This document shows positions 1 to 64,000 of a DNA stretch of 64,000 nucleotides, piece by piece (within the stretch, counting starts at the first letter, position 1; every line of letters begins with the position of its first letter). A program made the position numbers and the translations under genes. The notes beneath the pieces are model-generated. The model was not told where the DNA came from and ran no database searches. It saw only the letters and a list, made by a program, of their open reading frames with translations. Source of the stretch: Sediminibacter sp. Hel_I_10 (GTDB lineage Bacteria > Bacteroidota > Bacteroidia > Flavobacteriales > Flavobacteriaceae); assembly GCF_000688335.1 (NCBI RefSeq), contig NZ_JHZX01000001.1:1054001-1118000 (forward strand), in the 5' to 3' direction.

Positions 1-331
1 TATTACAAACGATAGCGATATCTTCTCTAAGCACTGGTGTTACAATAAAGTTTGCACCCAAAGACATAAATCGTGATGCTGCTGCGGCATCTGTAACAGA
101 GCCAACACCCATGATCATTCCTAGTAACTCTTTTAATACATATTTATTTAGTTCTCCAAAAACTTCGTGAGCAAAATCGCCACGTGCAGTAAATTCTAAC
201 AAGCGTGCACCGCCATCATAACAGGCCTTGATTACTTTTTTACTGATTTCTACATCTGAATTGTAAAACAACGGAACCATTCCCGATTGCTTCATTACCT
301 CAGCCACTTCTAATCTTGTATATTTTGCCAT
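1..331 (-). CDS. eda: KDPG/KHG aldolase, partial (3' part outside window)
   Basis: This minus-strand frame starts at ATG 331 and is open to the window edge, giving 110 residues. The class I aldolase pattern is visible: 'MVPLFYNSD' near the N-terminus, 'GGARLLEFTARGD' and 'MIMGVGSVTDAAAA', as in bacterial 2-keto-3-deoxy-6-phosphogluconate aldolases. The family cleaves KDPG to pyruvate and glyceraldehyde-3-phosphate in the cytoplasm. The Schiff-base lysine lies in the missing part. It sits 82 bp downstream of the KDG kinase gene on the same strand. The pair would phosphorylate and split the ketodeoxyuronate made from alginate, pectin or other uronates (known pathway; co-transcription is inferred). 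Confidence 0.88.
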   Translation of the reverse strand, partial: MAKYTRLEVAEVMKQSGMVPLFYNSDVEISKKVIKACYDGGARLLEFTARGDFAHEVFGELNKYVLKELLGMIMGVGSVTDAAAASRFMSLGANFIVTPVLREDIAIVCN

Positions 332-413
332 ATCCTATTTTAAATCCTTCCCAAATCTTACGCTTTCAGTAAAAATTGGGAAGGTATTTCTATTTTAATT
401 ATACTTTATTTTC

Positions 414-1460
414 TTAACGTGCAACACGCCCTGAAGCATCGCCACCCATAAGTTTTTCTACTTCGGAAACTGTTACCAGATTGGCATCACCTTTAATAGT
501 GTGTTTCAAACAAGACGCTGCTACTGCAAAATCCAATGCATTTTGGTCGTCTTCAGGGTATTTTAGTAAGCCATAGATCAATCCGCCCATAAATGAATCA
601 CCTCCTCCAACACGATCAACAATATCAGTAATTTGATATTGACGTGTTTCAAACATTTTAGTACCATCATAAAGGACACCTGCCCAAGTATTATGAGATG
701 CAGAGATAGATCCTCTTAAGGTTGTAATTACCTTTTTAGCTCTTGGAAATTTCTCCATCATTTGCTTACATACAGATAAAAATGCTTCTGCCTTAACATC
801 ATGACCATGCTTATGCACATCTAAACCTTCTGGGTGAATCCCAAAATGCTTTTCTGCATCTTCTTCATTACCTAAAATCACATCGCAATAAGAGGTAAGT
901 TCGGTCATGATTTTAGTTCTTTGGGCATCATCACAAAACGTCCATAATTTTGCACGGTAATTTAAATCGGTAGAAATGGTAACGCCCATCTCACTCGCCA
1001 CTTTTACTGCTTCTAAGCAAGCGTCTGCTGCACTTTGAGAGATTGCAGGTGTAATTCCCGTCCAATGAAACCAAGCCACATCCTTAAACACAGATTTCCA
1101 ATCCACCATTCCTGGCTCTATTTCAGAAATTGCAGAATGAGCACGATCATAAACCACTTTACTTCCTCTACTCACGGCACCGGTCTCTAAAAAATAGATT
1201 CCCAAACGATCACCTCCATAAATAATCTTGTCTACGCCAACACCTCTTTTACGCATTTCCATCATGGCACATTCGCCAATATCATTCTTTGGAAGACGTG
1301 TTACAAAATCAACAGGAACGCCATAATTAGCAAGCGATACCGCTACGTTAGACTCTCCGCCTCCGTAAACCACATCAAAACTTGATGCTTGTGAAAATCT
1401 TAAAAATCCTTCTGGTGCTAGCCTTAGCATGATCTCTCCGAAAGTGACTACTTTTTTCAT
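414..1460 (-). CDS. kdgK: 2-keto-3-deoxygluconate kinase (PfkB family)
   Basis: The 348-residue protein belongs to the PfkB/ribokinase sugar kinases. The N-terminal substrate-binding segment GGGESNVA is at residues 33-40. The C-terminal PfkB signature 'DRVGGGDSFMGG' begins at residue 282 and places the catalytic base at Asp288. KDG kinases convert 2-keto-3-deoxygluconate plus ATP to KDPG, the substrate of the neighbouring aldolase, so context and family agree. ATG 1460 is the only good start before the operator-bearing intergenic region. A perfect 18-bp palindrome lies 34 bp upstream, so repression by the divergent LacI-type regulator is likely. A general fructokinase or ribokinase role is possible but less likely beside eda. 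Confidence 0.87.
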   Translation of the reverse strand: MKKVVTFGEIMLRLAPEGFLRFSQASSFDVVYGGGESNVAVSLANYGVPVDFVTRLPKNDIGECAMMEMRKRGVGVDKIIYGGDRLGIYFLETGAVSRGSKVVYDRAHSAISEIEPGMVDWKSVFKDVAWFHWTGITPAISQSAADACLEAVKVASEMGVTISTDLNYRAKLWTFCDDAQRTKIMTELTSYCDVILGNEEDAEKHFGIHPEGLDVHKHGHDVKAEAFLSVCKQMMEKFPRAKKVITTLRGSISASHNTWAGVLYDGTKMFETRQYQITDIVDRVGGGDSFMGGLIYGLLKYPEDDQNALDFAVAASCLKHTIKGDANLVTVSEVEKLMGGDASGRVAR

Positions 1461-1493
1461 TCTAAAATGTATTTTATCTATTAATTATTGTTT

Positions 1494-1511
1494 TGCTTAA
1501 ACGTTTAAGCA
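1494..1511. promoter_or_regulatory. LacI-family operator O1 (perfect palindrome)
   Basis: TGCTTAAACGTTTAAGCA is an 18-bp perfect palindrome with the central CG typical of LacI/GalR operators. It lies 33 bp upstream of the kdgK start and 79 bp centre-to-centre from the second copy. Two sites about 7.5 helical turns apart would allow looping or independent control of the divergent genes; that part is inference. Confidence 0.82.
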
Positions 1512-1572
1512 GATTTACTAAAAATAAATCAAAGGGTCTAGTTTTGATTTGTTATGGTGAAAACCGTATTTT

Positions 1573-1590
1573 TGCTTAATCGTTTAAGCA
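1573..1590. promoter_or_regulatory. LacI-family operator O2
   Basis: TGCTTAATCGTTTAAGCA matches the first operator at 17 of 18 positions. It keeps 16 of 18 palindromic positions and ends 16 bp before the regulator start codon. A repressor bound here would cover the regulator's own promoter, so autoregulation is likely. Confidence 0.8.
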
Positions 1591-1606
1591 AATATATAAA
1601 AGTTAG

Positions 1607-2623
1607 GTGAATAAAAAAAAAACAACCATAAAAGACATTGCCAATGTTTTAAATATTTCTCCTGCCGCGGTGTCAAAAGCCATGCACGACGATCCCCGAA
1701 TTAGCGCAAAGACAAAAGCTGCTGTCAAACGTGTTGCTAAAGACTTAAACTACCAACCCAACCATCTTGCCAGTGCGCTTAGAAAAGGAAAAAGTAATTT
1801 GGTAGGCGTCATTGTACCCAGAACCAATAGCAATTTCTTCTCTTCTGTAGTACAAAGCATGGAGGAAGTACTCAACAAAGCAGGGTATAACATCATCATC
1901 ACACAATCTAATGAATCTTTTAAAAAAGAGTGCAGCAATATAGACACCCTTTTGTTTACGCAAGTAGACGGCATCATTGCCTCTATGGCGAATGAAACGG
2001 TTGATTTGTCCTATTTTGAAAAAGTGAAGTCAAAAGGCATCCCGTTGATCTTATTTGATCGCGGTGAAAATGACCTTAACGTAGACTATGTAGGGATAAA
2101 TGATTATGACAGTAGCCACATGATTGTAGAGCACCTTATAGAAAAAGGTTGCAAACGTATTGCCCATATTGGAGGATTTAGACGCACCCGTATTTTCAAT
2201 AACCGAATTAAGGGATACGTAGATGCCATCTCAAAAAACAATCTTCCTATGGATACGAGCTTGTTGATTGAAAGCGATTTAACTTTGGAGGATGGGCGTG
2301 ATAAAATGACAGCCTTATTACAATTAGAACATAGACCAGATGCTGTTTATGTAGCTAGTGACAATGCTGCGTTGGGCGCGCTTCAAGTTTTAACTGAGGA
2401 AGGTATTGACGTTCCAAATGACATGCGTTTAGTAGGTTTTGGTAATGAACCCTTTACATCATTAGTAACACCAACTATTACCAGTATTGATCAGCACAGT
2501 TCTGAAATAGGAAGACTAGCCGCGGAGACGTTTTTAAAGCGTGTGGAAATGCCGGAACTAAAACAAACGCTCAATAAAATTATCCTTGACGCAAAATTGG
2601 TGATTCGCGATTCTTCAGAATAA
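1607..2623 (+). CDS. LacI/GalR-family transcriptional regulator
   Basis: The 338-residue protein has an N-terminal LacI helix-turn-helix at about residues 8-27 ('TIKDIANVLNIS' then 'AAVSKAM'). A hinge follows ('NHLASALRKGKSNLVGVIVP'), then a periplasmic-binding-protein-like effector domain from about residue 62 to the end. Translation starts at GTG 1607, since no ATG precedes the helix-turn-helix. It is divergent from kdgK, with two matching 18-bp operators between them, so it probably represses the ketodeoxygluconate genes and itself until a sugar acid is bound. Family assignment is firm; the effector is inferred from context. A rho-independent terminator follows about 70 bp downstream. Confidence 0.92.
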   Translation: MNKKKTTIKDIANVLNISPAAVSKAMHDDPRISAKTKAAVKRVAKDLNYQPNHLASALRKGKSNLVGVIVPRTNSNFFSSVVQSMEEVLNKAGYNIIITQSNESFKKECSNIDTLLFTQVDGIIASMANETVDLSYFEKVKSKGIPLILFDRGENDLNVDYVGINDYDSSHMIVEHLIEKGCKRIAHIGGFRRTRIFNNRIKGYVDAISKNNLPMDTSLLIESDLTLEDGRDKMTALLQLEHRPDAVYVASDNAALGALQVLTEEGIDVPNDMRLVGFGNEPFTSLVTPTITSIDQHSSEIGRLAAETFLKRVEMPELKQTLNKIILDAKLVIRDSSE

Positions 2624-2688
2624 ATAATTTTTGGAACCCAAACCATGAGTACGTCTTATCTCTTTTTGAACTGAATTATTGCAAAGCA

Positions 2689-2724
2689 TAAAAAAAGCCT
2701 CTTATTTCTAAGAAGCTTTTTTTT
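2689..2724 (+). terminator. rho-independent terminator after the LacI-type gene
   Basis: The hairpin arms are AAGCCTCTT and AAGAAGCTT, with one bulge and an ATTTCT loop. They are flanked by an A-run on the left and eight T on the right. The shape can stop transcription from both sides, serving the regulator gene and possibly the convergent GH13 gene. Confidence 0.75.
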
Positions 2725-2784
2725 AATTTCTAATTTGAACCAAATTCATTGCGTTTTTAACTTTGGAATAATGGTGTATTAAAA

Positions 2785-4575
2785 CTATTGTAAGGTAAAG
2801 ATAAGCGCAGCATAACCAGGGATATCGATTTGCCCCGTAAAGGGCTTTTGATCTGTTGATTCTTCAATAAGCTTTGGATCATTGACTTCCAGTGCTGAAA
2901 AATCAGCATCATACTCTTTTGCTACCGTGTTTATCTTTAATTTCCAATGACGCCCATCATCAACCCCAATGCCGTAATCACAGCGATCTTGATTAGAAAA
3001 ATTAAGTACTATCAATACTGGATTTGAAGTATCGTTTCCTCTTCTAAACGCCAATATCTTTGTCTCTTGATTACAATGTACCATAGACATTTCTTGAGAG
3101 CGCAGTCCGTCACCATCGGGCATTTCGCCAGTACGTAATTTTATAAGATCCGCTACCAATCTGGTAATTCCTTTATGTCGGCTTTGTTTGTCCCAATCCA
3201 ACTGTTGTGAATCTTGAAAGTACTCGTCTTCAATAAATTCCTGTCCTTGAAAAAACATAGGAATCCCAGGAGCTGTAAGCGTCAATACCATACCGAGCAA
3301 AGCTCTTTTTTTGGCAAACGGACTTTCGGCATCACCAGGTTGAACCTCCTCAGGAACGCGCGCTTTTCCATTGGCAACTTCATCGTGAGATTCTGTATAA
3401 ATAACGCGTTTAAAAGCATCGCCACTATAGCGATATTCAAGAGCATCCACGATCTTCTGCAAATCTCTGGAGTCATCATTGGCATCTATCAAAACCTCTC
3501 TAACAGGATGCACAAAATTCATATCCCACTGCGAGCCATACCCGACCCCACCAGCATCAATGGCATCTGTTACAAATTCTTGACCTTTTAAATCCTCAGC
3601 AATTGTAATTACATTCGGATATTTTTCTTGTAACTCTTTATTAATTTCCCGCATCATTTGATTGCCCTCTTCAATGGCTTTATCAAATCCTAATCCGCCA
3701 CCTTCATATCGTATATAAGATGTTGCATCTAAGCGCAGCCCGTCACAATGGTACTTTTCTATCCACATAAGCGCATTATCGCGAAGATACTGTCTTACTT
3801 CTTGTCTGCCATAATCTGGGCGCGTGTCTCCCCAAGGTGTCGAGCTTCTATGGTCATTATAAAAATAAATGCCACCCTTGTCATTTTCACTCCAACCATC
3901 AAACTGCCATAAATCAACATCTGTAGGTCCAAAATGATTGTACACCACATCCATAATCACCCCAATCCCTTTTTTATGAGCTGCCTTAACCAGCGCAGCC
4001 AAACCTTCTGGACCTCCGTAATCTTGTTCTATAGCAAAAGGGTGAGCTGGGTTGTAACCCCATGAGATAGCGCCTGGGAACTCGGCTACTGGTAAAAGTT
4101 CGATGCAATTGATACCAAGATTTTTAAGATAAGATAGCTTTTCAATAACATCGGCAAAAGTGCCAACTGTATCCTCATCTTTTCTATTGAAAGTACCCAC
4201 ATGTAATTCATAAATCACCAATTCATTAAAAGAGGGCAATACATAAGTATCTTCTTCCCAATCAAAATCCAGACGTCTGATAATGGAATTTCCATTACTG
4301 TTGGTCATCTCAAAAGCATATGGATCATTACGATCCAATACCATATCGCCATTATGAATGACGTATTTATATTCATCTCCTATTTCAGCTTGATCGGTGG
4401 TTACCGCCCAGTATCCGTTTTCTTCTTGCTCCATTTCAAGATTCTCCTTTGACCAGTCATTAAATGTGCCCATCACAAAGATGCGATCTGCATTTGGTGC
4501 CCAAACTCTAAAGGTGGTCATGCCATCTTCAAAAATGGCGCCCATACCGAGGGATTTTTTAATTGTCAATTCCAT
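2785..4575 (-). CDS. GH13 alpha-amylase family enzyme with CBM48 (branching-enzyme-like)
   Basis: The 596-residue protein has an N-terminal CBM48/isoamylase-N module at about residues 10-95 ('FRVWAPNADRIFVMGTFNDW'), then a GH13 TIM barrel and a short beta domain. The GH13 triad is visible: nucleophile Asp283 in 'LRLDATSY', acid/base Glu327 in 'IAEDLK', and Asp398 in 'ESHDEVANG'. No signal peptide is seen, so it should act in the cytoplasm on glycogen or alpha-glucans. The layout resembles 1,4-alpha-glucan branching enzymes and trehalohydrolase-like GH13 proteins, and exact specificity cannot be read from sequence. It is transcribed toward the LacI-type regulator and has its own upstream region. 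Confidence 0.85.
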   Translation of the reverse strand: MELTIKKSLGMGAIFEDGMTTFRVWAPNADRIFVMGTFNDWSKENLEMEQEENGYWAVTTDQAEIGDEYKYVIHNGDMVLDRNDPYAFEMTNSNGNSIIRRLDFDWEEDTYVLPSFNELVIYELHVGTFNRKDEDTVGTFADVIEKLSYLKNLGINCIELLPVAEFPGAISWGYNPAHPFAIEQDYGGPEGLAALVKAAHKKGIGVIMDVVYNHFGPTDVDLWQFDGWSENDKGGIYFYNDHRSSTPWGDTRPDYGRQEVRQYLRDNALMWIEKYHCDGLRLDATSYIRYEGGGLGFDKAIEEGNQMMREINKELQEKYPNVITIAEDLKGQEFVTDAIDAGGVGYGSQWDMNFVHPVREVLIDANDDSRDLQKIVDALEYRYSGDAFKRVIYTESHDEVANGKARVPEEVQPGDAESPFAKKRALLGMVLTLTAPGIPMFFQGQEFIEDEYFQDSQQLDWDKQSRHKGITRLVADLIKLRTGEMPDGDGLRSQEMSMVHCNQETKILAFRRGNDTSNPVLIVLNFSNQDRCDYGIGVDDGRHWKLKINTVAKEYDADFSALEVNDPKLIEESTDQKPFTGQIDIPGYAALIFTLQ

Positions 4576-4771
4576 AACTCATTATATTAAAAGCTATTTA
4601 TCTACATTTTCATCATTAAAAATGTCTAGCTAATTTAAGATGTTGATCCCACTAATGATTTGATTTACATATTTATTAACGCGCTCTAAACGGTAAATGA
4701 TTGACCTAAAACAGATGTCTCTTATATGAGCTCAGAATTGTTCTACATTTATGGATAAAATATATTGTATC

Positions 4772-5977
4772 ATGAAATTAAGATCTAGTGAACCTTTTTG
4801 GTTAGAAAAAAACGGTATCGTAAATTCTTATCCGTCATTACGTAAAGATTTAGTTACGGATATCCTAATTGTTGGTGGTGGAATTACAGGAAGTTTGATT
4901 GCACATCAATGCATTAAAGATGGTTATAAAACCGCTTTAATTGACAAACGGGAAATTGCGCATGGCAGCACTTCTGCAACCACTTCTATGTTGCAATATG
5001 AAATTGATGTGCCTTTGCATGAATTGATGCAGCAAATTGGTGAAGATGCTGCAGTGGCCAATTATAAAGCGTGTTCAGACTCAATAGATACATTAGGGGC
5101 ACTTTCTAAAAAAGTCAAATCTCAGTGTGGCTTTGAGAAAAAACAGTCGTTATATTATGCGGCCTACAAAAAAGATGTCCCTAAGCTTAAAAAGGAATTT
5201 GAAGCAAGAAAGGAAAATGGTTTTTTGGTAAAGTGGTTAGAAGCAGATGACATCCTAAAGACCTTTGGATTAAATAACACACACGGCGGAATTCTCTCCG
5301 AACAAGGCGGAAGCATTGATGCCTTTAGATTGGCTCATGACATTCTTGCCTATAACCATAAGAAAGGGCTCTTGATTTTTGATAAAACCAACATCACCAA
5401 GGTGATTTATAAAAAAACTGGAGTTACTGTAAAGGTGAACGACAATAGTACTATACGAGCCAAAAAACTCATTTATTGCAATGGTTTTGAAAGCACAGAA
5501 ATCATCAAGGAAAAATTCGTGAAACTCATCTCCACATTTGCTATGGTTGGAGAACGTTTTGAAGACCACCAAGAGCAGCTAGAAAATACTCTTTTTTGGA
5601 ATACAGCAGACCCCTATATCTATATGAGAACCACTGATGACCATCGTTTACTCATTGGCGGAGAAGATGAAGATTATGTAGATCCCGAAAAAAGAAATGC
5701 CAACATTGGTAAAAAAGCTGAAAAGCTAAAAAAATACTTAGGCAAAATCTTACCAGATTATGATTTTGTAAATGATTTTGCATGGGCAGGAACCTTTGGA
5801 GAAACCAAGGACGGGCTTCCCTATATCGGTAAACACAAAGATTTCCCAAGCACTTATTTTGTATTGGGTTTTGGAGGAAATGGTATTACATTTTCAGTTA
5901 TCGGGATGGATATTATTGCTGCGCTACTAAGAGGAGAAACCCATCCCTTAGAAGCGTATTACAAATTTGGTCGCTAG
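4772..5977 (+). CDS. FAD-dependent oxidoreductase (DAO family)
   Basis: The frame begins at 4751, but ATG 4772 gives the cleaner N-terminus 'MKLRSSEPFWLEKNG', so I choose it (401 residues). The FAD Rossmann motif 'ILIVGGGITGSL' lies near residue 32 and is followed by 'KTALIDKREIAHGSTSATT'. The C-terminal FAD-contact segment 'GLPYIGKH...YFVLGFGGNGITFS' is typical of glycine/D-amino-acid oxidase (DadA-type) proteins. There is no Rieske domain, although related proteins often carry one. The substrate is unknown. The protein looks cytoplasmic and stands alone between the GH13 and AsmA-like genes. Confidence 0.82.
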   Translation: MKLRSSEPFWLEKNGIVNSYPSLRKDLVTDILIVGGGITGSLIAHQCIKDGYKTALIDKREIAHGSTSATTSMLQYEIDVPLHELMQQIGEDAAVANYKACSDSIDTLGALSKKVKSQCGFEKKQSLYYAAYKKDVPKLKKEFEARKENGFLVKWLEADDILKTFGLNNTHGGILSEQGGSIDAFRLAHDILAYNHKKGLLIFDKTNITKVIYKKTGVTVKVNDNSTIRAKKLIYCNGFESTEIIKEKFVKLISTFAMVGERFEDHQEQLENTLFWNTADPYIYMRTTDDHRLLIGGEDEDYVDPEKRNANIGKKAEKLKKYLGKILPDYDFVNDFAWAGTFGETKDGLPYIGKHKDFPSTYFVLGFGGNGITFSVIGMDIIAALLRGETHPLEAYYKFGR

Positions 5978-6072
5978 ATTTATGCTATTTAAGCATTTCT
6001 CACTTCGCATGCTGATAATTTTAACATCCGACTAAATTTTTCTTCTTATTTTTCCTGAAAATTAACGCTTTA

Positions 6073-9000
6073 TTGGAGACCGTAAATCCTGACCGTAAAA
6101 AACCCATCAAACGCAAGTGGTTAAAGAGAATGCTCTTGACCCTCGCTATTTTGATATGCATTCCTGTAGGTCTCTTTACACTTGGCTGGTTAAACAGGGA
6201 CACGCTTATCAACGTTTTACAAGAATGGTATAGCGAAAACCATAATGGCACCCTATCTATTGGTGAGGTCAACACGAGCTTTATAAGCAGTTTTCCCAAA
6301 ATAGGCTTTACCGTTTTAGATATTGAACAAACCAGTATCGATACTATCTCAGACAAGCATTCTGCCATATCTATCGAGCAGGTTAAAATCACAGTAAGAC
6401 CTAGAGATCTCTTACAAGGAGATATAAAAATTGAAAAGATTGACATAAAAAATGCGACTGTCTTTTCAGAGGTCATCCCAACGAGACCTAATACCTATTA
6501 CCAGCAACTCAAACTAGATAACGCAAATGAACCTGTAGATCCTTTGCAACTATCAGAGCTGTTAAATGAAAACAAACTTCAATTTTCTCTAGAAAATGTC
6601 ACTTTCATTTCAAAAGACACTACAGAGCGCAAACATTTTGATTTGGATTTTCATAAACTCAACGGACGATATGATGGCGATCTCGGTGCAATAACCGGTG
6701 ATGCCTCATTGGATGTTACCGTTAACTTGCTCGGATTTAACATGAAGAAAGGCGCCTTTTTTAATGGTGCTCGGGTACAAGGCAAGCCAGAATTTAAGTT
6801 TAATAAAAAAAATCATAGCATTGCTGTTTCAGAATTTCCGCTTCATATCGATGATCAAACGTTCCGTCTTGAAGCAAATTTTGATGTAGGCCAAACTAGA
6901 ACCTATGCCTTTAGATTGACCAACCCATCCACAGATTTCAAGCTGGTTAAAGGCTTGCTTACCGATAGCATTTCCGCAAAATTAAAAGATTACCAAATCA
7001 TCAAGACTTTTAAATCTGAGCTTGATCTAACAGGAGCATTTAGTTATGGCAACGATCCTAAGGTCGATGTGGTGTTTTCTTCTTCGGAAAATCACGTTGT
7101 TATTTCAGAACTGTACAATTTAAAGGATGCTAGATTTAGTGGACGTTTAACTACAGATATCTATGCGACGGATAGTTTAAAAAAAGCGAAGAAGACTTCT
7201 AAAGACCTCAAACTATATATGGATGCCTTTAAGGCAGACCTTGATGGCATTGCTGTTGCTGTAGATTCCGCGTATTATATGAGCACTCCTGAAGTTTTAA
7301 ATTACGTCTATGCGCCAGTACAACTCAAAGGAAGTAATGAAGCGTTGACGCGGTTAATAGACACTGATAATTTTGATTTTAAAGGCGGCAATTTTGATTT
7401 AGCGGCTCAAATTTCTGGAGATATCCCAGTACTCACCGAGCTTGCCAATCATGCAAAAGGCAGGTTTAGTTTAGAGAACACTCGGGTAGTTCTAAAAAGT
7501 AATGGACTTCAATTACCAATAAACAGCATTGTATTAGATCTTGATCAAGACATTGCCAACCTTCGGAAACTAGAAATATTAATGCCAAATGGCCATACTT
7601 TGGTGCTTAAAGGATGGCTTAGTCATCCGGCAGATTTGATATCAAAAGTACCTGTATCTTCTACAACAAGTAAAATTGATCTGATCTCCAATGCGATTAA
7701 TATTACTGAAATCATCCAGATGGCAACCGAATTTCTCCCTGAGGAAAGATCAACCTCTGAGAATCGGAAAACGCTACACGAAACCCTAAATACAGTATAC
7801 ACTCAATTTCATCCTCAATTTAATATTGATTTAAAATCAATGCAGTTTAATGACATCACCTTAAAAGATGTTAGAGCTCATTTATCGCTCACCAATGCAG
7901 AAACTATTTCTATTAGTGAATTTGATTTTAAATATGATAAGGCAGTTACAAGTTTACAAGGTAGCCTTAAAGTTCCGTTGCCAAATGGACGCTCAAAAGA
8001 TCCTATTGTGGTCGATTTAGAAGTCAACTCTTTAGGACCAGTTCAGGTTTTTAAAGACTTGTTCAACATCGAATTATTGGCAATCATTTCTGGGCAGTAC
8101 GATTTTGACGGCAGTGTTTCTGGTAATATTCAAGAATTTAATGAGCTTTTGAAAACCGCTAAAGGGAATCTGGTACTTACTGAAAATCATTATTATTACC
8201 AGCCAGCAGACCTAGATATCAAGTTTGATTCTTTGGCCCTCGATGTACGAGACTCTAACATCACTTTAGAAAAATTCAATTTAGACCTTGCCGATCTACG
8301 ACCAATAGAGTTAAAGGGTCAAATAAGGAAATTTCCTAGTTTTCTTTTAGAAGACGATAGCAATCCTGGCTCTATTGATTTATCGGTTTCTATGCCTTTT
8401 TTAGATGGCGATGATGTTTTGGATATGGTGGCCTCATTAAGCGATGAGGAAAACAACAAAATCAACAAACCACGCAAACAACTGCATAGTGTTTTTACAG
8501 ACATTAGCCATTTTGATCCTGATATTAGCTTGTCTATAGACTCCTTAAAATACAAAGACCTTATTACTAAAAACATTGGGGCTCATCTTTTTTTTGAAAA
8601 TGATTCTACACTCAATTTAGATTACTTAAACATTGGTTATAAGTCTTCTCAAGCGCAGGTCATAGGGAAGGTGATCACCACAAAATCAGATCAGAACCAA
8701 TTATACTCCAATCCCTTTGAGTTCAATTTTATTGCTAACGCCAAGGGCGAAAGTAAAGATTTAAATGATTATCTCAAGACTACAAACTTTGTGTTTAATT
8801 CGGGGGCATTTGAATTTACCGGCGTCTACAATGGCCAGTCTGAAAACCTAAAATTGATTAATAACAATACCCAAGGCCAATTAAAGCTTGGACCATCGGT
8901 GGTTTATAATGAAGCGGCTAAGCTAAGTATCCCTATTGATAGTTTGAATGTAGAAATAGAGAATGATGTGGCTACGTTAAAGAAACTTCAGCTGGATCTG

Positions 9001-10044
9001 CCAGGAAGAAGTTCGGTAGACTTTTCAGGGACCATTGATCACTTTTCAAGTTTTGTAAATAGCACCAATGAGATTGATAATCAACGTTCAAATTTTAATA
9101 TCAAATCGAGTTACCTCGACACCAAAGACATAAAAGCCTTTTTATCTTCAACACGTAAATCGGTAGAAGACACAACAAAAACCAATATCAATCTTAACGG
9201 ATTAAAAAAAGCCCTCAATGGCATCAATACATCTTTTAACCCCACCTTAAATATAGAGCTAGACAGTTTGAGACATGAGAATCTTGAAATAGAAAATTTC
9301 GGTTCTGTATTATTCTTTGATCGAAGTGATCGATTCCATATTTCAGAAACCGCACTTGATTTTTTTGGCGGCGCGGCAGATCTCGACCTTAAATTTGGTT
9401 TAGCGTCTCAAGAGAAACTGCCGGTAGATATTGATATGAACGTCACACATATTGACCTAAACGCGTTGATTTCGGGCCTAAACTATTTAGATAATGACGC
9501 GCTAAAGAACACAGATACCATTGAAGGGACACTTAATTATAAATTACAAGCTACAGGCTGGCTAGATAACGAAGGAAAGTTAGATATGGGCTCTCTCAAT
9601 GGCTCTCTAACACTTGATATTATTGACTTGGCAATCTATGGCTTTCAACCCATAATGGATAACGTGCCACTCATGAAGGCGGAGCGCTTTGAACAGCTAA
9701 GATTTCAGCCTATTGTACAGACCTTCGAAGTTGTAGACGGAAAGATCCTTATACCACGAACAGAAATACAATCTTCGGCACTACATTTTTTTGTAGAAGG
9801 GCAGTTTAAAATGAATGAATTTGTAAATGTTTGGATTTCTTTACCTTGGAAAAACCTCAAAGGTAATGATGGATTGATACTCCCTGAAAAAACAGGTTTT
9901 GAAAATGCCGGAAGCAAATTTTACGTCCAACTCATTCAAAATAATAATGACCCCAAACCTAAGCATCAGGAACTGAAGGTGAAACTAAGATTGAGCAATC
10001 GGAAATTAAGAAAGCAGAAAGAAGATCTGAAAAACAATAAATAA
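6073..10044 (+). CDS. AsmA-like giant envelope protein
   Basis: The protein has about 1,320 residues. A basic N-terminus and one membrane anchor ('MLLTLAILICIPVGLFTLGWL') are followed by a very long beta-rich repeat region and an AsmA-like C-terminal segment. The translation start is uncertain: TTG 6073 opens the frame and ATG 6130 falls inside the basic stretch before the anchor. AsmA/TamB-type proteins are inner-membrane-anchored and span the periplasm. In other bacteria the family is linked to lipid transport and outer-membrane homeostasis. Repeated 'NIDL.LKSMQFNDITLKDVRAH'-like blocks recur near residues 580, 830 and 1060, consistent with a repeated beta-groove. Specific cargo is unknown. 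Confidence 0.78.
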   Translation: METVNPDRKKPIKRKWLKRMLLTLAILICIPVGLFTLGWLNRDTLINVLQEWYSENHNGTLSIGEVNTSFISSFPKIGFTVLDIEQTSIDTISDKHSAISIEQVKITVRPRDLLQGDIKIEKIDIKNATVFSEVIPTRPNTYYQQLKLDNANEPVDPLQLSELLNENKLQFSLENVTFISKDTTERKHFDLDFHKLNGRYDGDLGAITGDASLDVTVNLLGFNMKKGAFFNGARVQGKPEFKFNKKNHSIAVSEFPLHIDDQTFRLEANFDVGQTRTYAFRLTNPSTDFKLVKGLLTDSISAKLKDYQIIKTFKSELDLTGAFSYGNDPKVDVVFSSSENHVVISELYNLKDARFSGRLTTDIYATDSLKKAKKTSKDLKLYMDAFKADLDGIAVAVDSAYYMSTPEVLNYVYAPVQLKGSNEALTRLIDTDNFDFKGGNFDLAAQISGDIPVLTELANHAKGRFSLENTRVVLKSNGLQLPINSIVLDLDQDIANLRKLEILMPNGHTLVLKGWLSHPADLISKVPVSSTTSKIDLISNAINITEIIQMATEFLPEERSTSENRKTLHETLNTVYTQFHPQFNIDLKSMQFNDITLKDVRAHLSLTNAETISISEFDFKYDKAVTSLQGSLKVPLPNGRSKDPIVVDLEVNSLGPVQVFKDLFNIELLAIISGQYDFDGSVSGNIQEFNELLKTAKGNLVLTENHYYYQPADLDIKFDSLALDVRDSNITLEKFNLDLADLRPIELKGQIRKFPSFLLEDDSNPGSIDLSVSMPFLDGDDVLDMVASLSDEENNKINKPRKQLHSVFTDISHFDPDISLSIDSLKYKDLITKNIGAHLFFENDSTLNLDYLNIGYKSSQAQVIGKVITTKSDQNQLYSNPFEFNFIANAKGESKDLNDYLKTTNFVFNSGAFEFTGVYNGQSENLKLINNNTQGQLKLGPSVVYNEAAKLSIPIDSLNVEIENDVATLKKLQLDLPGRSSVDFSGTIDHFSSFVNSTNEIDNQRSNFNIKSSYLDTKDIKAFLSSTRKSVEDTTKTNINLNGLKKALNGINTSFNPTLNIELDSLRHENLEIENFGSVLFFDRSDRFHISETALDFFGGAADLDLKFGLASQEKLPVDIDMNVTHIDLNALISGLNYLDNDALKNTDTIEGTLNYKLQATGWLDNEGKLDMGSLNGSLTLDIIDLAIYGFQPIMDNVPLMKAERFEQLRFQPIVQTFEVVDGKILIPRTEIQSSALHFFVEGQFKMNEFVNVWISLPWKNLKGNDGLILPEKTGFENAGSKFYVQLIQNNNDPKPKHQELKVKLRLSNRKLRKQKEDLKNNK

Positions 10045-10088
10045 AGAAAACCCTGTTTCTTAATGTTTACGTTTTCAGAAAAAAAAAA

Positions 10089-11300
10089 TTAAGTCTTTAA
10101 ATTCTCAGTGACAATTTTCTTTATTTGAGCATTAAGTGACCTCATGGATTTATAACTCGTATGCTCTAACACGATAACTACCAAATCGTCATCTAAATAG
10201 GTTGTGAGCGCGGTACTAAATCCATTCCATCGTCCATGATGATAGATGGTATTTTCTCGCTTGTTATCAATTCTAAATCCAAAACCATAAGGAATTGTTC
10301 TACCTGAAATTGTTTTTCCTTCAGCATACATTAGGTCTAAAGATGCTTTGCTAAGAAGCTTGCCTGTATTTAACCCTAAGGTCCATTTAAAAAGATCTTC
10401 GGCTGTGGTGTATACATTTTTGTCGCCCACAACGGCGTCGTTTACGGTGCCTCCAATCTTAAGATGCCTCCAGCCTCGATACAGCCTATAACCGTCTAGC
10501 TGATTCTCATTGATACTATCATTTTCAAAGCTATATACGAAGGAGTGATCCATTTCTAACGGATCGAAAATGTTCTTTTTCAAGAATGAGCTAAAAGACG
10601 TTCCAGAGACTTTTTCAACTATAGATGCCAAAACAAAGTAATTGGTATTGGAGTAGTCAAAATTATGACCAGGTTCAAAAAAGCGTTGCACGTTGCTCTT
10701 CTGTAATAATGACATCATTTCGCTATTGGAAGGAGCTTTTTCCTGATTCCATTTGTGCTCAGACACCCAGAAATATTTTGGCAATCCTGCAGTGTGGTTG
10801 AGAAGGTTTTCAATAGTAACGCCCTCATATGGAAAACCCGGAAAATAGGCATTTACAGTATCTGTAAGTTTAATTTTGTGCTGCTCGTGCAATAACATGA
10901 TTGCAGCCGCAGTAAATTGTTTGCTCACTGACGCTAATTGAAAAACCGATTCTTTATTTAGAGGTGTTTTCTTATTGAAGTCGGCCATTCCTACTTGATT
11001 ACTGTAGAGAATCTTATCATTCTTTGCCACCAATATCGCGCCATTAAAATCATGTCGTTTATTAATACGATCTAATAATGAATCTAATTTAGCACTTACA
11101 TTTTTGGACTCTTTCTCTGGATATCGCTCGATGATGAGTGGCGAGACACCTTCTTGTAGGGTTTCGAGTGAAATTTTTGCTAAACCTCCAGCATTAGCTG
11201 ATGAATTTTCAGCAAAAGAAGCTGAAGAAAGCACAACTATTGAGAAGGTACAAATAAGAATTAGAGAAACGACCGATATTTTTTTGATATTATTTTTCAA
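10089..11300 (-). CDS. exported serine hydrolase, class C beta-lactamase family
   Basis: The 403-residue protein has a signal peptide (hydrophobic 'VSLILICTFSIVVLSSASFA'). It carries the serine beta-lactamase/penicillin-binding fold motifs: Ser124-Val-Ser-Lys127 in 'LASVSKQF', Tyr216-Ser-Asn in 'FDYSNTNY', and a C-terminal 'YHHGRWNGF' in place of KTG. This set is seen in EstB-type esterases, D-aminopeptidases and related peptidases as well as AmpC enzymes. Substrate cannot be inferred, and resistance to beta-lactams should not be assumed. It is the last chromosomal gene before the tRNA remnant, so it belongs to the host rather than the ICE. Confidence 0.84.
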   Translation of the reverse strand: MKNNIKKISVVSLILICTFSIVVLSSASFAENSSANAGGLAKISLETLQEGVSPLIIERYPEKESKNVSAKLDSLLDRINKRHDFNGAILVAKNDKILYSNQVGMADFNKKTPLNKESVFQLASVSKQFTAAAIMLLHEQHKIKLTDTVNAYFPGFPYEGVTIENLLNHTAGLPKYFWVSEHKWNQEKAPSNSEMMSLLQKSNVQRFFEPGHNFDYSNTNYFVLASIVEKVSGTSFSSFLKKNIFDPLEMDHSFVYSFENDSINENQLDGYRLYRGWRHLKIGGTVNDAVVGDKNVYTTAEDLFKWTLGLNTGKLLSKASLDLMYAEGKTISGRTIPYGFGFRIDNKRENTIYHHGRWNGFSTALTTYLDDDLVVIVLEHTSYKSMRSLNAQIKKIVTENLKT

Positions 11301-11677
11301 ATAAAGCTAAGATTTTATGGGATGAAGTTAATAATCATTACACGATATTCAAAATACTTTAATGAGATATATTGTATTTGTCAATTAAAATAGCTTGTTC
11401 CTGTTAAAACGATCGCATTTTTAAGAAAAACATATAATTAAAATTGAGATAAAGGGCCATCAAGCTTTCTATTCTGTTAGGAAGAACTCAAATTCATACT
11501 TAATAACCTTTAGATATATTGTGTTATAAGAAAAGCTCTTTTAATACTAAAGTTTGAGAAAAAAAAGGATTAATCTCTTCCAAGCAAGATCGGTGGTGGA
11601 GTGAGCAGGGACATATAAAAATAAAAAAAACGGAATATGTTCTCACATTCCGTTTTTTTGATCGACTCTCGTCTTAG
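11301..11677. other. gene-free chromosomal spacer before the ICE junction
   Basis: I see no coding frame in this AT-rich stretch. It should hold the promoter of the serine hydrolase gene. The only clear structure is the terminator hairpin at 11,623-11,659, which originally lay just downstream of the tRNA gene. Confidence 0.6.
11623..11659 (-). terminator. terminator of the disrupted tRNA transcription unit
   Basis: Arms AAAAAACGGAAT and ATTCCGTTTTTT form a strong hairpin with A/T-runs on both sides. On the minus strand it lies about 20 bp beyond the 3' end of the tRNA remnant, the expected place for the tRNA gene's terminator. Confidence 0.78.
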
Positions 11678-11719
11678 TAGCGGGAACTGGACTCGAACCA
11701 GTGACCTTCGGGTTATGAG
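11678..11719 (-). other. ICE attachment site (left junction): 3' half of a tRNA-Met(CAT)
   Basis: Read on the minus strand, this 42-nt piece begins exactly at the anticodon loop (CTCATAA, anticodon CAT). It continues with the anticodon 3' stem CCCGA, a variable loop, the T arm ACTGG-TTCGAGT-CCAGT, the acceptor strand TCCCGCT and discriminator A. The 5' half of a tRNA does not follow at 11,720, where the sequence turns AT-rich. Tyrosine recombinases commonly integrate into tRNA 3' halves. The element restores the tRNA at one end and displaces the old 3' half to the other. Because the fragment is here beside the integrase, the intact tRNA should lie at the right end, outside the window. Confidence 0.85.
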
Positions 11720-11881
11720 TTTTTGATACTATACTATCAATTTAATATAAAAACACTATAAATCAATGATTTACATACTATTTAATATAGTTTGACAATA
11801 TATAATATCAAACAAAACCAACAAATGTTGTACCTATGTTGTACCTAAAATGACTACCTTTATAATCCAAAAGTAATTATT

Positions 11882-13087
11882 ATGGCAACAGTAAGAGTAG
11901 TTTTAAGAAAAAAGAAAAATAAAGCCGGACGGTTTCCTATTTCTATTCGCATAACTAAAGACCGTAAAAGTTCTTACTTAAATACAGGTCAATATATAGA
12001 TATAAAATTTTGGGACGAGAAAAACCGCAATGTTAGGAAGTCGCACCCTAATTCAAAGGTGCTGAATAATTTTATTATAACTAAGGTAGCAGAAGCTAAC
12101 GATAAGGTATTAAAATCTGAAATGAAAACTGAATATCAGACAGTTTCAGAAATCAAAAACAAAATTGTAGTTACTAAAGGACTTGACTTTTTCGCCGTAG
12201 CCGAAATGCATCTTCAAAATCTAAAAAATAGAAACAAACATCATCAATACGATACTGAACTTGGGCGACTAAAAAAATTCAAAGAATTTCTTTGCAAAGA
12301 TTCACTTCCTTTCAATAGACTGAATGTCACAGTTCTAAAGAAATTTGAAACTCACTTACTGCATACTAAAAACCTTTCGCCGAGGACAGTTGTAAACTAT
12401 TTAATTCTCATCCGTACAATCTTTAATTTGGCAATTTCTGAATCAATAACAGATAGAGGCCTCTATCCATTTGGCAAAGGAAAGATGACTATACGAATTC
12501 CCGAAGCTCAAAAAATTGGCTTTACGGCAGATGAAATTCAAATATTAGAAAATGCACAAGGGATAACTGAAGCTCAACAAAAGGCAATTCATATTTGGCT
12601 CGTCAGTTTTTACTTTGCAGGTATTCGAATTGGGGATGTATTACAACTAAAATGGTCAGATTTTAACGATGGACGCCTACTCTATCGGATGAACAAAAAC
12701 AGTAAGCTTGTTTCTCTTAAAATTCCTGAAAAAGCTATAGAAATATTTGATTTTTACAAAGACAATTCATCTTACAATGAGCTTGTCTTTCCTCAATTAA
12801 AAGGCACCAACCTCAATGATACTGAAGAAATATCGAAAAGAACACAATCAATAACTCGAAATTTGAATAGAAGATTAAAGATTGCCACTAAGCAACTGGG
12901 GATAAAGAAAAATATAAGTATGCACATTGCCAGGCATAGTTTTGGTAATATTTCTGGGGATAAAATTCCTATTCAAATGCTGCAAAAATTGTATCGTCAC
13001 TCATCTGTAACAACGACTATACGTTATCAAGCAAATTTCATCCATAAGGATGCTGATGATGCTTTGGATAGTGTAGTCAATTTTTGA
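11882..13087 (+). CDS. int: tyrosine site-specific integrase
   Basis: The 401-residue Bacteroidetes-type recombinase has an N-terminal arm-binding segment (about residues 1-90), a SAM-like core-binding domain (about 100-210) and a C-terminal catalytic domain. Active-site residues are visible: Arg249 in 'AGIRIGDV', His348 and Arg351 in 'MHIARHSF', the histidine in 'LYRHSS', and nucleophile Tyr382 in 'TTIRYQA'. It cuts and rejoins the att sites for integration and excision. It begins 162 bp inside the tRNA remnant and reads away from it, the usual position for an ICE integrase. Nothing suggests it is broken. Confidence 0.95.
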   Translation: MATVRVVLRKKKNKAGRFPISIRITKDRKSSYLNTGQYIDIKFWDEKNRNVRKSHPNSKVLNNFIITKVAEANDKVLKSEMKTEYQTVSEIKNKIVVTKGLDFFAVAEMHLQNLKNRNKHHQYDTELGRLKKFKEFLCKDSLPFNRLNVTVLKKFETHLLHTKNLSPRTVVNYLILIRTIFNLAISESITDRGLYPFGKGKMTIRIPEAQKIGFTADEIQILENAQGITEAQQKAIHIWLVSFYFAGIRIGDVLQLKWSDFNDGRLLYRMNKNSKLVSLKIPEKAIEIFDFYKDNSSYNELVFPQLKGTNLNDTEEISKRTQSITRNLNRRLKIATKQLGIKKNISMHIARHSFGNISGDKIPIQMLQKLYRHSSVTTTIRYQANFIHKDADDALDSVVNF

Positions 13088-13098
13088 ACCATTCCAAT

Positions 13099-13135
13099 TT
13101 TGCAACACAGTTGCACAAAAATTCTGTTATCTTTG
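13099..13135 (+). promoter_or_regulatory. promoter P1 with TGCAAC-N3-GTTGCA operator
   Basis: A perfect dyad TGCAAC-ACA-GTTGCA (13,101-13,115) is followed by the Bacteroidetes -7 box TATCTTTG (13,128-13,135). The dyad centre is 20 bp before the box, exactly as in P2 at 13.5 kb. The start codon of the next gene lies only 4 bp after the box. A metal-responsive Fur-type repressor is a plausible ligand (inference). Confidence 0.72.
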
Positions 13136-13139
13136 TAAC

Positions 13140-13481
13140 GTGGAATTTATTGTAATCATACTTTCGTTTTATTTCTTGGCACTTAATGCTGTGCCTTGCA
13201 ATGATATGAATTATAGCGAAGATGATTCCCAAGTTGTTACGGTAATCGATGCTGATGGTGACCACAGTCAAGATTGCGAGTTATGCTCGCCTTTTTGCCA
13301 ATGTCATTGTTGCCACGTTCACACCATAAATTTCGGGCTTGCTGTATTCGAGCCATTACAACCTGCAATTCTACACGAATTTTTCGCCAATTTTGATAAC
13401 CTCGGCAAAGATATCCCACATTCCATTTTACTGCCAACGGTTATAATTCAGTTTCCTAGAAGAGGTTTTTTTGATTTTTAA
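13140..13481 (+). CDS. DUF6660-like Cys/His-rich exported small protein
   Basis: The protein has 113 residues from GTG 13140. It has a hydrophobic N-terminal export signal ('FIVIILSFYFLALNAVPC') and a cysteine/histidine cluster 'CELCSPFCQCHCCHVH' in the middle. I recognise the pattern as the DUF6660 family found beside heavy-metal efflux genes in Bacteroidetes (family name from memory). The cluster suggests metal binding in the periplasm. The start is fixed by the signal peptide, because the next start codon would remove it. It precedes another His-rich small protein and the RND pump. Function is unproven. Confidence 0.68.
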   Translation: MEFIVIILSFYFLALNAVPCNDMNYSEDDSQVVTVIDADGDHSQDCELCSPFCQCHCCHVHTINFGLAVFEPLQPAILHEFFANFDNLGKDIPHSILLPTVIIQFPRRGFFDF

Positions 13482-13510
13482 TAAACATACTCAAGGATTG
13501 TCAAAATTAC

Positions 13511-13547
13511 TTTGCACAACCTGTGCATCGATTAATTCGTATATTTG
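13511..13547 (+). promoter_or_regulatory. promoter P2 with TGCACA-N3-TGTGCA operator
   Basis: A perfect dyad TGCACA-ACC-TGTGCA (13,513-13,527) is followed by the -7 box TATATTTG (13,540-13,547), nine bases before ATG 13557. TTTG, dyad and -7 box have the same spacing as in P1, so one regulator probably binds both. Confidence 0.72.
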
Positions 13548-13556
13548 TAAAACTTT

Positions 13557-13952
13557 ATGAAAATATTCGTTTCCATATCGATGTCGTTTCTATTCTTTTT
13601 TCAAGGAATAGCGGCCAATATGGAAGTTTGTGAGCAGATAGAAGAAATATCCCATTTTATCGCGCATTATCAAGACCATAGAGAAAATGATGGACTTTCT
13701 TTTTTTGAATATGTTTATGAAGATTACATAAATGATGATGGAAAAGTGGATAACCACCATCCAGATTCAGACCACGACAATGAGCCTGTGCATATGAGCC
13801 ACCAATGTTGTCAACATTTTGTATTCTTCGCACCTTTTCAACCTACGTTAATAAGTAAGGTTTCCCCCGAGGCTAAAAATCAGTATAATCATTACACATT
13901 CCAATTAAATTCCAGATATCTGGAATCGCTTTTCCAACCCCCTAAAGTATAA
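13557..13952 (+). CDS. His-rich exported small protein, unknown function
   Basis: The protein has 131 residues. An N-terminal signal peptide ('FVSISMSFLFFFQGIAANMEVC') is followed by an acidic, His-rich region ('DNHHPDSDHDNEPVHMSHQCCQHF'). I do not recognise a named domain. The composition and its place between the DUF6660-like gene and the RND pump suggest periplasmic metal capture or sensing, which is inference. It has its own dyad promoter P2, so it is probably co-regulated with the upstream gene and may lead the transcript for the pump. Confidence 0.62.
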   Translation: MKIFVSISMSFLFFFQGIAANMEVCEQIEEISHFIAHYQDHRENDGLSFFEYVYEDYINDDGKVDNHHPDSDHDNEPVHMSHQCCQHFVFFAPFQPTLISKVSPEAKNQYNHYTFQLNSRYLESLFQPPKV

Positions 13953-14071
13953 TTCAGTTTTTTTTTAGGATAGCTATATCCTACCGTGATGCTTTTCAAA
14001 GTAAGTATCGCATCATAAACGTATTGCATCTCTTTGCATTGCGATGTTTAAACTGAATTAATACTTTTTCT

Positions 14072-17000
14072 ATGATTAACAAAATCATTTCATTTTCCAT
14101 TAATAACAAGTTTATTATTGGGCTCTTTATAGTGGCACTTGTAGGTACGGGCATTTGGTCTATGGCCACTATAAATCTGGGTTCTGTACCCGATATTACC
14201 AACAACCAAGTACAGGTTATTACAGTGGCCCCAAATTTAGGTACTGAAGATATTGAGCAATTTGTTACCTATCCGGTAGAATTGGCAATGGCAAATCTTC
14301 CTGACGTTATCGAGCTGCGTTCAGTATCCCGTTTTGGGCTGTCCGTGGTTACCATTGTATTTAAGGACGAGGCAGGCACTTATCTTCCCCGGCAATTGGT
14401 ACAAGAGAAATTAACCGAAGTTGCTGGAGAAATCCCCGAAGGCTTCGGCACGCCATTTATGGCACCAATAACTACAGGTCTGGGCGAAATCTACCAATAC
14501 ACCTTAAAATTAAAAGAGGGCTACGAAGATAAATACGATGCAATGGAGCTTCGTACCATCCAAGATTGGATTGTAAAACGTCAAATGGCATTAGTCCCCG
14601 GAGTGGTCGAGGTCAATGCTTTTGGAGGTTATGTAAAACAGTATGAAGTTGCAATAAATCCTAATAAGCTGAAAAGTTTCGGTATTACAATGAATCAGGT
14701 CTTTGAAGCCTTGAAAGTCAACAATGCCAATACTGGTGGTGCTTACATTGAAAAAAACAACCAGGCCAATTTTATCCGCGGCGAAGGTTTGGCACGTAGC
14801 ATTGAAGACTTGGAAAATACAGTTGTAACCACACAAAACGGAAGCCCTGTTTTAATACGGGATGTCGCCGAAAAAGTAGGCTTTGGTAATCAGGTACGTT
14901 ATGGTGCGTTTACCCAAGATGGACACGAAACTGTTGGTGGACAAATTTTAATGCTGAAAGGCGAAAGCCCAGGCAACGTAGTCGAAAATGTGGAGAAGCG
15001 CATTGTAGAAATACAAAAATCCCTACCCGAAGGCGTTTACATAGATACATTTTTAAGCCGAAGTGAACTCATTGGAAGAACCACAAGCACCGTTGAAAAA
15101 AACCTTATTGAAGGTTCATTGATTGTGATTTTTGTGCTTGTCTTGCTTTTGGGAAGTTTCCGTGGTGGCTTGATTACAGCTTCGGTAATACCTTTATCAT
15201 TGCTATTCGCATTTATTTTGATGAAACAATTTGGAGTATGGGCAAACTTAATGTCCTTGGGTGCAATCGATTTTGGAATCATCGTGGATGGTGCTGTAAT
15301 CATTGTGGAAGGAATGGTATTCCACATTCATCAACGGATGAAAAAAACCACAACCGCCATAGACCAGTCTGAAATGGATGAAATAGCCTATGAATCGGCA
15401 AGCACGATGATGAATTCGGCATTTTTCGGACAATTGATTATCCTTATTGTATTTACTCCCATTTTGTTCTTAACAGGCGTTGAAGGAAAAATGTTCCGTC
15501 CTATGGCGTTTACGTTCGGATTTGCCGTTTTAGGAGCGATTATCCTTTGTCTTACTTATGTTCCAATGATTTCAGCACTATTCCTAAAACCTGCTAAAAA
15601 TCAGAATAGTTGGTTTGCCAAATTTGAAAACAAGATTGATAGGTTCAGTGATAAAATAATGTCCGGTTTAAACAGAGGGTATGTACCATTGCTCAATTTT
15701 GCACTTCGCTTTCGAGCTGGTGTCGTAATTGGCGCAGTTGCTCTATTACTGATTGCAGGATTTATTTTTAGTAATATGGGTGGCGAATTCATACCTAAAT
15801 TTGATGAGGGCGATATTGCGTTTCAAGCGTTAATAAAACCGGGGAGCAGTCTTACCGAGTCTATTGAGGCTTCAAAAAAACTTCAAAATTTAATCAATGA
15901 ATTTCCCGAGGTAAAAACGGTAATTTCAAGGATTGGTGTGGCCGAAATACCAACAGACCCAATGCCTATGGACATTGCCGATAGTTACATTATTCTTGAA
16001 AAAGATAAGAGTAAATGGACTTCCGCAGATAGCAAAGAAGAACTCATAGAAAAAATTCAAGAAAAAATTTCAGTCGTTCCCGGCGTAAATTTCGTATTTA
16101 CCCAACCTGTAGAACTTCGTTTTAATGAATTGCTTACAGGTGTTCGTGAGGACGTGGCAATCAAACTGTACGGCGAGGATTTAGAAGTGTTAGCCGACAA
16201 GGTACAGGAAATCGCAGCGGTCATCAGAACCGTTCCTGGAGCGGCTGACCTCAATGTGGAAGCTACAAGCGGCTTGCCACAAATGACGGTGGAATATAAC
16301 CGTGCGAAAATGGCCCAATATGGTGTAACTGTTGACAAGTTGAACGATTATGTGAGTGCATCATTTGCAGGCGAACAGGCAAGTGTGATTTTTGAGGGCG
16401 AAAAACGGTTCGATGTGGTCATTCGTTTGGCAAAGGAATTTAGACAGGACATCAACAGCCTTAAAAATCTTTATATCGATTTGCCAAACGGAGCGCAAGT
16501 GCCTTTAAAGGAAGTGGCAGATATCAGCTACAAACCCGGGCCAATGCAGATTTCAAGGGACAATACCTCTCGTCGTATTTCGGTTGGTGTAAATGTTCGT
16601 GGGCGCGATGTGAAATCGATGGTCGAGGAAATACAGCAAAAATTGGAAACGGACGTGAAACTACCGCCAGGTTATTTTGTAACCTACGGAGGTTCGTTTG
16701 AAAACCTTCAACGTGCTTCAGACCGATTGATGATTGTAGTGCCTATTGCACTTTTCCTAATATTCATATTGCTCTATTTTGCATTGAGTTCGTTCTCACA
16801 ATCCCTAATGATTTATATGGCAGTGCCCTTGGCGGCTATTGGTGGCGTGTTTGCCCTTTGGATAAGGGGAATGCCTTTTAGTATTTCTGCCGGAGTAGGT
16901 TTTATTGTGCTCTTTGGAGTTGCGGTTTTAAACGGGTTGGTACTGATAAACAAATTCAATGAACTAAAAGAAAGTGGAATGACAGACTTAAAAAAACGAA

Positions 17001-18487
17001 TATACGAAGCAACGCACGAACGTTTACGACCAATTCTGCTGACGGCAACGGCGGCCATTATGGGCTTTATCCCGATGGCGATTTCTACCTCTGGCGGTGC
17101 GGAAGTGCAACGGCCTTTGGCAACAGTGGTTATTGGCGGTTTGATAACCGCAACATTTTTAACGCTTGTGGTCCTTCCTGTATTGTATTATTGGCTCGAA
17201 TCGAGAAAGAAACGAAACAATAACGATGGAGATGTAAGTTATGTCAACAAATCAACGAACATTGTAACTGTATTATTGATGGTTGGAGGTTTGATGGCTT
17301 CTGGAACTGCGTTTGCTCAAGACATTAATCAAGATGGTACAATTCCAAAGACATTGACCATTGATGAGGCCATTGCTCTGGCAAAACAGAATTATCCATC
17401 CCTTAAAGAGAGCCAAGCTTTTATTGAACGGGAAAAAGCACTAAAGGGAACGAGTTTTGACCTTGGTAGCACCCAAGTTTTCACAGGCAAAGAAGAATAT
17501 GGTAATAATCTTCCTGGAGTACAAACAACCGTTGGTGTGCAACAGGGCAATATTGATTTGCTATCCGGATTTTCAAAATCGAAGTTTTATAAAGAGCGTA
17601 TTGCCTTGGGAGAAAAGTTTTATGTGGCCAGTGAACAACAATTGGTGCGTAATGTGATGCAAGCGTATGACCAAATAAATTATTATAAGGCGCAGTTGCG
17701 CTTTGCAGACCAACTGGACAGTATTTATGCCAATTTTAAGACCGCTGCCCAACTTCGGTATGATACGGGAGAAACAGGCAAATTGGAATTTATTTCAGCC
17801 TCTTCCGAATTTCAACAGATTCAAGTATTAAGGCAACAAGCCTTTGATGATATTGAAATAGCCAAACGTGCCTTAAAACAATATTTGGGAACGGATGAAT
17901 CCATTGAAACGATTAGTGAACCATACAAAACATTGGATTTTATGGCGACATTAGATTCCACTTCGGTAGCGAATAACCCAATGTTGCAATATGCCTTGCA
18001 AAATGCCGAAGTAAGTAAAGCAAACGTGGGCGTTGAGAAATCACAATTCCTACCGAAATTCAGCTTATCGTATGGCAGACAGGTTGTGGATGAAGTGTCA
18101 GGCTTCAACACCTATCAGGCAGGTATTAGCATTCCGTTATGGTTTTTTCCCCAGAAGTCGAGGGTCAAGGCAGCCAAGGCAGACGCAATGGTAGCAGAGA
18201 ATCAATATTTGGAACAAAAGGCGGTCACGGAAAGTCGTGTGTCGCAATTGACCAAATCCCTTGAAAAAACAAAGAAGATTTTGCAATATTACGAAGAAGG
18301 CGCACTACTCTTGGCAGAAGAACAAATTACCACCGCACAATTGGCATCTAAAGAAGGCGAAATAGATTACGTCAATTACATCACGATTCTCAATAGTGCC
18401 ATCCGCATTAAACAAAACCATTTACAATACATCAATCAGTTTAACCAGCAGACCATTGATATGCAATATCAATTGGGCAATTTATAA
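14072..18487 (+). CDS. CusA/CzcA-type heavy-metal RND pump fused to a TolC-like channel
   Basis: The 1,471-residue protein joins two components of a tripartite exporter. Residues 1 to about 1,045 form an HME-RND proton-driven pump, with the TM4 motif 'DFGIIVDGAVIIVE' near residue 400 that carries the proton-relay acids of CzcA-type pumps. From about residue 1,065 a signal-peptide-like segment ('VLLMVGGLMASGTAFAQ') leads into an outer-membrane-factor domain with coiled-coil helices to the end. Such fusions are known in Bacteroidetes; processing into two proteins is possible. The motif favours divalent ions (Zn, Co, Cd) over copper or silver. The adaptor gene follows after 16 bp, and the start is ATG 14072. 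Confidence 0.9.
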   Translation: MINKIISFSINNKFIIGLFIVALVGTGIWSMATINLGSVPDITNNQVQVITVAPNLGTEDIEQFVTYPVELAMANLPDVIELRSVSRFGLSVVTIVFKDEAGTYLPRQLVQEKLTEVAGEIPEGFGTPFMAPITTGLGEIYQYTLKLKEGYEDKYDAMELRTIQDWIVKRQMALVPGVVEVNAFGGYVKQYEVAINPNKLKSFGITMNQVFEALKVNNANTGGAYIEKNNQANFIRGEGLARSIEDLENTVVTTQNGSPVLIRDVAEKVGFGNQVRYGAFTQDGHETVGGQILMLKGESPGNVVENVEKRIVEIQKSLPEGVYIDTFLSRSELIGRTTSTVEKNLIEGSLIVIFVLVLLLGSFRGGLITASVIPLSLLFAFILMKQFGVWANLMSLGAIDFGIIVDGAVIIVEGMVFHIHQRMKKTTTAIDQSEMDEIAYESASTMMNSAFFGQLIILIVFTPILFLTGVEGKMFRPMAFTFGFAVLGAIILCLTYVPMISALFLKPAKNQNSWFAKFENKIDRFSDKIMSGLNRGYVPLLNFALRFRAGVVIGAVALLLIAGFIFSNMGGEFIPKFDEGDIAFQALIKPGSSLTESIEASKKLQNLINEFPEVKTVISRIGVAEIPTDPMPMDIADSYIILEKDKSKWTSADSKEELIEKIQEKISVVPGVNFVFTQPVELRFNELLTGVREDVAIKLYGEDLEVLADKVQEIAAVIRTVPGAADLNVEATSGLPQMTVEYNRAKMAQYGVTVDKLNDYVSASFAGEQASVIFEGEKRFDVVIRLAKEFRQDINSLKNLYIDLPNGAQVPLKEVADISYKPGPMQISRDNTSRRISVGVNVRGRDVKSMVEEIQQKLETDVKLPPGYFVTYGGSFENLQRASDRLMIVVPIALFLIFILLYFALSSFSQSLMIYMAVPLAAIGGVFALWIRGMPFSISAGVGFIVLFGVAVLNGLVLINKFNELKESGMTDLKKRIYEATHERLRPILLTATAAIMGFIPMAISTSGGAEVQRPLATVVIGGLITATFLTLVVLPVLYYWLESRKKRNNNDGDVSYVNKSTNIVTVLLMVGGLMASGTAFAQDINQDGTIPKTLTIDEAIALAKQNYPSLKESQAFIEREKALKGTSFDLGSTQVFTGKEEYGNNLPGVQTTVGVQQGNIDLLSGFSKSKFYKERIALGEKFYVASEQQLVRNVMQAYDQINYYKAQLRFADQLDSIYANFKTAAQLRYDTGETGKLEFISASSEFQQIQVLRQQAFDDIEIAKRALKQYLGTDESIETISEPYKTLDFMATLDSTSVANNPMLQYALQNAEVSKANVGVEKSQFLPKFSLSYGRQVVDEVSGFNTYQAGISIPLWFFPQKSRVKAAKADAMVAENQYLEQKAVTESRVSQLTKSLEKTKKILQYYEEGALLLAEEQITTAQLASKEGEIDYVNYITILNSAIRIKQNHLQYINQFNQQTIDMQYQLGNL

Positions 18488-18503
18488 CCTTAAAAAAAGA
18501 AAA

Positions 18504-19766
18504 ATGAAGAATATACTATTAGTAAGTACCGTATTATTTACACTTATGTTTATGAGTTGTAATGATGCCCAAAAATCTGAACTTGGGCATAACGAAGCCG
18601 AAGGCGTATCAAAAACCAATGAAGCTGGAGAAGATGCACACGGCGATGAAGGCCACAATGAAGGAGAAGAAGAAGAAGGAGGTCACAGCGAGGAAGAAGG
18701 CGTTGTGGAACTTACAAAGCAACAGGCCGAAACCATAGGTTTGGAAATGAAACCTTTGGAAGAACGGAATTTAGGGAACAACATTAAGGTAACAGGAACG
18801 CTGGAACTTTTCCCACAGGACAAGGCGAACATAAGCCCTTTTGTTGGTGGAAATGTGAGTGCCATAAAAGTCATCCCTGGAGATAACGTAAGCAAAGGAC
18901 AAGTGTTGGCATATATAGAACACCCAGATATCATTGCAATGCAACAAGATTATCAGGAAAAAAATGATGAACTGGTCTTTTTGAAACAGGATTTTGAACG
19001 CAAGCAGACCCTTTATGATAAAGGTGTTTCTTCGGGAAAGGAATTTCAGATGGCACAGTCAAAATTTCGTTCAACAACATCCAGTGTCAATGGTTTGCGG
19101 TCCCAATTGAGACTGTTGGGAATTAACCCGGACAAAGTGGCGGAAGGCCAAATATATCCCGCTGTTCCCATTACCACGCCCATAAGTGGTTACGTGGATG
19201 AAGTAATGATTAGCCTTGGCGATTACGTGGCACAACAATCCAAAATGTTCTCAATAAGCGATAATTCAAAGATTTATGTCAACTTCAAAGTATATGAAAA
19301 GGACATAAAGCATATCAAGAAAGGGCAACAGATATATTTTTCCACGGCCTCACGCCCAGATGAACTGCTTAAAGCAACCGTTCGGTCTGTAGGTAAAACC
19401 TTCAACACCGACCCAAAAGCTTTGGAAGTTCTGGCAGATATTGAAAACAAGGATAAAAACCTATTGCCAGGTATGTATGTGGAAGGGCGAATAGTGCAGG
19501 GAGAGAAAAAGGGTTTTGCCGTACCGGAAGCTGCCATTATAAAAGAAGGCGAGCAATCCTTCATTTTTATTTTGGATGAAGATGAAGAAATGGAAGCGAA
19601 CAAAATGAAGTTTAAAATGATACCCGTAACGGTCGGTATTACTGATTTAGGCTTTGTTGAAGTCAATTTGCCTGCCGAAGTTTCAAAGGATGCCAAAGTT
19701 GTCATAAACGGAGCGTATAACCTGTCTTCGGAAATGGTCAAGGGCGAACTGGAACACGGACATTAA
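18504..19766 (+). CDS. RND periplasmic adaptor (CusB/CzcB-like lipoprotein)
   Basis: The frame opens earlier at 18,396, but ATG 18504 gives a proper lipoprotein signal, 'LVSTVLFTLMFMSC', so the 421-residue form is chosen. The lipidated Cys is followed by an acidic His-rich stretch with repeated GHNE/GHSEEE units. Next come the barrel-sandwich and hairpin domains ('VIPGDNVSKGQVLAYIEHPDI', 'YQEKNDELVFLKQDFERKQTLYDKG') and beta-barrel and membrane-proximal domains. It should link the inner-membrane pump to the channel and may pass metal through its N-terminal tail. It follows the pump gene by 16 bp and is surely in the same operon. Confidence 0.9.
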   Translation: MKNILLVSTVLFTLMFMSCNDAQKSELGHNEAEGVSKTNEAGEDAHGDEGHNEGEEEEGGHSEEEGVVELTKQQAETIGLEMKPLEERNLGNNIKVTGTLELFPQDKANISPFVGGNVSAIKVIPGDNVSKGQVLAYIEHPDIIAMQQDYQEKNDELVFLKQDFERKQTLYDKGVSSGKEFQMAQSKFRSTTSSVNGLRSQLRLLGINPDKVAEGQIYPAVPITTPISGYVDEVMISLGDYVAQQSKMFSISDNSKIYVNFKVYEKDIKHIKKGQQIYFSTASRPDELLKATVRSVGKTFNTDPKALEVLADIENKDKNLLPGMYVEGRIVQGEKKGFAVPEAAIIKEGEQSFIFILDEDEEMEANKMKFKMIPVTVGITDLGFVEVNLPAEVSKDAKVVINGAYNLSSEMVKGELEHGH

Positions 19767-19881
19767 TTCAATAACAATCAAAGATTTTGATTCCGAGTTT
19801 GTTTATCGTCTTAATTAGTTAGTTAAAAATTAGAAAACAAGCTCGGTTCAAAATCGATTAAAACATAAAAATATTTTTAAG

Positions 19882-20220
19882 ATGAAAGAAATAAAAGCAT
19901 TTGTAAAACCGAACCGAATCCAAAGAGTCATTGAAGCACTATCAGATAATGGATTTGAAAGTATGACCCTTTCACAAGCAGAAGGCACTGGCGCATTCAA
20001 GGCAAAAGGTGCAAGACCTTCGTTGGATTTTCGTATTACCGATAGTCCTGTGGTTAAGCTGGAATTGGTCTGTCAAAATGAGGAAGCCCAAGCTGCCATT
20101 GAAATAATTTTAAAAAATGGCAAAACGGAAGAACCTGGAGACGGCATTATCTATATAGCAAATATCGAGGATGCCTTTCAGATTAAAACCGGGGAATCTC
20201 TCAAGAGGTATGACTTATAA
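19882..20220 (+). CDS. PII-like signal protein in a metal-efflux operon
   Basis: The 112-residue protein has the PII fold signature: 'MKEIKAFVKPNRIQRVIEAL' at the N-terminus and 'GDGIIYIANIEDAFQIKTGE' at the C-terminus, matching the canonical B-loop and C-loop region. The T-loop region (about residues 36-55, 'GTGAFKAKGARPSLDF') lacks the YRG uridylylation motif of GlnB/GlnK. It is therefore more likely a PII-like protein with another ligand than a nitrogen regulator. Related PII-like proteins occur with metal RND pumps in Bacteroidetes. Binding of metal or a nucleotide to tune the pump is a hypothesis. It lies 115 bp after the adaptor gene. Confidence 0.75.
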   Translation: MKEIKAFVKPNRIQRVIEALSDNGFESMTLSQAEGTGAFKAKGARPSLDFRITDSPVVKLELVCQNEEAQAAIEIILKNGKTEEPGDGIIYIANIEDAFQIKTGESLKRYDL

Positions 20221-20279
20221 AACCAGCTGTGGTGCATTTAACCGAACGCTACGGAAATTAGAAACGAAAAATAAAAAAT

Positions 20280-20711
20280 ATGAATGCCAAGTTTATTAAA
20301 GTCTTTTTGCGATTAGCAATTTCAATCGGTTTTTTATCGGCAGTCGCCGACAGATTTGGAGTTTGGAGCAAAGAAGTTTCTGTTTGGGGAAATTGGGAAA
20401 GTTTTTTGAGTTATACCCAATTGATAAATCCTTGGATTCCCAATTCACTAATCCCAACAATAGGAATTTTAGCAACCGTAGCCGAAATTGTTTTTGCGAT
20501 TTTCTTGATAATAGGATTTAAAACGGAACTGTTCGCAAAATTAAGCGGATTTCTATTGTTAGTATTTGCTTTGTCAATGACTTTTTCAACCGGAATAAAA
20601 GGAGCGTTTGACTTTTCTGTTTTTAGTGCTTCTGCCGGAGCTTTTGCTTTGAGTCTTATGAAAGAGAAATATTTGGAATTGGACAATCTGATTTCTAAAC
20701 CGAAAAACTGA
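20280..20711 (+). CDS. DoxX-like small membrane protein
   Basis: The 143-residue protein has about four transmembrane helices ('LAISIGFLSAVADRFGVW', 'IPTIGILATVAEIVFAIFLIIGF', 'FLLLVFALSMTF', 'FSASAGAFALSLM'). The 'LSAVADRFG' and 'ELFAKLSGFLL' segments resemble DoxX-family proteins. Those proteins sit in the inner membrane and are loosely linked to redox or quinone functions. A specific role in metal resistance is unknown. It lies between the PII-like gene and the first Fur-type regulator. A hairpin-rich, cassette-tail-like stretch follows it. Confidence 0.7.
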   Translation: MNAKFIKVFLRLAISIGFLSAVADRFGVWSKEVSVWGNWESFLSYTQLINPWIPNSLIPTIGILATVAEIVFAIFLIIGFKTELFAKLSGFLLLVFALSMTFSTGIKGAFDFSVFSASAGAFALSLMKEKYLELDNLISKPKN

Positions 20712-20764
20712 ACGAAAAATAAAAATGACACCGTATAAAAATAATTGCTTGTCCTTGCCTATTC

Positions 20765-20786
20765 GGAAAATCCTTGCGGATTTTCC
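20765..20786. repeat. perfect inverted repeat downstream of the DoxX-like gene
   Basis: GGAAAATCC-TTGC-GGATTTTCC forms a 9-bp stem with a 4-nt loop. It has no T-run, so it is not a standard terminator. The surrounding 20,712-20,850 segment is rich in short self-complementary pieces such as TTGCTTGTCC and GGACTTGC. Confidence 0.65.
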
Positions 20787-20855
20787 AGTTGATTCTGGAC
20801 TTGCGAAGTTTATTGCTAAAACACGCAACTATTCTTTCATAAACCTGATATACAA

Positions 20856-21278
20856 ATGGAAAAAATAGTTCAATTTTTAGAAAGCAAAGGAATACGACCT
20901 ACGGCTATGCGCCTTATGACCTATAAGCGGTTGGCAGAGTTGAATGTGGCCATCAGCCTTGGCGACTTGGAAAAAGATTTTAAGGTCAGTGAAAGAAGTA
21001 CCCTATTTAGGACTATGAAAGCGTTTGAAGAAAAAGGTATTGTGCATCAAATCGAGGATGGGACCGGAATTATAAAATACGCCCTTTGCGAAGAAAATTG
21101 TGAATGCGAGGTCGGCAACGACCTTCATTTGCACTTTCATTGCAACAATTGTAATGAAACGGTTTGTTTAACAGAACATAAAATCCCTCATATCAACTTG
21201 CCTGATGGCTATATCACGGAGGACATTAACTTGGTGGTAAAGGGCATCTGCGAAAAATGCAGTGGCAATTTGGATTAA
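20856..21278 (+). CDS. Fur-family metal-responsive regulator (copy 1)
   Basis: The 140-residue protein has a winged-helix N-terminal half ('GIRPTAMRLMTYKRLAE', 'SERSTLFRTMKAFEEKGIVHQ') and a dimer/metal half with 'HLHFHCNNCNETVCL' and 'GICEKC', as in Fur/Zur proteins. The two CxxC pairs (CNNC and CEKC) are the usual structural zinc site, and the HLHFHC cluster contributes sensory ligands. It should bind DNA with metal and control the efflux genes. The dyads at 13.1 and 13.5 kb are candidate operators. It precedes a SpoIIAA-like gene and a P1B-ATPase, an arrangement repeated 3 kb later. Confidence 0.88.
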   Translation: MEKIVQFLESKGIRPTAMRLMTYKRLAELNVAISLGDLEKDFKVSERSTLFRTMKAFEEKGIVHQIEDGTGIIKYALCEENCECEVGNDLHLHFHCNNCNETVCLTEHKIPHINLPDGYITEDINLVVKGICEKCSGNLD

Positions 21279-21322
21279 ACGTTTGGTTTTTAAATTCAAT
21301 TATCATTTATAAATAATGAGCA

Positions 21323-21685
21323 ATGATAACAATCTATAAAAAAGAGGCTACTGTATATATGGTAGCAGAGAATAAGCTGGATGCCAAGGATTATGAAAAC
21401 TTGATACCGGTCTTAACAGAACATATAACTGCATATCAGGAAGTTTCCTGGTACATTGAAATTAAAAATTTTGAAGGCTGGACGGCAAACGCATATTGGA
21501 AGGGAATTGAATTAAATCTTCCGAATGAAACGCATTTAAAGCGTGTTGCTTTAGTGGGTAGCGTTAAATGGCAGGAGCAATTTACCGAGGCATTGCTTCC
21601 TTTTTCAAAAGCTCATATAAAATTTTATAAGCCAGAAGAAAAAGACAATGCCAAAGAATGGATAAAAAAATATAGTAAAAAATGA
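21323..21685 (+). CDS. SpoIIAA-like (STAS/SEC14-type) small protein (copy 1)
   Basis: The 120-residue cytoplasmic protein matches the SpoIIAA-like family of small STAS/CRAL-TRIO-fold proteins. Typical segments are 'NKLDAKDYENLIPVL', 'WYIEIKNFEGWTANAYWKG', 'KRVALVGSVKWQEQF' and 'IKFYKPEEKDNAKEWI'. Its stop codon overlaps the start of the downstream P1B-ATPase by 4 bp (ATGA), so translation is coupled. A paralogue (26,268-26,624) stands in front of the second ATPase. The family binds small hydrophobic ligands or partner proteins, and no metal ligands are evident. A regulatory or accessory role for the ATPase is inferred from the double linkage. Confidence 0.78.
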   Translation: MITIYKKEATVYMVAENKLDAKDYENLIPVLTEHITAYQEVSWYIEIKNFEGWTANAYWKGIELNLPNETHLKRVALVGSVKWQEQFTEALLPFSKAHIKFYKPEEKDNAKEWIKKYSKK

Positions 21686-24189
21686 AAAAAATACAACTAA
21701 AAATCCCAGTCATACTTCCGCAAGTTCCAAACGAAAAAGATACTTGTGTTGAAAGGCTTATTCAAGAATTACAGGCCAAAGAGGGCATCGAAAAAGTGCA
21801 CGTGGCCGATGCAAACGGAGATGATTTGCCACAGCTCTGTTTTCATTATGACCCCGATATCATTTCCATCGACCGCATTCAATCCCTCGCCGAACGGACA
21901 GGTGCCGAGATTACCGAAAAGTACGGGCATTTGCTCATAGAGGTTAAAGGAATCAGACACACAAGGCAGGCTCGTTCCATAGAGAAAACCCTTTTGGCAA
22001 TCAATGGAGTTTTGGAAGCTTCGGTTTCAGGCTCTGGAATGGTACGACTTGAATTTGATAAAAAGCAAACAAATTTTGATGAAATAAGTAAACAAATTGA
22101 AAATGAAGACCTTCAGATTCAGCGGAGTGCTTCAAACGAAAATGATTACACCAAAGCATCCAAAAAACAGGAGCGTTCAAAGAAGGAAGATACTAAAGAA
22201 CAAACTTCCACAGAGGGCGAGACCCACGATGAAGGAGAAGAGCACGCCCACGGTGGTATTTTCGGTAAAAATACGGAGCTCATTTTTTCCATTATCTGTG
22301 GGGCACTTCTCGGAATAGGTTTCGGGCTTTCCTATGTAGAATCCATCCCAGATTGGGTCAGTCTTACTTTATATATTGGTGCTTACTTTTTCGGTGGTTT
22401 TTTTACGGCCAAGGAAGCAGTACAGACCGTCGCCAAAGGTGGTTTTGAAATCGACTTCTTAATGCTTGTTGCAGCCATTGGGGCAGCCATTTTGGGAGAA
22501 TGGGCAGAAGGTGCCTTGTTGCTGTTCCTGTTTAGTTTGGGGCACGCCCTTGAACATTATGCAATGGAAAAGGCCCGAAAGTCCATTGCGGCACTGGCAG
22601 ATTTAGCACCAAAAACGGCATTGCTCAAAAAAGATGGCAAGACCGAAGAAGTTGGAATTGAGGAATTGAGTATTGGCGATATTATAGTGGTCAAGCCCAA
22701 TAGTAAAATATCCGCAGATGGCGTCGTGGTCAATGGAAAAAGCAGCGTCAACCAGGCACCTATTACCGGGGAAAGTGTACCCGTGGACAAAATTCCCGTG
22801 GAAGATACGAGCAGGGACTATTCCGCAGATGATGATATAAATGATGAAAACCGCGTGTTCGCCGGAACTATCAACGGTAATAACACGCTGGAAATAAAGG
22901 TAATCAAAGAAGCCAAAGACTCTACGCTGTCCCGACTGGTCAAATTGGTCAACGAGGCACAGACCCAGAAATCCCCAACCCAGCTGTTGACCGACAAGTT
23001 TGAAAAATACTTTGTACCATCCGTACTGATATTGGTGGGCATCCTGCTCTTTGCCTTTCTGGTCATTGATGAACCGTTTAGTGCCAGCTTTTATCGTGCA
23101 ATGGCGGTATTGGTAGCTGCAAGTCCCTGTGCACTGGCCATTTCAACACCAAGTGCCGTATTAAGCGGTGTGGCAAGGGCAGCACGTGGCGGCGTGCTTA
23201 TCAAAGGTGGGCGACCACTTGAGGATTTAGGGGTCATTACTGCTTTGGCTTTTGATAAAACGGGCACGCTTACAGAAGGCAAGCCCAAACTTACCGAAGT
23301 AGTACCATTAGGGGATATTGAAGAAAATGAACTGTTAAAGATAGCTGTTGCTGTTGAAAATTTGAGCGACCACCCTTTGGCCAAAGCTGTCGTAAGGGAT
23401 GGGAAAGAGCGTCTGAAAGGTACTGATATTACCGATGCGTCAGATTTAGAAGCGGTTCTCGGAAAAGGTATCAAAGCGTCCTTGGGCAAGGATAAAATCT
23501 ATATTGGAAACCTTGACTTGTACGAAGACCTCGATGAAGCAAAACCATCCGAAGAAATATCGAATAAAGTAAAAGAACTTGAAGGTGGTGGAAATACCAC
23601 AATGCTCATAAGAAGGAACAAAGAATATATCGGTATCATCGCCCTGATGGATACCCCACGGGAAGCGGCCAAGGAAACACTGAAAAAATTAAAGGAAATC
23701 GGCATCAAACGGATGATAATGCTAACCGGGGATAATCAAAAGGTTGCCGATGCCGTTGCTAAAGAAATTGGGTTGACCGATGCCTGGGGAAGCCTGTTGC
23801 CAGAGGAAAAGGTTGATGCCATTAAAAAATTAAAAGAACAGGAATCCAAAGTCGCAATGGTAGGCGACGGTGTGAACGATGCCCCTGCAATGGCAAACAG
23901 CACCGTAGGAATCGCAATGGGTGCTGCGGGCAGTGATGTAGCATTGGAAACAGCTGACATTGCCCTAATGGCCGATAAACTGGAAACCCTGCCCTTTGCC
24001 ATAGGTTTGAGCAGGAAGGCAAAAACCATTATTAAGCAAAACCTTTGGGTAAGCCTCGGTATTGTGGCATTGCTCATACCATCGACCATTATGGGTTGGG
24101 CCAATATCGGTATTGCAGTGGTCATCCACGAAGGCTCAACGTTACTTGTGGTTTTTAATGCGTTAAGGCTTTTGGCTTATAAAAAATAA
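21682..24189 (+). CDS. P1B-4-type metal-exporting ATPase (Co/Zn/Cd)
   Basis: The 835-residue protein starts with two degenerate HMA-like folds (about residues 1-75 and 83-150) that lack CxxC. A charged linker with 'ETHDEGEEHAHGG' follows, then the P-type ATPase core. Key motifs are Ser481-Pro-Cys in TM6, phosphorylated Asp525 in 'DKTGTLTEG', 'MLTGDNQKVADAVA', 'GDGVNDAPA' and 'HEGST' at residues 816-820. SPC with HEGST is the mark of P1B-4 pumps (CoaT/CzcP type), which export Co, Zn or Cd from cytoplasm to periplasm. Loss of CxxC in both HMA folds is unusual. Its start overlaps the SpoIIAA-like stop codon. Confidence 0.9.
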   Translation: MKKIQLKIPVILPQVPNEKDTCVERLIQELQAKEGIEKVHVADANGDDLPQLCFHYDPDIISIDRIQSLAERTGAEITEKYGHLLIEVKGIRHTRQARSIEKTLLAINGVLEASVSGSGMVRLEFDKKQTNFDEISKQIENEDLQIQRSASNENDYTKASKKQERSKKEDTKEQTSTEGETHDEGEEHAHGGIFGKNTELIFSIICGALLGIGFGLSYVESIPDWVSLTLYIGAYFFGGFFTAKEAVQTVAKGGFEIDFLMLVAAIGAAILGEWAEGALLLFLFSLGHALEHYAMEKARKSIAALADLAPKTALLKKDGKTEEVGIEELSIGDIIVVKPNSKISADGVVVNGKSSVNQAPITGESVPVDKIPVEDTSRDYSADDDINDENRVFAGTINGNNTLEIKVIKEAKDSTLSRLVKLVNEAQTQKSPTQLLTDKFEKYFVPSVLILVGILLFAFLVIDEPFSASFYRAMAVLVAASPCALAISTPSAVLSGVARAARGGVLIKGGRPLEDLGVITALAFDKTGTLTEGKPKLTEVVPLGDIEENELLKIAVAVENLSDHPLAKAVVRDGKERLKGTDITDASDLEAVLGKGIKASLGKDKIYIGNLDLYEDLDEAKPSEEISNKVKELEGGGNTTMLIRRNKEYIGIIALMDTPREAAKETLKKLKEIGIKRMIMLTGDNQKVADAVAKEIGLTDAWGSLLPEEKVDAIKKLKEQESKVAMVGDGVNDAPAMANSTVGIAMGAAGSDVALETADIALMADKLETLPFAIGLSRKAKTIIKQNLWVSLGIVALLIPSTIMGWANIGIAVVIHEGSTLLVVFNALRLLAYKK

Positions 24190-24225
24190 ATTTAATAAAA
24201 AAGGGTTGCTTTTGAAAAGGTTAAA

Positions 24226-24660
24226 ATGACCAAAACGGAAAAGATACTATCATATCACGGGATTCGACCTACTAAAATGAGGTCGAAGATATACAAGTTC
24301 CTAAAAAGGAAACAAAGTGCCGTGTCCTTTTCCGATTTGAAAAAGGCCTTTGTTCAAAAGAGCGAAACCAATAAAACAGCAAACAGAACGACCTTTTATC
24401 GCAATCTCAAGATTTTTGAGGATAAAGGGTTGATTCATCAGATTAATGATGGGGTCGGAGTGGCAAAATATGCGATTTCTGATGAAAACGCCAAAGGTAA
24501 ATACGGTACAGATTTACATATGCACTTTCATTGTACCGATTGTAGGAAAACAATCTGTTTACCAAATAAAATATCGGAAGAGAGCTTGCCAGACGATTAT
24601 GAAGTGAACGATGTGAACCTTGTATTGAAAGGAATATGTGAAAAATGCAGGAAAAAATAA
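24226..24660 (+). CDS. Fur-family metal-responsive regulator (copy 2)
   Basis: The 144-residue protein shares the plan of the Fur protein at 20.9 kb. It has 'GIRPTKMRSKIYKFLKR' and 'NRTTFYRNLKIFEDKGLIHQ' in the winged helix, then 'HMHFHCTDCRKTICL' and 'GICEKCRKK' for metal sites. It lies 36 bp after the P1B-4 ATPase gene and reads toward an APC permease, so it may belong to the first ATPase operon or open the second. Two diverged copies could sense different metals, matching the different ATPase classes (inference). Confidence 0.88.
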   Translation: MTKTEKILSYHGIRPTKMRSKIYKFLKRKQSAVSFSDLKKAFVQKSETNKTANRTTFYRNLKIFEDKGLIHQINDGVGVAKYAISDENAKGKYGTDLHMHFHCTDCRKTICLPNKISEESLPDDYEVNDVNLVLKGICEKCRKK

Positions 24661-24740
24661 CAGGTGGGAGTACTTGAACCTTGAACCTTTGCGCCCAATG
24701 GTCCAGTTCAGGTTTTTTCCACCCTCTTTAACTAAAAAAT

Positions 24741-26057
24741 ATGGCAGAACTAAAAAAATCTTTGGGTACGCTTCGACTTACCTTTTATGGCGTTGGCACG
24801 ATTGTGGGTGCAGGAATCTATACCGTGATTGGTGCAGCTGCTGGACAAGCGGGCACAGACCTTTGGTTGAGTTTTATTTTTGCAGCAATTGCGGCTAGTG
24901 TCTCTGCAATGTCCTATGCAGAGTTGTCCTCTACCTATCCCAATGCTGGTGCGGAATTTATTTTTGTACGCAAGGCATTTCCAAAAATTGATATTCCGTC
25001 TTTTCTCACGGGTTGGACGATTGCTTTTCATAGTTCGGCCACCATTGCAGCCGTGTTACTTGCCTTTTCGGGGTATTTCAATACGTTTTTTAATATGCCC
25101 TCTCTTCTAATAAGTTATGGCATTTTATTGGTGTTGTCATTAATTAGTATTACAGGCATCACAAAATCGTCGACAGCAAATATTATTATGGTCAGCATTC
25201 AACTTTTGGGATTGTTATTATTGATAGTATTTGGACTTTTGGAAACTGGTCCACCCAAAGCAGAATTTTTTAAAATTGAATCGATTTCTGGAACTTTGGC
25301 GGCCACAGCTACACTGTTCTTTATCTATACTGGTTTTGAACATATGGCAGCTTTGGGTTCGGAAGTTAAGAACCCAGGGAAAACAATTCCCCGTGCATTT
25401 TTAATGACTATGGTAATAACTACAATAATTTATTTATTTATTGCTTTTACGGTTTTGAATATTGCAGACCCTTCCGCTTTGGCAAACGTGGATTCGCCAC
25501 TTTCTCTTGCAGCTTCCAATCTCAACAATTGGTTGCCTGTGGTATTGGCTATCGCTGCACTTTTTGCTACGGCTAATGCTGCTTTTAGTGGTATCATATC
25601 CATAAGTAGGTTGCTTTTTGGAATGGCCAGTGTCGGAGAACTTCCAAAGTTTATGACCAAAACCAATGCACAGAAAGTACCGTGGGTTACTACTATTGTA
25701 GTTATGGCAGCAGTTGCGGGATTTTTATTGTTGGGCGATATTAAGATTGTAGCAGGTATGTCTTCTTTAGGCGCACTGCTTGTGTTTGTAGCCGTAAATA
25801 TTGCACTCATTGTTTTACGTTTTAAAGAACCAACACAGAACAGACCTTTCAGAGTGCCATTGTCTATTGGCAAAGTTCCAATACTGCCCATTTTGGCCAT
25901 ATTGGTTAGCCTAACTCTAATTATTCAGTATGATGGATTGGTTTACGCTGCCTTTGTAGGAGCGATAATAGTGGGAATAATACTCGATTATTTTTTGGAT
26001 AAAAGACCAAGAAAAGAGATAGATGGTAAAGAAGAAAACGAATTGTTTAACCACTAA
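24741..26057 (+). CDS. APC-family permease
   Basis: The 438-residue protein has about 12 transmembrane helices. The amino acid-polyamine-organocation signature is at the N-terminus: 'TLRLTFYGVGTIVGAGIYTVIG' with the unwound TM1 GAGIY motif, and 'SYAELSSTYPNAGAEF' in TM2. The substrate is unknown; family members move amino acids or polyamines by cation symport or exchange. It is enclosed by metal-resistance genes. Import of a metal-binding amino acid or a thiol precursor is possible but only a guess. Confidence 0.82.
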   Translation: MAELKKSLGTLRLTFYGVGTIVGAGIYTVIGAAAGQAGTDLWLSFIFAAIAASVSAMSYAELSSTYPNAGAEFIFVRKAFPKIDIPSFLTGWTIAFHSSATIAAVLLAFSGYFNTFFNMPSLLISYGILLVLSLISITGITKSSTANIIMVSIQLLGLLLLIVFGLLETGPPKAEFFKIESISGTLAATATLFFIYTGFEHMAALGSEVKNPGKTIPRAFLMTMVITTIIYLFIAFTVLNIADPSALANVDSPLSLAASNLNNWLPVVLAIAALFATANAAFSGIISISRLLFGMASVGELPKFMTKTNAQKVPWVTTIVVMAAVAGFLLLGDIKIVAGMSSLGALLVFVAVNIALIVLRFKEPTQNRPFRVPLSIGKVPILPILAILVSLTLIIQYDGLVYAAFVGAIIVGIILDYFLDKRPRKEIDGKEENELFNH

Positions 26058-26067
26058 TACATTTTTT

Positions 26068-26244
26068 ATGGACTGGACATTTGAAGAATTTAGAACAGAG
26101 CTTGACGCCCTTAATCCATCGGTAAGGAAAAAGGCAATCGAAATTGCGAAAGAATTAATCGAAAAGGAAGACTTTTCAAAAGAAAAAGCCATAAAAAAAG
26201 CAGTCGTAATGGCTGAAGAATGGTTTTACGATTTAGAAGGATGA
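26068..26244 (+). CDS. small acidic/basic helical protein, unknown function
   Basis: The frame opens at 26,023, but ATG 26068 gives the compact 58-residue protein 'MDWTFEEFRTELDALNPS...'. It looks all-helical and highly charged, with 'AKELIEKEDFSKEKAIKKAVVMAEEWF'. I do not recognise a named family, although the final part recalls short DUF2188-like proteins. It starts 10 bp after the APC permease and ends 23 bp before the second SpoIIAA-like gene, so it is part of that operon. Confidence 0.6.
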   Translation: MDWTFEEFRTELDALNPSVRKKAIEIAKELIEKEDFSKEKAIKKAVVMAEEWFYDLEG

Positions 26245-26267
26245 TTATTAATTAAAAACCAAACAAA

Positions 26268-26624
26268 ATGTTACGGATAATCGAATTAACAAATAAAAAT
26301 ACCATTGCTACAAAAGCTTCAGGCAAATTGAGAAAAGAAGATATAGAAAAAATCCATCCACTTATCCACGCTATACTGGACAAGGGAATGAAAGTCCGTT
26401 GGTATTTTGAGATGGACAACTTTACGGGTTGGGACTTGCCTGGTTTATGGGAAGACCTCAAAATGGACACGGCCCACGCCAAGGACTATGAAAAAATAGC
26501 AATGGTAGGAGATAAAAAATGGCAGGAATGGATAGCCCAATTTATGAAGCCTTTTACCAATGCAGATATCAGATATTTTGATTTGAAAGATAAGGAGACA
26601 GCGAAACAATGGATTAAAAATTAA
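26268..26624 (+). CDS. SpoIIAA-like (STAS/SEC14-type) small protein (copy 2)
   Basis: The 118-residue protein is a paralogue of the one at 21.3 kb. The shared pattern is 'VRWYFEMDNFTGWDLPGLWEDL', 'KIAMVGDKKWQEWIAQF' and 'DIRYFDLKDKETAKQWI'. It precedes the P1B-2-type ATPase by 77 bp. The pairing SpoIIAA-like then ATPase therefore occurs twice in 6 kb with two ATPases of different metal class, which argues for a functional link rather than chance (inference). The protein has no signal peptide and should be cytoplasmic. Confidence 0.78.
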   Translation: MLRIIELTNKNTIATKASGKLRKEDIEKIHPLIHAILDKGMKVRWYFEMDNFTGWDLPGLWEDLKMDTAHAKDYEKIAMVGDKKWQEWIAQFMKPFTNADIRYFDLKDKETAKQWIKN

Positions 26625-26701
26625 GGTCACTTTAATACTGGTATTAGTTGTGTAAGCACCGCGGTATCTATGTATTATATTATGCCTGAAAGTAACAACA
26701 A

Positions 26702-28681
26702 ATGAAAAAAGGAAAATCAAATAATAACAACGAGAAAATCAATAATCCAACTCAACACCCTGAAAATGGATGTTGTGATACTATGGAAATCGCGAGTGAA
26801 GAACCCACGAGCAGAATGAATCTAAGACCCTACATCCCTGCAATTTTCAGCTTCATAATGTTGATGGCGGGCATACTTTTTGATTATTTAGGGACATTTC
26901 CGCATTTTACGGGTTGGATAAGAATATTATGGTATACCGTGGCATACGTTCCCGTAGGTTTTCCTGTGATATTGGAAGGTTGGAAAAGTATTAAGAATGG
27001 CGATTTATTTACAGAATTTCTACTGATGTCCATTGCCACAATTGGTGCATTTGCCATAGGCGAATATCCCGAAGGTGTTGCTGTAATGCTGTTCTATGCG
27101 GTAGGTGAATTATTCCAAAGTGCTGCGGTTAAAAAGGCCAAGAGTAACATTAAAGCCCTTTTAGATGTGCGCCCCAACGAAGCTTTAGTATATCGAGAAA
27201 ACGATTACATTTCAGTAAATCCAGAAAAAGTAGCTATTGGCGAAAAAGTACAGGTCAGAGTTGGAGAAAAAATTCCTTTGGATGGAATTTTACTGTCAAA
27301 AAAAGGCTCGTTCAACACAGCAGCATTAACGGGCGAAAGCAAACCTGATACCATTGCTAAGGGTGAAAAAGTATTTGCGGGAAGCATCAACCTTGATGGC
27401 GTTATTGAAATCGAAACCACCAAAGAATTTAAGGATAGTTCTATTGCCCGTATCTTGGATATGGTGCAAAACGCCACTGCTCGTAAGTCAAAAACCGAAT
27501 TGTTCATTAGAAAATTTGCGAGAATCTATACGCCTATCGTTGTGTTCCTTGCAATTGCGTTGACATTTTTCCCGTATTTCTTTGTAGATGATTATGTGTT
27601 TCAGGAATGGTTATACCGAGCTTTAATTTTCTTGGTTATTTCCTGTCCGTGTGCCTTGGTAATTTCTATCCCATTGGGATATTTTGGCGGATTGGGAGCA
27701 GCTTCAAAAAATGGTATTCTATTTAAAGGCGCATCCTTTTTGGATGCAATGACCAAAGTGAATACTGTTGTAATGGATAAGACAGGAACCGTGACCAAAG
27801 GGGTTTTCAAAATCAAGGAAATTATCAATAAATCTACTTTCACGGAAACAGAATTTATGCAGTACCTGATGGCAATGGAAGAAAAATCTACCCATCCAAT
27901 AGCTAAAGCCATATTAGAATATAAAGCCGAGGGCGCGGATTTAGAGGCTACAAATGTTTCTGAAGTTGCTGGAAAGGGTTTAAAAGGTAAGGTCAACGGC
28001 AAGACTGTTTTGGTAGGAAACAAAGCCTTGATGACCTCAAATAGTATAGAAGTTCCATCTGCAACCAACGACATTGTGGAATCAATCGTAATGGTTGCCA
28101 TTGATGGAAAATTTGCAGGTTATGTAACTATTGACGATGAATTGAAGGAAGATGCCCATCAAGCCATAAAACAAATTCGGGAATCAGGAATTTCAAAAAT
28201 CATAATGCTTTCGGGCGATAAGGATTCCATAACCCAACAGGTCGCAAAAGAATTGGGTATAGATTGGGCAAAAGGCGGGTTATTGCCAGAAGATAAGCTC
28301 AACGAAGTCGAAGAGCTCAAAAAGCAACCTGATACGAAAGTAGCTTTCATAGGCGATGGTATCAATGATGCGCCTGTATTGGCAGCAAGCGACGTAGGTA
28401 TTGCGATGGGTGGTTTAGGTAGCGATGTTGCGATTGAAACTGCCGATGTCATCATCCAAAACGACCAACCGAGCAAGATTGCAAGAGCTATTAAAATTGG
28501 ACGTTCAACCCGTAGAATCGTATGGCAAAATATTGGCTTGGCATTCGGTGTGAAAGTAATTGTACTTATCCTTGGTGCAGGTGGATTGGCGACGATGTGG
28601 GAAGCTGTTTTTGCAGATGTTGGTGTGGCGTTATTGGCAATATTGAATGCAGTACGGTTGCAGAAGTTAAAATGGGAATAA
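26702..28681 (+). CDS. P1B-2-type metal-exporting ATPase (ZntA/CadA-like)
   Basis: The 659-residue protein has no HMA domain. A short N-terminal tail carries a Cys-Cys ('PENGCCDTME') that may bind metal. The core has Cys315-Pro-Cys317 in TM6, phosphorylated Asp359 in 'MDKTGTVTKG', 'MLSGDKDSITQQVA', 'IGDGINDAP', a lysine in 'AFGVKVIVLIL' and 'FADVGVALL' in the last helix. CPC with the K and DxG helices is the P1B-2 signature for Zn, Cd or Pb export. It completes the second Fur/SpoIIAA-like/ATPase module and is followed by a DUF547 lipoprotein gene. Confidence 0.91.
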   Translation: MKKGKSNNNNEKINNPTQHPENGCCDTMEIASEEPTSRMNLRPYIPAIFSFIMLMAGILFDYLGTFPHFTGWIRILWYTVAYVPVGFPVILEGWKSIKNGDLFTEFLLMSIATIGAFAIGEYPEGVAVMLFYAVGELFQSAAVKKAKSNIKALLDVRPNEALVYRENDYISVNPEKVAIGEKVQVRVGEKIPLDGILLSKKGSFNTAALTGESKPDTIAKGEKVFAGSINLDGVIEIETTKEFKDSSIARILDMVQNATARKSKTELFIRKFARIYTPIVVFLAIALTFFPYFFVDDYVFQEWLYRALIFLVISCPCALVISIPLGYFGGLGAASKNGILFKGASFLDAMTKVNTVVMDKTGTVTKGVFKIKEIINKSTFTETEFMQYLMAMEEKSTHPIAKAILEYKAEGADLEATNVSEVAGKGLKGKVNGKTVLVGNKALMTSNSIEVPSATNDIVESIVMVAIDGKFAGYVTIDDELKEDAHQAIKQIRESGISKIIMLSGDKDSITQQVAKELGIDWAKGGLLPEDKLNEVEELKKQPDTKVAFIGDGINDAPVLAASDVGIAMGGLGSDVAIETADVIIQNDQPSKIARAIKIGRSTRRIVWQNIGLAFGVKVIVLILGAGGLATMWEAVFADVGVALLAILNAVRLQKLKWE

Positions 28682-28729
28682 AAGAACTTAATACGAATTT
28701 GAAATTGGAATAATAATAAAAACAGAAAA

Positions 28730-29536
28730 ATGAAAATTATAATTAAAACTATTGTCCTGCTGTTAGTTGCGGGAAGTATTCAGAGCTGCTCACTTTTAGG
28801 TGCGGCAGGAATTACCAGTCAAGGGCAACCAACAAAGAAGGTTGAAGGCAAATTAGTCTCTACGACCGCAAACTCTTCTGTGAATGTTGACCATACGATT
28901 TGGGATAATTTGTTGAGGAAGTACGTTAACAATGAAGGTCTTGTTGATTACGAAGGTTTCAAGAAAGATTTTGAGACTTTAGAAGATTACTTGAAAATTC
29001 TTGCCACACAAGAGCCAAACGACGATTGGTCTGTGCAGGAATTGCTCGCCTACTACATCAACTCTTATAATGCTTACACAGTAAAACTAATTGTAGAAAA
29101 TTATCCCGTGAATAGTATCAAGGATATCGATGGACCCTGGACAAAACCTTACGTCCCAATTGATGGTCGGGAAATAACCTTGGCGACTATTGAGAATGGT
29201 GTGCTTCGTAAAATGAACGAGCCTCGAATCCATTTTGCTATTGCCTGCGCATCTATTTCTTGTCCACCATTATTAAACGAGGCCTACACTGCTGGTAAAA
29301 TAAATGAGCAGTTAGAGCGTGTAACAAGGGATTTCATTAATAATGAAAAATTTAATGAGATTTCAGCTACCAACCCAAAAGTATCAATGATTTTCAAATG
29401 GTATGAAAAGGACTATACCGTTAATGATAAAAAAGATGTCATTGGTTTTATCAATAAATATGCAGACACGAAGATTAACGCTAATGCTACCCTGCAATAT
29501 CAAAATTATAACTGGGACTTGAACGAGCAGAAATAA
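28730..29536 (+). CDS. DUF547 lipoprotein
   Basis: The 268-residue protein has a lipoprotein signal ('IVLLLVAGSIQSC'), so it is probably exported and lipidated. The rest matches DUF547: 'WDNLLRKYVNNEGLVDYEGF', 'LLAYYINSYNAYTVKLIVENYP', 'TLATIENGVLR' and 'RIHFAIACASISCPPL'. The conserved Cys/His residues in the last segment recall a papain-like or glutaredoxin-linked fold, but function is unknown. It is the last large gene of the first metal region, 48 bp after the ATPase, with a hairpin directly downstream. Confidence 0.8.
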   Translation: MKIIIKTIVLLLVAGSIQSCSLLGAAGITSQGQPTKKVEGKLVSTTANSSVNVDHTIWDNLLRKYVNNEGLVDYEGFKKDFETLEDYLKILATQEPNDDWSVQELLAYYINSYNAYTVKLIVENYPVNSIKDIDGPWTKPYVPIDGREITLATIENGVLRKMNEPRIHFAIACASISCPPLLNEAYTAGKINEQLERVTRDFINNEKFNEISATNPKVSMIFKWYEKDYTVNDKKDVIGFINKYADTKINANATLQYQNYNWDLNEQK

Positions 29537-29556
29537 TTTCTCTAAATCTAAAATGT

Positions 29557-29582
29557 TTTGAAAACTTGATAGGGTTTTCAAA
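29557..29582 (+). terminator. possible terminator after the DUF547 gene
   Basis: TTTGAAAAC and GTTTTCAAA form a perfect 9-bp stem with an 8-nt loop, beginning 20 bp past the stop codon. Only a short TTTGG follows, so the T-run is weak. Confidence 0.5.
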
Positions 29583-29727
29583 TTTGGTAATCTTTCTGGC
29601 TAACGAAAAGAGAATACCCATAAATGTAAAGATATGAGAATCAATTCCTATCGATATCGCTGTCGCTTTTTTGCCCATATTGAATGCGATATGATTGTAG
29701 AAAATGAAGTGAAAATCATCAAAAGTA

Positions 29728-29895
29728 ATGTATCAAAAAAGTAATTCTAAAAGAAACAAAAAAAATCGGAAATCATCTAATACCGACATCACAAAAAGAG
29801 ATAAGGTCAGGGGTATTCTTATGATAATCCTTATGATAATGGCCGCATTTCTGCTTTACTTTTTTGTGCTAAAAGGGAATATTCATAAACATTGA
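29728..29895 (+). CDS. small single-pass membrane protein
   Basis: This 55-residue frame starts at ATG 29728 and ends at TGA 29895. A very basic N-terminal half ('QKSNSKRNKKNRKSS') precedes one strong hydrophobic helix ('GILMIILMIMAAFLLYFFVL') and a short 'KGNIHKH' tail. Basic residues before the helix predict the N-terminus in the cytoplasm. No family is recognised. It sits alone between the metal region and the regulator region, with no strong promoter visible. The good membrane profile makes it more likely real than random. Confidence 0.5.
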   Translation: MYQKSNSKRNKKNRKSSNTDITKRDKVRGILMIILMIMAAFLLYFFVLKGNIHKH

Positions 29896-30038
29896 TTAAC
29901 TACAAGAATATAATGTTCCAAGTGGTTTGTGTGTAATGGAAGAAAAAATGATTAATGCTATTCTAATCAATGTTGCTTGATGAAATTTAATTACAAATAA
30001 TAACCATTATATTTATAGGGTAAAATAAGTCCTGTATT

Positions 30039-30524
30039 ATGATACATATATTAACTACTGGTGGCACCATAGAGGGTTTAGACTATGAAGATGGCAGCGG
30101 AATTACGAAATCCAATGTTACCATTAAAGACTTTCTTGAAAGTGCAAATGTTAATTTTAACTATACCATCGAGAGTGTATTTAAAAAAGATAGTCGAGCA
30201 ATAAATAAAAATGATATAAAACTTTTAGTTCGCAAGATTTCAGAATCTAAAGCGACCAAAATTTTAATAACTCACGGTACTTTCACTATGGAAGATACCG
30301 CAAATTATATAGGAAAGCTCAATTTGAACAAAACTATTGTTTTGGTTGGGTCATTCATATTGGGTTCATCTGCAGATACAGATGCACCTTTCAATTTAGG
30401 GTATGCAATTAGCTCATTACAGCTTCTAAAACCGGATGTTTATATTGCTATGAACGGACAAATTTTTCCTTGGAATAATGTTTCCAAAAATTTAGAAACC
30501 AACAAATTTGAGCGCAATGAGTAG
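30039..30524 (+). CDS. asparaginase N-domain-like protein (single domain)
   Basis: The 161-residue protein resembles only the N-terminal domain of type I/II L-asparaginases. It has 'TTGGTIEGLD' with the nucleophile threonine region and 'ITHGTFTMEDTANYI' matching the TDTMEETA-type second motif, here with T-H-G-T. Full asparaginases have about 330 residues, so the C-terminal domain is missing. Single-domain 'asparaginase domain' proteins of this size occur in Bacteroidetes, so this need not be a broken gene. It ends 8 bp before the LuxR-type regulator gene and probably shares its transcript. Enzyme activity is uncertain. Confidence 0.72.
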   Translation: MIHILTTGGTIEGLDYEDGSGITKSNVTIKDFLESANVNFNYTIESVFKKDSRAINKNDIKLLVRKISESKATKILITHGTFTMEDTANYIGKLNLNKTIVLVGSFILGSSADTDAPFNLGYAISSLQLLKPDVYIAMNGQIFPWNNVSKNLETNKFERNE

Positions 30525-30532
30525 GAATATAA

Positions 30533-31450
30533 ATGTTTGGAACTTCAATACATTGGACAACGTTCTTCTATCTAATAATAGATACGGTCATTGTATTGTT
30601 TACACTCTACTTTTCAGGAAAGAAAACGCATAGTAGCTTTAAGCGTTTTCTAATTCTCGGTTTACTATTCGTCGTCTATAATGTAACTGGCGGATTTCTT
30701 CCAACAGATAATTTTCCTGGGCCTTTTATTATTCAATACATCATAACGTATAGCGTGGCAATAACGCTATGTGTCTTCATTGTATATTATCTCTATAAGG
30801 AATATGATATTGTTGTTCTGAAGTATAATTCTTCCATTCGTAATCTTGCTATATTCACGAGCGTTAGTTATATCATTCTTTTTTTAATTCCGTATTTTGT
30901 TACAGGCTCTTTAGACTCTGCCAGATTCCTATTTACCATACCAATATCCATAGCTGCCATTATATTTCTGTTCATTTTTTACAGAAGGATTTCCAATCCA
31001 AATAATCCAAATGCCTTTATTTTGAGACGGAATAGACTTTCTATCGTAAGTGTAAGCAGTATTGCATTGTTACCTATTTGCACGGTTATTGGGGACTACC
31101 AATGGATAACATTTACCGTGATGAACTTGGCTTTTTATGCCATAACCACAATTGAAGTAGATAGGTATTTATATTTCATAGAAAATAATAACCGAATGTA
31201 CGAGGTGTTTGCTCTTAAGAAAAAACAGAAAGATGAAGCGATAGAGAGTAAAATCTTTTATGAAGATTTAACAAGACGAGAAATTGAGATAGCACTTTCC
31301 ATTTTAAGTGATTTAAGCTACCGAAATATTGCTAAAGATTTATTCATTGCTGAAAGTACAGTATCAAAACACGCATCCAATATCTTCAAAAAGACAGGCG
31401 TAAAGAACAGACGTGAATTTTTGAAGCGATTTCGTAAGAAAAAGATGTAG
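30533..31450 (+). CDS. membrane-bound LuxR-type regulator (7TM + HTH)
   Basis: The protein has 305 residues. About seven transmembrane helices fill residues 8-225 ('TFFYLIIDTVIVLFTLYF', 'IIQYIITYSVAITLCVFIVYYLY', 'IAIFTSV...ILFLIPYFV' and others). A LuxR-type helix-turn-helix follows at about 245-300 ('DLTRREIEIALSIL', 'YRNIAKDLFIAESTVSKHASNIF'). A membrane sensor with a cytoplasmic DNA-binding tail is inferred. It stands directly upstream of the CCGTA/TACGG boxes and the RteC-like gene, so it is a candidate regulator of ICE excision or replication genes. Confidence 0.8.
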   Translation: MFGTSIHWTTFFYLIIDTVIVLFTLYFSGKKTHSSFKRFLILGLLFVVYNVTGGFLPTDNFPGPFIIQYIITYSVAITLCVFIVYYLYKEYDIVVLKYNSSIRNLAIFTSVSYIILFLIPYFVTGSLDSARFLFTIPISIAAIIFLFIFYRRISNPNNPNAFILRRNRLSIVSVSSIALLPICTVIGDYQWITFTVMNLAFYAITTIEVDRYLYFIENNNRMYEVFALKKKQKDEAIESKIFYEDLTRREIEIALSILSDLSYRNIAKDLFIAESTVSKHASNIFKKTGVKNRREFLKRFRKKKM

Positions 31451-31498
31451 TCGTAATCAATCTGAAAAGCATTGAGTTTAGAGTGTTTCACAAAATGT

Positions 31499-31536
31499 CC
31501 GTAGAAAAATACGGTGTATTCCGTATTTAATTACGG
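31499..31536. promoter_or_regulatory. tandem CCGTA-N6-TACGG operator boxes
   Basis: Two 16-bp inverted repeats, CCGTAGAAAAATACGG (31,499-31,514) and CCGTATTTAATTACGG (31,521-31,536), start 22 bp apart. They lie 49 bp after the LuxR-type gene and about 190 bp before the RteC-like gene. The same half-sites recur at 32.6 and 32.75 kb. Confidence 0.65.
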
Positions 31537-31723
31537 AAAGTTTTCCTTGTATAATTACTACGTAAAGTTAACTTACAGACAGTTCCATAAATTCTACTAA
31601 TGAGCCACAAATTTTATTATTTAGAGCAGTCATTACATAAATTTTGCAGGACAATGAAAACTAAAACGCAACCTTATCAACTAAATCCCATTCCTATGGT
31701 TTCCAAACAAAAATTGCCTGCTT

Positions 31724-32560
31724 ATGAATTCTCAAATACTATCAAAAAAACTACTTCAGGATCTGGATGAAATAAAATTTCAATATGAAAATATTTTAGA
31801 ACGGGCATATCGTTCTATAAAACTGTGTCGTAAAGTTTTAAGTACTTACAAAAAAGAAATCCTCAATAATGAATTTAAAACTACCAAGGAAGAAATAGAA
31901 TTCTTCAAAGAAACCAAACAGATTCCTCTTATCAAACTCATCTACTTTTCAGAAATCCATTCTTTTGAAATTCAATTTCCTAAAGGGGATAAACATTCTC
32001 AGTTAAAATCCATCAAAAAGAAAATCAACAAGGTAAATCGCTTTTTTCTCTACAATATGGATTTTGGACGATACGTTAATTCTGGTGCTACCCATTTTGA
32101 CGAGGAATATTACACGAGGGATTCTATGGAAACATTTCATATCACTACCTCAAAATTCTATTTTCAAGACCCAGAATTTTGTACCCCAAGAGATATGCTT
32201 TTGGGCAAATACAAGGCGTATGATTTTTTAGTGACCTATTTAGATGAAAAAAAGCATAAAGTTCGTAAAGGATTAAATGGGAAATTGTCCACCATTAAAC
32301 CAATTGAAAAGATGGACTGGCCTTTTTCTAATACAGACTACGTGGAACTGGTTTACGCATTGTGTGCGAAAGGATTGGGTAAACAGGAAAATCAGGGTAT
32401 AATGCAAGTTTCAAAAAAGTTACAACAGCTTTTTAATATTGAGCCCAAGGACATCTACAAAACCTATCACGATATCAAAAACAGGAAAAACAGTAGAACG
32501 CTTTTTCTCGACGAACTCTCAACATCACTACTCATAGAAATGAATAAAAGCGAGGAATAG
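31724..32560 (+). CDS. rteC: RteC-like ICE regulator
   Basis: The 278-residue protein matches the RteC family of Bacteroidetes conjugative transposons. Typical segments are 'IKLIYFSEIHSFEIQFPKG', 'KINRFFLYNMDFGRYVNSGATHFDEEYY' (spacing approximate) and 'YTLCAKGLGKQENQGIM'-like residues, with a C-terminal helical DNA-binding part ('FNIEPKDIYKTYHDIKNRKNSRTLFLDEL'). In CTnDOT, RteC activates the excision genes. A promoter region with CCGTA/TACGG boxes precedes it, and a 39-codon frame (31,654-31,770) overlaps its start. Family assignment is good; the regulatory cascade here is inferred. Confidence 0.82.
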   Translation: MNSQILSKKLLQDLDEIKFQYENILERAYRSIKLCRKVLSTYKKEILNNEFKTTKEEIEFFKETKQIPLIKLIYFSEIHSFEIQFPKGDKHSQLKSIKKKINKVNRFFLYNMDFGRYVNSGATHFDEEYYTRDSMETFHITTSKFYFQDPEFCTPRDMLLGKYKAYDFLVTYLDEKKHKVRKGLNGKLSTIKPIEKMDWPFSNTDYVELVYALCAKGLGKQENQGIMQVSKKLQQLFNIEPKDIYKTYHDIKNRKNSRTLFLDELSTSLLIEMNKSEE

Positions 32561-32882
32561 ACCTTCAATTTTTTCATTATGTCTTTCTTTTTGAACTGTT
32601 AAAAAAAGACCGTAGTACGGTTAACCTACGGTAATTGAATTCTGCATTTGTTTTTCATAAAATTTAGTTCAATTTGATGGTGTCGATTTACAAAAACGCC
32701 TTCAAATCTTATCAAAACACACCAAATTTCAAAATGTTAAATTTTAACCGTAGTACGGTCGTACTGGGGAATAAAATCCAATAAACCTATTCAAATTTGT
32801 AGAACGAAAGTCAAATCAGGTTAAGGGCTATCAATTAAAAATTTAAACCTCTGATAGTCCTTTTCTTTAAAACCGTTCTATT
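32561..32882. promoter_or_regulatory. regulatory gap with two ACCGTA-G-TACGGT operators
   Basis: This 322-bp stretch has no gene. It holds two identical 13-bp boxes, ACCGTAGTACGGT, at 32,609-32,621 and 32,747-32,759, each a dyad with one central base and starts 138 bp apart. Extra half-sites (CCTACGGT at 32,625 and GTCGTACTG at 32,758) flank them. The region leads into the excisionase-like and initiator genes, so it probably carries their promoter. Confidence 0.65.
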
Positions 32883-33167
32883 ATGCCGACAAGTATTATT
32901 ACCACAGACGACCTTCGAGATTTCAAAATGGAATTGCTCGATGACATCAAGAAACTACTTACCAATCAGTCCAAAGGAAAACTTAAAAAATATCTCAAAT
33001 CTTCCGAGGTTATGGACTTGCTTCAGGTAAGTCCAGGCACTTTGCAAAATCTTCGTATCAATGGGACACTACCATACACTAAAGTAGGTGGCATTATCTA
33101 TTACGATACAGAGGAAATTCAAAAAGTTATGGATGCTAATCGTGTACAGCACGGTCTAAATTCATAG
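32883..33167 (+). CDS. excisionase-like HTH protein
   Basis: The 94-residue protein has a helical N-terminus followed by an HTH_17/MerR-like DNA-binding domain ('KYLKSSEVMDLLQVSPGTLQNLRINGTLPYTKVGGIIYYDTEEIQKVMD'; key residues S-S-E-V and the beta-wing G-G-I-I-Y-Y). Such proteins act as recombination directionality factors or regulators in Bacteroidetes ICEs. It is 3 bp upstream of the initiator-like gene, so the two are co-transcribed. A role in excision with the integrase is likely but not shown. Confidence 0.78.
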   Translation: MPTSIITTDDLRDFKMELLDDIKKLLTNQSKGKLKKYLKSSEVMDLLQVSPGTLQNLRINGTLPYTKVGGIIYYDTEEIQKVMDANRVQHGLNS

Positions 33168-33170
33168 GCG

Positions 33171-33890
33171 ATGAACTATATAAAGCTACTTAATGCGGCT
33201 TTTGAAAAGTTCTATTCTGATGACCGCCTCAACCCTACCCACATCAGCCTATATATGGCGCTGTTCCAAGAATGGAACAGTAGCCGCTTTGCGGATGAGT
33301 TCTACGTAAACCGTCGCGACCTAATGATGGCATCAAAAATAGGCTCGAAATCTACGTACCATCGTTGTGTAACCGAGCTTGATTCTTGGAACTACCTTTT
33401 TTACTTCCCTTCAAACAATCCCTATAAAGGCAGCAAAATCAAGATGGCCATTATCGAGACAAGTGATGAGACGGTTACGGGACAGTACCATCCCGAATTA
33501 GAACATCTTGCGGAACGGTACCATCCCATAAGAGAACCAGTTGAGGGACAGTACCGTCCCATAGGTGGACAAGCATTGGTATCTACTATAAACAATAACA
33601 AACAAGAAAACAATATAAAACAACCAAAGGGCTGGCAGGCCGTTTTTATTTTTTTTGAAGAAAAAGGTTTTGATGCTGATGAAGCAAAAAAATTCTTTGA
33701 GCATTACCAAACTCGTAACTGGCAAACAAGCGATGGAAAAGAAATTCGAGATTGGCGAGCCGTAGCCATCAATTGGATGGACAGAACTGAAATATTCGCC
33801 GAGGAAAAAAAATCAAACAAAAAACAATTGTCCCAAATCAAGGACAACTTGCGAACCACTAAAAACAAAGATTATGGACAACCCCTCTAA
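33171..33890 (+). CDS. probable replication initiator (DnaD/O-protein-like)
   Basis: The 239-residue protein has an N-terminal winged-helix part ('FYSDDRLNPTHISLYMALFQEWN', 'VNRRDLMMASKIGSKSTYHRCV'), a repetitive linker at about residues 103-155, and a C-terminal helical domain ('VFIFFEEKGFDADEAKKFFEHYQTR' and 'DWRAVAINWM') like the end of DnaD/phage initiators. The linker holds three 11-residue repeats beginning GQYHP, ERYHP, GQYRP. At DNA level these are 33-bp-spaced iterons followed by an AT-rich tract. The gene overlaps the ATPase gene by 17 bp. The order initiator with internal repeats then helicase loader copies the lambda O/P plan. Function is inferred. Confidence 0.68.
   Translation: MNYIKLLNAAFEKFYSDDRLNPTHISLYMALFQEWNSSRFADEFYVNRRDLMMASKIGSKSTYHRCVTELDSWNYLFYFPSNNPYKGSKIKMAIIETSDETVTGQYHPELEHLAERYHPIREPVEGQYRPIGGQALVSTINNNKQENNIKQPKGWQAVFIFFEEKGFDADEAKKFFEHYQTRNWQTSDGKEIRDWRAVAINWMDRTEIFAEEKKSNKKQLSQIKDNLRTTKNKDYGQPL
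33479..33625 (+). other. candidate replication origin inside the initiator gene
   Basis: Three related 16-mers, GGGACAGTACCATCCC (33,479), GGAACGGTACCATCCC (33,512) and GGGACAGTACCGTCCC (33,545), start exactly 33 bp apart. Each is close to a palindrome around GTAC. A strongly AT-rich stretch follows (33,579-33,625), as expected for an unwinding element. Origin function is inference. Confidence 0.5.
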
Positions 33891-34536
33891 AATAACCGAA
33901 GGTGGCGTGGAATATTCGCTCGGAAAATTTGATGGCAAAAGTGTCCTCTACGATTTTCCAAAAATCTTGATTTACCTGAATGCCAAAGGCAAACTTTTGT
34001 TTGGCGAAAAGTTCAGGATTTATGATGAGGACAAGGATATTCTGCTGAAGCTCTGTTCCTATTTCATCAAGGACAAGGATAACTGTGAGATTTATGGCAT
34101 TGACATTGACAAAGGCATCTTGCTTTCTGGACCAGTAGGTTGCGGAAAAACCAGTTTGATGAAATTGTTGCGCCATTTGGTGCCATTGCAACGACCTTAC
34201 GAAATGATTCCCTGCCGGAACGTAACCTTCAGTTTTAACCATCTTGGCTTTAAAACAGTTGAAGAATATGGTAACACAAAGTTTTATTGTTTTGATGATT
34301 TGGGCGTGGAACCGTCTGGCAGATTTTACGGTAAGGATCTTAACGTGATGGGCGAAGTGCTTTTATCTCGATACGAGCTGTATTTGCAAACCAAACATAA
34401 AATTAAAACACACGCCACAACTAACCTGAATGCCGAGGAACTGGAAGAACGCTATGGAAACCGAGTTCGTAGTCGAATGCGAGAATTATTTAATTTGATT
34501 GCTTTTGATACAAAGGCTGGGGATAAGCGGAAATGA
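33874..34536 (+). CDS. DnaC/IstB-like AAA ATPase, probable helicase loader
   Basis: The 220-residue AAA+ protein has Walker A 'GILLSGPVGCGKTSLMKLL' near residue 83 and Walker B 'FYCFDDLGVEPSG' near residue 138. A sensor/arginine-finger segment follows ('HATTNLNAEELEERYGNRVRSRMRELFN'), as in DnaC and IstB. It overlaps the upstream initiator-like gene by 17 bp and has no transposase partner, so a helicase-loading role in ICE replication fits better than IS21 transposition. The arsenic operon converges on it from the right, with only 24 bp between stop codons. Confidence 0.78.
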   Translation: MDNPSKITEGGVEYSLGKFDGKSVLYDFPKILIYLNAKGKLLFGEKFRIYDEDKDILLKLCSYFIKDKDNCEIYGIDIDKGILLSGPVGCGKTSLMKLLRHLVPLQRPYEMIPCRNVTFSFNHLGFKTVEEYGNTKFYCFDDLGVEPSGRFYGKDLNVMGEVLLSRYELYLQTKHKIKTHATTNLNAEELEERYGNRVRSRMRELFNLIAFDTKAGDKRK

Positions 34537-34560
34537 ACATTTACCTATCCCTTTAACAAC

Positions 34561-35607
34561 TTAAACCTCGATTTTACCATAATATTTTTTCCGCAGCCAA
34601 AAGGAAACCCGAACCAATAGTATTAACGCTGGAACTTCCACTAAAGGTCCAATAACACCAGCAAAAGCTTGTCCTGAGTTCAACCCAAAGACTGCGATGG
34701 CAACGGCAATCGCTAATTCAAAATTATTTCCTGCGGCAGTAAATGCAACTGCTGCTGTCTTGTCGTATTCTGCACCTGTTGCTTTGGTAAAGAAAAAGCC
34801 GATGATAAACATTAACGTAAAATAGATGAGTAGAGGAACTGCAATAATCACTACGTCCATCGGGATTTCCACAATCAGTTCGCCTTTTAGCGAAAACATT
34901 ATTACTATGGTAAACAAAAGTGCAATCAATGTTATGGGCGAAATTTTCGGAATAAATTTATTTGTATACCAATCTTCGCCCTTTAGTTTTACTAAAATTA
35001 GTCTGCTCAATATTCCCATCACAAAAGGAATACCTAAATAGATAGCTACACTTTCAGCGATAGTGCCAATTGAGATATCTACAATAGCACCTTCAAAACC
35101 AAAATAAGGCGGAAGTACAGTTATGAAAATCCAAGCATAAAAACTATATGCAAAGACTTGAAAAATACTGTTCAAAGCGACCAGACCAGCACCATACTCG
35201 CTACTTCCTTCAGCAAGGTCGTTCCAAACCAAGACCATTGCGATACAACGTGCCAAGCCTATTAGAATAAGTCCAACCATATATTCGGGATAATCACGTA
35301 AAAACGTGATTGCCAAAACGAACATCAAGACAGGACCAATTACCCAATTCAAAATGAGTGAAATAGAAAGGATTTTTGTGTTTTTGAAAACTTTAGGTAA
35401 GAGCGCATAATTGACTTTAGCCAAAGGTGGGTACATCATCAATATTAAGCCTATCGCAATAGGTATATTGGTTGTTCCGCTGCTGAATGAGTTTATGATA
35501 TTTGGAAATGTTGGAATGAAATACCCAATCCCGACGCCTATTGCCATTGCGACAAAAATCCATAGTGTAAGGTTTCTATCGAGGAAGCCTAATTTTTTCT
35601 TAGCCAT
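34561..35607 (-). CDS. acr3: ACR3-family arsenite efflux permease
   Basis: The 348-residue protein has about ten transmembrane helices and the ACR3 signatures: the conserved cysteine in '[17 protein letters not shown]' and the conserved glutamate in '[18 protein letters not shown]'. ACR3 pumps export As(OH)3 from the cytoplasm using the proton gradient. It is the last gene of a six-gene minus-strand operon that starts with arsR, and it lies 5 bp after gcvH. No truncation is seen. Confidence 0.94.
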
Positions 35608-35612
35608 ATTAT

Positions 35613-35993
35613 TTATTGATTGATTGATTTTTGATACGCCTCGTGGCTCAAAAGATTTGAAAGCTCGTTCAGGTTACTAACTTTTATCTTGACCATCCAA
35701 CCTTCGCTAAAAGGTTTTTCGTTTACAAGTGTTGGGTTTTCAAGTAGATTCTCGTTAACAGCGGTAACTTCGCCCGAAAGGGGCATAAATAAATCACTTA
35801 CTGTTTTAAGAGCCTCGACAGAACCAAAAACTTCGTCCTGTTCAAACTCATCGCCCACGCTTGGTAAGTCAACATAGACTATCTCGCCAAGTTCACTTTG
35901 GGCAAAAGTGGTAATACCAATAGTTCCGGTATCGTTTTCAATTTTTATCCAAGTGTGCTCTTTGGAAAAATATAGATTGTTAGATGCTTCCAT
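35613..35993 (-). CDS. gcvH: GcvH-like lipoyl protein in the arsenic operon
   Basis: The 126-residue protein is a full-length glycine-cleavage H protein. The lipoyl-acceptor lysine is Lys63 in '[15 protein letters not shown]', and the rest of the lipoyl domain is intact ('[18 protein letters not shown]', '[16 protein letters not shown]', '[15 protein letters not shown]'). GcvH normally shuttles aminomethyl groups between GcvP and GcvT, but no other gcv gene is nearby. Here it lies 5 bp upstream of acr3 and 12 bp after the phosphoesterase gene. Arsenite binds dithiols such as dihydrolipoyl groups, so a role as arsenite carrier, sensor or target replacement is conceivable (inference). Confidence 0.88.
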
Positions 35994-36005
35994 AGTTGCA
36001 AGGTT

Positions 36006-36779
36006 TTAATATCCGTTTCTCAAATTATCAGCATAGCTGTTGGGTAAAATACTGTCTTCGACCGCCTTTGCCGCTTTCTCGATATCGTATTCAAACTTTA
36101 CGAATTCTACAGAAATACTGTCCTTATCTTTAACCGAAGCATTCTCGTTGATATCTAAAATGATGTAACTACCTCGATTATCGCCGTCTTTGGGTTTACC
36201 AATTGACCCGATATTTATAGCGTGCCGAAAATGTGACGCACTTTCATCTGCCGAATCGAAAGTTCTGTGATAAGGTTTATGGGTATGACCAAAGCACATC
36301 ACATCGGCATCGGCTTGTTCCATAATACGAATCATACTTTTCTCTGCTCTGTCTTCAAAAAGATATTCATTTATTTTTCGTGGACTTCCGTGTACCAATA
36401 GCACATTCAATTGGTCTTCATTCAATTGAAATTCTAATTTCATATGGGCTGGAAGTGTTCTCAGATACGCTCTGTTTTTATCATTAACCAATTCGTTGGT
36501 CAAAGAAATTGAAACCTTCCCATTTGCTTTTTCTTCATCAGTTTTATAGGCGCAACCGCAATCATTGCTTTTCCTGCCAATACCAAAGTCATAATTGCCG
36601 GCGATGGTCGGTATTTTTCGCTTTCTGATTTCCTCGATGACCTCATTGGGCCAAACGTTATAGCCCACCAAATCGCCAAGGCAGTAGATGGCATCGTATT
36701 CCCTGTTTTCCAAATCTTTAAAAAATGCTTGTAATGCAGGTAAGTTTGAATGAATATCGCTGAATAGTATTATTTTCAT
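36006..36779 (-). CDS. calcineurin-like metallophosphoesterase
   Basis: The 257-residue protein has all motifs of the YfcE-type phosphoesterase fold: Asp7-x-His9 in 'FSDIHSNLPAL', 'CLGDLVGYN', 'TIAGNYDF', 'LVHGSPRKINEYLF' and 'CFGHTHKPYH'. An insert with 'SNDCGCAYKTDEEKA' carries a C-G-C. It should hydrolyse phosphodiesters with two metal ions in the cytoplasm; the substrate is unknown. Its place inside the ars operon suggests a function in arsenic metabolism, such as cleaving an arsenylated or organophosphate compound, which is speculative. Confidence 0.84.
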   Translation of the reverse strand: MKIILFSDIHSNLPALQAFFKDLENREYDAIYCLGDLVGYNVWPNEVIEEIRKRKIPTIAGNYDFGIGRKSNDCGCAYKTDEEKANGKVSISLTNELVNDKNRAYLRTLPAHMKLEFQLNEDQLNVLLVHGSPRKINEYLFEDRAEKSMIRIMEQADADVMCFGHTHKPYHRTFDSADESASHFRHAINIGSIGKPKDGDNRGSYIILDINENASVKDKDSISVEFVKFEYDIEKAAKAVEDSILPNSYADNLRNGY

Positions 36780-36798
36780 TATGAAGTTTTTTTTAGGT

Positions 36799-37266
36799 TT
36801 AGCAACAACCGCTATCTGGTGCGCAAGAAGTTGCGGTTTGAATGTCGGATAATTTCATTTTAGGTTTTTCTGTAGGAATACCACATTGGTCTTTAGCCAA
36901 ACAGTCGGTTTGTTTGGATGTCAGCAAGAAATTGTTTCCGTCGAAATCGAGTCCGAATTTTCCAATCGTATCTGCTTGGTATTCTACTTCAACTTCCAAA
37001 TCGCCTATTTCCAATATTTTTTCGGAAAGCTCGATGATGTTCAACAGTTTGCTGGGGTGCAACCTGTGGTCATAATCGTTTGCGTTCCACAGTTGAAAAT
37101 TGGCAACTTCCTCTTTTCTTTCGGTTCCGCCACAATCAATGAAATGTTTTGTGATTTTGCCCACTTCGGTAACGTGGAAGTGATTTGGAACCAAATCGCC
37201 ATTTGGTAGTTGGAAGGCGATTTTATCCAACTGCGTAAGTTGGGCTTTGATTTGTGATAATTTCAT
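36799..37266 (-). CDS. DUF6428-like protein of arsenic operons
   Basis: The 155-residue protein has no signal peptide. Histidine- and aspartate-bearing segments ('NHFHVTEVGKITKHFIDCGGT', 'WNANDYDHRLHPSKLLNII') resemble DUF6428, a family I know beside arsR in Bacteroidetes (name from memory). It ends in 'SCAPDSGCC', which adds three cysteines fit for As(III) binding. A cytoplasmic arsenite-binding or transfer role is possible. It lies 10 bp downstream of the secreted-protein gene and 19 bp upstream of the phosphoesterase gene. Confidence 0.7.
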   Translation of the reverse strand: MKLSQIKAQLTQLDKIAFQLPNGDLVPNHFHVTEVGKITKHFIDCGGTERKEEVANFQLWNANDYDHRLHPSKLLNIIELSEKILEIGDLEVEVEYQADTIGKFGLDFDGNNFLLTSKQTDCLAKDQCGIPTEKPKMKLSDIQTATSCAPDSGCC

Positions 37267-37276
37267 AAAATTATTT

Positions 37277-37912
37277 TTATTGTTTTGTTTGCAATAGATT
37301 GTTTATTCGTGTTGCCATATAGAGCATTTCTTTTGGAATGCTTGATGTATCTGAAAAAAGTAATTCAATGTTGTTTTTAGTCTCGTCGTCAGATAAGTTT
37401 TCCAGATATATATTGAAAGTAGTCTCGCTGTTTAAATTTAAAGATTGAAAAGATTTTGGATATACGGTCCAATTGCCAGAACCGAAGTCAATCTTATAGG
37501 ATATTGGGTTTTCCCCGCGCGTATTTCTTATGCTGAAACCATATTCCTTTAATTCCGCAAGTTTTGGCATAGGTTCAATCTTGGGCGAGAAGCCTGCGGA
37601 TTGGATATTGAATATATCGCTATGTCCATAATATAGCATACCTGTTTGAAGCCATATCATTGCAAGTTGGCTAATTTCTTGATTGGTCTTATCAAGAAAT
37701 AGCACGTCAAGCTTGGTGCTGTCTTCTAACTTTTTGAATACTAAAAAACTAACCTGGTCAAGATACTTTAGCCTGTCCATTGGGATTTCAGGGAATGTAT
37801 CGCCAATTTCAACCACGGATTTCTGAATTTTGTTCTTGAGGGTCTGTGCTTGAATTACTTGCTGAAAGCAAAGTAAAAACACCACGATGGGAATTATTGT
37901 TTTTGTTTTCAT
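37277..37912 (-). CDS. exported protein of unknown function in the ars operon
   Basis: The 211-residue protein has a signal peptide ('IIPIVVFLLCFQQVIQAQ') and no lipobox, so it should be periplasmic. No domain is recognised. The mature part has 'TFNIYLENLSDDETKNNIELLF' and no cysteine. It follows arsR after 64 bp that contain a second copy of the putative ArsR operator. It could therefore begin its own arsenite-induced transcript with the downstream genes. Confidence 0.65.
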   Translation of the reverse strand: MKTKTIIPIVVFLLCFQQVIQAQTLKNKIQKSVVEIGDTFPEIPMDRLKYLDQVSFLVFKKLEDSTKLDVLFLDKTNQEISQLAMIWLQTGMLYYGHSDIFNIQSAGFSPKIEPMPKLAELKEYGFSIRNTRGENPISYKIDFGSGNWTVYPKSFQSLNLNSETTFNIYLENLSDDETKNNIELLFSDTSSIPKEMLYMATRINNLLQTKQ

Positions 37913-37942
37913 AATTAAAGGTTTAAAAAACTATATAAGTTT

Positions 37943-37968
37943 ATCGCAATAAAGCGATTAATTAAATT
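37943..37968. promoter_or_regulatory. putative ArsR operator, copy 2 (before the exported-protein gene)
   Basis: ATCGCAATAAAGCGATTAAT contains the dyad ATCGC-N6-GCGAT. It matches the sequence upstream of arsR at most positions, including GCAATA, CGATTAAT and the AT-rich tail. Confidence 0.6.
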
Positions 37969-37976
37969 AAATTTTT

Positions 37977-38309
37977 TTAACAACATTCATCTTTTGGCAA
38001 CAAATCTTGCCCCAGAAATTCGGTCATAATATCTTTCATTTCCGTCCAGTTTTCGGTGTCTATGCAATAGCAAACACTTGTTCCTTCAACTGTTCCTTTT
38101 ATCAAGCCTAAATATTTTAGTTCCTTCAGGTGTTGTGAAATTGTCGGTTGTGCTAAACCGATTTCCTTTACTAAATCGCCACAAAAACAAGCATCAATTT
38201 TGAAAAGATGTTGCAGGATTGCCACTCTGGCGGGATGTCCAAATGCTTTTGCAAAAACCGAAATTTGGTTTTGCTGGTCTGTGAACATTTCCGTTTTGGC
38301 TAATCCCAT
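37977..38309 (-). CDS. arsR: ArsR-family arsenic-responsive repressor
   Basis: The 110-residue winged-helix repressor has 'FAKAFGHPARVAILQHL', then Cys41-Phe-Cys43 in 'DACFCGDLV' at the alpha3 position where ArsR proteins bind As(III). The recognition helix segment is 'LAQPTISQHLKELKYLGLI', and the C-terminus ends in Cys-Cys ('KDECC'). It should repress the operon until arsenite binds. A sequence upstream (38,328-38,354) and one downstream (37,943-37,968) look like its operators. It is the first gene of the minus-strand ars operon. Confidence 0.92.
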   Translation of the reverse strand: MGLAKTEMFTDQQNQISVFAKAFGHPARVAILQHLFKIDACFCGDLVKEIGLAQPTISQHLKELKYLGLIKGTVEGTSVCYCIDTENWTEMKDIMTEFLGQDLLPKDECC

Positions 38310-38327
38310 CGTGATTTATATTAATTC

Positions 38328-38354
38328 ATTGCAATATTACGATTAATATTTAAA
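38328..38354. promoter_or_regulatory. putative ArsR operator, copy 1 (before arsR)
   Basis: ATTGCAATATTACGATTAAT lies 19 bp upstream of the arsR start. It aligns with the copy at 37,943. A further ATCGCATTAA half-site is seen near 38,370. Confidence 0.58.
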
Positions 38355-38471
38355 ACGTCAAAATTATTTTATCGCATTAAATTCTTAATCTCTCTGAAAT
38401 AAGCAAAAATAAGTTGCTTTATGCTTCTAATAATTTCGATGAATAGCTCTTTCATAACCTCATTTTTTAAT

Positions 38472-39095
38472 TTATAATTTCTTTAAAATTGATAGCGCAA
38501 TGGCGAGAACATTTTCTTTTCTCATTAAATACTGAGCTTCATCTATATTGCTTAAAAAACCCAATTCCATTAGTATCGCAGGACAATACTCTGTCGTTTC
38601 CCTCAGCACCTGAAAGTTTGCAAACTTCACACCTCTACTTTCATAGCCTATTGTTTTACAAAGGGCTCTTTCAATTTTATAGCCTGCAAATACCGATTCC
38701 TTCGAGAACCTTTCTTGTTTTCTCAAAGCATAAACCTCTATTCCTTTCGCATCTGGATTATCCGAATGATTGCAATGCAACGACACAAATAAATCCGCTT
38801 TTAAAGCTTTGGCCAGCTTAGTCCGGTTAGATAAAGAAATGAGCGTATCACTATACCTGGTCAAATAAATATCGAGTGGTTTTTCCAAGTTGTTATTTAA
38901 CCTCAAAATTTCATTTGCAATGGACAAAACCACATCCTTTTCTTGGATGCCGTTTATGCCAATTGCGCCAGCATCTTTTCCACCGTGTCCAACGTCAATT
39001 ACAATTCTTTTTTGAGCAGTCGTTTCCTGTCCAATAATGATGCACATTTTTAGAAGCAAAATCACGAAACTGACGTTTTTGAGCACTTTTTTCAT
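38472..39095 (-). CDS. N-acetylmuramoyl-L-alanine amidase (Amidase_3)
   Basis: The frame opens at 39,173, but ATG 39095 begins a proper signal peptide ('MKKVLKNVSFVILLLKMC'), so the 207-residue form is chosen. Zinc-amidase motifs are present: 'VIDVGHGGKDAGA', a glutamate in 'IQEKDVVLSIANEI', 'DLFVSLHCNHSDN' and 'AILMELGFLSN'. It should cleave peptide stems from peptidoglycan in the periplasm. Next to the divergent tra operon it probably opens the cell wall for the conjugation machine. Confidence 0.88.
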   Translation of the reverse strand: MKKVLKNVSFVILLLKMCIIIGQETTAQKRIVIDVGHGGKDAGAIGINGIQEKDVVLSIANEILRLNNNLEKPLDIYLTRYSDTLISLSNRTKLAKALKADLFVSLHCNHSDNPDAKGIEVYALRKQERFSKESVFAGYKIERALCKTIGYESRGVKFANFQVLRETTEYCPAILMELGFLSNIDEAQYLMRKENVLAIALSILKKL

Positions 39096-39284
39096 TTTTA
39101 ATTTTCGGGTTATCAACAACTTCACTTCAAAAATCCATAGAATTTGATGGTAATTAATAGCAAAAAAATTCAATTGATTTCAAATAATATTTTATTCACA
39201 AATATTTGATATTCAGTTATTTATATTCAAATATATGTAAATTTCCAATAACGAAAATGAACTAAAAATTTAAACTTTTCCGTT

Positions 39285-39572
39285 ATGAAAAAATCACACT
39301 ATTTAGCATCCATTCTTTCGCTCTTATCCACTTCGCTTTTTGCTCAAATTGGTGGCATTGAAGATTCAGTTAATGATGTTGGCGACACTATCCGAACTAT
39401 TTTTCCAATACTACTCGGTGTAATCTTCCTTGTAGGTTTCCTGTTCAACGCAGGACATTTTTTTGGGGAAAATGCAGATTTAAAAAAGGGGATTACCCGA
39501 GTTTTAGTATTTGTATTGATTGCAGGTGCAGTAGTAGGAATCTTTACTTACCTAATAGGAATCGTTGTATAA
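39285..39572 (+). CDS. traE: TraE-like conjugation protein (DUF4134)
   Basis: The 95-residue protein has a signal sequence, 'SILSLLSTSLFAQ', and two hydrophobic helices ('FPILLGVIFLVGFLFNAGHFF', 'VLVFVLIAGAVVGIFTYLIGIVV'). Size and layout match the DUF4134 proteins called TraE in CTnDOT. They stand first in the transfer operon and resemble VirB2/pilin-like small membrane proteins. It starts the plus-strand tra operon, 189 bp from the divergent amidase, and the next gene begins directly after its stop codon. Confidence 0.83.
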   Translation: MKKSHYLASILSLLSTSLFAQIGGIEDSVNDVGDTIRTIFPILLGVIFLVGFLFNAGHFFGENADLKKGITRVLVFVLIAGAVVGIFTYLIGIVV

Positions 39573-39851
39573 ATGAAACGCTTCGAGGTCTATAAAAATA
39601 TCAGGAAAAGGGCGGTCATTTTTGGGCTGCCCATTTCCCTGTTTGCCTTAATGATGGTTTCCATTTTGGCTTCGTTGCTCATCATCATCTTCTCTTTCAG
39701 CTTTGGGATAATAATAGGTGTATTGGTATTTAATGCTTCCCTTTATGTGGCGCTGACACGAATAGCCCACAATCCACAGCTTTTCCAAATGGCAAAGGCT
39801 TTCCCTCAAATTATTAGTAACAAAAGATATTCTGGCTTCAATTATGAATAA
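39573..39851 (+). CDS. traF: TraF-like conjugation protein (DUF4133)
   Basis: The 92-residue protein has two transmembrane helices ('FGLPISLFALMMVSILASLL' and the next 'IFSFSFGIIIGVLVFNASLYVAL', partly merged). A cytoplasmic tail ends 'FPQIISNKRYSGFNYE'. It matches DUF4133/TraF, a VirB3-like partner of the transfer ATPase. It starts immediately after traE and overlaps traG by 8 bp, so translation is coupled. Confidence 0.83.
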   Translation: MKRFEVYKNIRKRAVIFGLPISLFALMMVSILASLLIIIFSFSFGIIIGVLVFNASLYVALTRIAHNPQLFQMAKAFPQIISNKRYSGFNYE

Positions 39852-42246
39852 GATTAACCTTTCGGCATATCAACCCATTGTAGATATTCAAGACAATATC
39901 GTATTTGCCAATAATGGCAATGTGGTCCTGTGCTATAAAGGTAATCTACCAGAAATCTATTCGCTATCGGAAAAAGATTTTGAGGATATGCACGGTGCTT
40001 GGTTTCAGGCTTTGAAGTCGCTGCCAGTTGGTACTGTGGTTCATAAACAGGACATCTACCTCAAGAAATCATATACTTCAGAACAACTTCCGAATTCAAC
40101 CTTTTTGGAAAAGGCTACCCACGAGCATTTTAAAGGTCGTGGACATATCGAACATAGCTGTTATTTGTTCTTCATCTTGACCAAAAATAAGGCACTCAAC
40201 AATCCTAAGTATGTCAACCCTTTTAGGAAAGTTACAAAGGGAATAGTACAAGAATTAGATGATAATATCAAGAGTTTCGCCAACTCGGTAAGCGATTCGG
40301 TCTCGTTCATCAACAATAGCCGAAAGATGGGTTTTGTTTCGCTTAAAGCGGAAGAAATTCAAAAACTAACAAACAGTTACTTCAATGGCTTCAATGAAGG
40401 CTATGATACCGATGTTTTACTGAACAAAAAAAGCGTCAATATTGGCGAAAACCATTTTGATGCCCTTGCCATCAACAGCGAACTGTGCTTTGGCGAAAGT
40501 GTACAGAGTAGCAAAACCAATGAGAAATTCACTTCTGACGATTTTGTATTTCATCAAGGGTTTATTGATGGCTTAGGGCTTACGCTTAATGAGAACCACA
40601 TTGTCAACCAGATTTTGTATTTGGACGACAAACAAAAATGGCGCAAGCTACTTGATAAGAAGATTGAGGAACTGAACAAAAGTTCCAACTTCGGTTCGCA
40701 GAATAAAGTGGTTCTGGGGAAAATCCAGCACATTCTTGACCAAATCAATGCCGATGATAATGCCCGAATCATTCGTGGTCATTTGAATATCGTGTACTGG
40801 GCAAAAGAAGCCAAAGAGCTCGATAAGATAACCTCAAAAATAAAGACTGAATTCAAGGAATTGGATATTATCCCTTACTATCCACGAGGCGAAGAACGTA
40901 AGAATTACATCCTAAATAGCTACTGCTGTTTCTCATCCAATTTCTCAAACAATGATTTATACGTAACCGATTTAAAACACGCGCTCTGCTTGTTCATCAA
41001 TAATACCAATTACAAAAGTGATAACACCGGAATCATCTTTAACGACCGTGAACATAACATTCCTGTCCTAAAAGATGTTTGGGATGAAAAGAAGAAACGC
41101 ATCAAGGCACGAAACTTTGCCATTTTCGCCCCAACAGGCGAAGGAAAATCCTTTTTGGCCAATAACATTTTGCGCCAGTATTTTGAAAGTGGCGTTCGCT
41201 TGGTCATCATCGATTTGGGTGGTTCTTATACCAAATTCGCCAAACTCTATCCCGAAAAATACACGGTGCTTCGCTACGAAAGCGGAAAGAACTTAGGCAT
41301 CAACCCATTTTACATAAGCGATACAAATGACCTTACACCCGAACGTTTGGAAGACTTGTCGGTTTTTTTGTTTGAGTTATTTGCTTCAGATTTAAAAGTT
41401 ACAAAAGCGCAATCAGTATCGGTTAAAAAGATATTACGCCATTATTATGATAGCATTTCAGAAAATCACTCGCTGGATGGTTTTTACAGTTTTATAGAAA
41501 GGAATCAGAAAGATCTTCTGAGTACCCTAAAAATCCATCCCGACTACTTCAATGTCACGAGCTTTTTGCACGTAATGTCCGAATACGTCGGCGATGGTCT
41601 ATATAGCTTCCTTTTTGAAGTAAGCGAAGACCAAACCTACAAAATCGAAGACAAACGATTGATTGTATTTGAACTGGATGAAGTAAAAGACAATAAGGAA
41701 ATCTTGTCTGTAATGTTAAAGCTGATTAAGTCTGCTATACAAAGAACTATTTGGAAAAACAGAGCCGAAAAAGGTATCATCCTTTTTGATGAGTTTGCCA
41801 AACAACTAAAGTTTGAAAATGTATTGGAAAGTGTCGAGTTCTATTATCAAGCTATCCGTAAACAAAACGGTGCGATTGGGATTATTCTTCAGTCGATAAA
41901 CCAGCTGCCTAACAATTCAACTTCAGCAAGTATTCTTGAAAACACGCAGGTCATTTATAGCTTAAATAACGAAAAAGGCTATGATGAATTGGTCAAAAGA
42001 CTCAACCTATCTAGCCACGACCTGAACCAATTAAAATCCATCAAAAACAACCTTTCTGGTCCACGTAAGCACACCGAAATGTTCATTAAAATTGGTCGTG
42101 AGAGCAACATCTTCCGGCTTGAAGTTCCAAAGGAAGTGTACGCAGCTTACCTGACCGATGGACAGGAAAACGAAGAAATAATGAAGCTCTACAACGAGCA
42201 TCACGATATGCAAAAAGCAATAATTCAATTCACATCTAAAACATAA
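39844..42246 (+). CDS. traG: TraG conjugation ATPase (VirB4-like)
   Basis: The 800-residue cytoplasmic ATPase has Walker A Pro430-Thr-Gly-Glu-Gly-Lys435-Ser in 'FAIFAPTGEGKSFL'. Walker B is 'GIILFDEFAKQL', and 'GIILQSINQLPNN' is the usual Q-motif near the end. The length fits CTnDOT TraG. VirB4-type ATPases energise pilus assembly and substrate export. It is the largest gene of the operon, overlaps traF at its start, and is followed after 4 bp by a leader sequence that is duplicated near 63.7 kb. Confidence 0.92.
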   Translation: MNKINLSAYQPIVDIQDNIVFANNGNVVLCYKGNLPEIYSLSEKDFEDMHGAWFQALKSLPVGTVVHKQDIYLKKSYTSEQLPNSTFLEKATHEHFKGRGHIEHSCYLFFILTKNKALNNPKYVNPFRKVTKGIVQELDDNIKSFANSVSDSVSFINNSRKMGFVSLKAEEIQKLTNSYFNGFNEGYDTDVLLNKKSVNIGENHFDALAINSELCFGESVQSSKTNEKFTSDDFVFHQGFIDGLGLTLNENHIVNQILYLDDKQKWRKLLDKKIEELNKSSNFGSQNKVVLGKIQHILDQINADDNARIIRGHLNIVYWAKEAKELDKITSKIKTEFKELDIIPYYPRGEERKNYILNSYCCFSSNFSNNDLYVTDLKHALCLFINNTNYKSDNTGIIFNDREHNIPVLKDVWDEKKKRIKARNFAIFAPTGEGKSFLANNILRQYFESGVRLVIIDLGGSYTKFAKLYPEKYTVLRYESGKNLGINPFYISDTNDLTPERLEDLSVFLFELFASDLKVTKAQSVSVKKILRHYYDSISENHSLDGFYSFIERNQKDLLSTLKIHPDYFNVTSFLHVMSEYVGDGLYSFLFEVSEDQTYKIEDKRLIVFELDEVKDNKEILSVMLKLIKSAIQRTIWKNRAEKGIILFDEFAKQLKFENVLESVEFYYQAIRKQNGAIGIILQSINQLPNNSTSASILENTQVIYSLNNEKGYDELVKRLNLSSHDLNQLKSIKNNLSGPRKHTEMFIKIGRESNIFRLEVPKEVYAAYLTDGQENEEIMKLYNEHHDMQKAIIQFTSKT

Positions 42247-42292
42247 TATTATGAAATCGAAGATTCACGAATACCAAAACAAATTTTTTACA

Positions 42293-42877
42293 ATGAGTAA
42301 AACAAAAATCAAAATTTTAGTAATGACCGTAGCTCTGACCTTATTTATGTCGGGTAATGCTACCGCCCAGGGAATGCCAACTTATGATAACACCAATTTT
42401 ATCAGTTTGGTAAAACAGCTTTTGGAATCTGGGAAACAGACCGCTCAAATGATAAAGTCTGTAAAATTTCTGAAAGATGCAAAAGAGGCTATAGAAAAAG
42501 TGTCAAGCGTTGTCGAACAACTGAGAGCAGTTGAGGAAATTGGACAAAACAATCAGCACCTTATCAACGTAATGCAAAACGATGTACAAGATATCCTTAA
42601 CTCGCCTTACATAAAACCTGATGAAGTCTCAAGGGTTGTGCAATCATTCGATGCCATAGTTCAAAACTCATTGGACACGGTAGATTTCATAGATGAAGTT
42701 CTATCCAGCGACTATCTCAAAATGAGTGATGCCGAACGTGCTGAAATTCTAAAAGCAAAAGAGATGGAATCAAAGCAAATGATTTCCAACATCACTACAA
42801 AAACTAAACGCTATCGTGACATTATTTCCTTTAGAAAAATGCAGGATAAAGTCAATAATCGCGAAACCGAATACTAA
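42293..42877 (+). CDS. traI: TraI-like exported conjugation protein (DUF4141-type)
   Basis: A longer frame opens at ATG 42251 ('MKSKIHEYQNKFFTMSK'), but the signal peptide 'ILVMTVALTLFMSGNATAQ' fits a start at ATG 42293 (194 residues). The mature protein is helical ('SGKQTAQMIKSVKFLKDAKEAI', 'MISNITTKTKRYRDIISF') and matches the TraI/DUF4141 group of CTnDOT-like systems, which are VirB5-like. The first 42 nt of the longer frame are nearly identical to the sequence before the His-rich lipoprotein gene at 63.66 kb. This suggests a shared leader rather than part of the mature protein. Confidence 0.75.
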   Translation: MSKTKIKILVMTVALTLFMSGNATAQGMPTYDNTNFISLVKQLLESGKQTAQMIKSVKFLKDAKEAIEKVSSVVEQLRAVEEIGQNNQHLINVMQNDVQDILNSPYIKPDEVSRVVQSFDAIVQNSLDTVDFIDEVLSSDYLKMSDAERAEILKAKEMESKQMISNITTKTKRYRDIISFRKMQDKVNNRETEY

Positions 42878-42878
42878 A

Positions 42879-43721
42879 ATGACTGCCACAATTCTCTTAG
42901 GGATCGGGCTGGAATATATAGATGCCGTTTTCCAGACCATACAGGCCAGCGACTTTTCGCAATACACTATTGCCGGAATGAAAACGCTCGCTGTCCTGTT
43001 TTTTTTGGTCAACATTCTTAAAAAATATAATGAAGGCATTGCAGATAAGGATGGTTATACTTGGGGATTGAGTCCAGGCGAACTGGTCAAGAATTTTGCC
43101 ATTGTCATCTTGGTCATATTCTCAACTCAGGTCTTAGGGTTTTTTGATGGCATATTAGTAGCTATCGAAGGGCAATATCGAGGGACAGCACCAGCCTTAT
43201 TGCCATTGCAGATGCAAGATATTCCCATCGAAGAGGACGTTAGTATTATTGAAGTTGCACAATCAGCTATGACGCTGTTATATGAAGCCTTGGTTACACC
43301 ACTTTACGGTTTCAAGATACTTGCGTTCATCATTAGCCTTTTCCTATGGATATTGGATTTGTTCATCTATCCGCTGTTTTTGGCAGAACGCTTTTTTCTA
43401 CTTGGAATAATGCAAACCTTCTTTCCTTTGGTCATCAGTTTAGCCGTATTTGAAAAGTTCCGCTCATTAGCCTACACTTTCTTCAAATTGTATGCAGCTG
43501 TATATATGCTGGTACCTGCCTTCTTTTTGGTCAACGTTTTTGTAAATGAACTATATACCGAAATCAATACCAATTTCTGGGTCAACCTTTTCGGAACCGA
43601 TACAGGTCAGGGCTTTTTTGCACCAGTAGTTCAGCTGGGCTCAGTAGGCTTTATTGTTTTCCTGAAATTCAAACTGTATAAACGTGCTACGTCCTTTACA
43701 CTCAGATTATTTACTGCTTAA
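42879..43721 (+). CDS. traJ: TraJ conjugation membrane protein (VirB6-like)
   Basis: ATG 42879, one base after the preceding stop codon, gives a 280-residue protein; a longer frame to 42,816 overlaps the upstream gene and is rejected. It has about six hydrophobic helices ('VLFFLVNILKKY', 'FAIVILVIFSTQVLGFFDGILVAI', 'FIISLFLWILDLFIYPLFLAE', 'TFFKLYAAVYMLVPAFFLVNVFV'). Its position before TraK fits TraJ of CTnDOT, a VirB6-like polytopic channel component. Confidence 0.86.
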   Translation: MTATILLGIGLEYIDAVFQTIQASDFSQYTIAGMKTLAVLFFLVNILKKYNEGIADKDGYTWGLSPGELVKNFAIVILVIFSTQVLGFFDGILVAIEGQYRGTAPALLPLQMQDIPIEEDVSIIEVAQSAMTLLYEALVTPLYGFKILAFIISLFLWILDLFIYPLFLAERFFLLGIMQTFFPLVISLAVFEKFRSLAYTFFKLYAAVYMLVPAFFLVNVFVNELYTEINTNFWVNLFGTDTGQGFFAPVVQLGSVGFIVFLKFKLYKRATSFTLRLFTA

Positions 43722-43732
43722 ATCAGATTAAT

Positions 43733-44347
43733 ATGAAAACACCATATAAGAATATTTATAATGTCCTAAAACTGAACCGATTTATCGTTTTGGCAGTTGT
43801 TGCCTGTGCGTTGCTGTCCAGCACTTTTTCAGTTTGGATGGTGTTCAACACCAATCAAAAAGCGCTCAATAGTGCTTTTGCCATTAATACCGATGGTAGT
43901 ATTATTCCGCTGAAGCTCGTGACTCAAAAAGAAAATTTTCGGGTCGAAGCATTAGCACATTTGGATCTGTTCCATAATTACTTCTATAACATCGATGCCA
44001 GTAATTATGAACGCAACTTGGAAAAGGCACTTTGGTTAGGTAACAGTTCCGTGGACAATCTCTATCGCCAGAAAAAGGCCGATGGTGTTTACAATAGATT
44101 ACTTCAGTATTCCTTGGTTCAAAAAGTACTAAGCATCGATTCGCGGATAAATGAAAATAATGGCTCGTACAGTTTTACCACGACGACCATTTTTGAAATC
44201 AATAGAGGTTCAATCATCGACACTTATGAATTGGTTTCCACCGGAAACTTAATTATGGTTGACCGAAACTTCCCAAACAATCCACACGGCTTATTGATTA
44301 CCAATTACTTCGAAAATACCTTAAAGAAGGTATCAGATGAAAATTGA
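43733..44347 (+). CDS. traK: TraK conjugation protein (VirB8-like)
   Basis: The 204-residue protein has one N-terminal transmembrane helix ('FIVLAVVACALLSSTFSVWMVF') and a periplasmic domain with 'FRVEALAHLDLFHNYFYNIDAS' and 'NFPNNPHGLLITNYFENTLKKV', typical of Bacteroidetes TraK. VirB8-like proteins nucleate the inner-membrane complex. It lies 11 bp after traJ; a hairpin separates it from traM. Confidence 0.9.
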   Translation: MKTPYKNIYNVLKLNRFIVLAVVACALLSSTFSVWMVFNTNQKALNSAFAINTDGSIIPLKLVTQKENFRVEALAHLDLFHNYFYNIDASNYERNLEKALWLGNSSVDNLYRQKKADGVYNRLLQYSLVQKVLSIDSRINENNGSYSFTTTTIFEINRGSIIDTYELVSTGNLIMVDRNFPNNPHGLLITNYFENTLKKVSDEN

Positions 44348-44349
44348 AA

Positions 44350-44380
44350 GCCGATAATCGGCACTTAAAAACTCACTCTT
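44350..44380 (+). promoter_or_regulatory. hairpin leader before traM
   Basis: GCCGATAATCGGC forms a hairpin 31 bp before the traM start, followed by ACTTAAAAACTCACTCTT directly before ATG. The same layout with compensatory stem changes precedes traN. It may set translation levels of the two core-complex proteins. Confidence 0.6.
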
Positions 44381-45310
44381 ATGAAAGTAGAAAAAAACAA
44401 GATAGTATTTGTAGCGGTGTTGGCCGTGATTTTCATATTTCTGATTTCCTATTCCGTAATGGTAATGGGCGATGATGAAAGTGAAACCGAAAACCTTAAA
44501 CAGACCTTAGTGCCAGATTTGGAAGAAGACCAGAAAGAATATGATTCCAAACTTGATGCGATTAACGACTTGAAAAAAGTTAGGGAAAATAATGCGCCCA
44601 GCATCTATGACGAAAAACTGATTGATTCCTTGGGATTTTACGATCCAGACCTTCCGGAACGGGAAAAAGAGCGTATCGTAGATAGCATCTATGAGGCTGG
44701 TAAGATTCAGTATTCAGATAAGCGATACCAGAATTTGGGACAGAAAAGAACTGTTCGCAAAGCGGTATCAACGATTGATTCTGCTGAAGTGAAGCGGGAA
44801 CAAAAAATTGAAGCTAAAGAATTGGGCTTGGAACACCAATTGTTCTTTGCTGCTGCGCCAAAACCGGACAAGGTTTCAATAATTGGTAATACCGATGAAA
44901 CAATTTACGTGGTAGTAGATGGCGACCAAGTCGTAAAAGCGAATACCAGATTGCGGATGCGCCTGACCAAAACTGCTACAATCAATGGTAAAGAAATGCC
45001 TAAGAATACACCTATTTTCGGTTTCATCAGCTTTCAGCCCAATCGTGCGCTCATTGAAATTGAAAACATACAGCACCATCCTACAAAGCTCAAAGCTTTT
45101 GATTTATCTGATGGTAGTGAAGGTGTTTACGTACAGAACAATTTTCGGGCAGAAGCCACCACCGAAGTTCTTGACGACATTATTGGCGACATCAACATAC
45201 CTACCGTTCCGCAAGTAGGTGGCATTACAAAAGTTCTTAGACGTAGTAACCGTAACGTAAAAGTTACAGTATTGAACAATTACAAATTAATATTAAAACC
45301 AAAATTATGA
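44381..45310 (+). CDS. traM: TraM conjugation protein (VirB10-like)
   Basis: The 309-residue protein has one N-terminal helix ('IVFVAVLAVIFIFLISYSVMVM'), a long charged periplasmic linker (about residues 30-165) and a C-terminal VirB10-like domain ('VVDGDQVVKANTRLRMRLTKTATINGKEMPKNTPIFGF'). It matches CTnDOT TraM and should bridge the inner and outer membranes. The gene is preceded by a hairpin leader and followed by the matching one before traN. Confidence 0.9.
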   Translation: MKVEKNKIVFVAVLAVIFIFLISYSVMVMGDDESETENLKQTLVPDLEEDQKEYDSKLDAINDLKKVRENNAPSIYDEKLIDSLGFYDPDLPEREKERIVDSIYEAGKIQYSDKRYQNLGQKRTVRKAVSTIDSAEVKREQKIEAKELGLEHQLFFAAAPKPDKVSIIGNTDETIYVVVDGDQVVKANTRLRMRLTKTATINGKEMPKNTPIFGFISFQPNRALIEIENIQHHPTKLKAFDLSDGSEGVYVQNNFRAEATTEVLDDIIGDINIPTVPQVGGITKVLRRSNRNVKVTVLNNYKLILKPKL

Positions 45311-45311
45311 G

Positions 45312-45342
45312 GCCCATAATGGGTATTTAAAAACGCACTCTT
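45312..45342 (+). promoter_or_regulatory. hairpin leader before traN
   Basis: GCCCATAATGGGT pairs as a hairpin that differs from the traM one by compensatory changes. The same ATTTAAAAAC-CACTCTT stretch and the same 31-bp distance to the ATG follow. Confidence 0.6.
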
Positions 45343-46176
45343 ATGAAAAATTCAGTCTTAATAATAGCAGTCATATGTATTTCCGCTTTCGCGAAAGCGC
45401 AAACAACTACAGTTCTCGATACCATTTATGCCAACGACACCAAAAACGTTGCGCTGTTCTTCCCAGAACCTATTAGGCAAGGTATTACTGGTTCAGATAA
45501 TTTTGTATTTACTTACAATCGTGAAAAGGAACAGTATTTTGGACTTCTTCAGGCAAAGCCAGGGAAGGAAAGTAATCTGTTGGTAGTCAATAGAAATGGT
45601 TCAATTTTTTCGTATATTGTAAGATATAAAAAACAGCTATCTAAGCTCAATTATTTCATTCCGCTATCCAATAGTATCGGAAATGAAAAACCTATTGTTA
45701 TAGAATCGGTTATTGCTGAATCTTCTGAAGAACTTGTAGATAATAGCACGTATTATTACCAAAAATTCTGCTCGTATCTACTCAAAAGAAAACAGCGCAT
45801 AGGTCGGATTAAGAAACGGAATGAAGGCATTATATTGACCGTTGAAAATATTGTTTTTGATAAGGATGAATTGTATTTCGTTATCGAGATTGAAAATAAT
45901 TCTTCGTTGGATTACGATTTGAATTTCTTGAACCTTTCGATTGAAACTCGGCAAAAAGGGAAAAGAAAATCATTGCAACGTCTCTATCAAGAACCGATAT
46001 ACAAACATAATCTACCGTCTAAAATCAAGGAAAGTGAAACGGTACGATTTGCTTATGTGATGCCCAAGTTCTCATTATCCGATGACCGCAGGGCAATTTT
46101 GGAATTGAATGAAAAGGATGGCGAACGAAATATAGAACTGAAAATATCACATAGATATATCAATAACCCAAATTAG
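45343..46176 (+). CDS. traN: TraN conjugation protein (VirB9-like, DUF4138)
   Basis: The 277-residue protein has a signal peptide ('VLIIAVICISAFAKAQ') and the TraN/DUF4138 pattern ('LDTIYANDTKNVALFFPEPIRQGITGSDNFVFTYN', key residues F-F-P-x-P-I). It should pair with TraM in the outer-membrane core complex. The signal-peptide codons include the perfect 16-bp palindrome CGCTTTCGCGAAAGCG (45,384-45,399). It is followed after 6 bp by a small lipoprotein gene. Confidence 0.9.
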   Translation: MKNSVLIIAVICISAFAKAQTTTVLDTIYANDTKNVALFFPEPIRQGITGSDNFVFTYNREKEQYFGLLQAKPGKESNLLVVNRNGSIFSYIVRYKKQLSKLNYFIPLSNSIGNEKPIVIESVIAESSEELVDNSTYYYQKFCSYLLKRKQRIGRIKKRNEGIILTVENIVFDKDELYFVIEIENNSSLDYDLNFLNLSIETRQKGKRKSLQRLYQEPIYKHNLPSKIKESETVRFAYVMPKFSLSDDRRAILELNEKDGERNIELKISHRYINNPN

Positions 46177-46182
46177 AATATT

Positions 46183-46545
46183 ATGAAAAGAATAGTCATT
46201 TGCTCGCTTGTTCTGTTGTTCCTTTGTTGTTCAGAAAGCACAACGAAATCCCCTTCTGAAACTGCCAAGGCAGTTGCAGAAAGTTTTTTCTCAAAAGACG
46301 AATCAGCTTTAAAAAAACATACTACTTCAGAAGGCTATGCCAGTTTGATTACTGTACAGAATATGATACCAGATTCTGATAAAGACATCGAAGTAGAAAT
46401 TTTAGATGAAGCTGTTGATGGCGAAATTGCTTGGGTGAAATACAGCACCACCTACGATGGGAAAACTGGAATTTTCAAATTGGCTAAAGAAAACGGCCAA
46501 TGGAAAGTTACGAGTAAAGGTCCGAGGGAAAAAGGGCCTTTTTGA
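46183..46545 (+). CDS. DUF4878-like small lipoprotein
   Basis: The 120-residue protein has a lipoprotein signal ('IVICSLVLLFLCC') and a cystatin/NTF2-like region ('AKAVAESFFSKDESALKKHT', 'GEIAWVKYSTTYDGKTGIFKLAKENGQWKV') as in DUF4878 proteins. It is the last gene of the tra operon, 6 bp after traN. A structural or exclusion role in conjugation is possible; evidence is only positional. Confidence 0.7.
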   Translation: MKRIVICSLVLLFLCCSESTTKSPSETAKAVAESFFSKDESALKKHTTSEGYASLITVQNMIPDSDKDIEVEILDEAVDGEIAWVKYSTTYDGKTGIFKLAKENGQWKVTSKGPREKGPF

Positions 46546-46554
46546 AAAGTTTTT

Positions 46555-47922
46555 TTAGTTTTCATCGAGATTGATTTCCCAATAGCCTCTTGTTTCGCCT
46601 TGACGCACTAAAAAACCTTTATTCTTTATAGCTGTTATATGCTTGCCAACAGCAGATTCATTAATACTTAAAGCTTCAGCTATTTCATTATAGGTTATTG
46701 AAGTATTAGCAGCAATAAGTTTAAGAACTTCTTTTTGTCTTTTAGTTAAAGCTTCAGAAGAATCAATTACACCACCTATTGCACCACCTATTACACCACC
46801 TTTTTGACCACCCATTACACCACCTATTTGACCACCTTCTTCAACAGCAGTTTTTTTAGCTGTAAAAGTCATTCTAAGGAAGTTATCTGAAAATTTAAAA
46901 CTCTCTTTCCCATAGTGTTCCAAAATACGAGGGATGCCAGAACCCAATTGTTCCACAAGTTCCAAATCCTTTAAAATTCGCATCAGTTCCTTGTTGCGTG
47001 GGACTGAAAAGCCCTCAAAAAATTCCTGTTCGCTTAATCCTTCTGGAAGACCACCAGACGAAGTGATTTCAATTCTATCACTAAAGATTTCAAACTTTGG
47101 GGTTATTTCGTTTGTGTAGTCATTATGCACAAAGGCATTGATGATGGCCTCGCGTAAGGCGATGGGATTCCAAAGGTTGGCTTGTTGTCTTTCCTTAGCC
47201 GTTATTTTAGTGTTGGTTCGGTTCTCGACAGCAATTTTATCTATCACTTGCTTGGTGGCCTTGACCAAACATTCGTGACCATACTCGTTGCTTTCTATCA
47301 AGTCCGTTCGGGTTTTGCCCGAATACTTGGCCACTTTAATAGAAGTGTTATTCTTATCTGCCAAAAGATAGCCGGCATAATTGAATGCGCCATCTTCGGT
47401 AAGTAGTTCCAAGTTCTTTGCAAAAGCTTTACCAAGTTTGTGTCCTGATTCTTCGTAGTAGATTTTCAACTGACTAAAACTTAAATCTTGCCGACTTGCT
47501 TTAATCTTACTGATGGAATTTCGGGTACGTTTGGCAAAAAGCTCGTCTATCATTTTTTGTCGCATCGGCTCAGCTGCTGAACCCAAGCGAATGAAACAAC
47601 CCTTTTCGCTCATCCCATACTTTTTGAGATAATAGGGCTTTTCGGGACCACTCGCCACAATGATTTTTACGATGTTCTTGCCCTCTCGTTCCTCGCTCAC
47701 AATATCAAACAAACCCAAAGCTGAAGGACGGATATTGTTCTTTAACCTGTCCTTAATTTTTAACTGGTCGCCATCCGCATCAGCCAAACCGTAAGTGTTC
47801 CCTTCCTTATCAATACCGATATAGATAATGCCACCTTCGCGATAGTTCAAAAAAGCAATGACCTCTTTCTCAAGTCCATCGGACAGTTCTCGTTTGTATT
47901 CTATGCGGTTTGTTTCGGTCAT
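46555..47922 (-). CDS. AlbA_2/Schlafen-like ATP-binding regulator
   Basis: The 455-residue protein has an N-terminal AlbA_2 (DivIVA/Schlafen-type) domain ('EYKRELSDGLEKEVIAFLNYREGGIIYIGID'; key residues E-x-K and the G-G motif). An HATPase_c_4 domain follows ('IALREAIINAFVHNDYT', 'GSGIPRILEHYG'). Next come a Gly-rich linker of GGxx repeats (about residues 363-385) and a C-terminal winged helix ('ANTSITYNEIAEALSINESAVGKHI'). Such proteins are annotated as RecG-like or transcriptional regulators. It lies convergent to the tra operon, before the Gabija-like genes, and could regulate either (unproven). Confidence 0.8.
   Translation of the reverse strand: MTETNRIEYKRELSDGLEKEVIAFLNYREGGIIYIGIDKEGNTYGLADADGDQLKIKDRLKNNIRPSALGLFDIVSEEREGKNIVKIIVASGPEKPYYLKKYGMSEKGCFIRLGSAAEPMRQKMIDELFAKRTRNSISKIKASRQDLSFSQLKIYYEESGHKLGKAFAKNLELLTEDGAFNYAGYLLADKNNTSIKVAKYSGKTRTDLIESNEYGHECLVKATKQVIDKIAVENRTNTKITAKERQQANLWNPIALREAIINAFVHNDYTNEITPKFEIFSDRIEITSSGGLPEGLSEQEFFEGFSVPRNKELMRILKDLELVEQLGSGIPRILEHYGKESFKFSDNFLRMTFTAKKTAVEEGGQIGGVMGGQKGGVIGGAIGGVIDSSEALTKRQKEVLKLIAANTSITYNEIAEALSINESAVGKHITAIKNKGFLVRQGETRGYWEINLDEN
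46772..46836. repeat. 12-bp tandem repeat in the AlbA-type gene
   Basis: Five and a half copies of a CCACCTATTxxA-type 12-mer encode the Gly-Gly-x-x linker (GGQI, GGVM, GGQK, GGVI, GGAI) of the minus-strand gene. Unit number could change by slippage without a frameshift. Confidence 0.75.
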
Positions 47923-48064
47923 TATTTATTTAAAATCAGACGGTAAAGATAACGATATTAAATTGTGATAATAAGTTTTTAAAATCTACAATAGGATTAC
48001 AGTTATTCCGAATGCAAGAAAATGTTTGTTAAATTTACAAGTTTAACCAACCATCCAATTGCGT

Positions 48065-49990
48065 ATGTATTTATCCAAACTTGTCATCAAAAATTTTAGG
48101 GGAATCAAAGAAATGGCGCTTAATTTTAACCGTAGTATAAATATACTAATCGGGGAAAATGGAAGTAACAAATCGGCAGTTATCGATGCTATTAGGTTAC
48201 TCTACAATATGGGTGAACCCATTAGGGATATTTCAGTAGGATTTGCTGATTTCCACGAAAGTATAGAAAAAGATGCTGAGGATAACTTGAATGTCACGAG
48301 AGCAGATAAGATTACCATAATTTTCCAGTTTAAAGGGCTATCAGCCGCACAAAGAGGTGCATTGTATGAGTATATGGTAATTGACCCTGAAGATGACACA
48401 AATGAATATGCACAAGTTGTTCTAACTTACGAGGATAAAGGTGGAAAATACCCTATTTCATCTTACTATACTGGGAATGTTGAGGGTCAGAAAGCAGATT
48501 ATAGTACATTCGCAATTTTTCAGCATTACTATCTAAGTGGACTCAGAGACAGCACGCGTGACTTATTGACAAATCGAGGTAATGTCTTGGGTCGTGTTAT
48601 CAAAAGGCGAGTTGAAAAAAACGAGACTGAAGATGTCATTGAAGGTATTATGCGTACTGCAAATGATGAACTTTTAGCACAAGCAGAAGTTTCGGAAACC
48701 CGTGATGGGGTAAACGAAAATCTCGCTGGTATTTATCAACGCTTTAGAGATAACCAAATTGGACTTCAAATAGAGCAATCAAAAACCGAATATATTGTAA
48801 ACGCTATAAAACCATTCTTACCTCACGATAGAGATAGTTTGGCAGGTGATGGTTTTTCGCTTTGGCAGAATAGTTTAGGGCAAAATAATCTTATATATAT
48901 CGCAACAGTTCTTGGTGATATTAAAGACCAAATCAAAGATAATAAGGTTCCTCATTTCGCCCTGCTTATTGAAGAACCCGAAGCACACCTACATCCGCAA
49001 CTTCAGCTAAGTCTTTATAGTTTTTTGAGAGATTCCAGCAAATCTAAAAACAGCCAATTATTCATTACAACACATTCCCCCACTTTAACTTCCAAAGTGC
49101 CCTTAAAGAACTTAATATTATTGGATGGTCAAGCCTTTCAATTGAGCAAGCAGTTTAAAAATAGGGTTTCAGAAAAGATTATAGAAGACACCGTTAAGGA
49201 TAAGGAATTGACCCAAGCAAATTTCAGATTCAGACGAAGACAGTTGGAAAGGTATATAGATGTGACAAAATCTCAACTACTGTTTGCCAAAGCAGTACTA
49301 TTTGTTGAAGGTATTTCCGAAGAACTTTTAATATCAGCTTTTACAGCCATAAAGAAATATCGTTTGGAAGATTACAGAATAGAACTGGTCAATATTGGTG
49401 GCACAAGTTTTTATCCGTTTATTCACTTGTTCAATTCGAGCCAGCCACATAAATCCATTGACAAACCAGTTTCAATTCTAACGGATGATGACAAATTTTC
49501 TGGCTCGAAGAAAAAAGAATACTCTTTTAAGAAACTTCTTGTCACAGATTATGAAAAGCTGGATGAACTGGATAATTTAATTCAGGCAGCAGACGTATCA
49601 TCGAGAATTCCAAATATTACTTCCGCGATTAATGGTAAAGACACCGTAAAAATCTTTTCTGCTGAAAAAACTCTTGAATATGAATTGGCACTTGCAAATA
49701 TCCCAAATACAAAAGAGGGTATTGAAAATAACTTTCTATTTAAGTACATCAACAAAATAAGACCTAAGAAAGCGAAAGCCATTCTTGACTATGTGGATGC
49801 CGTGATTGAAGAAGAACTTACCGAAGAACAACAGAGAAAAGCAGCTATATTATTGTGGAAGTCGTTTCCAACTAAAGGCGAATTTTCTCAAAACTTCTCT
49901 CTATATATTCTCAAGAACCTAAAGCGTGCCAGAAAAGAATTTGTAATTCCAAAATACATTCGAAAAAGTCTAAAGCATTTAAAGGGGTAG
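48065..49990 (+). CDS. gajA: GajA-like OLD-family ATPase/TOPRIM nuclease (Gabija)
   Basis: ATG 48065 is chosen over TTG 48059, giving 641 residues. The N-terminal ABC-type ATPase has Walker A Gly30-Glu-Asn-Gly-Ser-Asn-Lys36-Ser, Walker B 'LLIEEPEAHLHPQ' near residue 303 and an H-loop 'ITTHSPTLTSK'. The C-terminal TOPRIM domain has Glu415 in 'LFVEGISEELL' and Asp474-Asp-Asp476 in 'ILTDDDKFSG'. A class 2 OLD nuclease directly followed by a UvrD-like helicase is the Gabija arrangement, whose GajA nicks phage DNA when nucleotides are depleted. It has no signs of decay. Length is somewhat above the best-known GajA (about 580 residues). Confidence 0.86.
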   Translation: MYLSKLVIKNFRGIKEMALNFNRSINILIGENGSNKSAVIDAIRLLYNMGEPIRDISVGFADFHESIEKDAEDNLNVTRADKITIIFQFKGLSAAQRGALYEYMVIDPEDDTNEYAQVVLTYEDKGGKYPISSYYTGNVEGQKADYSTFAIFQHYYLSGLRDSTRDLLTNRGNVLGRVIKRRVEKNETEDVIEGIMRTANDELLAQAEVSETRDGVNENLAGIYQRFRDNQIGLQIEQSKTEYIVNAIKPFLPHDRDSLAGDGFSLWQNSLGQNNLIYIATVLGDIKDQIKDNKVPHFALLIEEPEAHLHPQLQLSLYSFLRDSSKSKNSQLFITTHSPTLTSKVPLKNLILLDGQAFQLSKQFKNRVSEKIIEDTVKDKELTQANFRFRRRQLERYIDVTKSQLLFAKAVLFVEGISEELLISAFTAIKKYRLEDYRIELVNIGGTSFYPFIHLFNSSQPHKSIDKPVSILTDDDKFSGSKKKEYSFKKLLVTDYEKLDELDNLIQAADVSSRIPNITSAINGKDTVKIFSAEKTLEYELALANIPNTKEGIENNFLFKYINKIRPKKAKAILDYVDAVIEEELTEEQQRKAAILLWKSFPTKGEFSQNFSLYILKNLKRARKEFVIPKYIRKSLKHLKG

Positions 49991-49992
49991 GT

Positions 49993-51798
49993 ATGGAATT
50001 GGACATTACAGACGAATTAAAAGCCTATTTTGATGCCAGAGGTAGAGTTGTTTTAAACGCCTGTCCTGGTGGTGGAAAAACTACTGCGATTGCTCAAAAA
50101 ATTATCAATCTTGAGGATGAGTATAAAAAGATCTATGGCAATCACTCAGGAATTGCTTGTTTGTCATTCACTAACGTTGCTAAAGATGAAATTAACTCGA
50201 CATGTAACAAACTTTGCAGTAAGAATTTGCAATACCCCCATCTTGTAAGTACCATTGATAGCTTCATCAATACATACATAACATTACCATTTTATTACCT
50301 TTTAGAAAGAAATTTTGCTCGTCCTCAAATTTTGGACAAAAAAGAGCGTTTGGATTCATTTTGGAAAATCAATGATGCTAAAACCGGAAAGAATACTGGT
50401 GCACTTAAGCGACCAATGAATACTTTTAAAACTAAGCAAAACAAAATATTATTCTTCCAATATGCACCATCAAAAATTAGGTTAGAGCCAGATGGCACTT
50501 ATTCCGTAAATGGTGGCAACCCATCGACTGAAAAGGTTGATTTAGATGTTTTTATTAAATATTGTAAATACATAAAAAACTGGCAGTTTAAAAATGGTCT
50601 CATTACAACAAATGATTCTGCATTTATTGCATTAACTCTTCTTAGAAAAAATCCAAAAATTAGCAAATGGTTGTCTAAGAGGTTTCCACATATTATAATT
50701 GATGAGGCACAGGACAACTCATTAATGCAGCACCAAATTTTTGAAGAATTAAATAATCAAGGCTTAATTAATCTCGAATTTATTGGCGACCCTTATCAAA
50801 GCCTTTTTGAATTTAGGGATGCCAATCCGCAACTATTTTTGGACAAATATAATAGCGAAGATTATGTTGGTTTAGATTTATCAAACAACAGAAGGTCGCC
50901 ACAACATATTATAGACTGTTTTTCCTTATTAAGACCCGAAGATCAACGAACTATTTCAAGTGCCTGCAAAACCAACTTGAACGAGCCTATTCTTATCTAT
51001 AAATATAAAACTGGCGACAGAGGCGAAATCATAAATCATTTCGAAGAATACTGTACCGATAAAGAATATAAAAAGCTTAAAGTGGTAGTTCGGGGGAATA
51101 ATATTAGAAACAAAATGTTGGGTAGAGATACACAACAACAACCTTGGCACAATTCCTTAGCATACGAACTTATTGCTGCCAAAATAGAATATGATGATAA
51201 AAATTTAAAAGAAGCCATCAACATAGCCAGAAATATTGTAATTCGTTTGGAAAATAGGGGATTGTCTTTTGCTGATTTTGGTCATTTGCGAGCTGAATTA
51301 AAAACTGATTATCTCTATAATGCCCGCATTATAAAGTTTGTTGAAGGATTGCCTGAACTCTCACTTACGGTAGAGGACTGGTCAAATTTATGCCCATCTT
51401 ACATTCAGAAAGCTCTAAATCTTGATTATGAAATAGATTTTGGAATTAAAAAAACTTCTAAATATTTTGCTAAGACCACGAGAAACGAGCCTGTATCGGC
51501 TCATTTCAACCGCGTAGACATTGAAAAAACAAGCTCGCTGACCACAGTTCATAAAGTCAAGGGAAAAACATTGGATGCTATCCTAATATTTTTTGATGAA
51601 AAAAACCACGCAAGCAATATTAATTTTAGAGATTTAGAGCCTGATGCTGATGGATTCATAAAAGAAAAGAAACGTATAATTTACGTGGCGATGTCAAGGC
51701 CTAAGCACCTTTTGGCTATGGCGTTTCCTGACAAAATTACTGATGAGCAGTTAATTAAAAGGTTCGGGGAAGAAATTTCAATCATTAATCTTGAATGA
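49993..51798 (+). CDS. gajB: GajB-like UvrD/Rep-type helicase (Gabija)
   Basis: The 601-residue SF1 helicase has motif I 'ACPGGGKTTAIAQ' (Lys29), 'LSFTNVAKDEI', motif II 'IIIDEAQDNSL' near residue 235, motif III 'FIGDPYQSLFEFRDA', 'TTVHKVKGKTLDAI' and motif VI 'IYVAMSRPKHLL' near residue 562. It starts 2 bp after the gajA-like stop codon. UvrD-like proteins paired with class 2 OLD nucleases form Gabija, where GajB senses DNA ends or nucleotide state. The pair is cargo in the ICE between the transfer and mobilisation modules. Confidence 0.86.
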   Translation: MELDITDELKAYFDARGRVVLNACPGGGKTTAIAQKIINLEDEYKKIYGNHSGIACLSFTNVAKDEINSTCNKLCSKNLQYPHLVSTIDSFINTYITLPFYYLLERNFARPQILDKKERLDSFWKINDAKTGKNTGALKRPMNTFKTKQNKILFFQYAPSKIRLEPDGTYSVNGGNPSTEKVDLDVFIKYCKYIKNWQFKNGLITTNDSAFIALTLLRKNPKISKWLSKRFPHIIIDEAQDNSLMQHQIFEELNNQGLINLEFIGDPYQSLFEFRDANPQLFLDKYNSEDYVGLDLSNNRRSPQHIIDCFSLLRPEDQRTISSACKTNLNEPILIYKYKTGDRGEIINHFEEYCTDKEYKKLKVVVRGNNIRNKMLGRDTQQQPWHNSLAYELIAAKIEYDDKNLKEAINIARNIVIRLENRGLSFADFGHLRAELKTDYLYNARIIKFVEGLPELSLTVEDWSNLCPSYIQKALNLDYEIDFGIKKTSKYFAKTTRNEPVSAHFNRVDIEKTSSLTTVHKVKGKTLDAILIFFDEKNHASNINFRDLEPDADGFIKEKKRIIYVAMSRPKHLLAMAFPDKITDEQLIKRFGEEISIINLE

Positions 51799-51812
51799 AA
51801 CTGTATCATTCT

Positions 51813-53393
51813 TCAACTAAATATCGACTTCGCCTCATCATAAACCCGCTCAAAATTAGCCGCTAAATCCGCCTGAGAAAACTGCTTGGTGTCATTAGGA
51901 AGTTGCCTTTGAATTCTGGCTAATTTAAACTGGACTTTCTTATCTTTTCCATCAGCATAAGTGATAAACTCGCCCTGCTTCAACCGGAAGAAAACATCTG
52001 CTCTAATCTTGGGGATTTCCTTTTCGCCTGTTGTGATTCGTGTATCAAAATCAAGATTATGGCCACGACTTATACTTTTAGTCGGGTCTTTGATTATTTC
52101 AAAAAAGCGCTCATAGTATTTTGCAGTATCTGGGTCATTGACTTTTCCGAAAAACTGATAGGATAGATTGCTTAAAATCGCTTTGCTCGCCTTATCGCCA
52201 TACATCATATCGTTCTGTATTTTATCTTGCATCACATAAATGGTGGCAATATCATAACTACGTAATGTTGCTGGAATACGGTGCATATTCAGCAGTCTAA
52301 TGGTAGGCGCCTCTTCCATCAATAAAAAAGACGGTTTAGAATTTCGCACGCTCATTTGTTTGGTAATGGTGTGAATGATAGTGGCGATTACAGGCGAATA
52401 GGATGTCTCATATTTTGGATTGTTTACCACGGAAATTATTGCAGGATTTTCCTCGCTATTGATGTTCAAAGGCACTTCGTCTGCGGATAGTGCCATAAAA
52501 ATGCGTTGTGTACTAATTCGTTTGAGCGCATTTGCCAAGGTACTTTTCACACCAGCTGTCTGTCTATCTGAATCCTTCCCACTAATAAAAGCATCTGCCA
52601 TCGCTCTCGATGTGGTGTTGGTTTCCAAAAACTGGATTAGGCTATCGGTATCGAGCATTTGATATATGGCTATTAAATGTGGTAACGTACAGTATTTGGG
52701 ATAATCGCATTTCAGTTTCCAGATCAATCCACCTATCAAACCTTCGGCTGCATCGTTAAAGAATTTTGTTGTTCCTGTTGTGCCACTTTCTCTTTGTTCT
52801 AAAAGGTTTTCGATTAATACACGTGAGACTTCGTTTACGCTTTCCTCGTTCTCTAAATAGCGTGGTGCGATAGGATTTACCCTGTGGATGATTTTATCGA
52901 AGGAAATAACCTTAAATGGAATATCGCTATCCCTAAAAAGAGGATAAGCCATTTCGGTCAGCTCAAAATCTTTATAGTCGTGAATGATTCCGCAAAAGCT
53001 CTCTTTCCGGAAGTGTTTTAAAAATCCATACACCACACTTTCGGTCTTCCCGCTTCCAGCAGAACCAATGATGGATGCACCCCTTTTGATGTTATCCAAT
53101 TTAAAATTTCCTTTGGTTGTAGCGAAATTGACTTGATACTTTGTATCGCCATTTTGTACATTTTCAGTTTTATGCAGAAAAACGTACAATCCTATATTAA
53201 TTAGCATTAGAGGACACGCCAGATAAAGCAATATTGATACTAATTCATTTCCTTCAGTAATATAGAAAACGAAGACCGAAAGCATTATGATATTCAATAG
53301 GAACGCATACTTACTTACCCGAAACATTGCATAGAAAATAATACTGGTTAGACCAATAATTAAAAGTATCGTTATGACATTATATATCTGCAT
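51813..53393 (-). CDS. type IV coupling protein (VirD4/TraD-like)
   Basis: The 526-residue protein has N-terminal membrane helices (about residues 5-70), then a TraG/VirD4-type ATPase domain. Walker A is 'IGSAGSGKTES' with Lys116, and a Walker B-like segment is 'PSFLLMEEAPTIRLL'. The C-terminal 'TIYVMQDKIQNDMMYGDKASKAIL' and 'FFRLKQGEFITYADGK' segments are typical of Bacteroidetes mobilisation coupling proteins. It brings the relaxase-DNA complex to the T4SS. It overlaps no gene, is 5 bp downstream of the relaxase gene, and converges with gajB. Confidence 0.88.
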   Translation of the reverse strand: MQIYNVITILLIIGLTSIIFYAMFRVSKYAFLLNIIMLSVFVFYITEGNELVSILLYLACPLMLINIGLYVFLHKTENVQNGDTKYQVNFATTKGNFKLDNIKRGASIIGSAGSGKTESVVYGFLKHFRKESFCGIIHDYKDFELTEMAYPLFRDSDIPFKVISFDKIIHRVNPIAPRYLENEESVNEVSRVLIENLLEQRESGTTGTTKFFNDAAEGLIGGLIWKLKCDYPKYCTLPHLIAIYQMLDTDSLIQFLETNTTSRAMADAFISGKDSDRQTAGVKSTLANALKRISTQRIFMALSADEVPLNINSEENPAIISVVNNPKYETSYSPVIATIIHTITKQMSVRNSKPSFLLMEEAPTIRLLNMHRIPATLRSYDIATIYVMQDKIQNDMMYGDKASKAILSNLSYQFFGKVNDPDTAKYYERFFEIIKDPTKSISRGHNLDFDTRITTGEKEIPKIRADVFFRLKQGEFITYADGKDKKVQFKLARIQRQLPNDTKQFSQADLAANFERVYDEAKSIFS

Positions 53394-53398
53394 ATTAA

Positions 53399-54430
53399 TT
53401 AGATTCCGATGGAACTTGATTTAATTGCCACCTCTGCACCACGTCTTAATCGTTTGAAAATCCGAAGTGCGATTTGTGTTTGACTAACTGGAATACTTGG
53501 CACTATCGGTAATCCTGATTTGGTAATCATTTTAAACGCTAATGCTTTTTCGTTCGCTGGTAATTTCATCAAGGCGGCGAAATATAGATTTGGGCTTTTT
53601 ACAAAATCCTTTCGTGCTTTGTAGGTCTCTGCAAAGTTGCGTTTGTACCCAAAAGTCTTATCAAACGTCTTTTCAGCTTTCTCAAAAAACTTATCTCTGT
53701 CAAAACCACGTTTTACGGTTTCCCCATTCAACTTCACATCGGAAGCTTTGTATTTGCTTCCAGGTGACAAACTAAATCTGTTTGACGCATCCTTTCGGCT
53801 CACAATGATATGGATGTGACTTTGGTTTCCATCTTTCGCCATTCCCTGGACAATCCGTTTTCCATTTTGTTGATGTGGTGCTTGGCGTTCCAGTTTGGCA
53901 ATTTCTTTTTTCATCTTTTTGATATTTCCTTCAGCTCGCCCTTCTTGAATATTTCGGATTTCAGTTTTTAGCTGAAGTATTTTTGTGGCAAAAGGTTGGT
54001 TCTCTTTTACCTGAAAATCCGTCCCCTTAAATGTGCGTTGGTGTTCAACTTTAGCATAATATTTTATGTCGTCGATACTGACAGGTCGCCCTTTGATTTC
54101 CCTGTTGAATGAAGCCACATAATCCTTCATCAGCTCGCGAGTATATCTTTTTAAATCTTCGCTACTGTTCTGAAGTTTTCGCAATTCAAAATTTGAAGGA
54201 CTCACGGTAATTGAATAGAACCTTGGTTCGTGTTTTTCCAATTTTGCGGTATTTCCATCTATTTCTTTGACTACTTCTTCAGCGGAAATCTCATCGCCAT
54301 ATTGATTGAAAAAATGTTCCATTTCGTGTTGTTCCAATCCTTGGTTTTCCTTCTCTAAATAGCCAACAAAATCTGCTGAACTTTTGGAAAAGTTACCGCC
54401 CATTTTTTGAGGTGTGATTGTGATGTACAT
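53399..54430 (-). CDS. DUF5712-type relaxase
   Basis: The 343-residue protein starts 'MYITITPQKMGGNFSKSSADFVGYLE', a hallmark of the DUF5712 mobilisation family. It carries a His205-x-His207 pair in 'SHIHIIVSRKD', the two-histidine motif of HUH relaxases. A conserved tyrosine nucleophile is not certain; Tyr residues near the N-terminus ('VGYLEKEN', 'RFYSITVSPS') are candidates. It should nick the transfer origin and stay bound to the 5' end. It is followed by the coupling protein and preceded by the BfmA/BtgA gene, 11 bp upstream. Confidence 0.85.
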   Translation of the reverse strand: MYITITPQKMGGNFSKSSADFVGYLEKENQGLEQHEMEHFFNQYGDEISAEEVVKEIDGNTAKLEKHEPRFYSITVSPSNFELRKLQNSSEDLKRYTRELMKDYVASFNREIKGRPVSIDDIKYYAKVEHQRTFKGTDFQVKENQPFATKILQLKTEIRNIQEGRAEGNIKKMKKEIAKLERQAPHQQNGKRIVQGMAKDGNQSHIHIIVSRKDASNRFSLSPGSKYKASDVKLNGETVKRGFDRDKFFEKAEKTFDKTFGYKRNFAETYKARKDFVKSPNLYFAALMKLPANEKALAFKMITKSGLPIVPSIPVSQTQIALRIFKRLRRGAEVAIKSSSIGI

Positions 54431-54441
54431 AAGCTAAATCT

Positions 54442-54822
54442 TTAAAGTTCATTGTTGGTGTTTCGCTTTTCGCGAAAGCGTACTTCTTTCTTTTCCTCAG
54501 CATATTTTTTTTCCAAAATGAGCGGTTTCTTTTTAGGTTCGTCCATTACAAAAAGGGATTGCAACATTGCGACTGTAGGTTTGGTTTGTGTCTTTTCCAC
54601 ATCTCGCATTATGGCGATAACTGCATTGATTCTTTTGAGTAACTTAGCTTCTATGGTACGTCCAGTTGGTCCCAATTTTTCCTTTGGTGATATCTCGTTG
54701 TAGAGGAAAAAATCAAGGATGTTTTCCATCGCTTCCGTGTGCGTTTTGAAGTGCTTCTTGGAAAATTCCTGAAACCTTTTGGCGGTTTTCCGTTTGAACC
54801 TGATAGTGATGAATGAGTCCAT
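54442..54822 (-). CDS. BfmA/BtgA-family mobilisation protein
   Basis: The 126-residue protein starts 'MDSFITIRFKRKTAKRFQEFSKKHFKTHTEAM', a ribbon-helix-helix-like DNA-binding N-terminus. 'NEISPKEKLGPTGRTIEAKLLKRINAVIAIMRDVEKTQTKP' follows; the P-T-G-R-T-I-E run is typical of BfmA/BtgA. These auxiliary proteins bind the transfer origin and help the relaxase. The start codon is set by the conserved 'MDSFITIRF'. Directly repeated TTTGACGxAAATC motifs lie just upstream. Confidence 0.86.
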   Translation of the reverse strand: MDSFITIRFKRKTAKRFQEFSKKHFKTHTEAMENILDFFLYNEISPKEKLGPTGRTIEAKLLKRINAVIAIMRDVEKTQTKPTVAMLQSLFVMDEPKKKPLILEKKYAEEKKEVRFREKRNTNNEL

Positions 54823-55265
54823 TTCCTTTCGCTTTTTTAAAGATTTGACGTAAATCCATCCCTGTTTGCTGGTGTTTCAAAACCATTTGACGCAAATCGA
54901 TGGATTTTTTATATCTACTTTATTTTTAACTGCTTAAAAATCAATAGATTAAAATGAAAATGGAATATGTAACGCGGCGCAGCCCGTTACCCTCTTGCTA
55001 TTCCTTTTCGTCACGCGCAAGCGTGACAAAAATCCATACAATCCGGCTAAAAAGCCGATTGCCATTTTCAGGGAAAATGATTTTCCGATATGTTATTTTT
55101 CGATGTGTATGGTTATCGGCGAAAGTCGAAAAGTGGATAACCCTACTTAAATTTGAATGCTGAATTTCAGCGAAATAAAGATACGTTTTTTTCTTGACTA
55201 TATATTAATTGCATAGAAAAACACCTCTAAAATTTTAGAGGTGTTCGTTGCTCTATATCATAGTG
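54823..55265. other. gene-free region, candidate transfer origin (oriT)
   Basis: This 443-bp region upstream of the mobilisation genes has no convincing gene. It holds the direct repeats ATTTGACGTAAATC (54,842) and ATTTGACGCAAATC (54,884), then a row of hairpins. These are GTCACGC-GCAA-GCGTGAC (55,010-55,027), CCGGCT-AAAA-AGCCG (55,043-55,057), CATTTTC-AGG-GAAAATG (55,063-55,079) and the overlapping GAAAATGATTTTC. Such structure beside relaxase genes is typical of an origin of transfer, but the nick site cannot be named. Confidence 0.45.
55221..55244 (-). terminator. 24-bp perfect palindrome, terminator for the small-gene operon
   Basis: The half ACACCTCTAAAA is repeated as its exact complement. 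On the minus strand it is followed by TTTTTC, 21 bp past the stop codon of the 65-residue gene, so it fits a rho-independent terminator. Confidence 0.75.
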
Positions 55266-55463
55266 CTAAATGTTGAAAACGAAATTATAGGTGTATAAGT
55301 TTTTAATCATTTCTTCATCTATCAAACTATCATAATCTGCCCCAGTTTCGTCAACATATTTTTGGATGGATTCCCCATAAATATGTGTAACGTGTTGTCT
55401 CGAAACCTGTAAAAGTTCCTCTTGTTTTTCCTCGCTCAAATCTTGAAATTTTATGTGAATCAT
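55266..55463 (-). CDS. small protein, unknown function
   Basis: The 65-residue acidic helical protein ('IKFQDLSEEKQEELLQVSRQHVTHIYG', key pattern E-E-K-Q-E-E-L) has no signal peptide and no recognised family. It lies 12 bp after the DUF6876-like gene on the same strand and is followed by a perfect terminator palindrome, so it is probably translated. A role in mobilisation is only suggested by place. Confidence 0.62.
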   Translation of the reverse strand: MIHIKFQDLSEEKQEELLQVSRQHVTHIYGESIQKYVDETGADYDSLIDEEMIKNLYTYNFVFNI

Positions 55464-55475
55464 AGCTTCAAAATT

Positions 55476-55856
55476 TTAATATTCGCTTGGTAACATCAGC
55501 GTATCATTTACAAAAAATAACCGCAGTTCATCGAGTGGAAAATCGGTTGCCCTGTAACGGTGTTTTTCCAAAATATTGTCGTTGCCATCGCTGTAAATTA
55601 TCTCGGCTTCATAACCAGAATAATCCTGTTTTTCTTTGGGCAATCTTTTGAAGTCTATGGTTACAAATTCGCTTCGGTTCATCAGACTTTTTGCAATTAC
55701 GGACGTGTCCGTAATGAGCCAAAAACATTCCGCTACCGTAGAAAGATATTTTAATCCGTCCGTAAATCTTGTTCGTATGAGCGGTAAAGAATAGAACATT
55801 TCTGTTCCCGTAAAATATTGCAATCGCTCTTTTATTTCGTTAACTTGTGCTTTCAT
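55476..55856 (-). CDS. DUF6876-like protein
   Basis: The 126-residue protein resembles DUF6876: 'ERLQYFTGTEMFYSLPL', 'RFTDGLKYLSTVAECFWLITD' and a polar second half with 'IDFKRLPKEKQDYSGYEAEIIYSDGNDN'. DUF6876 proteins occur on Bacteroidetes mobile elements; function is unknown. It starts 77 bp after ssb, beyond a terminator hairpin, so it may have its own promoter. Confidence 0.7.
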   Translation of the reverse strand: MKAQVNEIKERLQYFTGTEMFYSLPLIRTRFTDGLKYLSTVAECFWLITDTSVIAKSLMNRSEFVTIDFKRLPKEKQDYSGYEAEIIYSDGNDNILEKHRYRATDFPLDELRLFFVNDTLMLPSEY

Positions 55857-55886
55857 TGTACATATATTTAATGTGTGAATAATGAA

Positions 55887-55922
55887 AAAGAGGGCGAAAC
55901 TTTCGACAGGTGCGCCCTCTTT
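55887..55922 (-). terminator. terminator after ssb
   Basis: AAAGAGGGCG and CGCCCTCTTT form a perfect 10-bp stem. On the minus strand it is followed by a T-run and lies 11 bp after the ssb stop codon. Confidence 0.8.
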
Positions 55923-55933
55923 AATTTTGAAGA

Positions 55934-56278
55934 TTACTTATCGCTTTTGCTTCCAAGTAATAGGATTTCATCAGCTATAACTTCGGTAACATAGCGTTGT
56001 TCGTTATCATCAGTTGTATAGCTTCGGGTTTTAAGTTTTCCCGATATTCCAACTTCTTTGCCTTTTTCGACAAATTTCTCAACGATTTCAGCAGTCTTGC
56101 CCCAAGCTACTACGGTGTGCCAGTTGGTGTCCGTTTGTTTTTCGCCTTTTGCATCTTTGTAATACTCGTTTGTAGCGAGTGAGAAGCGGGCTACTTTCTT
56201 ACCGCTTTCAAGGTTCGTAATGGTTGGCTCTTGTCCAACGTTTCCAATTAACTGTACGTGATTTTTAATAGTACTCAT
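55934..56278 (-). CDS. ssb: single-stranded DNA-binding protein
   Basis: The 114-residue OB-fold protein has the SSB pattern 'MSTIKNHVQLIGNVGQEPTI', 'KVARFSLATNEYYKDAKGEKQTDTNWHTVVAWGKTAEIV' (spacing as usual) and 'EVGISGKLKTRSYT'. The acidic C-terminal tail of chromosomal SSB is absent; the protein ends 'LLLGSKSDK'. ICE-encoded SSBs coat transferred single strands. A strong terminator follows. It is the first clear gene left of the repeat region. Confidence 0.93.
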   Translation of the reverse strand: MSTIKNHVQLIGNVGQEPTITNLESGKKVARFSLATNEYYKDAKGEKQTDTNWHTVVAWGKTAEIVEKFVEKGKEVGISGKLKTRSYTTDDNEQRYVTEVIADEILLLGSKSDK

Positions 56279-56315
56279 AATAAAATATTTAAGGATTTAT
56301 ATTTCCCCTATTGAT

Positions 56316-56504
56316 TTAAAACAGATTAAATTTTAAGGGGTGTTTGTTCTTTTCTTCTGTGCACCGCACAATGGATAGAGTGGGTTTTGTCAAGACTTTT
56401 CGGGCAAAATCAGGTGTGTTTGCGACGTAGTAAATTCCTTGGAATTTCAAGGAAGTAGAAGCCTTATTTTTCACTAAAACTTGTATAGTCTTGACAAGTT
56501 CCAT
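56316..56504 (-). CDS. possible small protein upstream of ssb
   Basis: This 62-residue frame ('MELVKTIQVLVKNKASTSLKF') lies 37 bp upstream of ssb on the same strand and could be its operon partner. It has no recognised domain and an ordinary composition, so it may be a chance frame. Low confidence. Confidence 0.28.
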   Translation of the reverse strand: MELVKTIQVLVKNKASTSLKFQGIYYVANTPDFARKVLTKPTLSIVRCTEEKNKHPLKFNLF

Positions 56505-56808
56505 AAGGGCATTAGCAATTCTTTTAAGCGCAGTTGCGTTTGAGCGTACCGACAGTTAAGCGAGATAAGCAGCTGTGATTAAATTAGAATTGGTTATGTC
56601 GTGCCTGTTTTTCGACGCCCCGAAAAACAACAAAGGCTTTATCCATTATAAACCCCTTAAAATGTGTAGGGCAGCGGTTCGGTTTTTAAGGATTTTCGAG
56701 TGAGGGCTCAAGAAGACCGCGCCGAAAATCCTGTTAAGAAAACCGAAGGGATGACTTTCCGATGAAAAGCGGACTTAATCCACAATTTTGGCAAAGGAAT
56801 GAAGTGTT

Positions 56809-56940
56809 CCTTCCCAGAGCATCGGGAAGGGTTAACGGAATGGAAAGCTAAAATTGGGGATTGTGTCCAAGATATGTGTAGTGAAGCTCTTTTTCCGAAA
56901 TGTAGCTTTTGGCGAAATGCAGGGGAATGTGCTGAACGGA
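56809..56940. repeat. structured repeat, copy A
   Basis: Hairpin CCTTCCC-N8-GGGAAGG (56,809-56,830) is followed by a body running from GGAATGGAAAGCT to GGGGAATGTGCTGAACGGA. Shared words with copy B include TGTGTCCAAGA, TAGTGAAGC and GGGGAATGTGCTGAA. Confidence 0.75.
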
Positions 56941-57023
56941 TTAAGAAAACTATTTATTCTCATTATGCAGGATTTAAAGCGGACTTGACTTTGAAGGTGT
57001 AGGTTGGAATGCAGTTTGACCGT

Positions 57024-57162
57024 TTCCCGATATTTCTCGGGAATGTACGGGCAAGTGGAATGGAAAACGGAAGCTTTGAAGTTGTGTCCAAGACTTTCAG
57101 TAGTGAAGCGCTTTTGCCGTAATGAAGCTTTTCGCGGAATGTAGGGGAATGTGCTGAATGGG
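57024..57162. repeat. structured repeat, copy B
   Basis: Hairpin TTCCCGA-N6-TCGGGAA (57,024-57,043) is followed by a body from GGAATGGAAAACG to GGGGAATGTGCTGAATGGGA. Two 1-nt length differences relative to copy A are not frame-preserving, which argues against coding. Confidence 0.75.
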
Positions 57163-57179
57163 AATAAATCTAATGGCAT

Positions 57180-57210
57180 AAAAAAAACCTCCCTACCAAT
57201 GTAAGAAGGT
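57180..57210 (-). terminator. terminator of the right-hand metal operon
   Basis: On the minus strand a 10-bp stem ACCTTCTTAC / GTAGGGAGGT (two G-U pairs) with loop ATTG is followed by eight T. It lies about 25 bp after the ferredoxin-like gene. Confidence 0.8.
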
Positions 57211-57234
57211 GAATTTGTTTCCAATTTAAACCAA

Positions 57235-57483
57235 TTATTTATTTAAAATATGTCTTCTAACGATTGTCCCTAAATCTTTTTCCGAAAACCATATATCCTC
57301 TGGATGAAGATGCATAACAGGTGCTTGTTCGCACTTGTTGTTGCAGTCCATATCGTCAACCTCAATTTTATTTTTTAACTTGTATTTCTTTATATAATAA
57401 TCTAAAAGCTTTCCTTTTTTCTTTCGGCAATTAACGCCGTCACACCGATAAATAACGGGTTTATTATTTTTATATTCTTCCAT
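57235..57483 (-). CDS. thioredoxin-like 2Fe-2S ferredoxin
   Basis: The 82-residue protein has four cysteines, Cys14 and Cys19 ('IYRCDGVNCRKK') and Cys47 and Cys51 ('DDMDCNNKCEQAPVM'). This spacing is that of thioredoxin-like [2Fe-2S] ferredoxins and the NuoE domain. It should be cytoplasmic and carry electrons or a cluster. It lies 10 bp after the MFS gene and ends the operon at a strong terminator. Its job in metal efflux is unknown. Confidence 0.75.
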   Translation of the reverse strand: MEEYKNNKPVIYRCDGVNCRKKKGKLLDYYIKKYKLKNKIEVDDMDCNNKCEQAPVMHLHPEDIWFSEKDLGTIVRRHILNK

Positions 57484-57493
57484 AGTATTCTAT

Positions 57494-58720
57494 TTATAAT
57501 GAATGTTTTTTAGGTCTTAATAAAATAACCACTAACACCAATATTATTAATGTAATAATGCCTCCATAAAGGAAGCTTTGATTTGGGAATGTAGTACCCA
57601 AAAATCCTGCCAATGGATATGCAAATGCCCACCATAGATGTGAAAATGCAAAATGAGAACCGTAGACTTTACCTTGTTCTTCGATGGGTACTGTTTCTCC
57701 GATAAGTGTTTCGGATGGAATCTCCGCAAGGCTTTGACCAAGTCCGGCAACAATCCATACAATGAATAACATTGAAAAATCGAGGTAATTGGCAAAACTT
57801 ATGGCAACTCCTAAAATCAGAGCTCCAATAATGAGAGATATGCGTCTTGATTTGGATTTATCAATTGCTCCAGAAACAAATGCCGCTACCATTGCACCAA
57901 TAGCGAAAGCTGCCATAATGATTCCGTAATCTTTATCTGTAAGTTCCAATCCACCTTTGACCAATATGATGGTATTGACCAAGATAAGTGCGCCAGCAAC
58001 CGCAGAAACAAATTCAATGAATAATGCGAAGCGCACGTATTGATTGGAAAATAGTAGTCTAATACCCTTTAAAACATCTTGCCAAGTGGTTGGCTTTATC
58101 TTACCCTCGATTTCGTCTGCAACAATATCCAGCTTACTTTTTGGAAGGCTCAACAATAAAATACCTGCGATAACAAATGTAACAGCATCGACAAAAAATA
58201 TTTCCCTTGCACCTAACCAGATGGCTAAAATCCCTGCCAAGCCTGGACCCAATACTCCTAACAGCTGATACGTGGCTGCCGATAAACCTATCGCTTGTCT
58301 GTATATTGATTTATCTACAATCTGCGGAATGATAGACCGATAAGTCGGACTAAAAAATGCGTTAAATACATTCATCAGAAAAATGAGGACATAAATTTGC
58401 CATTCTTCAGTCACGAAAGGCAGACAACCTACTATAACCATTCTGATAAAATGTGTGGTATAGAGTATTTTCTTTCGGCTAATCCTATCTGCTAATACGC
58501 CTGCAAAAGGCGAAAATACAATGAATGCAGTAACTCGTAAAGTAAGAGCTGTTGCCAATATGACCGCAGCCCTTTCTTCGCCGAACTGATATGCCAAAAG
58601 AGCCAACCCGACCCACGTAAAGGCATCGCCCAATAAACTTATGGTCTGTGCCAAATAAAGTTTTGCGAATAAACGATTACGTAAAGCTTGGAAGGTCTCT
58701 AATAGTTTTGACAGTTTCAT
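57494..58720 (-). CDS. MFS transporter
   Basis: The 408-residue protein has about 12 helices and MFS motifs, 'FAGVLADRISRKKILYTTHF' in loop 2-3 and 'VSGAIDKSKSRRISLI' in the second half. It resembles the MFS_3/EntS-type exporters, which move small molecules or siderophores. It follows the RND pump gene by 13 bp. A substrate such as a metal chelate is possible but not shown. Confidence 0.85.
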   Translation of the reverse strand: MKLSKLLETFQALRNRLFAKLYLAQTISLLGDAFTWVGLALLAYQFGEERAAVILATALTLRVTAFIVFSPFAGVLADRISRKKILYTTHFIRMVIVGCLPFVTEEWQIYVLIFLMNVFNAFFSPTYRSIIPQIVDKSIYRQAIGLSAATYQLLGVLGPGLAGILAIWLGAREIFFVDAVTFVIAGILLLSLPKSKLDIVADEIEGKIKPTTWQDVLKGIRLLFSNQYVRFALFIEFVSAVAGALILVNTIILVKGGLELTDKDYGIIMAAFAIGAMVAAFVSGAIDKSKSRRISLIIGALILGVAISFANYLDFSMLFIVWIVAGLGQSLAEIPSETLIGETVPIEEQGKVYGSHFAFSHLWWAFAYPLAGFLGTTFPNQSFLYGGIITLIILVLVVILLRPKKHSL

Positions 58721-58733
58721 CTATTCTCTTAAA

Positions 58734-61700
58734 TCATATTGTTTCGTTTGAATTCCGTTTTTTATTAACTAATAGCTGATACACACAAGGAATTACCACC
58801 AAGTTCAAAATAGTAGCTGAAAGCAAACCACCCAAAATCACAACTGCCATAGGGCTTTGTATTTCACTTCCGGGTTCGCCACCTTTTAAGGCTAATGGTA
58901 TCAATGCCAGACCTGTGGTAAAGGCAGTCATTAAAATGGGATTTAATCTATCTAATGCACCTTTCTTTATCAATTGAAAGCCTTGGATTCCTTCCTTTCG
59001 TAAATCTTCATAACGTGATACCAATAAAATACCATTACGGGTTGCTATTCCAAAGAGACTGATAAATCCAATGGTCGCAGCGATACTGATGATTCCTGAT
59101 GTGAAGTACACAATCAAAATACCACCAATCAACGCTAATGGTAGATTGATTAAGACTACGAACGCCAGTTTTACATCCTTGAACTCATAATATAATAGCA
59201 AGAAAATGATGGCTATTGCAATTATGGCTGTTATCAAAAGCAATTGTGATGCTTTGGATTCACTTTCAAATTGTCCGCCATATTGTACACGATAACCTTC
59301 TGGCATATTTACATTGCTGGCGACCACTTCCTTTATTTCGTTAACGGCACCACGTAAATCCCTGCCTTGAACATTGGCTGCTACCACAATCTTACGTTGC
59401 ACATCTTCTCGATTGATAGTGTTTGGACTGCTTACAGATTGAACGGTTGCCAGTTCGCCCAAAGTGGTTTGACCACCATTTGGCAAACTGATTAACGTGT
59501 TACCAATATTCTCAATGTTGTCCCGAAACGGTTTTTCATAGCGTACTACCAAATCAAAATATTGCTGTCCTTCGTAAATTTCGCCTGCTTCTTCGCCTGC
59601 AAAAGCAATATCCACTTGTTCCATTAAATTACCGACCGTCATACCATAAGCCGAAAGAATCTGGCGTTTGGGTTTGATACGTATTTGTGGTACTTCAATT
59701 TGCTGGTCAACCGCAACATCTGCCAATCCATCAATATCCTTAATGTTCTGTTCTACGCTTTTACCAACTTCAAACAAACGTTGTAAATCGGAACCAAATA
59801 TCTTTATAGCAATATTGGCGCGTGTTCCAGAAAGCATATGGTCAATACGGTGTGCGATGGGTTGTCCCAATGTGATATTAACACCAGGTGCGATACTCAA
59901 TTTATTTCGGACTTCTTCAAAGAACTCTTCTTTGGTTTTGTTCTCAAGAACAAAGGGCACATCAATTTCCGAAGCATTAACACCTTGTGCGTGTTCGTCC
60001 AGTTCGGCACGTCCTTGTCTTCGAGTAACGACCTCTACTTCGGGCATATCCAATAAAATGGTCTCTATTAACTTTCCAGTCTTATTACTTTCTTCCAAAG
60101 ACATTCCCGGTGGACCAACCACGCTAATTACCAATGAACCTTCATTAAATTCTGGCAGGAAACTTCTTCCCAATTGCGTTACAACCAGAAGACTTAATAC
60201 AAATGCAATGACAGTTACGCCTATAATGGTTTTAGGTATTCGTGTCGCTCGTTCCAGAAGATTGCCATAATGTTTCTGCAACCAACGCTCTACTTTTGTA
60301 CCATCAGCCTGTTTGTTTAGAAGCTTCTCATTGTCCAATAAATAAGAACATAAAATTGGGGTTACGGTTACGGCAACTACCAATGAGGTCAATACTGAGG
60401 TCACAAAGGCTATTCCGAGCGGTTGTAACAATCGACCTTCCATTCCGCTTAAAAAGAACAAGGGAACAAACGAAACGATAATAATCAAGGTAGCGATGAT
60501 AATGGAACTTCTTATTTCTACTGAAGCATCACGCACTACTTTTATTGTCGATTCCCGTTCCCCTTTTGGTTTTCTGATATTTTCACGCAAGCGTTTATAT
60601 ACATTTTCCACATCAATGATGGCATCATCTACCAACGCCCCTATGGCAATGGCCATACCACCCAAACTCATTGTATTTATGGTGTAACCCAGCCATTTTA
60701 AAATAATGATGGATACCAATAATGAAATAGGGATTGCCAGCAAGGAAATAACGGTAGTTCTCCAGTTCATTAAAAAGATGAACAGGATAATCATTACAAA
60801 AAACGCACCTTCCAACAAAGTCATATTTAGATTACTAATAGAAGCATCTATGAAATCGGACTGTCTAAAGATTTGGCTTTTGATGTTGACACCTTTTGGC
60901 AAGGTTGTGTCCAAGTCTGCAATGGCTTCGTCCAAGCGGTCTGTCAACTCCAAGGTATTCACATCGGGTTGCTTTGAAATGGTCAGAATCACAGCGGGTT
61001 TTGCATTTAATGAACCGTCGCCAATTTTATCGGCAGCTCCGATTTGTACAGTTGCTACATCTTTTATTTTGATGGTTTGACCATTCACTTCCTTAAGAAC
61101 GGCTTCCTGCAAGTCTTCCAGCGCATAGGCTCTACCGCTTCCCTTAATGATATACTGATTGCCATATTGATTGATGACACCGCCGGGTGCATTTTGATTT
61201 GCTTCCTTAACGTGTTCCACCAATTCTGATAGGCTCACGTCGTAATACTTCATCTTTTCGGGATTGGCAAATACCTGATATTGCTTGTAATCGCCACCAA
61301 TGACCACCACATTTGCAATACCGCCAATGGCTTTTATGCGAGGTCTGATTGTCCAGTCGGATAAGGTTCGCAGTTCCATCGGCGAAAGACTGTCTGATGT
61401 CACTCCCAAAAGCATTATTTCGCCCATAATGGATGAAATAGGTGCCATTGTTGGTGCTCCAATTCCTTCGGGTAAATTTTCCCGTACCATCGGGATGCGT
61501 TCACTAACAATTTGGCGAGCACGATAAATATCTGTTCCCCATTCAAATTCTACCCAAACAATGGAAACACCTGCTGCCGATGACGAACGGATTCGTCTCA
61601 CATTTGGCGAACCGTTTAAGGCCGTTTCCAATTGATAGGTTACTAATTTTTCTACTTCTTCAGATTCCATTCCGTGTGCTTCGGTAAGAATTGTTACCGT

Positions 61701-61835
61701 GGGCGCTGTAAGGTCTGGGAATACATCGACGTTCATTGTACGTGCATAATACACGCCCAACACACTCAATGCAACCGCTCCCAATAAAATGAGCAATCTA
61801 TTTTGAAGTGAAATTGATAATATTTTGTTTAACAT
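58734..61835 (-). CDS. CusA/CzcA-type heavy-metal RND pump (no TolC fusion)
   Basis: The 1,033-residue pump has the standard 12-helix, two-loop RND plan. The TM4 motif is 'AIGALVDDAIIDVENVYKRL' near residue 400, closer to the AIGAMVD-type motif of CusA-like pumps than to the DFGIIVDG motif of the first pump. 'KSMRPIA'-like loops are absent. It may therefore export a different ion, such as copper, silver or nickel (inference). Its gene order TolC, lipoprotein, adaptor, pump is a complete tripartite set on the minus strand. Confidence 0.9.
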   Translation of the reverse strand: MLNKILSISLQNRLLILLGAVALSVLGVYYARTMNVDVFPDLTAPTVTILTEAHGMESEEVEKLVTYQLETALNGSPNVRRIRSSSAAGVSIVWVEFEWGTDIYRARQIVSERIPMVRENLPEGIGAPTMAPISSIMGEIMLLGVTSDSLSPMELRTLSDWTIRPRIKAIGGIANVVVIGGDYKQYQVFANPEKMKYYDVSLSELVEHVKEANQNAPGGVINQYGNQYIIKGSGRAYALEDLQEAVLKEVNGQTIKIKDVATVQIGAADKIGDGSLNAKPAVILTISKQPDVNTLELTDRLDEAIADLDTTLPKGVNIKSQIFRQSDFIDASISNLNMTLLEGAFFVMIILFIFLMNWRTTVISLLAIPISLLVSIIILKWLGYTINTMSLGGMAIAIGALVDDAIIDVENVYKRLRENIRKPKGERESTIKVVRDASVEIRSSIIIATLIIIVSFVPLFFLSGMEGRLLQPLGIAFVTSVLTSLVVAVTVTPILCSYLLDNEKLLNKQADGTKVERWLQKHYGNLLERATRIPKTIIGVTVIAFVLSLLVVTQLGRSFLPEFNEGSLVISVVGPPGMSLEESNKTGKLIETILLDMPEVEVVTRRQGRAELDEHAQGVNASEIDVPFVLENKTKEEFFEEVRNKLSIAPGVNITLGQPIAHRIDHMLSGTRANIAIKIFGSDLQRLFEVGKSVEQNIKDIDGLADVAVDQQIEVPQIRIKPKRQILSAYGMTVGNLMEQVDIAFAGEEAGEIYEGQQYFDLVVRYEKPFRDNIENIGNTLISLPNGGQTTLGELATVQSVSSPNTINREDVQRKIVVAANVQGRDLRGAVNEIKEVVASNVNMPEGYRVQYGGQFESESKASQLLLITAIIAIAIIFLLLYYEFKDVKLAFVVLINLPLALIGGILIVYFTSGIISIAATIGFISLFGIATRNGILLVSRYEDLRKEGIQGFQLIKKGALDRLNPILMTAFTTGLALIPLALKGGEPGSEIQSPMAVVILGGLLSATILNLVVIPCVYQLLVNKKRNSNETI

Positions 61836-61847
61836 TTCACTTCGTTT

Positions 61848-63350
61848 TTAATGTTCGTGACCGTGTGCAGGTGTTGAACCCGACATTGAAGCCATTTTAA
61901 CTTGATATGCTCCTGTAGTTACCACTACTTCGCCAACTTCCAAGCCCTGCACTATTTCTACATTCTCGCCATTGCGTTTTCCTATTTTTACAGGACGTCT
62001 TTCAAAACTTTCGCCTGAAAGTTGCACGATAACAGAATAACTTCCATAATCTTCCAATAAGGCATCAACAGGAATCGTTGTATTTTGGGTCGCATTTCCC
62101 ATTGCAATTTGAACGGGCGTTAAACTTCCTTCTGGCATATCGACCTCTGCATTTACTTGTGCAAAAACTGAAATCAATGGATTTTCACGCTCTACATCTT
62201 TACCTATGGAAAGAATCTTGCCTTCCGCATCTGTTACATTTGCCCATTGTCCGTTGCTCGTTTGATACCAGATTCCCTGTACATTGTCCATCGTAAGTCC
62301 ATAGTCAGGTGCTAACTGGGTTTTCAATACCTTGGATTGATGTGTCCCTATAGCTACCAATGCGACGCCTTGCGCCACGTAATCACCATTGGAAACCGTA
62401 ATGGATTTGATAAAGCCATCAAAAGGTGCACGAATTTGTTTGCTACCTCCCGAAACGCCTAATGTCAATGATTGATAATTGGCTTTGGCGATTTCAAAAT
62501 TGCTCTCTACTTTCTCGAATTCAGATTTTGGGACAATTTTAGAGTCGTATAACTCTTTCTTTCGGTCATATTCAGATTTGGCCTGTTGGTATTTCGCTTT
62601 CGCGGAAGCGATATCCGTACTCAAATTATTAGATGCCAAACCTTGGCTATTCAAACTCATTAAGAGCTGACCTTTTTTTACTGCTGTGCCTTCCGTGAGG
62701 TTGCTTACTTTAAAATCTACCACCCCATTGGATTTTGCTGCCAAGGACTTTACAGAACCGGGCGAGGGCATCCAAACACCAGAGGTGTTGATGACATCGT
62801 AAATTTTACCTGAAACGACAGGTGCGGTTTGAAAATCGATTTTCCAAGCTTGTTCCTTTAAAAACGAAATGCTCCCATCATCTTCGGCTGCACCCAAAGC
62901 TTTTATGGCTTCATCTATATTAGCATAAACCGTAACATCGTCAATTGTTATTTTATCTGAATATTCAGGTGTAGTTAATTCAAAAACCAATTGATAGTTT
63001 CCTTCTTCTTTCGGTTGTATGGCAGGCGAAAAAATGCCTGGGGATGACGGTGCATCTACCGTATTTCTAATTCCTTTTCCATCTTTTATTAAGCTGACCG
63101 TTACAGAACCTTCTTGAACGGGCTGGTGTTTATCCAAAACCGTAAAATGGGCTGCAAATCTACTTCCGTTACCTACTATGAGCGCAGGAAACTCAACAAA
63201 GAGTTCTGTTTTATCCGTCCAGATAGTATGGCTCAATCGTGGAATTTCTTCGCCCACGTGACTACCATCTTCGTTGTGTGCGTGTGCGTCTTCTGACTTG
63301 TTATTGCAGGACATTGCCAAAAAGGCGAGCACTATTATTATATATTTCAT
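61848..63350 (-). CDS. RND periplasmic adaptor lipoprotein (CusB-like)
   Basis: The 500-residue protein has a lipoprotein signal ('IIIVLAFLAMSC') and a His-rich start, 'DAHAHNEDGSHVGEE'. An extra N-terminal beta domain (about residues 35-150) is followed by the adaptor core with hairpin ('AKAKYQQAKSEYDRKKELYDSK') and barrel ('RAPFDGFIKSITVSNGDYVAQG'). The C-terminus ends 'STPAHGHEH', so metal ligands sit at both ends. It lies 12 bp upstream of the pump gene. The HNEDGSH motif recurs in the next protein. Confidence 0.9.
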   Translation of the reverse strand: MKYIIIVLAFLAMSCNNKSEDAHAHNEDGSHVGEEIPRLSHTIWTDKTELFVEFPALIVGNGSRFAAHFTVLDKHQPVQEGSVTVSLIKDGKGIRNTVDAPSSPGIFSPAIQPKEEGNYQLVFELTTPEYSDKITIDDVTVYANIDEAIKALGAAEDDGSISFLKEQAWKIDFQTAPVVSGKIYDVINTSGVWMPSPGSVKSLAAKSNGVVDFKVSNLTEGTAVKKGQLLMSLNSQGLASNNLSTDIASAKAKYQQAKSEYDRKKELYDSKIVPKSEFEKVESNFEIAKANYQSLTLGVSGGSKQIRAPFDGFIKSITVSNGDYVAQGVALVAIGTHQSKVLKTQLAPDYGLTMDNVQGIWYQTSNGQWANVTDAEGKILSIGKDVERENPLISVFAQVNAEVDMPEGSLTPVQIAMGNATQNTTIPVDALLEDYGSYSVIVQLSGESFERRPVKIGKRNGENVEIVQGLEVGEVVVTTGAYQVKMASMSGSTPAHGHEH

Positions 63351-63370
63351 CTTTCGTATGTTTTTGATTT

Positions 63371-63661
63371 TTAATGGTCGTGGTGTTCTGACTCATCATC
63401 GTGTTTGTGGGTGTCAGAATCATCATCTGTATGATTCCCTTCTGAATCGTGGTCGTGCCCGTGTTCCTCTGTTTTTGTTTCCATAGAATCAGTTCCTACT
63501 TTAAACTCTTCTTGCTCTATGGTTTCTTCCGTATGACTACCATCCTCATTATGCTCGTGACCGTGGTCGTCAGTATTTTCGGTTTTTGTTTCTCGACAAG
63601 AGGTTACTAAAAATGTTGATGCGATTGCTATTGCGAATATTGATTTTGAAATTTTACTCAT
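63371..63661 (-). CDS. His-rich small lipoprotein (metal-binding)
   Basis: The chosen start at 63,661 gives 96 residues with a lipoprotein signal ('SIFAIAIASTFLVTSC'); a longer frame from 63,703 adds 'MKSKIHEYQNKYLA'. The mature part is almost entirely His, Asp and Glu: 'DDHGHEHNEDGSHTEET', 'EEHGHDHDSEGNHTDDD' and 'HKHDDESEHHDH'. It should buffer metal ions in the periplasm for the pump. The 14-residue extension shares its DNA with the leader of the TraI-like gene. Confidence 0.8.
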   Translation of the reverse strand: MSKISKSIFAIAIASTFLVTSCRETKTENTDDHGHEHNEDGSHTEETIEQEEFKVGTDSMETKTEEHGHDHDSEGNHTDDDSDTHKHDDESEHHDH

Positions 63662-63721
63662 TGCTAAATATTTGTTTTGGTATTCGTGAATCTTCGATTT
63701 CATAATTGTATGTTTAAAAAT

Positions 63722-64000
63722 TTATAACTGATGTTTTAATAATTGTGCTTGAAGCAGTTGCAGTTCCTTTTCCATTTGCAGCATTTTATCTGATGCATTC
63801 CGATAAAACTGAAGCTCCACGTAATAATCCATAAACGAATACTCGCCCAACATATAAGCCTTAAAAAGCAGTTGCTCGCTATTTAAATTGCCCATAGTGG
63901 TTTGATACTCATTAAATTTTTCGAGTATCAATTCGTATCGATTATAGGTTTTTTGAAATTGTGTATAAAGCGAAGTGGTAACTACCTGCGTGTTGGACTG
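63722..64000 (-). CDS. TolC-family outer-membrane channel, partial (5' part outside window)
   Basis: The minus-strand frame is open from the window edge to stop 63,722 and gives the last 92 residues. They are helical, coiled-coil-like, with 'LFKAYMLGEYSFMDYYVELQFYRNASDKMLQMEKELQLLQAQL'; the G-E-Y-S-x-x-D-Y-x-V-E-L pattern is typical of the last domain of TolC/CusC proteins. It is the channel for the second RND pump and begins the part of that operon seen here. Confidence 0.82.
   Translation of the reverse strand, partial: QSNTQVVTTSLYTQFQKTYNRYELILEKFNEYQTTMGNLNSEQLLFKAYMLGEYSFMDYYVELQFYRNASDKMLQMEKELQLLQAQLLKHQL

Follow-up and report, generated by a model that had tools for sequence, protein, structure and literature searches.

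We found that the initiator-like gene at positions 33171..33890 (+ strand, 239 aa), which we characterized from its ORF, an AlphaFold model, and fold matches, contains three iterons and an AT-rich tract within its coding region. In our judgement, this region is probably a theta-type replication origin inside its own initiator gene, carried by an ICE of Bacteroidota. We observed constraint on the region at the DNA level, periodicity of the repeats, the layout, a conserved gene order around the gene, and the predicted domain make-up of the protein. By analogy, the region is best read as an origin made up of iterons and an AT-rich unwinding element, resembling those of lambda O and the RepA_N plasmids. 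The origin reading would imply autonomous replication of the excised ICE. In this report, "the window" denotes the whole stretch of 64,000 nucleotides that was analysed.

An earlier note on this DNA had described three 16-mers with a period of exactly 33 bp, followed by an AT-rich stretch. Both descriptions were confirmed by reading the sequence and, for the repeats, by a repeat finder. Iteron 1 (GGGACAGTACCATCCC, 33479..33494), iteron 2 (GGAACGGTACCATCCC, 33512..33527), and iteron 3 (GGGACAGTACCGTCCC, 33545..33560), all on the + strand, start at 33479, 33512, and 33545, and the repeat finder extended the unit to 21 nt, with spacings of 33 and 33. The iteron consensus, GGGACGGTACCGTCCC, is a perfect palindrome. 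A search of the 64-kb window on both strands with GGGACRGTACCRTCCC, with up to three mismatches, gave 8 matches versus 0.26 expected, and 8 was reached in none of 100 shuffles; a chance origin of the three iterons was thus ruled out. Six of the 8 matches are the three iterons counted on both strands, and the remaining two (33063 and 43182) carry 3 mismatches each. To the left of the iterons lies GAGACAAGTGATGA (33456..33469, + strand; GGGACAAGTGATGA in the consensus of the relatives), which fits the ACAAGYRNTG motif of the relatives, and to the right lies GGACAAGCATTGG (33567..33579, + strand), which distant relatives also have just before the AT tract. The AT-rich tract itself (33579..33625, + strand), a candidate DNA unwinding element, has a TATAAACAATA-like core that is also found in many distant relatives. 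Its A+T content is 76.6%, which is equalled or exceeded by 4.9% of the 47-bp windows of the 64 kb. In terms of nearest-neighbour energy, the tract is almost the least stable part of the initiator and DnaC-like gene pair: lower stability was found in 0.15% of the windows over these two genes, compared with 2.2% across the 64 kb.

Homologues of the window initiator numbered 2496 proteins. Among the 120 matches listed, 69 were 250 aa, 46 were 239 aa, three were 240 aa, and two were 251 aa in length; as the main classes are 250 and 239 aa, the homologues differ by one 11-residue unit. As the close set, we used the best 80 of 209 genomic loci, 5 further close loci, and the two other copies in this genome, which gave, with the window gene, 88 genes (77 unique). 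From 75 of the 77 unique genes, 149 unique 33-bp units were drawn; the two other copies of this genome (L082 and L083) contributed none, and one 249-aa gene (L075) entered with 3 units instead of 4. The repeat DNA was printed for 78 of the 80 close loci, and the two that the pattern missed (L061 and L080) were shown as protein. Across the relatives, the iteron is best kept in its right half, ACCRTCCC; some units have a decayed left arm and palindrome, and the final unit is often GACTCGCACCGTCCC.

The codons of the 149 units were nearly invariable at their third bases. At codon 2, His was CAC in 68 of 68 cases, Tyr was TAC in 76 of 77, and Asn was AAC in 2 of 2; at codon 3, His was CAT (63/63), Tyr TAT (5/5), Arg CGT (44/45), Asn AAT (22/22), and Ser AGT (10/10); at codon 4, Pro was CCC in 146 of 146. 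Outside the units in the same genes, CAC accounted for 50 of 225 His codons, TAC for 250 of 812 Tyr codons, and CCC for 111 of 504 Pro codons. These codon counts, like the column and lag-33 counts given below, carry no p-value because related genes are not independent. As read from the aligned units, the amino acids vary while the bases stay. The earlier note had regarded the encoded peptide repeat as a by-product of DNA sites, a view that homologues with the same protein repeat and randomised codons would have contradicted; the homologues showed the opposite, with third bases fixed across amino-acid changes in the 149 units, and the view is supported.

The synonymous identity, computed on 76 unique close genes (all but L082), was 0.698 and 0.532 in two parts of the winged-helix region, 0.772 immediately upstream of the repeats, 0.904 within them, and 0.933 over the AT tract. 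Over residues 152-215 it was 0.742, with high values until about residue 170 and lower ones, about 0.56, around residues 180-200; both the C-terminal tail (0.930) and the very beginning of the gene also had high values. The amino-acid identity was lowest in the repeats (0.724). Counted by region, columns with a variable amino acid and a near-fixed third base numbered 1 of 14 (residues 1-92), 4 of 5 (residues 93-103), 9 of 24 (repeats), 3 of 6 (AT tract), 3 of 7 (residues 152-175), 2 of 17 (residues 176-214), and 2 of 3 (tail). The block of raised synonymous conservation, at about residues 97-175 (33459..33695, + strand), is the candidate extent of the origin. Matches at a lag of 33 in the close relatives numbered 1314, versus 334 ± 25 in synonymous shuffles. 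Judged from these comparisons, the repeats are very likely constrained as a DNA element.

In a search of Bacteroidota genomes, 48 of 395 contained a match. A second subfamily occurs in 69 of 121 genomes of one genus; its repeat is ACAAGYACTGA-like and often recurs in exact 11-bp steps, so that the copies lie in different reading frames. In one gene (L152), the repeats are at gene positions 399, 410, and 421, that is, in frames 2, 1, and 0 (p=0.003, per-gene test). A similar array was seen by eye in a Marivirga plasmid gene at 301, 313, 324, 335, 346, and 357, two of the six copies being ACAACT variants. Among 11 genes picked by eye, the 11-bp step was present at least once in 10 and absent from L106. 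Matches at a lag of 11 were enriched in the second subfamily (94 vs 11.9 ± 5.5); there was no such signal in the window gene, and the close set was not enriched (18 vs 13.4 ± 6.3). The motif ACAAGYRNTG was observed 149 times in the close relatives, 22 times in the second subfamily, and 11 times in the divergent relatives, versus 14.6, 4.8, and 0.5, respectively, in synonymous shuffles. The synonymous identity of the second subfamily was computed on 25 unique genes (26 in total, 9 of them from the earlier set), with 13 of the 30 loci left out (12 minus-strand matches and the incomplete L133); it was 0.43-0.57 over residues 1-90, 0.54-0.73 in the C-terminal part, and 0.65-1.00 in the well-filled part of the linker and tract.

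In L162, a gene of another family, the units are palindromic and 23 bp long (GTCCCAAAWRTGGGAC) and lie in frames 0, 2, 1, and 0. The gene contains 12 GTCCC/GGGAC half-sites (synonymous-shuffle mean 2.18, maximum 8 in 2000 shuffles), and L161, which is the same gene as L106, contains 8 (mean 1.05, maximum 6). The half-sites GGGAC and GTCCC of the L162 type match those of the window, in other frames. As L163-L166 have 3, 0, 0, and 0 such sites, the site type is confined to some members. In the survey of this family, 3 of 9 loci yielded no gene by the pattern, and L132 is the same gene as L118.

Many of the printed arrays of distant relatives end, by eye, at a TATAAACAATA-like tract. In per-gene tests of 42 distant genes (L103 was too short and was left out), out-of-frame repeats were significant in 15, and either kind of repeat was significant at p<0.05 in 29, where about 4 are expected by chance from two tests; 13 had no significant repeats, in-frame or out-of-frame. 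The plasmid gene was significant in-frame only (lag 9, its AT tract) and not out of frame. The expectation that each homologue would carry its own repeats at the same place, to be examined by the comparison that the earlier note had proposed, thus held for many of the distant genes and failed for the 13 negative ones. Some distant members have arrays with 11- or 23-bp periods that pass through all three frames, so that no peptide is repeated in them. An intermediate gene (L117) has steps of both 11 and 33, and on a quick tree of the 76 genes the unit number switched between 3 and 4 at least 10 times, a count that recombination could raise. These observations are in line with the idea that the 33-bp period may be an 11-bp helical period in a form compatible with the reading frame (33 = 3 × 11, the smallest number that both 3 and 11 divide).

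The AlphaFold model of the 239-aa protein consists of a winged helix (residues 1-92), a linker (98-148), and a C-terminal helical domain. The linker, which holds the repeats (residues 104-136), is predicted to be disordered (pLDDT <50). Pfam and NCBIfam named no family for the protein, with weak Pfam matches below the cut-off only. PF06970 (RepA_N) was absent from its Pfam matches at E<=1 and matched 0 of 31 aligned family members at E<=0.01. There was no match to O-like profiles; at E<=0.001, only phrog_28809, of unknown function, was matched. Sequence searches of solved structures gave no match for the single protein and one match, judged spurious (E 0.6), for the family alignment. In the fold comparison, the best-aligned solved structures include RepA-type plasmid initiators, namely 4pt7, 4pta, 5kbj (a Rep-DNA complex), and 4pql. 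We take 4pql to come from the same group as the S. aureus RepA structures. S. aureus RepA is the protein in 4pt7 and 4pta, according to PMC5703833. The best reading is that the window protein is a member of an initiator family without a Pfam match.

The initiator gene is the middle gene of a conserved three-gene module. An HTH_17/excisionase-like gene (32883..33167, + strand) lies directly upstream, and a DnaC-like helicase-loader gene (33874..34536, + strand), which matches PHROG 50 (DnaC-like helicase loader, 4.1e-17), overlaps the initiator gene by 17 nt. With these genes in place, the elements of a lambda-like layout in an ICE, as proposed in the earlier note, were all found: an initiator-like gene, internal repeats, an AT tract, and a helicase-loader gene. 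All 80 of the 80 close loci have an HTH_17 and a DnaC-like gene on either side of the initiator; of the 30 second-subfamily loci, all 30 have the loader and 28 have HTH_17. Of 22 further loci in which the gene is full-length or nearly so, 21 have the loader (missing at L110), as do 6 of 9 loci of family f4. No loader was found beside any of 11 winged-helix-only homologues. The neighbours of the 2496 homologues were examined at the fetched loci only; weak matches at L124 and L126-L128 (no DnaC match) were excluded from these counts, and L125, L129, and L130 had no initiator match. The winged-helix-only homologues (L102, L104, L107-L109, L112-L116, and L123) are 83-110 aa long, and 6 of the 11 directly follow an HTH_17 gene; they are possibly repurposed regulators or origin-less relics. 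Residues 215-239 (33813-33890) form a second block of high synonymous identity (0.93), which overlaps the start of the loader gene; the tail is NKDYGQPL in the window protein and KNYAEPL-like elsewhere, and it is largely kept in the longer relatives.

Relatives of the window protein were found in 1 of 72,556 plasmids and in 11 of 50,697 phage records, all of the latter being Polaribacter phage Freya. The second-subfamily protein matches 34 phage records; among those listed, the non-Freya ones are matched via the C-terminal part alone. The Freya protein itself matches, via its C-terminal part, profiles of a DnaD-like loader (6.1e-13), a replisome organizer (8e-12), and an O-like protein (9.5e-10), and the plasmid relative matches a replication-initiation profile (2.7e-6). 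The serines of the Freya linker are encoded by AGT in 12 of 12 cases, versus 1 of 18 elsewhere in the gene. A 25-kb circular Marivirga record (L086, NZ_CP129969.1) carries the module; none of the 10 proteins scanned (of 39 ORFs of at least 80 aa) belonged to a Rep family. Its integrase is short and looks truncated, and its helicase genes are split. This record may be a captured excised element, not a true plasmid, and it is weak evidence for an autonomous replicon because 10 of 39 ORFs were scanned, the integrase looks truncated, and the helicases are split.

The neighbourhood in the window is an ICE: it contains an integrase (Phage_integrase, 11882-13084), type IV secretion genes with TraG (39844), TraM (44381), and DUF4138 (45343), a coupling protein (51816-53393), and an RteC-like gene (31724-32560). 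In CTnDOT, RteC controls excision genes. Between the RteC-like and HTH_17 genes, we observed a 17-nt inverted repeat, GACCGTAGTACGGTTAA (32608-32624) and TTAACCGTAGTACGGTC (32744-32760), whose arms are 94% complementary and 119 nt apart; by analogy, it is a candidate operator. The genome has two further initiator copies (C1:270392-271141 and C1:2554116-2554865), each with HTH_17 and DnaC-like neighbours; with three copies in one genome, three elements with related iterons would therefore have to coexist. As to cargo, GajA and GajB at 48059-51798 (best PADLOC E 2.9e-282 and 2.5e-105) form a Gabija anti-phage system amid the transfer genes, and an AlbA_2 Schlafen-domain gene (46555-47922) adjoins them on the opposite strand. 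Genes at 21682-38309 encode two P-type ATPases (21682 and 26702), an SBF-family transporter (34561-35607), and an ArsR-type regulator (37977-38309), and presumably constitute a metal or metalloid block.

We considered other explanations for the repeats. They could be DNA-level sites of a kind other than an origin, such as an autoregulatory operator, a centromere-like partition site, or an oriT or recombination site to which this protein or another one of the element binds. This explanation would suit a protein that is predicted to be a winged-helix DNA binder, whose Freya relative is annotated as a transcriptional regulator and whose winged-helix-only homologues occur without a loader gene; moreover, PMC4489591 and PMC10865816 credit the plasmid-like replication of ICEs to the relaxase and oriT. 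We consider it rather unlikely, however, because a conserved AT tract borders the repeats, which fall between the DNA-binding domain and the C-terminal domain in the manner of lambda O (PMC7466680) and pSK41 Rep (PMC5703833). The DnaC-like neighbour, nearly always present with the longer form and absent from the winged-helix-only forms, also argues against it, as do the replication profiles matched by the phage relative.

Alternatively, the repeat might be selected as an 11-residue peptide interaction motif, GQYxP, with the DNA regularity secondary. Since the period in the close relatives is 33 bp, peptide repeats do exist there; however, the third bases are fixed where the amino acids change, repeats of 11 or 23 bp run in all frames in some distant members, and the segment is predicted to be disordered (pLDDT <50). 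On the fixed third bases and the out-of-frame arrays, we rejected this explanation, which seems very improbable. It is just as hard to credit that the module is a phage- or plasmid-derived relic whose origin was kept by recent spread and not by use here: the homologues are many (2496 proteins) and this genome has three copies, but the third-base constraint persists with variable amino acids in the 76 genes, and a DnaC-like gene lies beside 80 of 80 close copies.

We thus prefer the reading of the region as a replication origin, for which we propose the following mechanism. The 239-aa protein would use its N-terminal winged helix to bind the GRACRGYACCRTCCC repeats and probably also the flanking ACAAGYRNTG motifs. 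The bound protein would then melt the adjacent AT tract, and the DnaC-like ATPase encoded by the next gene would load the host DnaB at the opened tract. The excised circle could thereby copy itself. A broader reading, which we put forward tentatively and with more doubt than confidence, is that many Bacteroidota ICEs are lambda-like theta replicons with a portable HTH-initiator-DnaC module related to phage replication genes, in which the array follows helical and frame codes and the iterons set compatibility. On this broader reading, a helical phase of about 11 bp and a frame of 3 bp would together cause arrays either to cross all frames or to settle on 33 bp. The latter is the smallest common period, and such arrays would then gain or lose whole 33-bp units. 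The subfamily-specific iteron sequence would set the compatibility between ICEs that share a cell.

In the literature covered, which excludes most subscription journals, we recognised nothing on this initiator family or on an internal origin in a Bacteroidota ICE. In PMC10865816, on the Bacteroides element CTn214, the copying of such elements is ascribed to rolling-circle replication starting at oriT. With a dedicated initiator whose gene contains an origin, and with a helicase loader, these ICEs would be open to direct tests of plasmid-like theta replication. Such an origin could bear on the coexistence of several of these elements per genome, and vectors for Flavobacteriia could be built on it. 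In any case, the gene is a clean example of a DNA code overlaid on a protein code.

By analogy, the protein looks as if it works like lambda O or pSK41 Rep. In the O gene of lambda and Stx phages, as described in PMC7466680, the origin lies in the middle of the initiator gene, with iterons and an AT tract, as in the window gene; the P gene lies in the same region as O, whereas the window has a DnaC-like loader, not P. Stx phages have 6 iterons versus 4 in lambda, and the Stx O protein has 13 extra residues (PMC7466680), a difference that may be likened to the 3- and 4-unit forms here (33 bp, 11 residues). Unlike lambda O, the window protein has no O profile match, its iterons recur every 33 bp (in some relatives, every 11 or 23 bp), and its host element is an ICE.

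The pSK41 Rep protein has a winged-helix N-terminus, four Rep boxes central in the gene, and a separate C-terminal domain, and its linker is dispensable as protein (PMC5703833); the iterons of the RepA_N plasmids pSK41 and pTZ2162 are semi-palindromic direct repeats (PMC7145576). The RepA_N initiators of pSK41 and pTZ2162 resemble the window protein, which has a predicted winged-helix N-terminus, candidate sites in the linker, and a separate C-terminal domain. The linker position of the constrained repeats (residues 104-136), which are candidate binding sites, is the RepA_N layout. The window protein differs in having no PF06970 match, in its occurrence in Bacteroidota, and in the DnaC-like loader gene of its own. 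Polaribacter phage Freya resembles the window in an N-terminus that is 48% identical, in a DnaC-like gene next to the initiator, and in a linker with repeated AGTAGTGATA-like DNA, but it has a different C-terminal domain (DnaD/O-like) and is a phage, not an ICE. Finally, ICEBs1 and SXT/R391 are, like the element in the window, ICEs that may copy themselves after excision; according to PMC4489591, they do so by rolling circle with a relaxase and oriT, whereas a separate initiator and origin are proposed for the element in the window.
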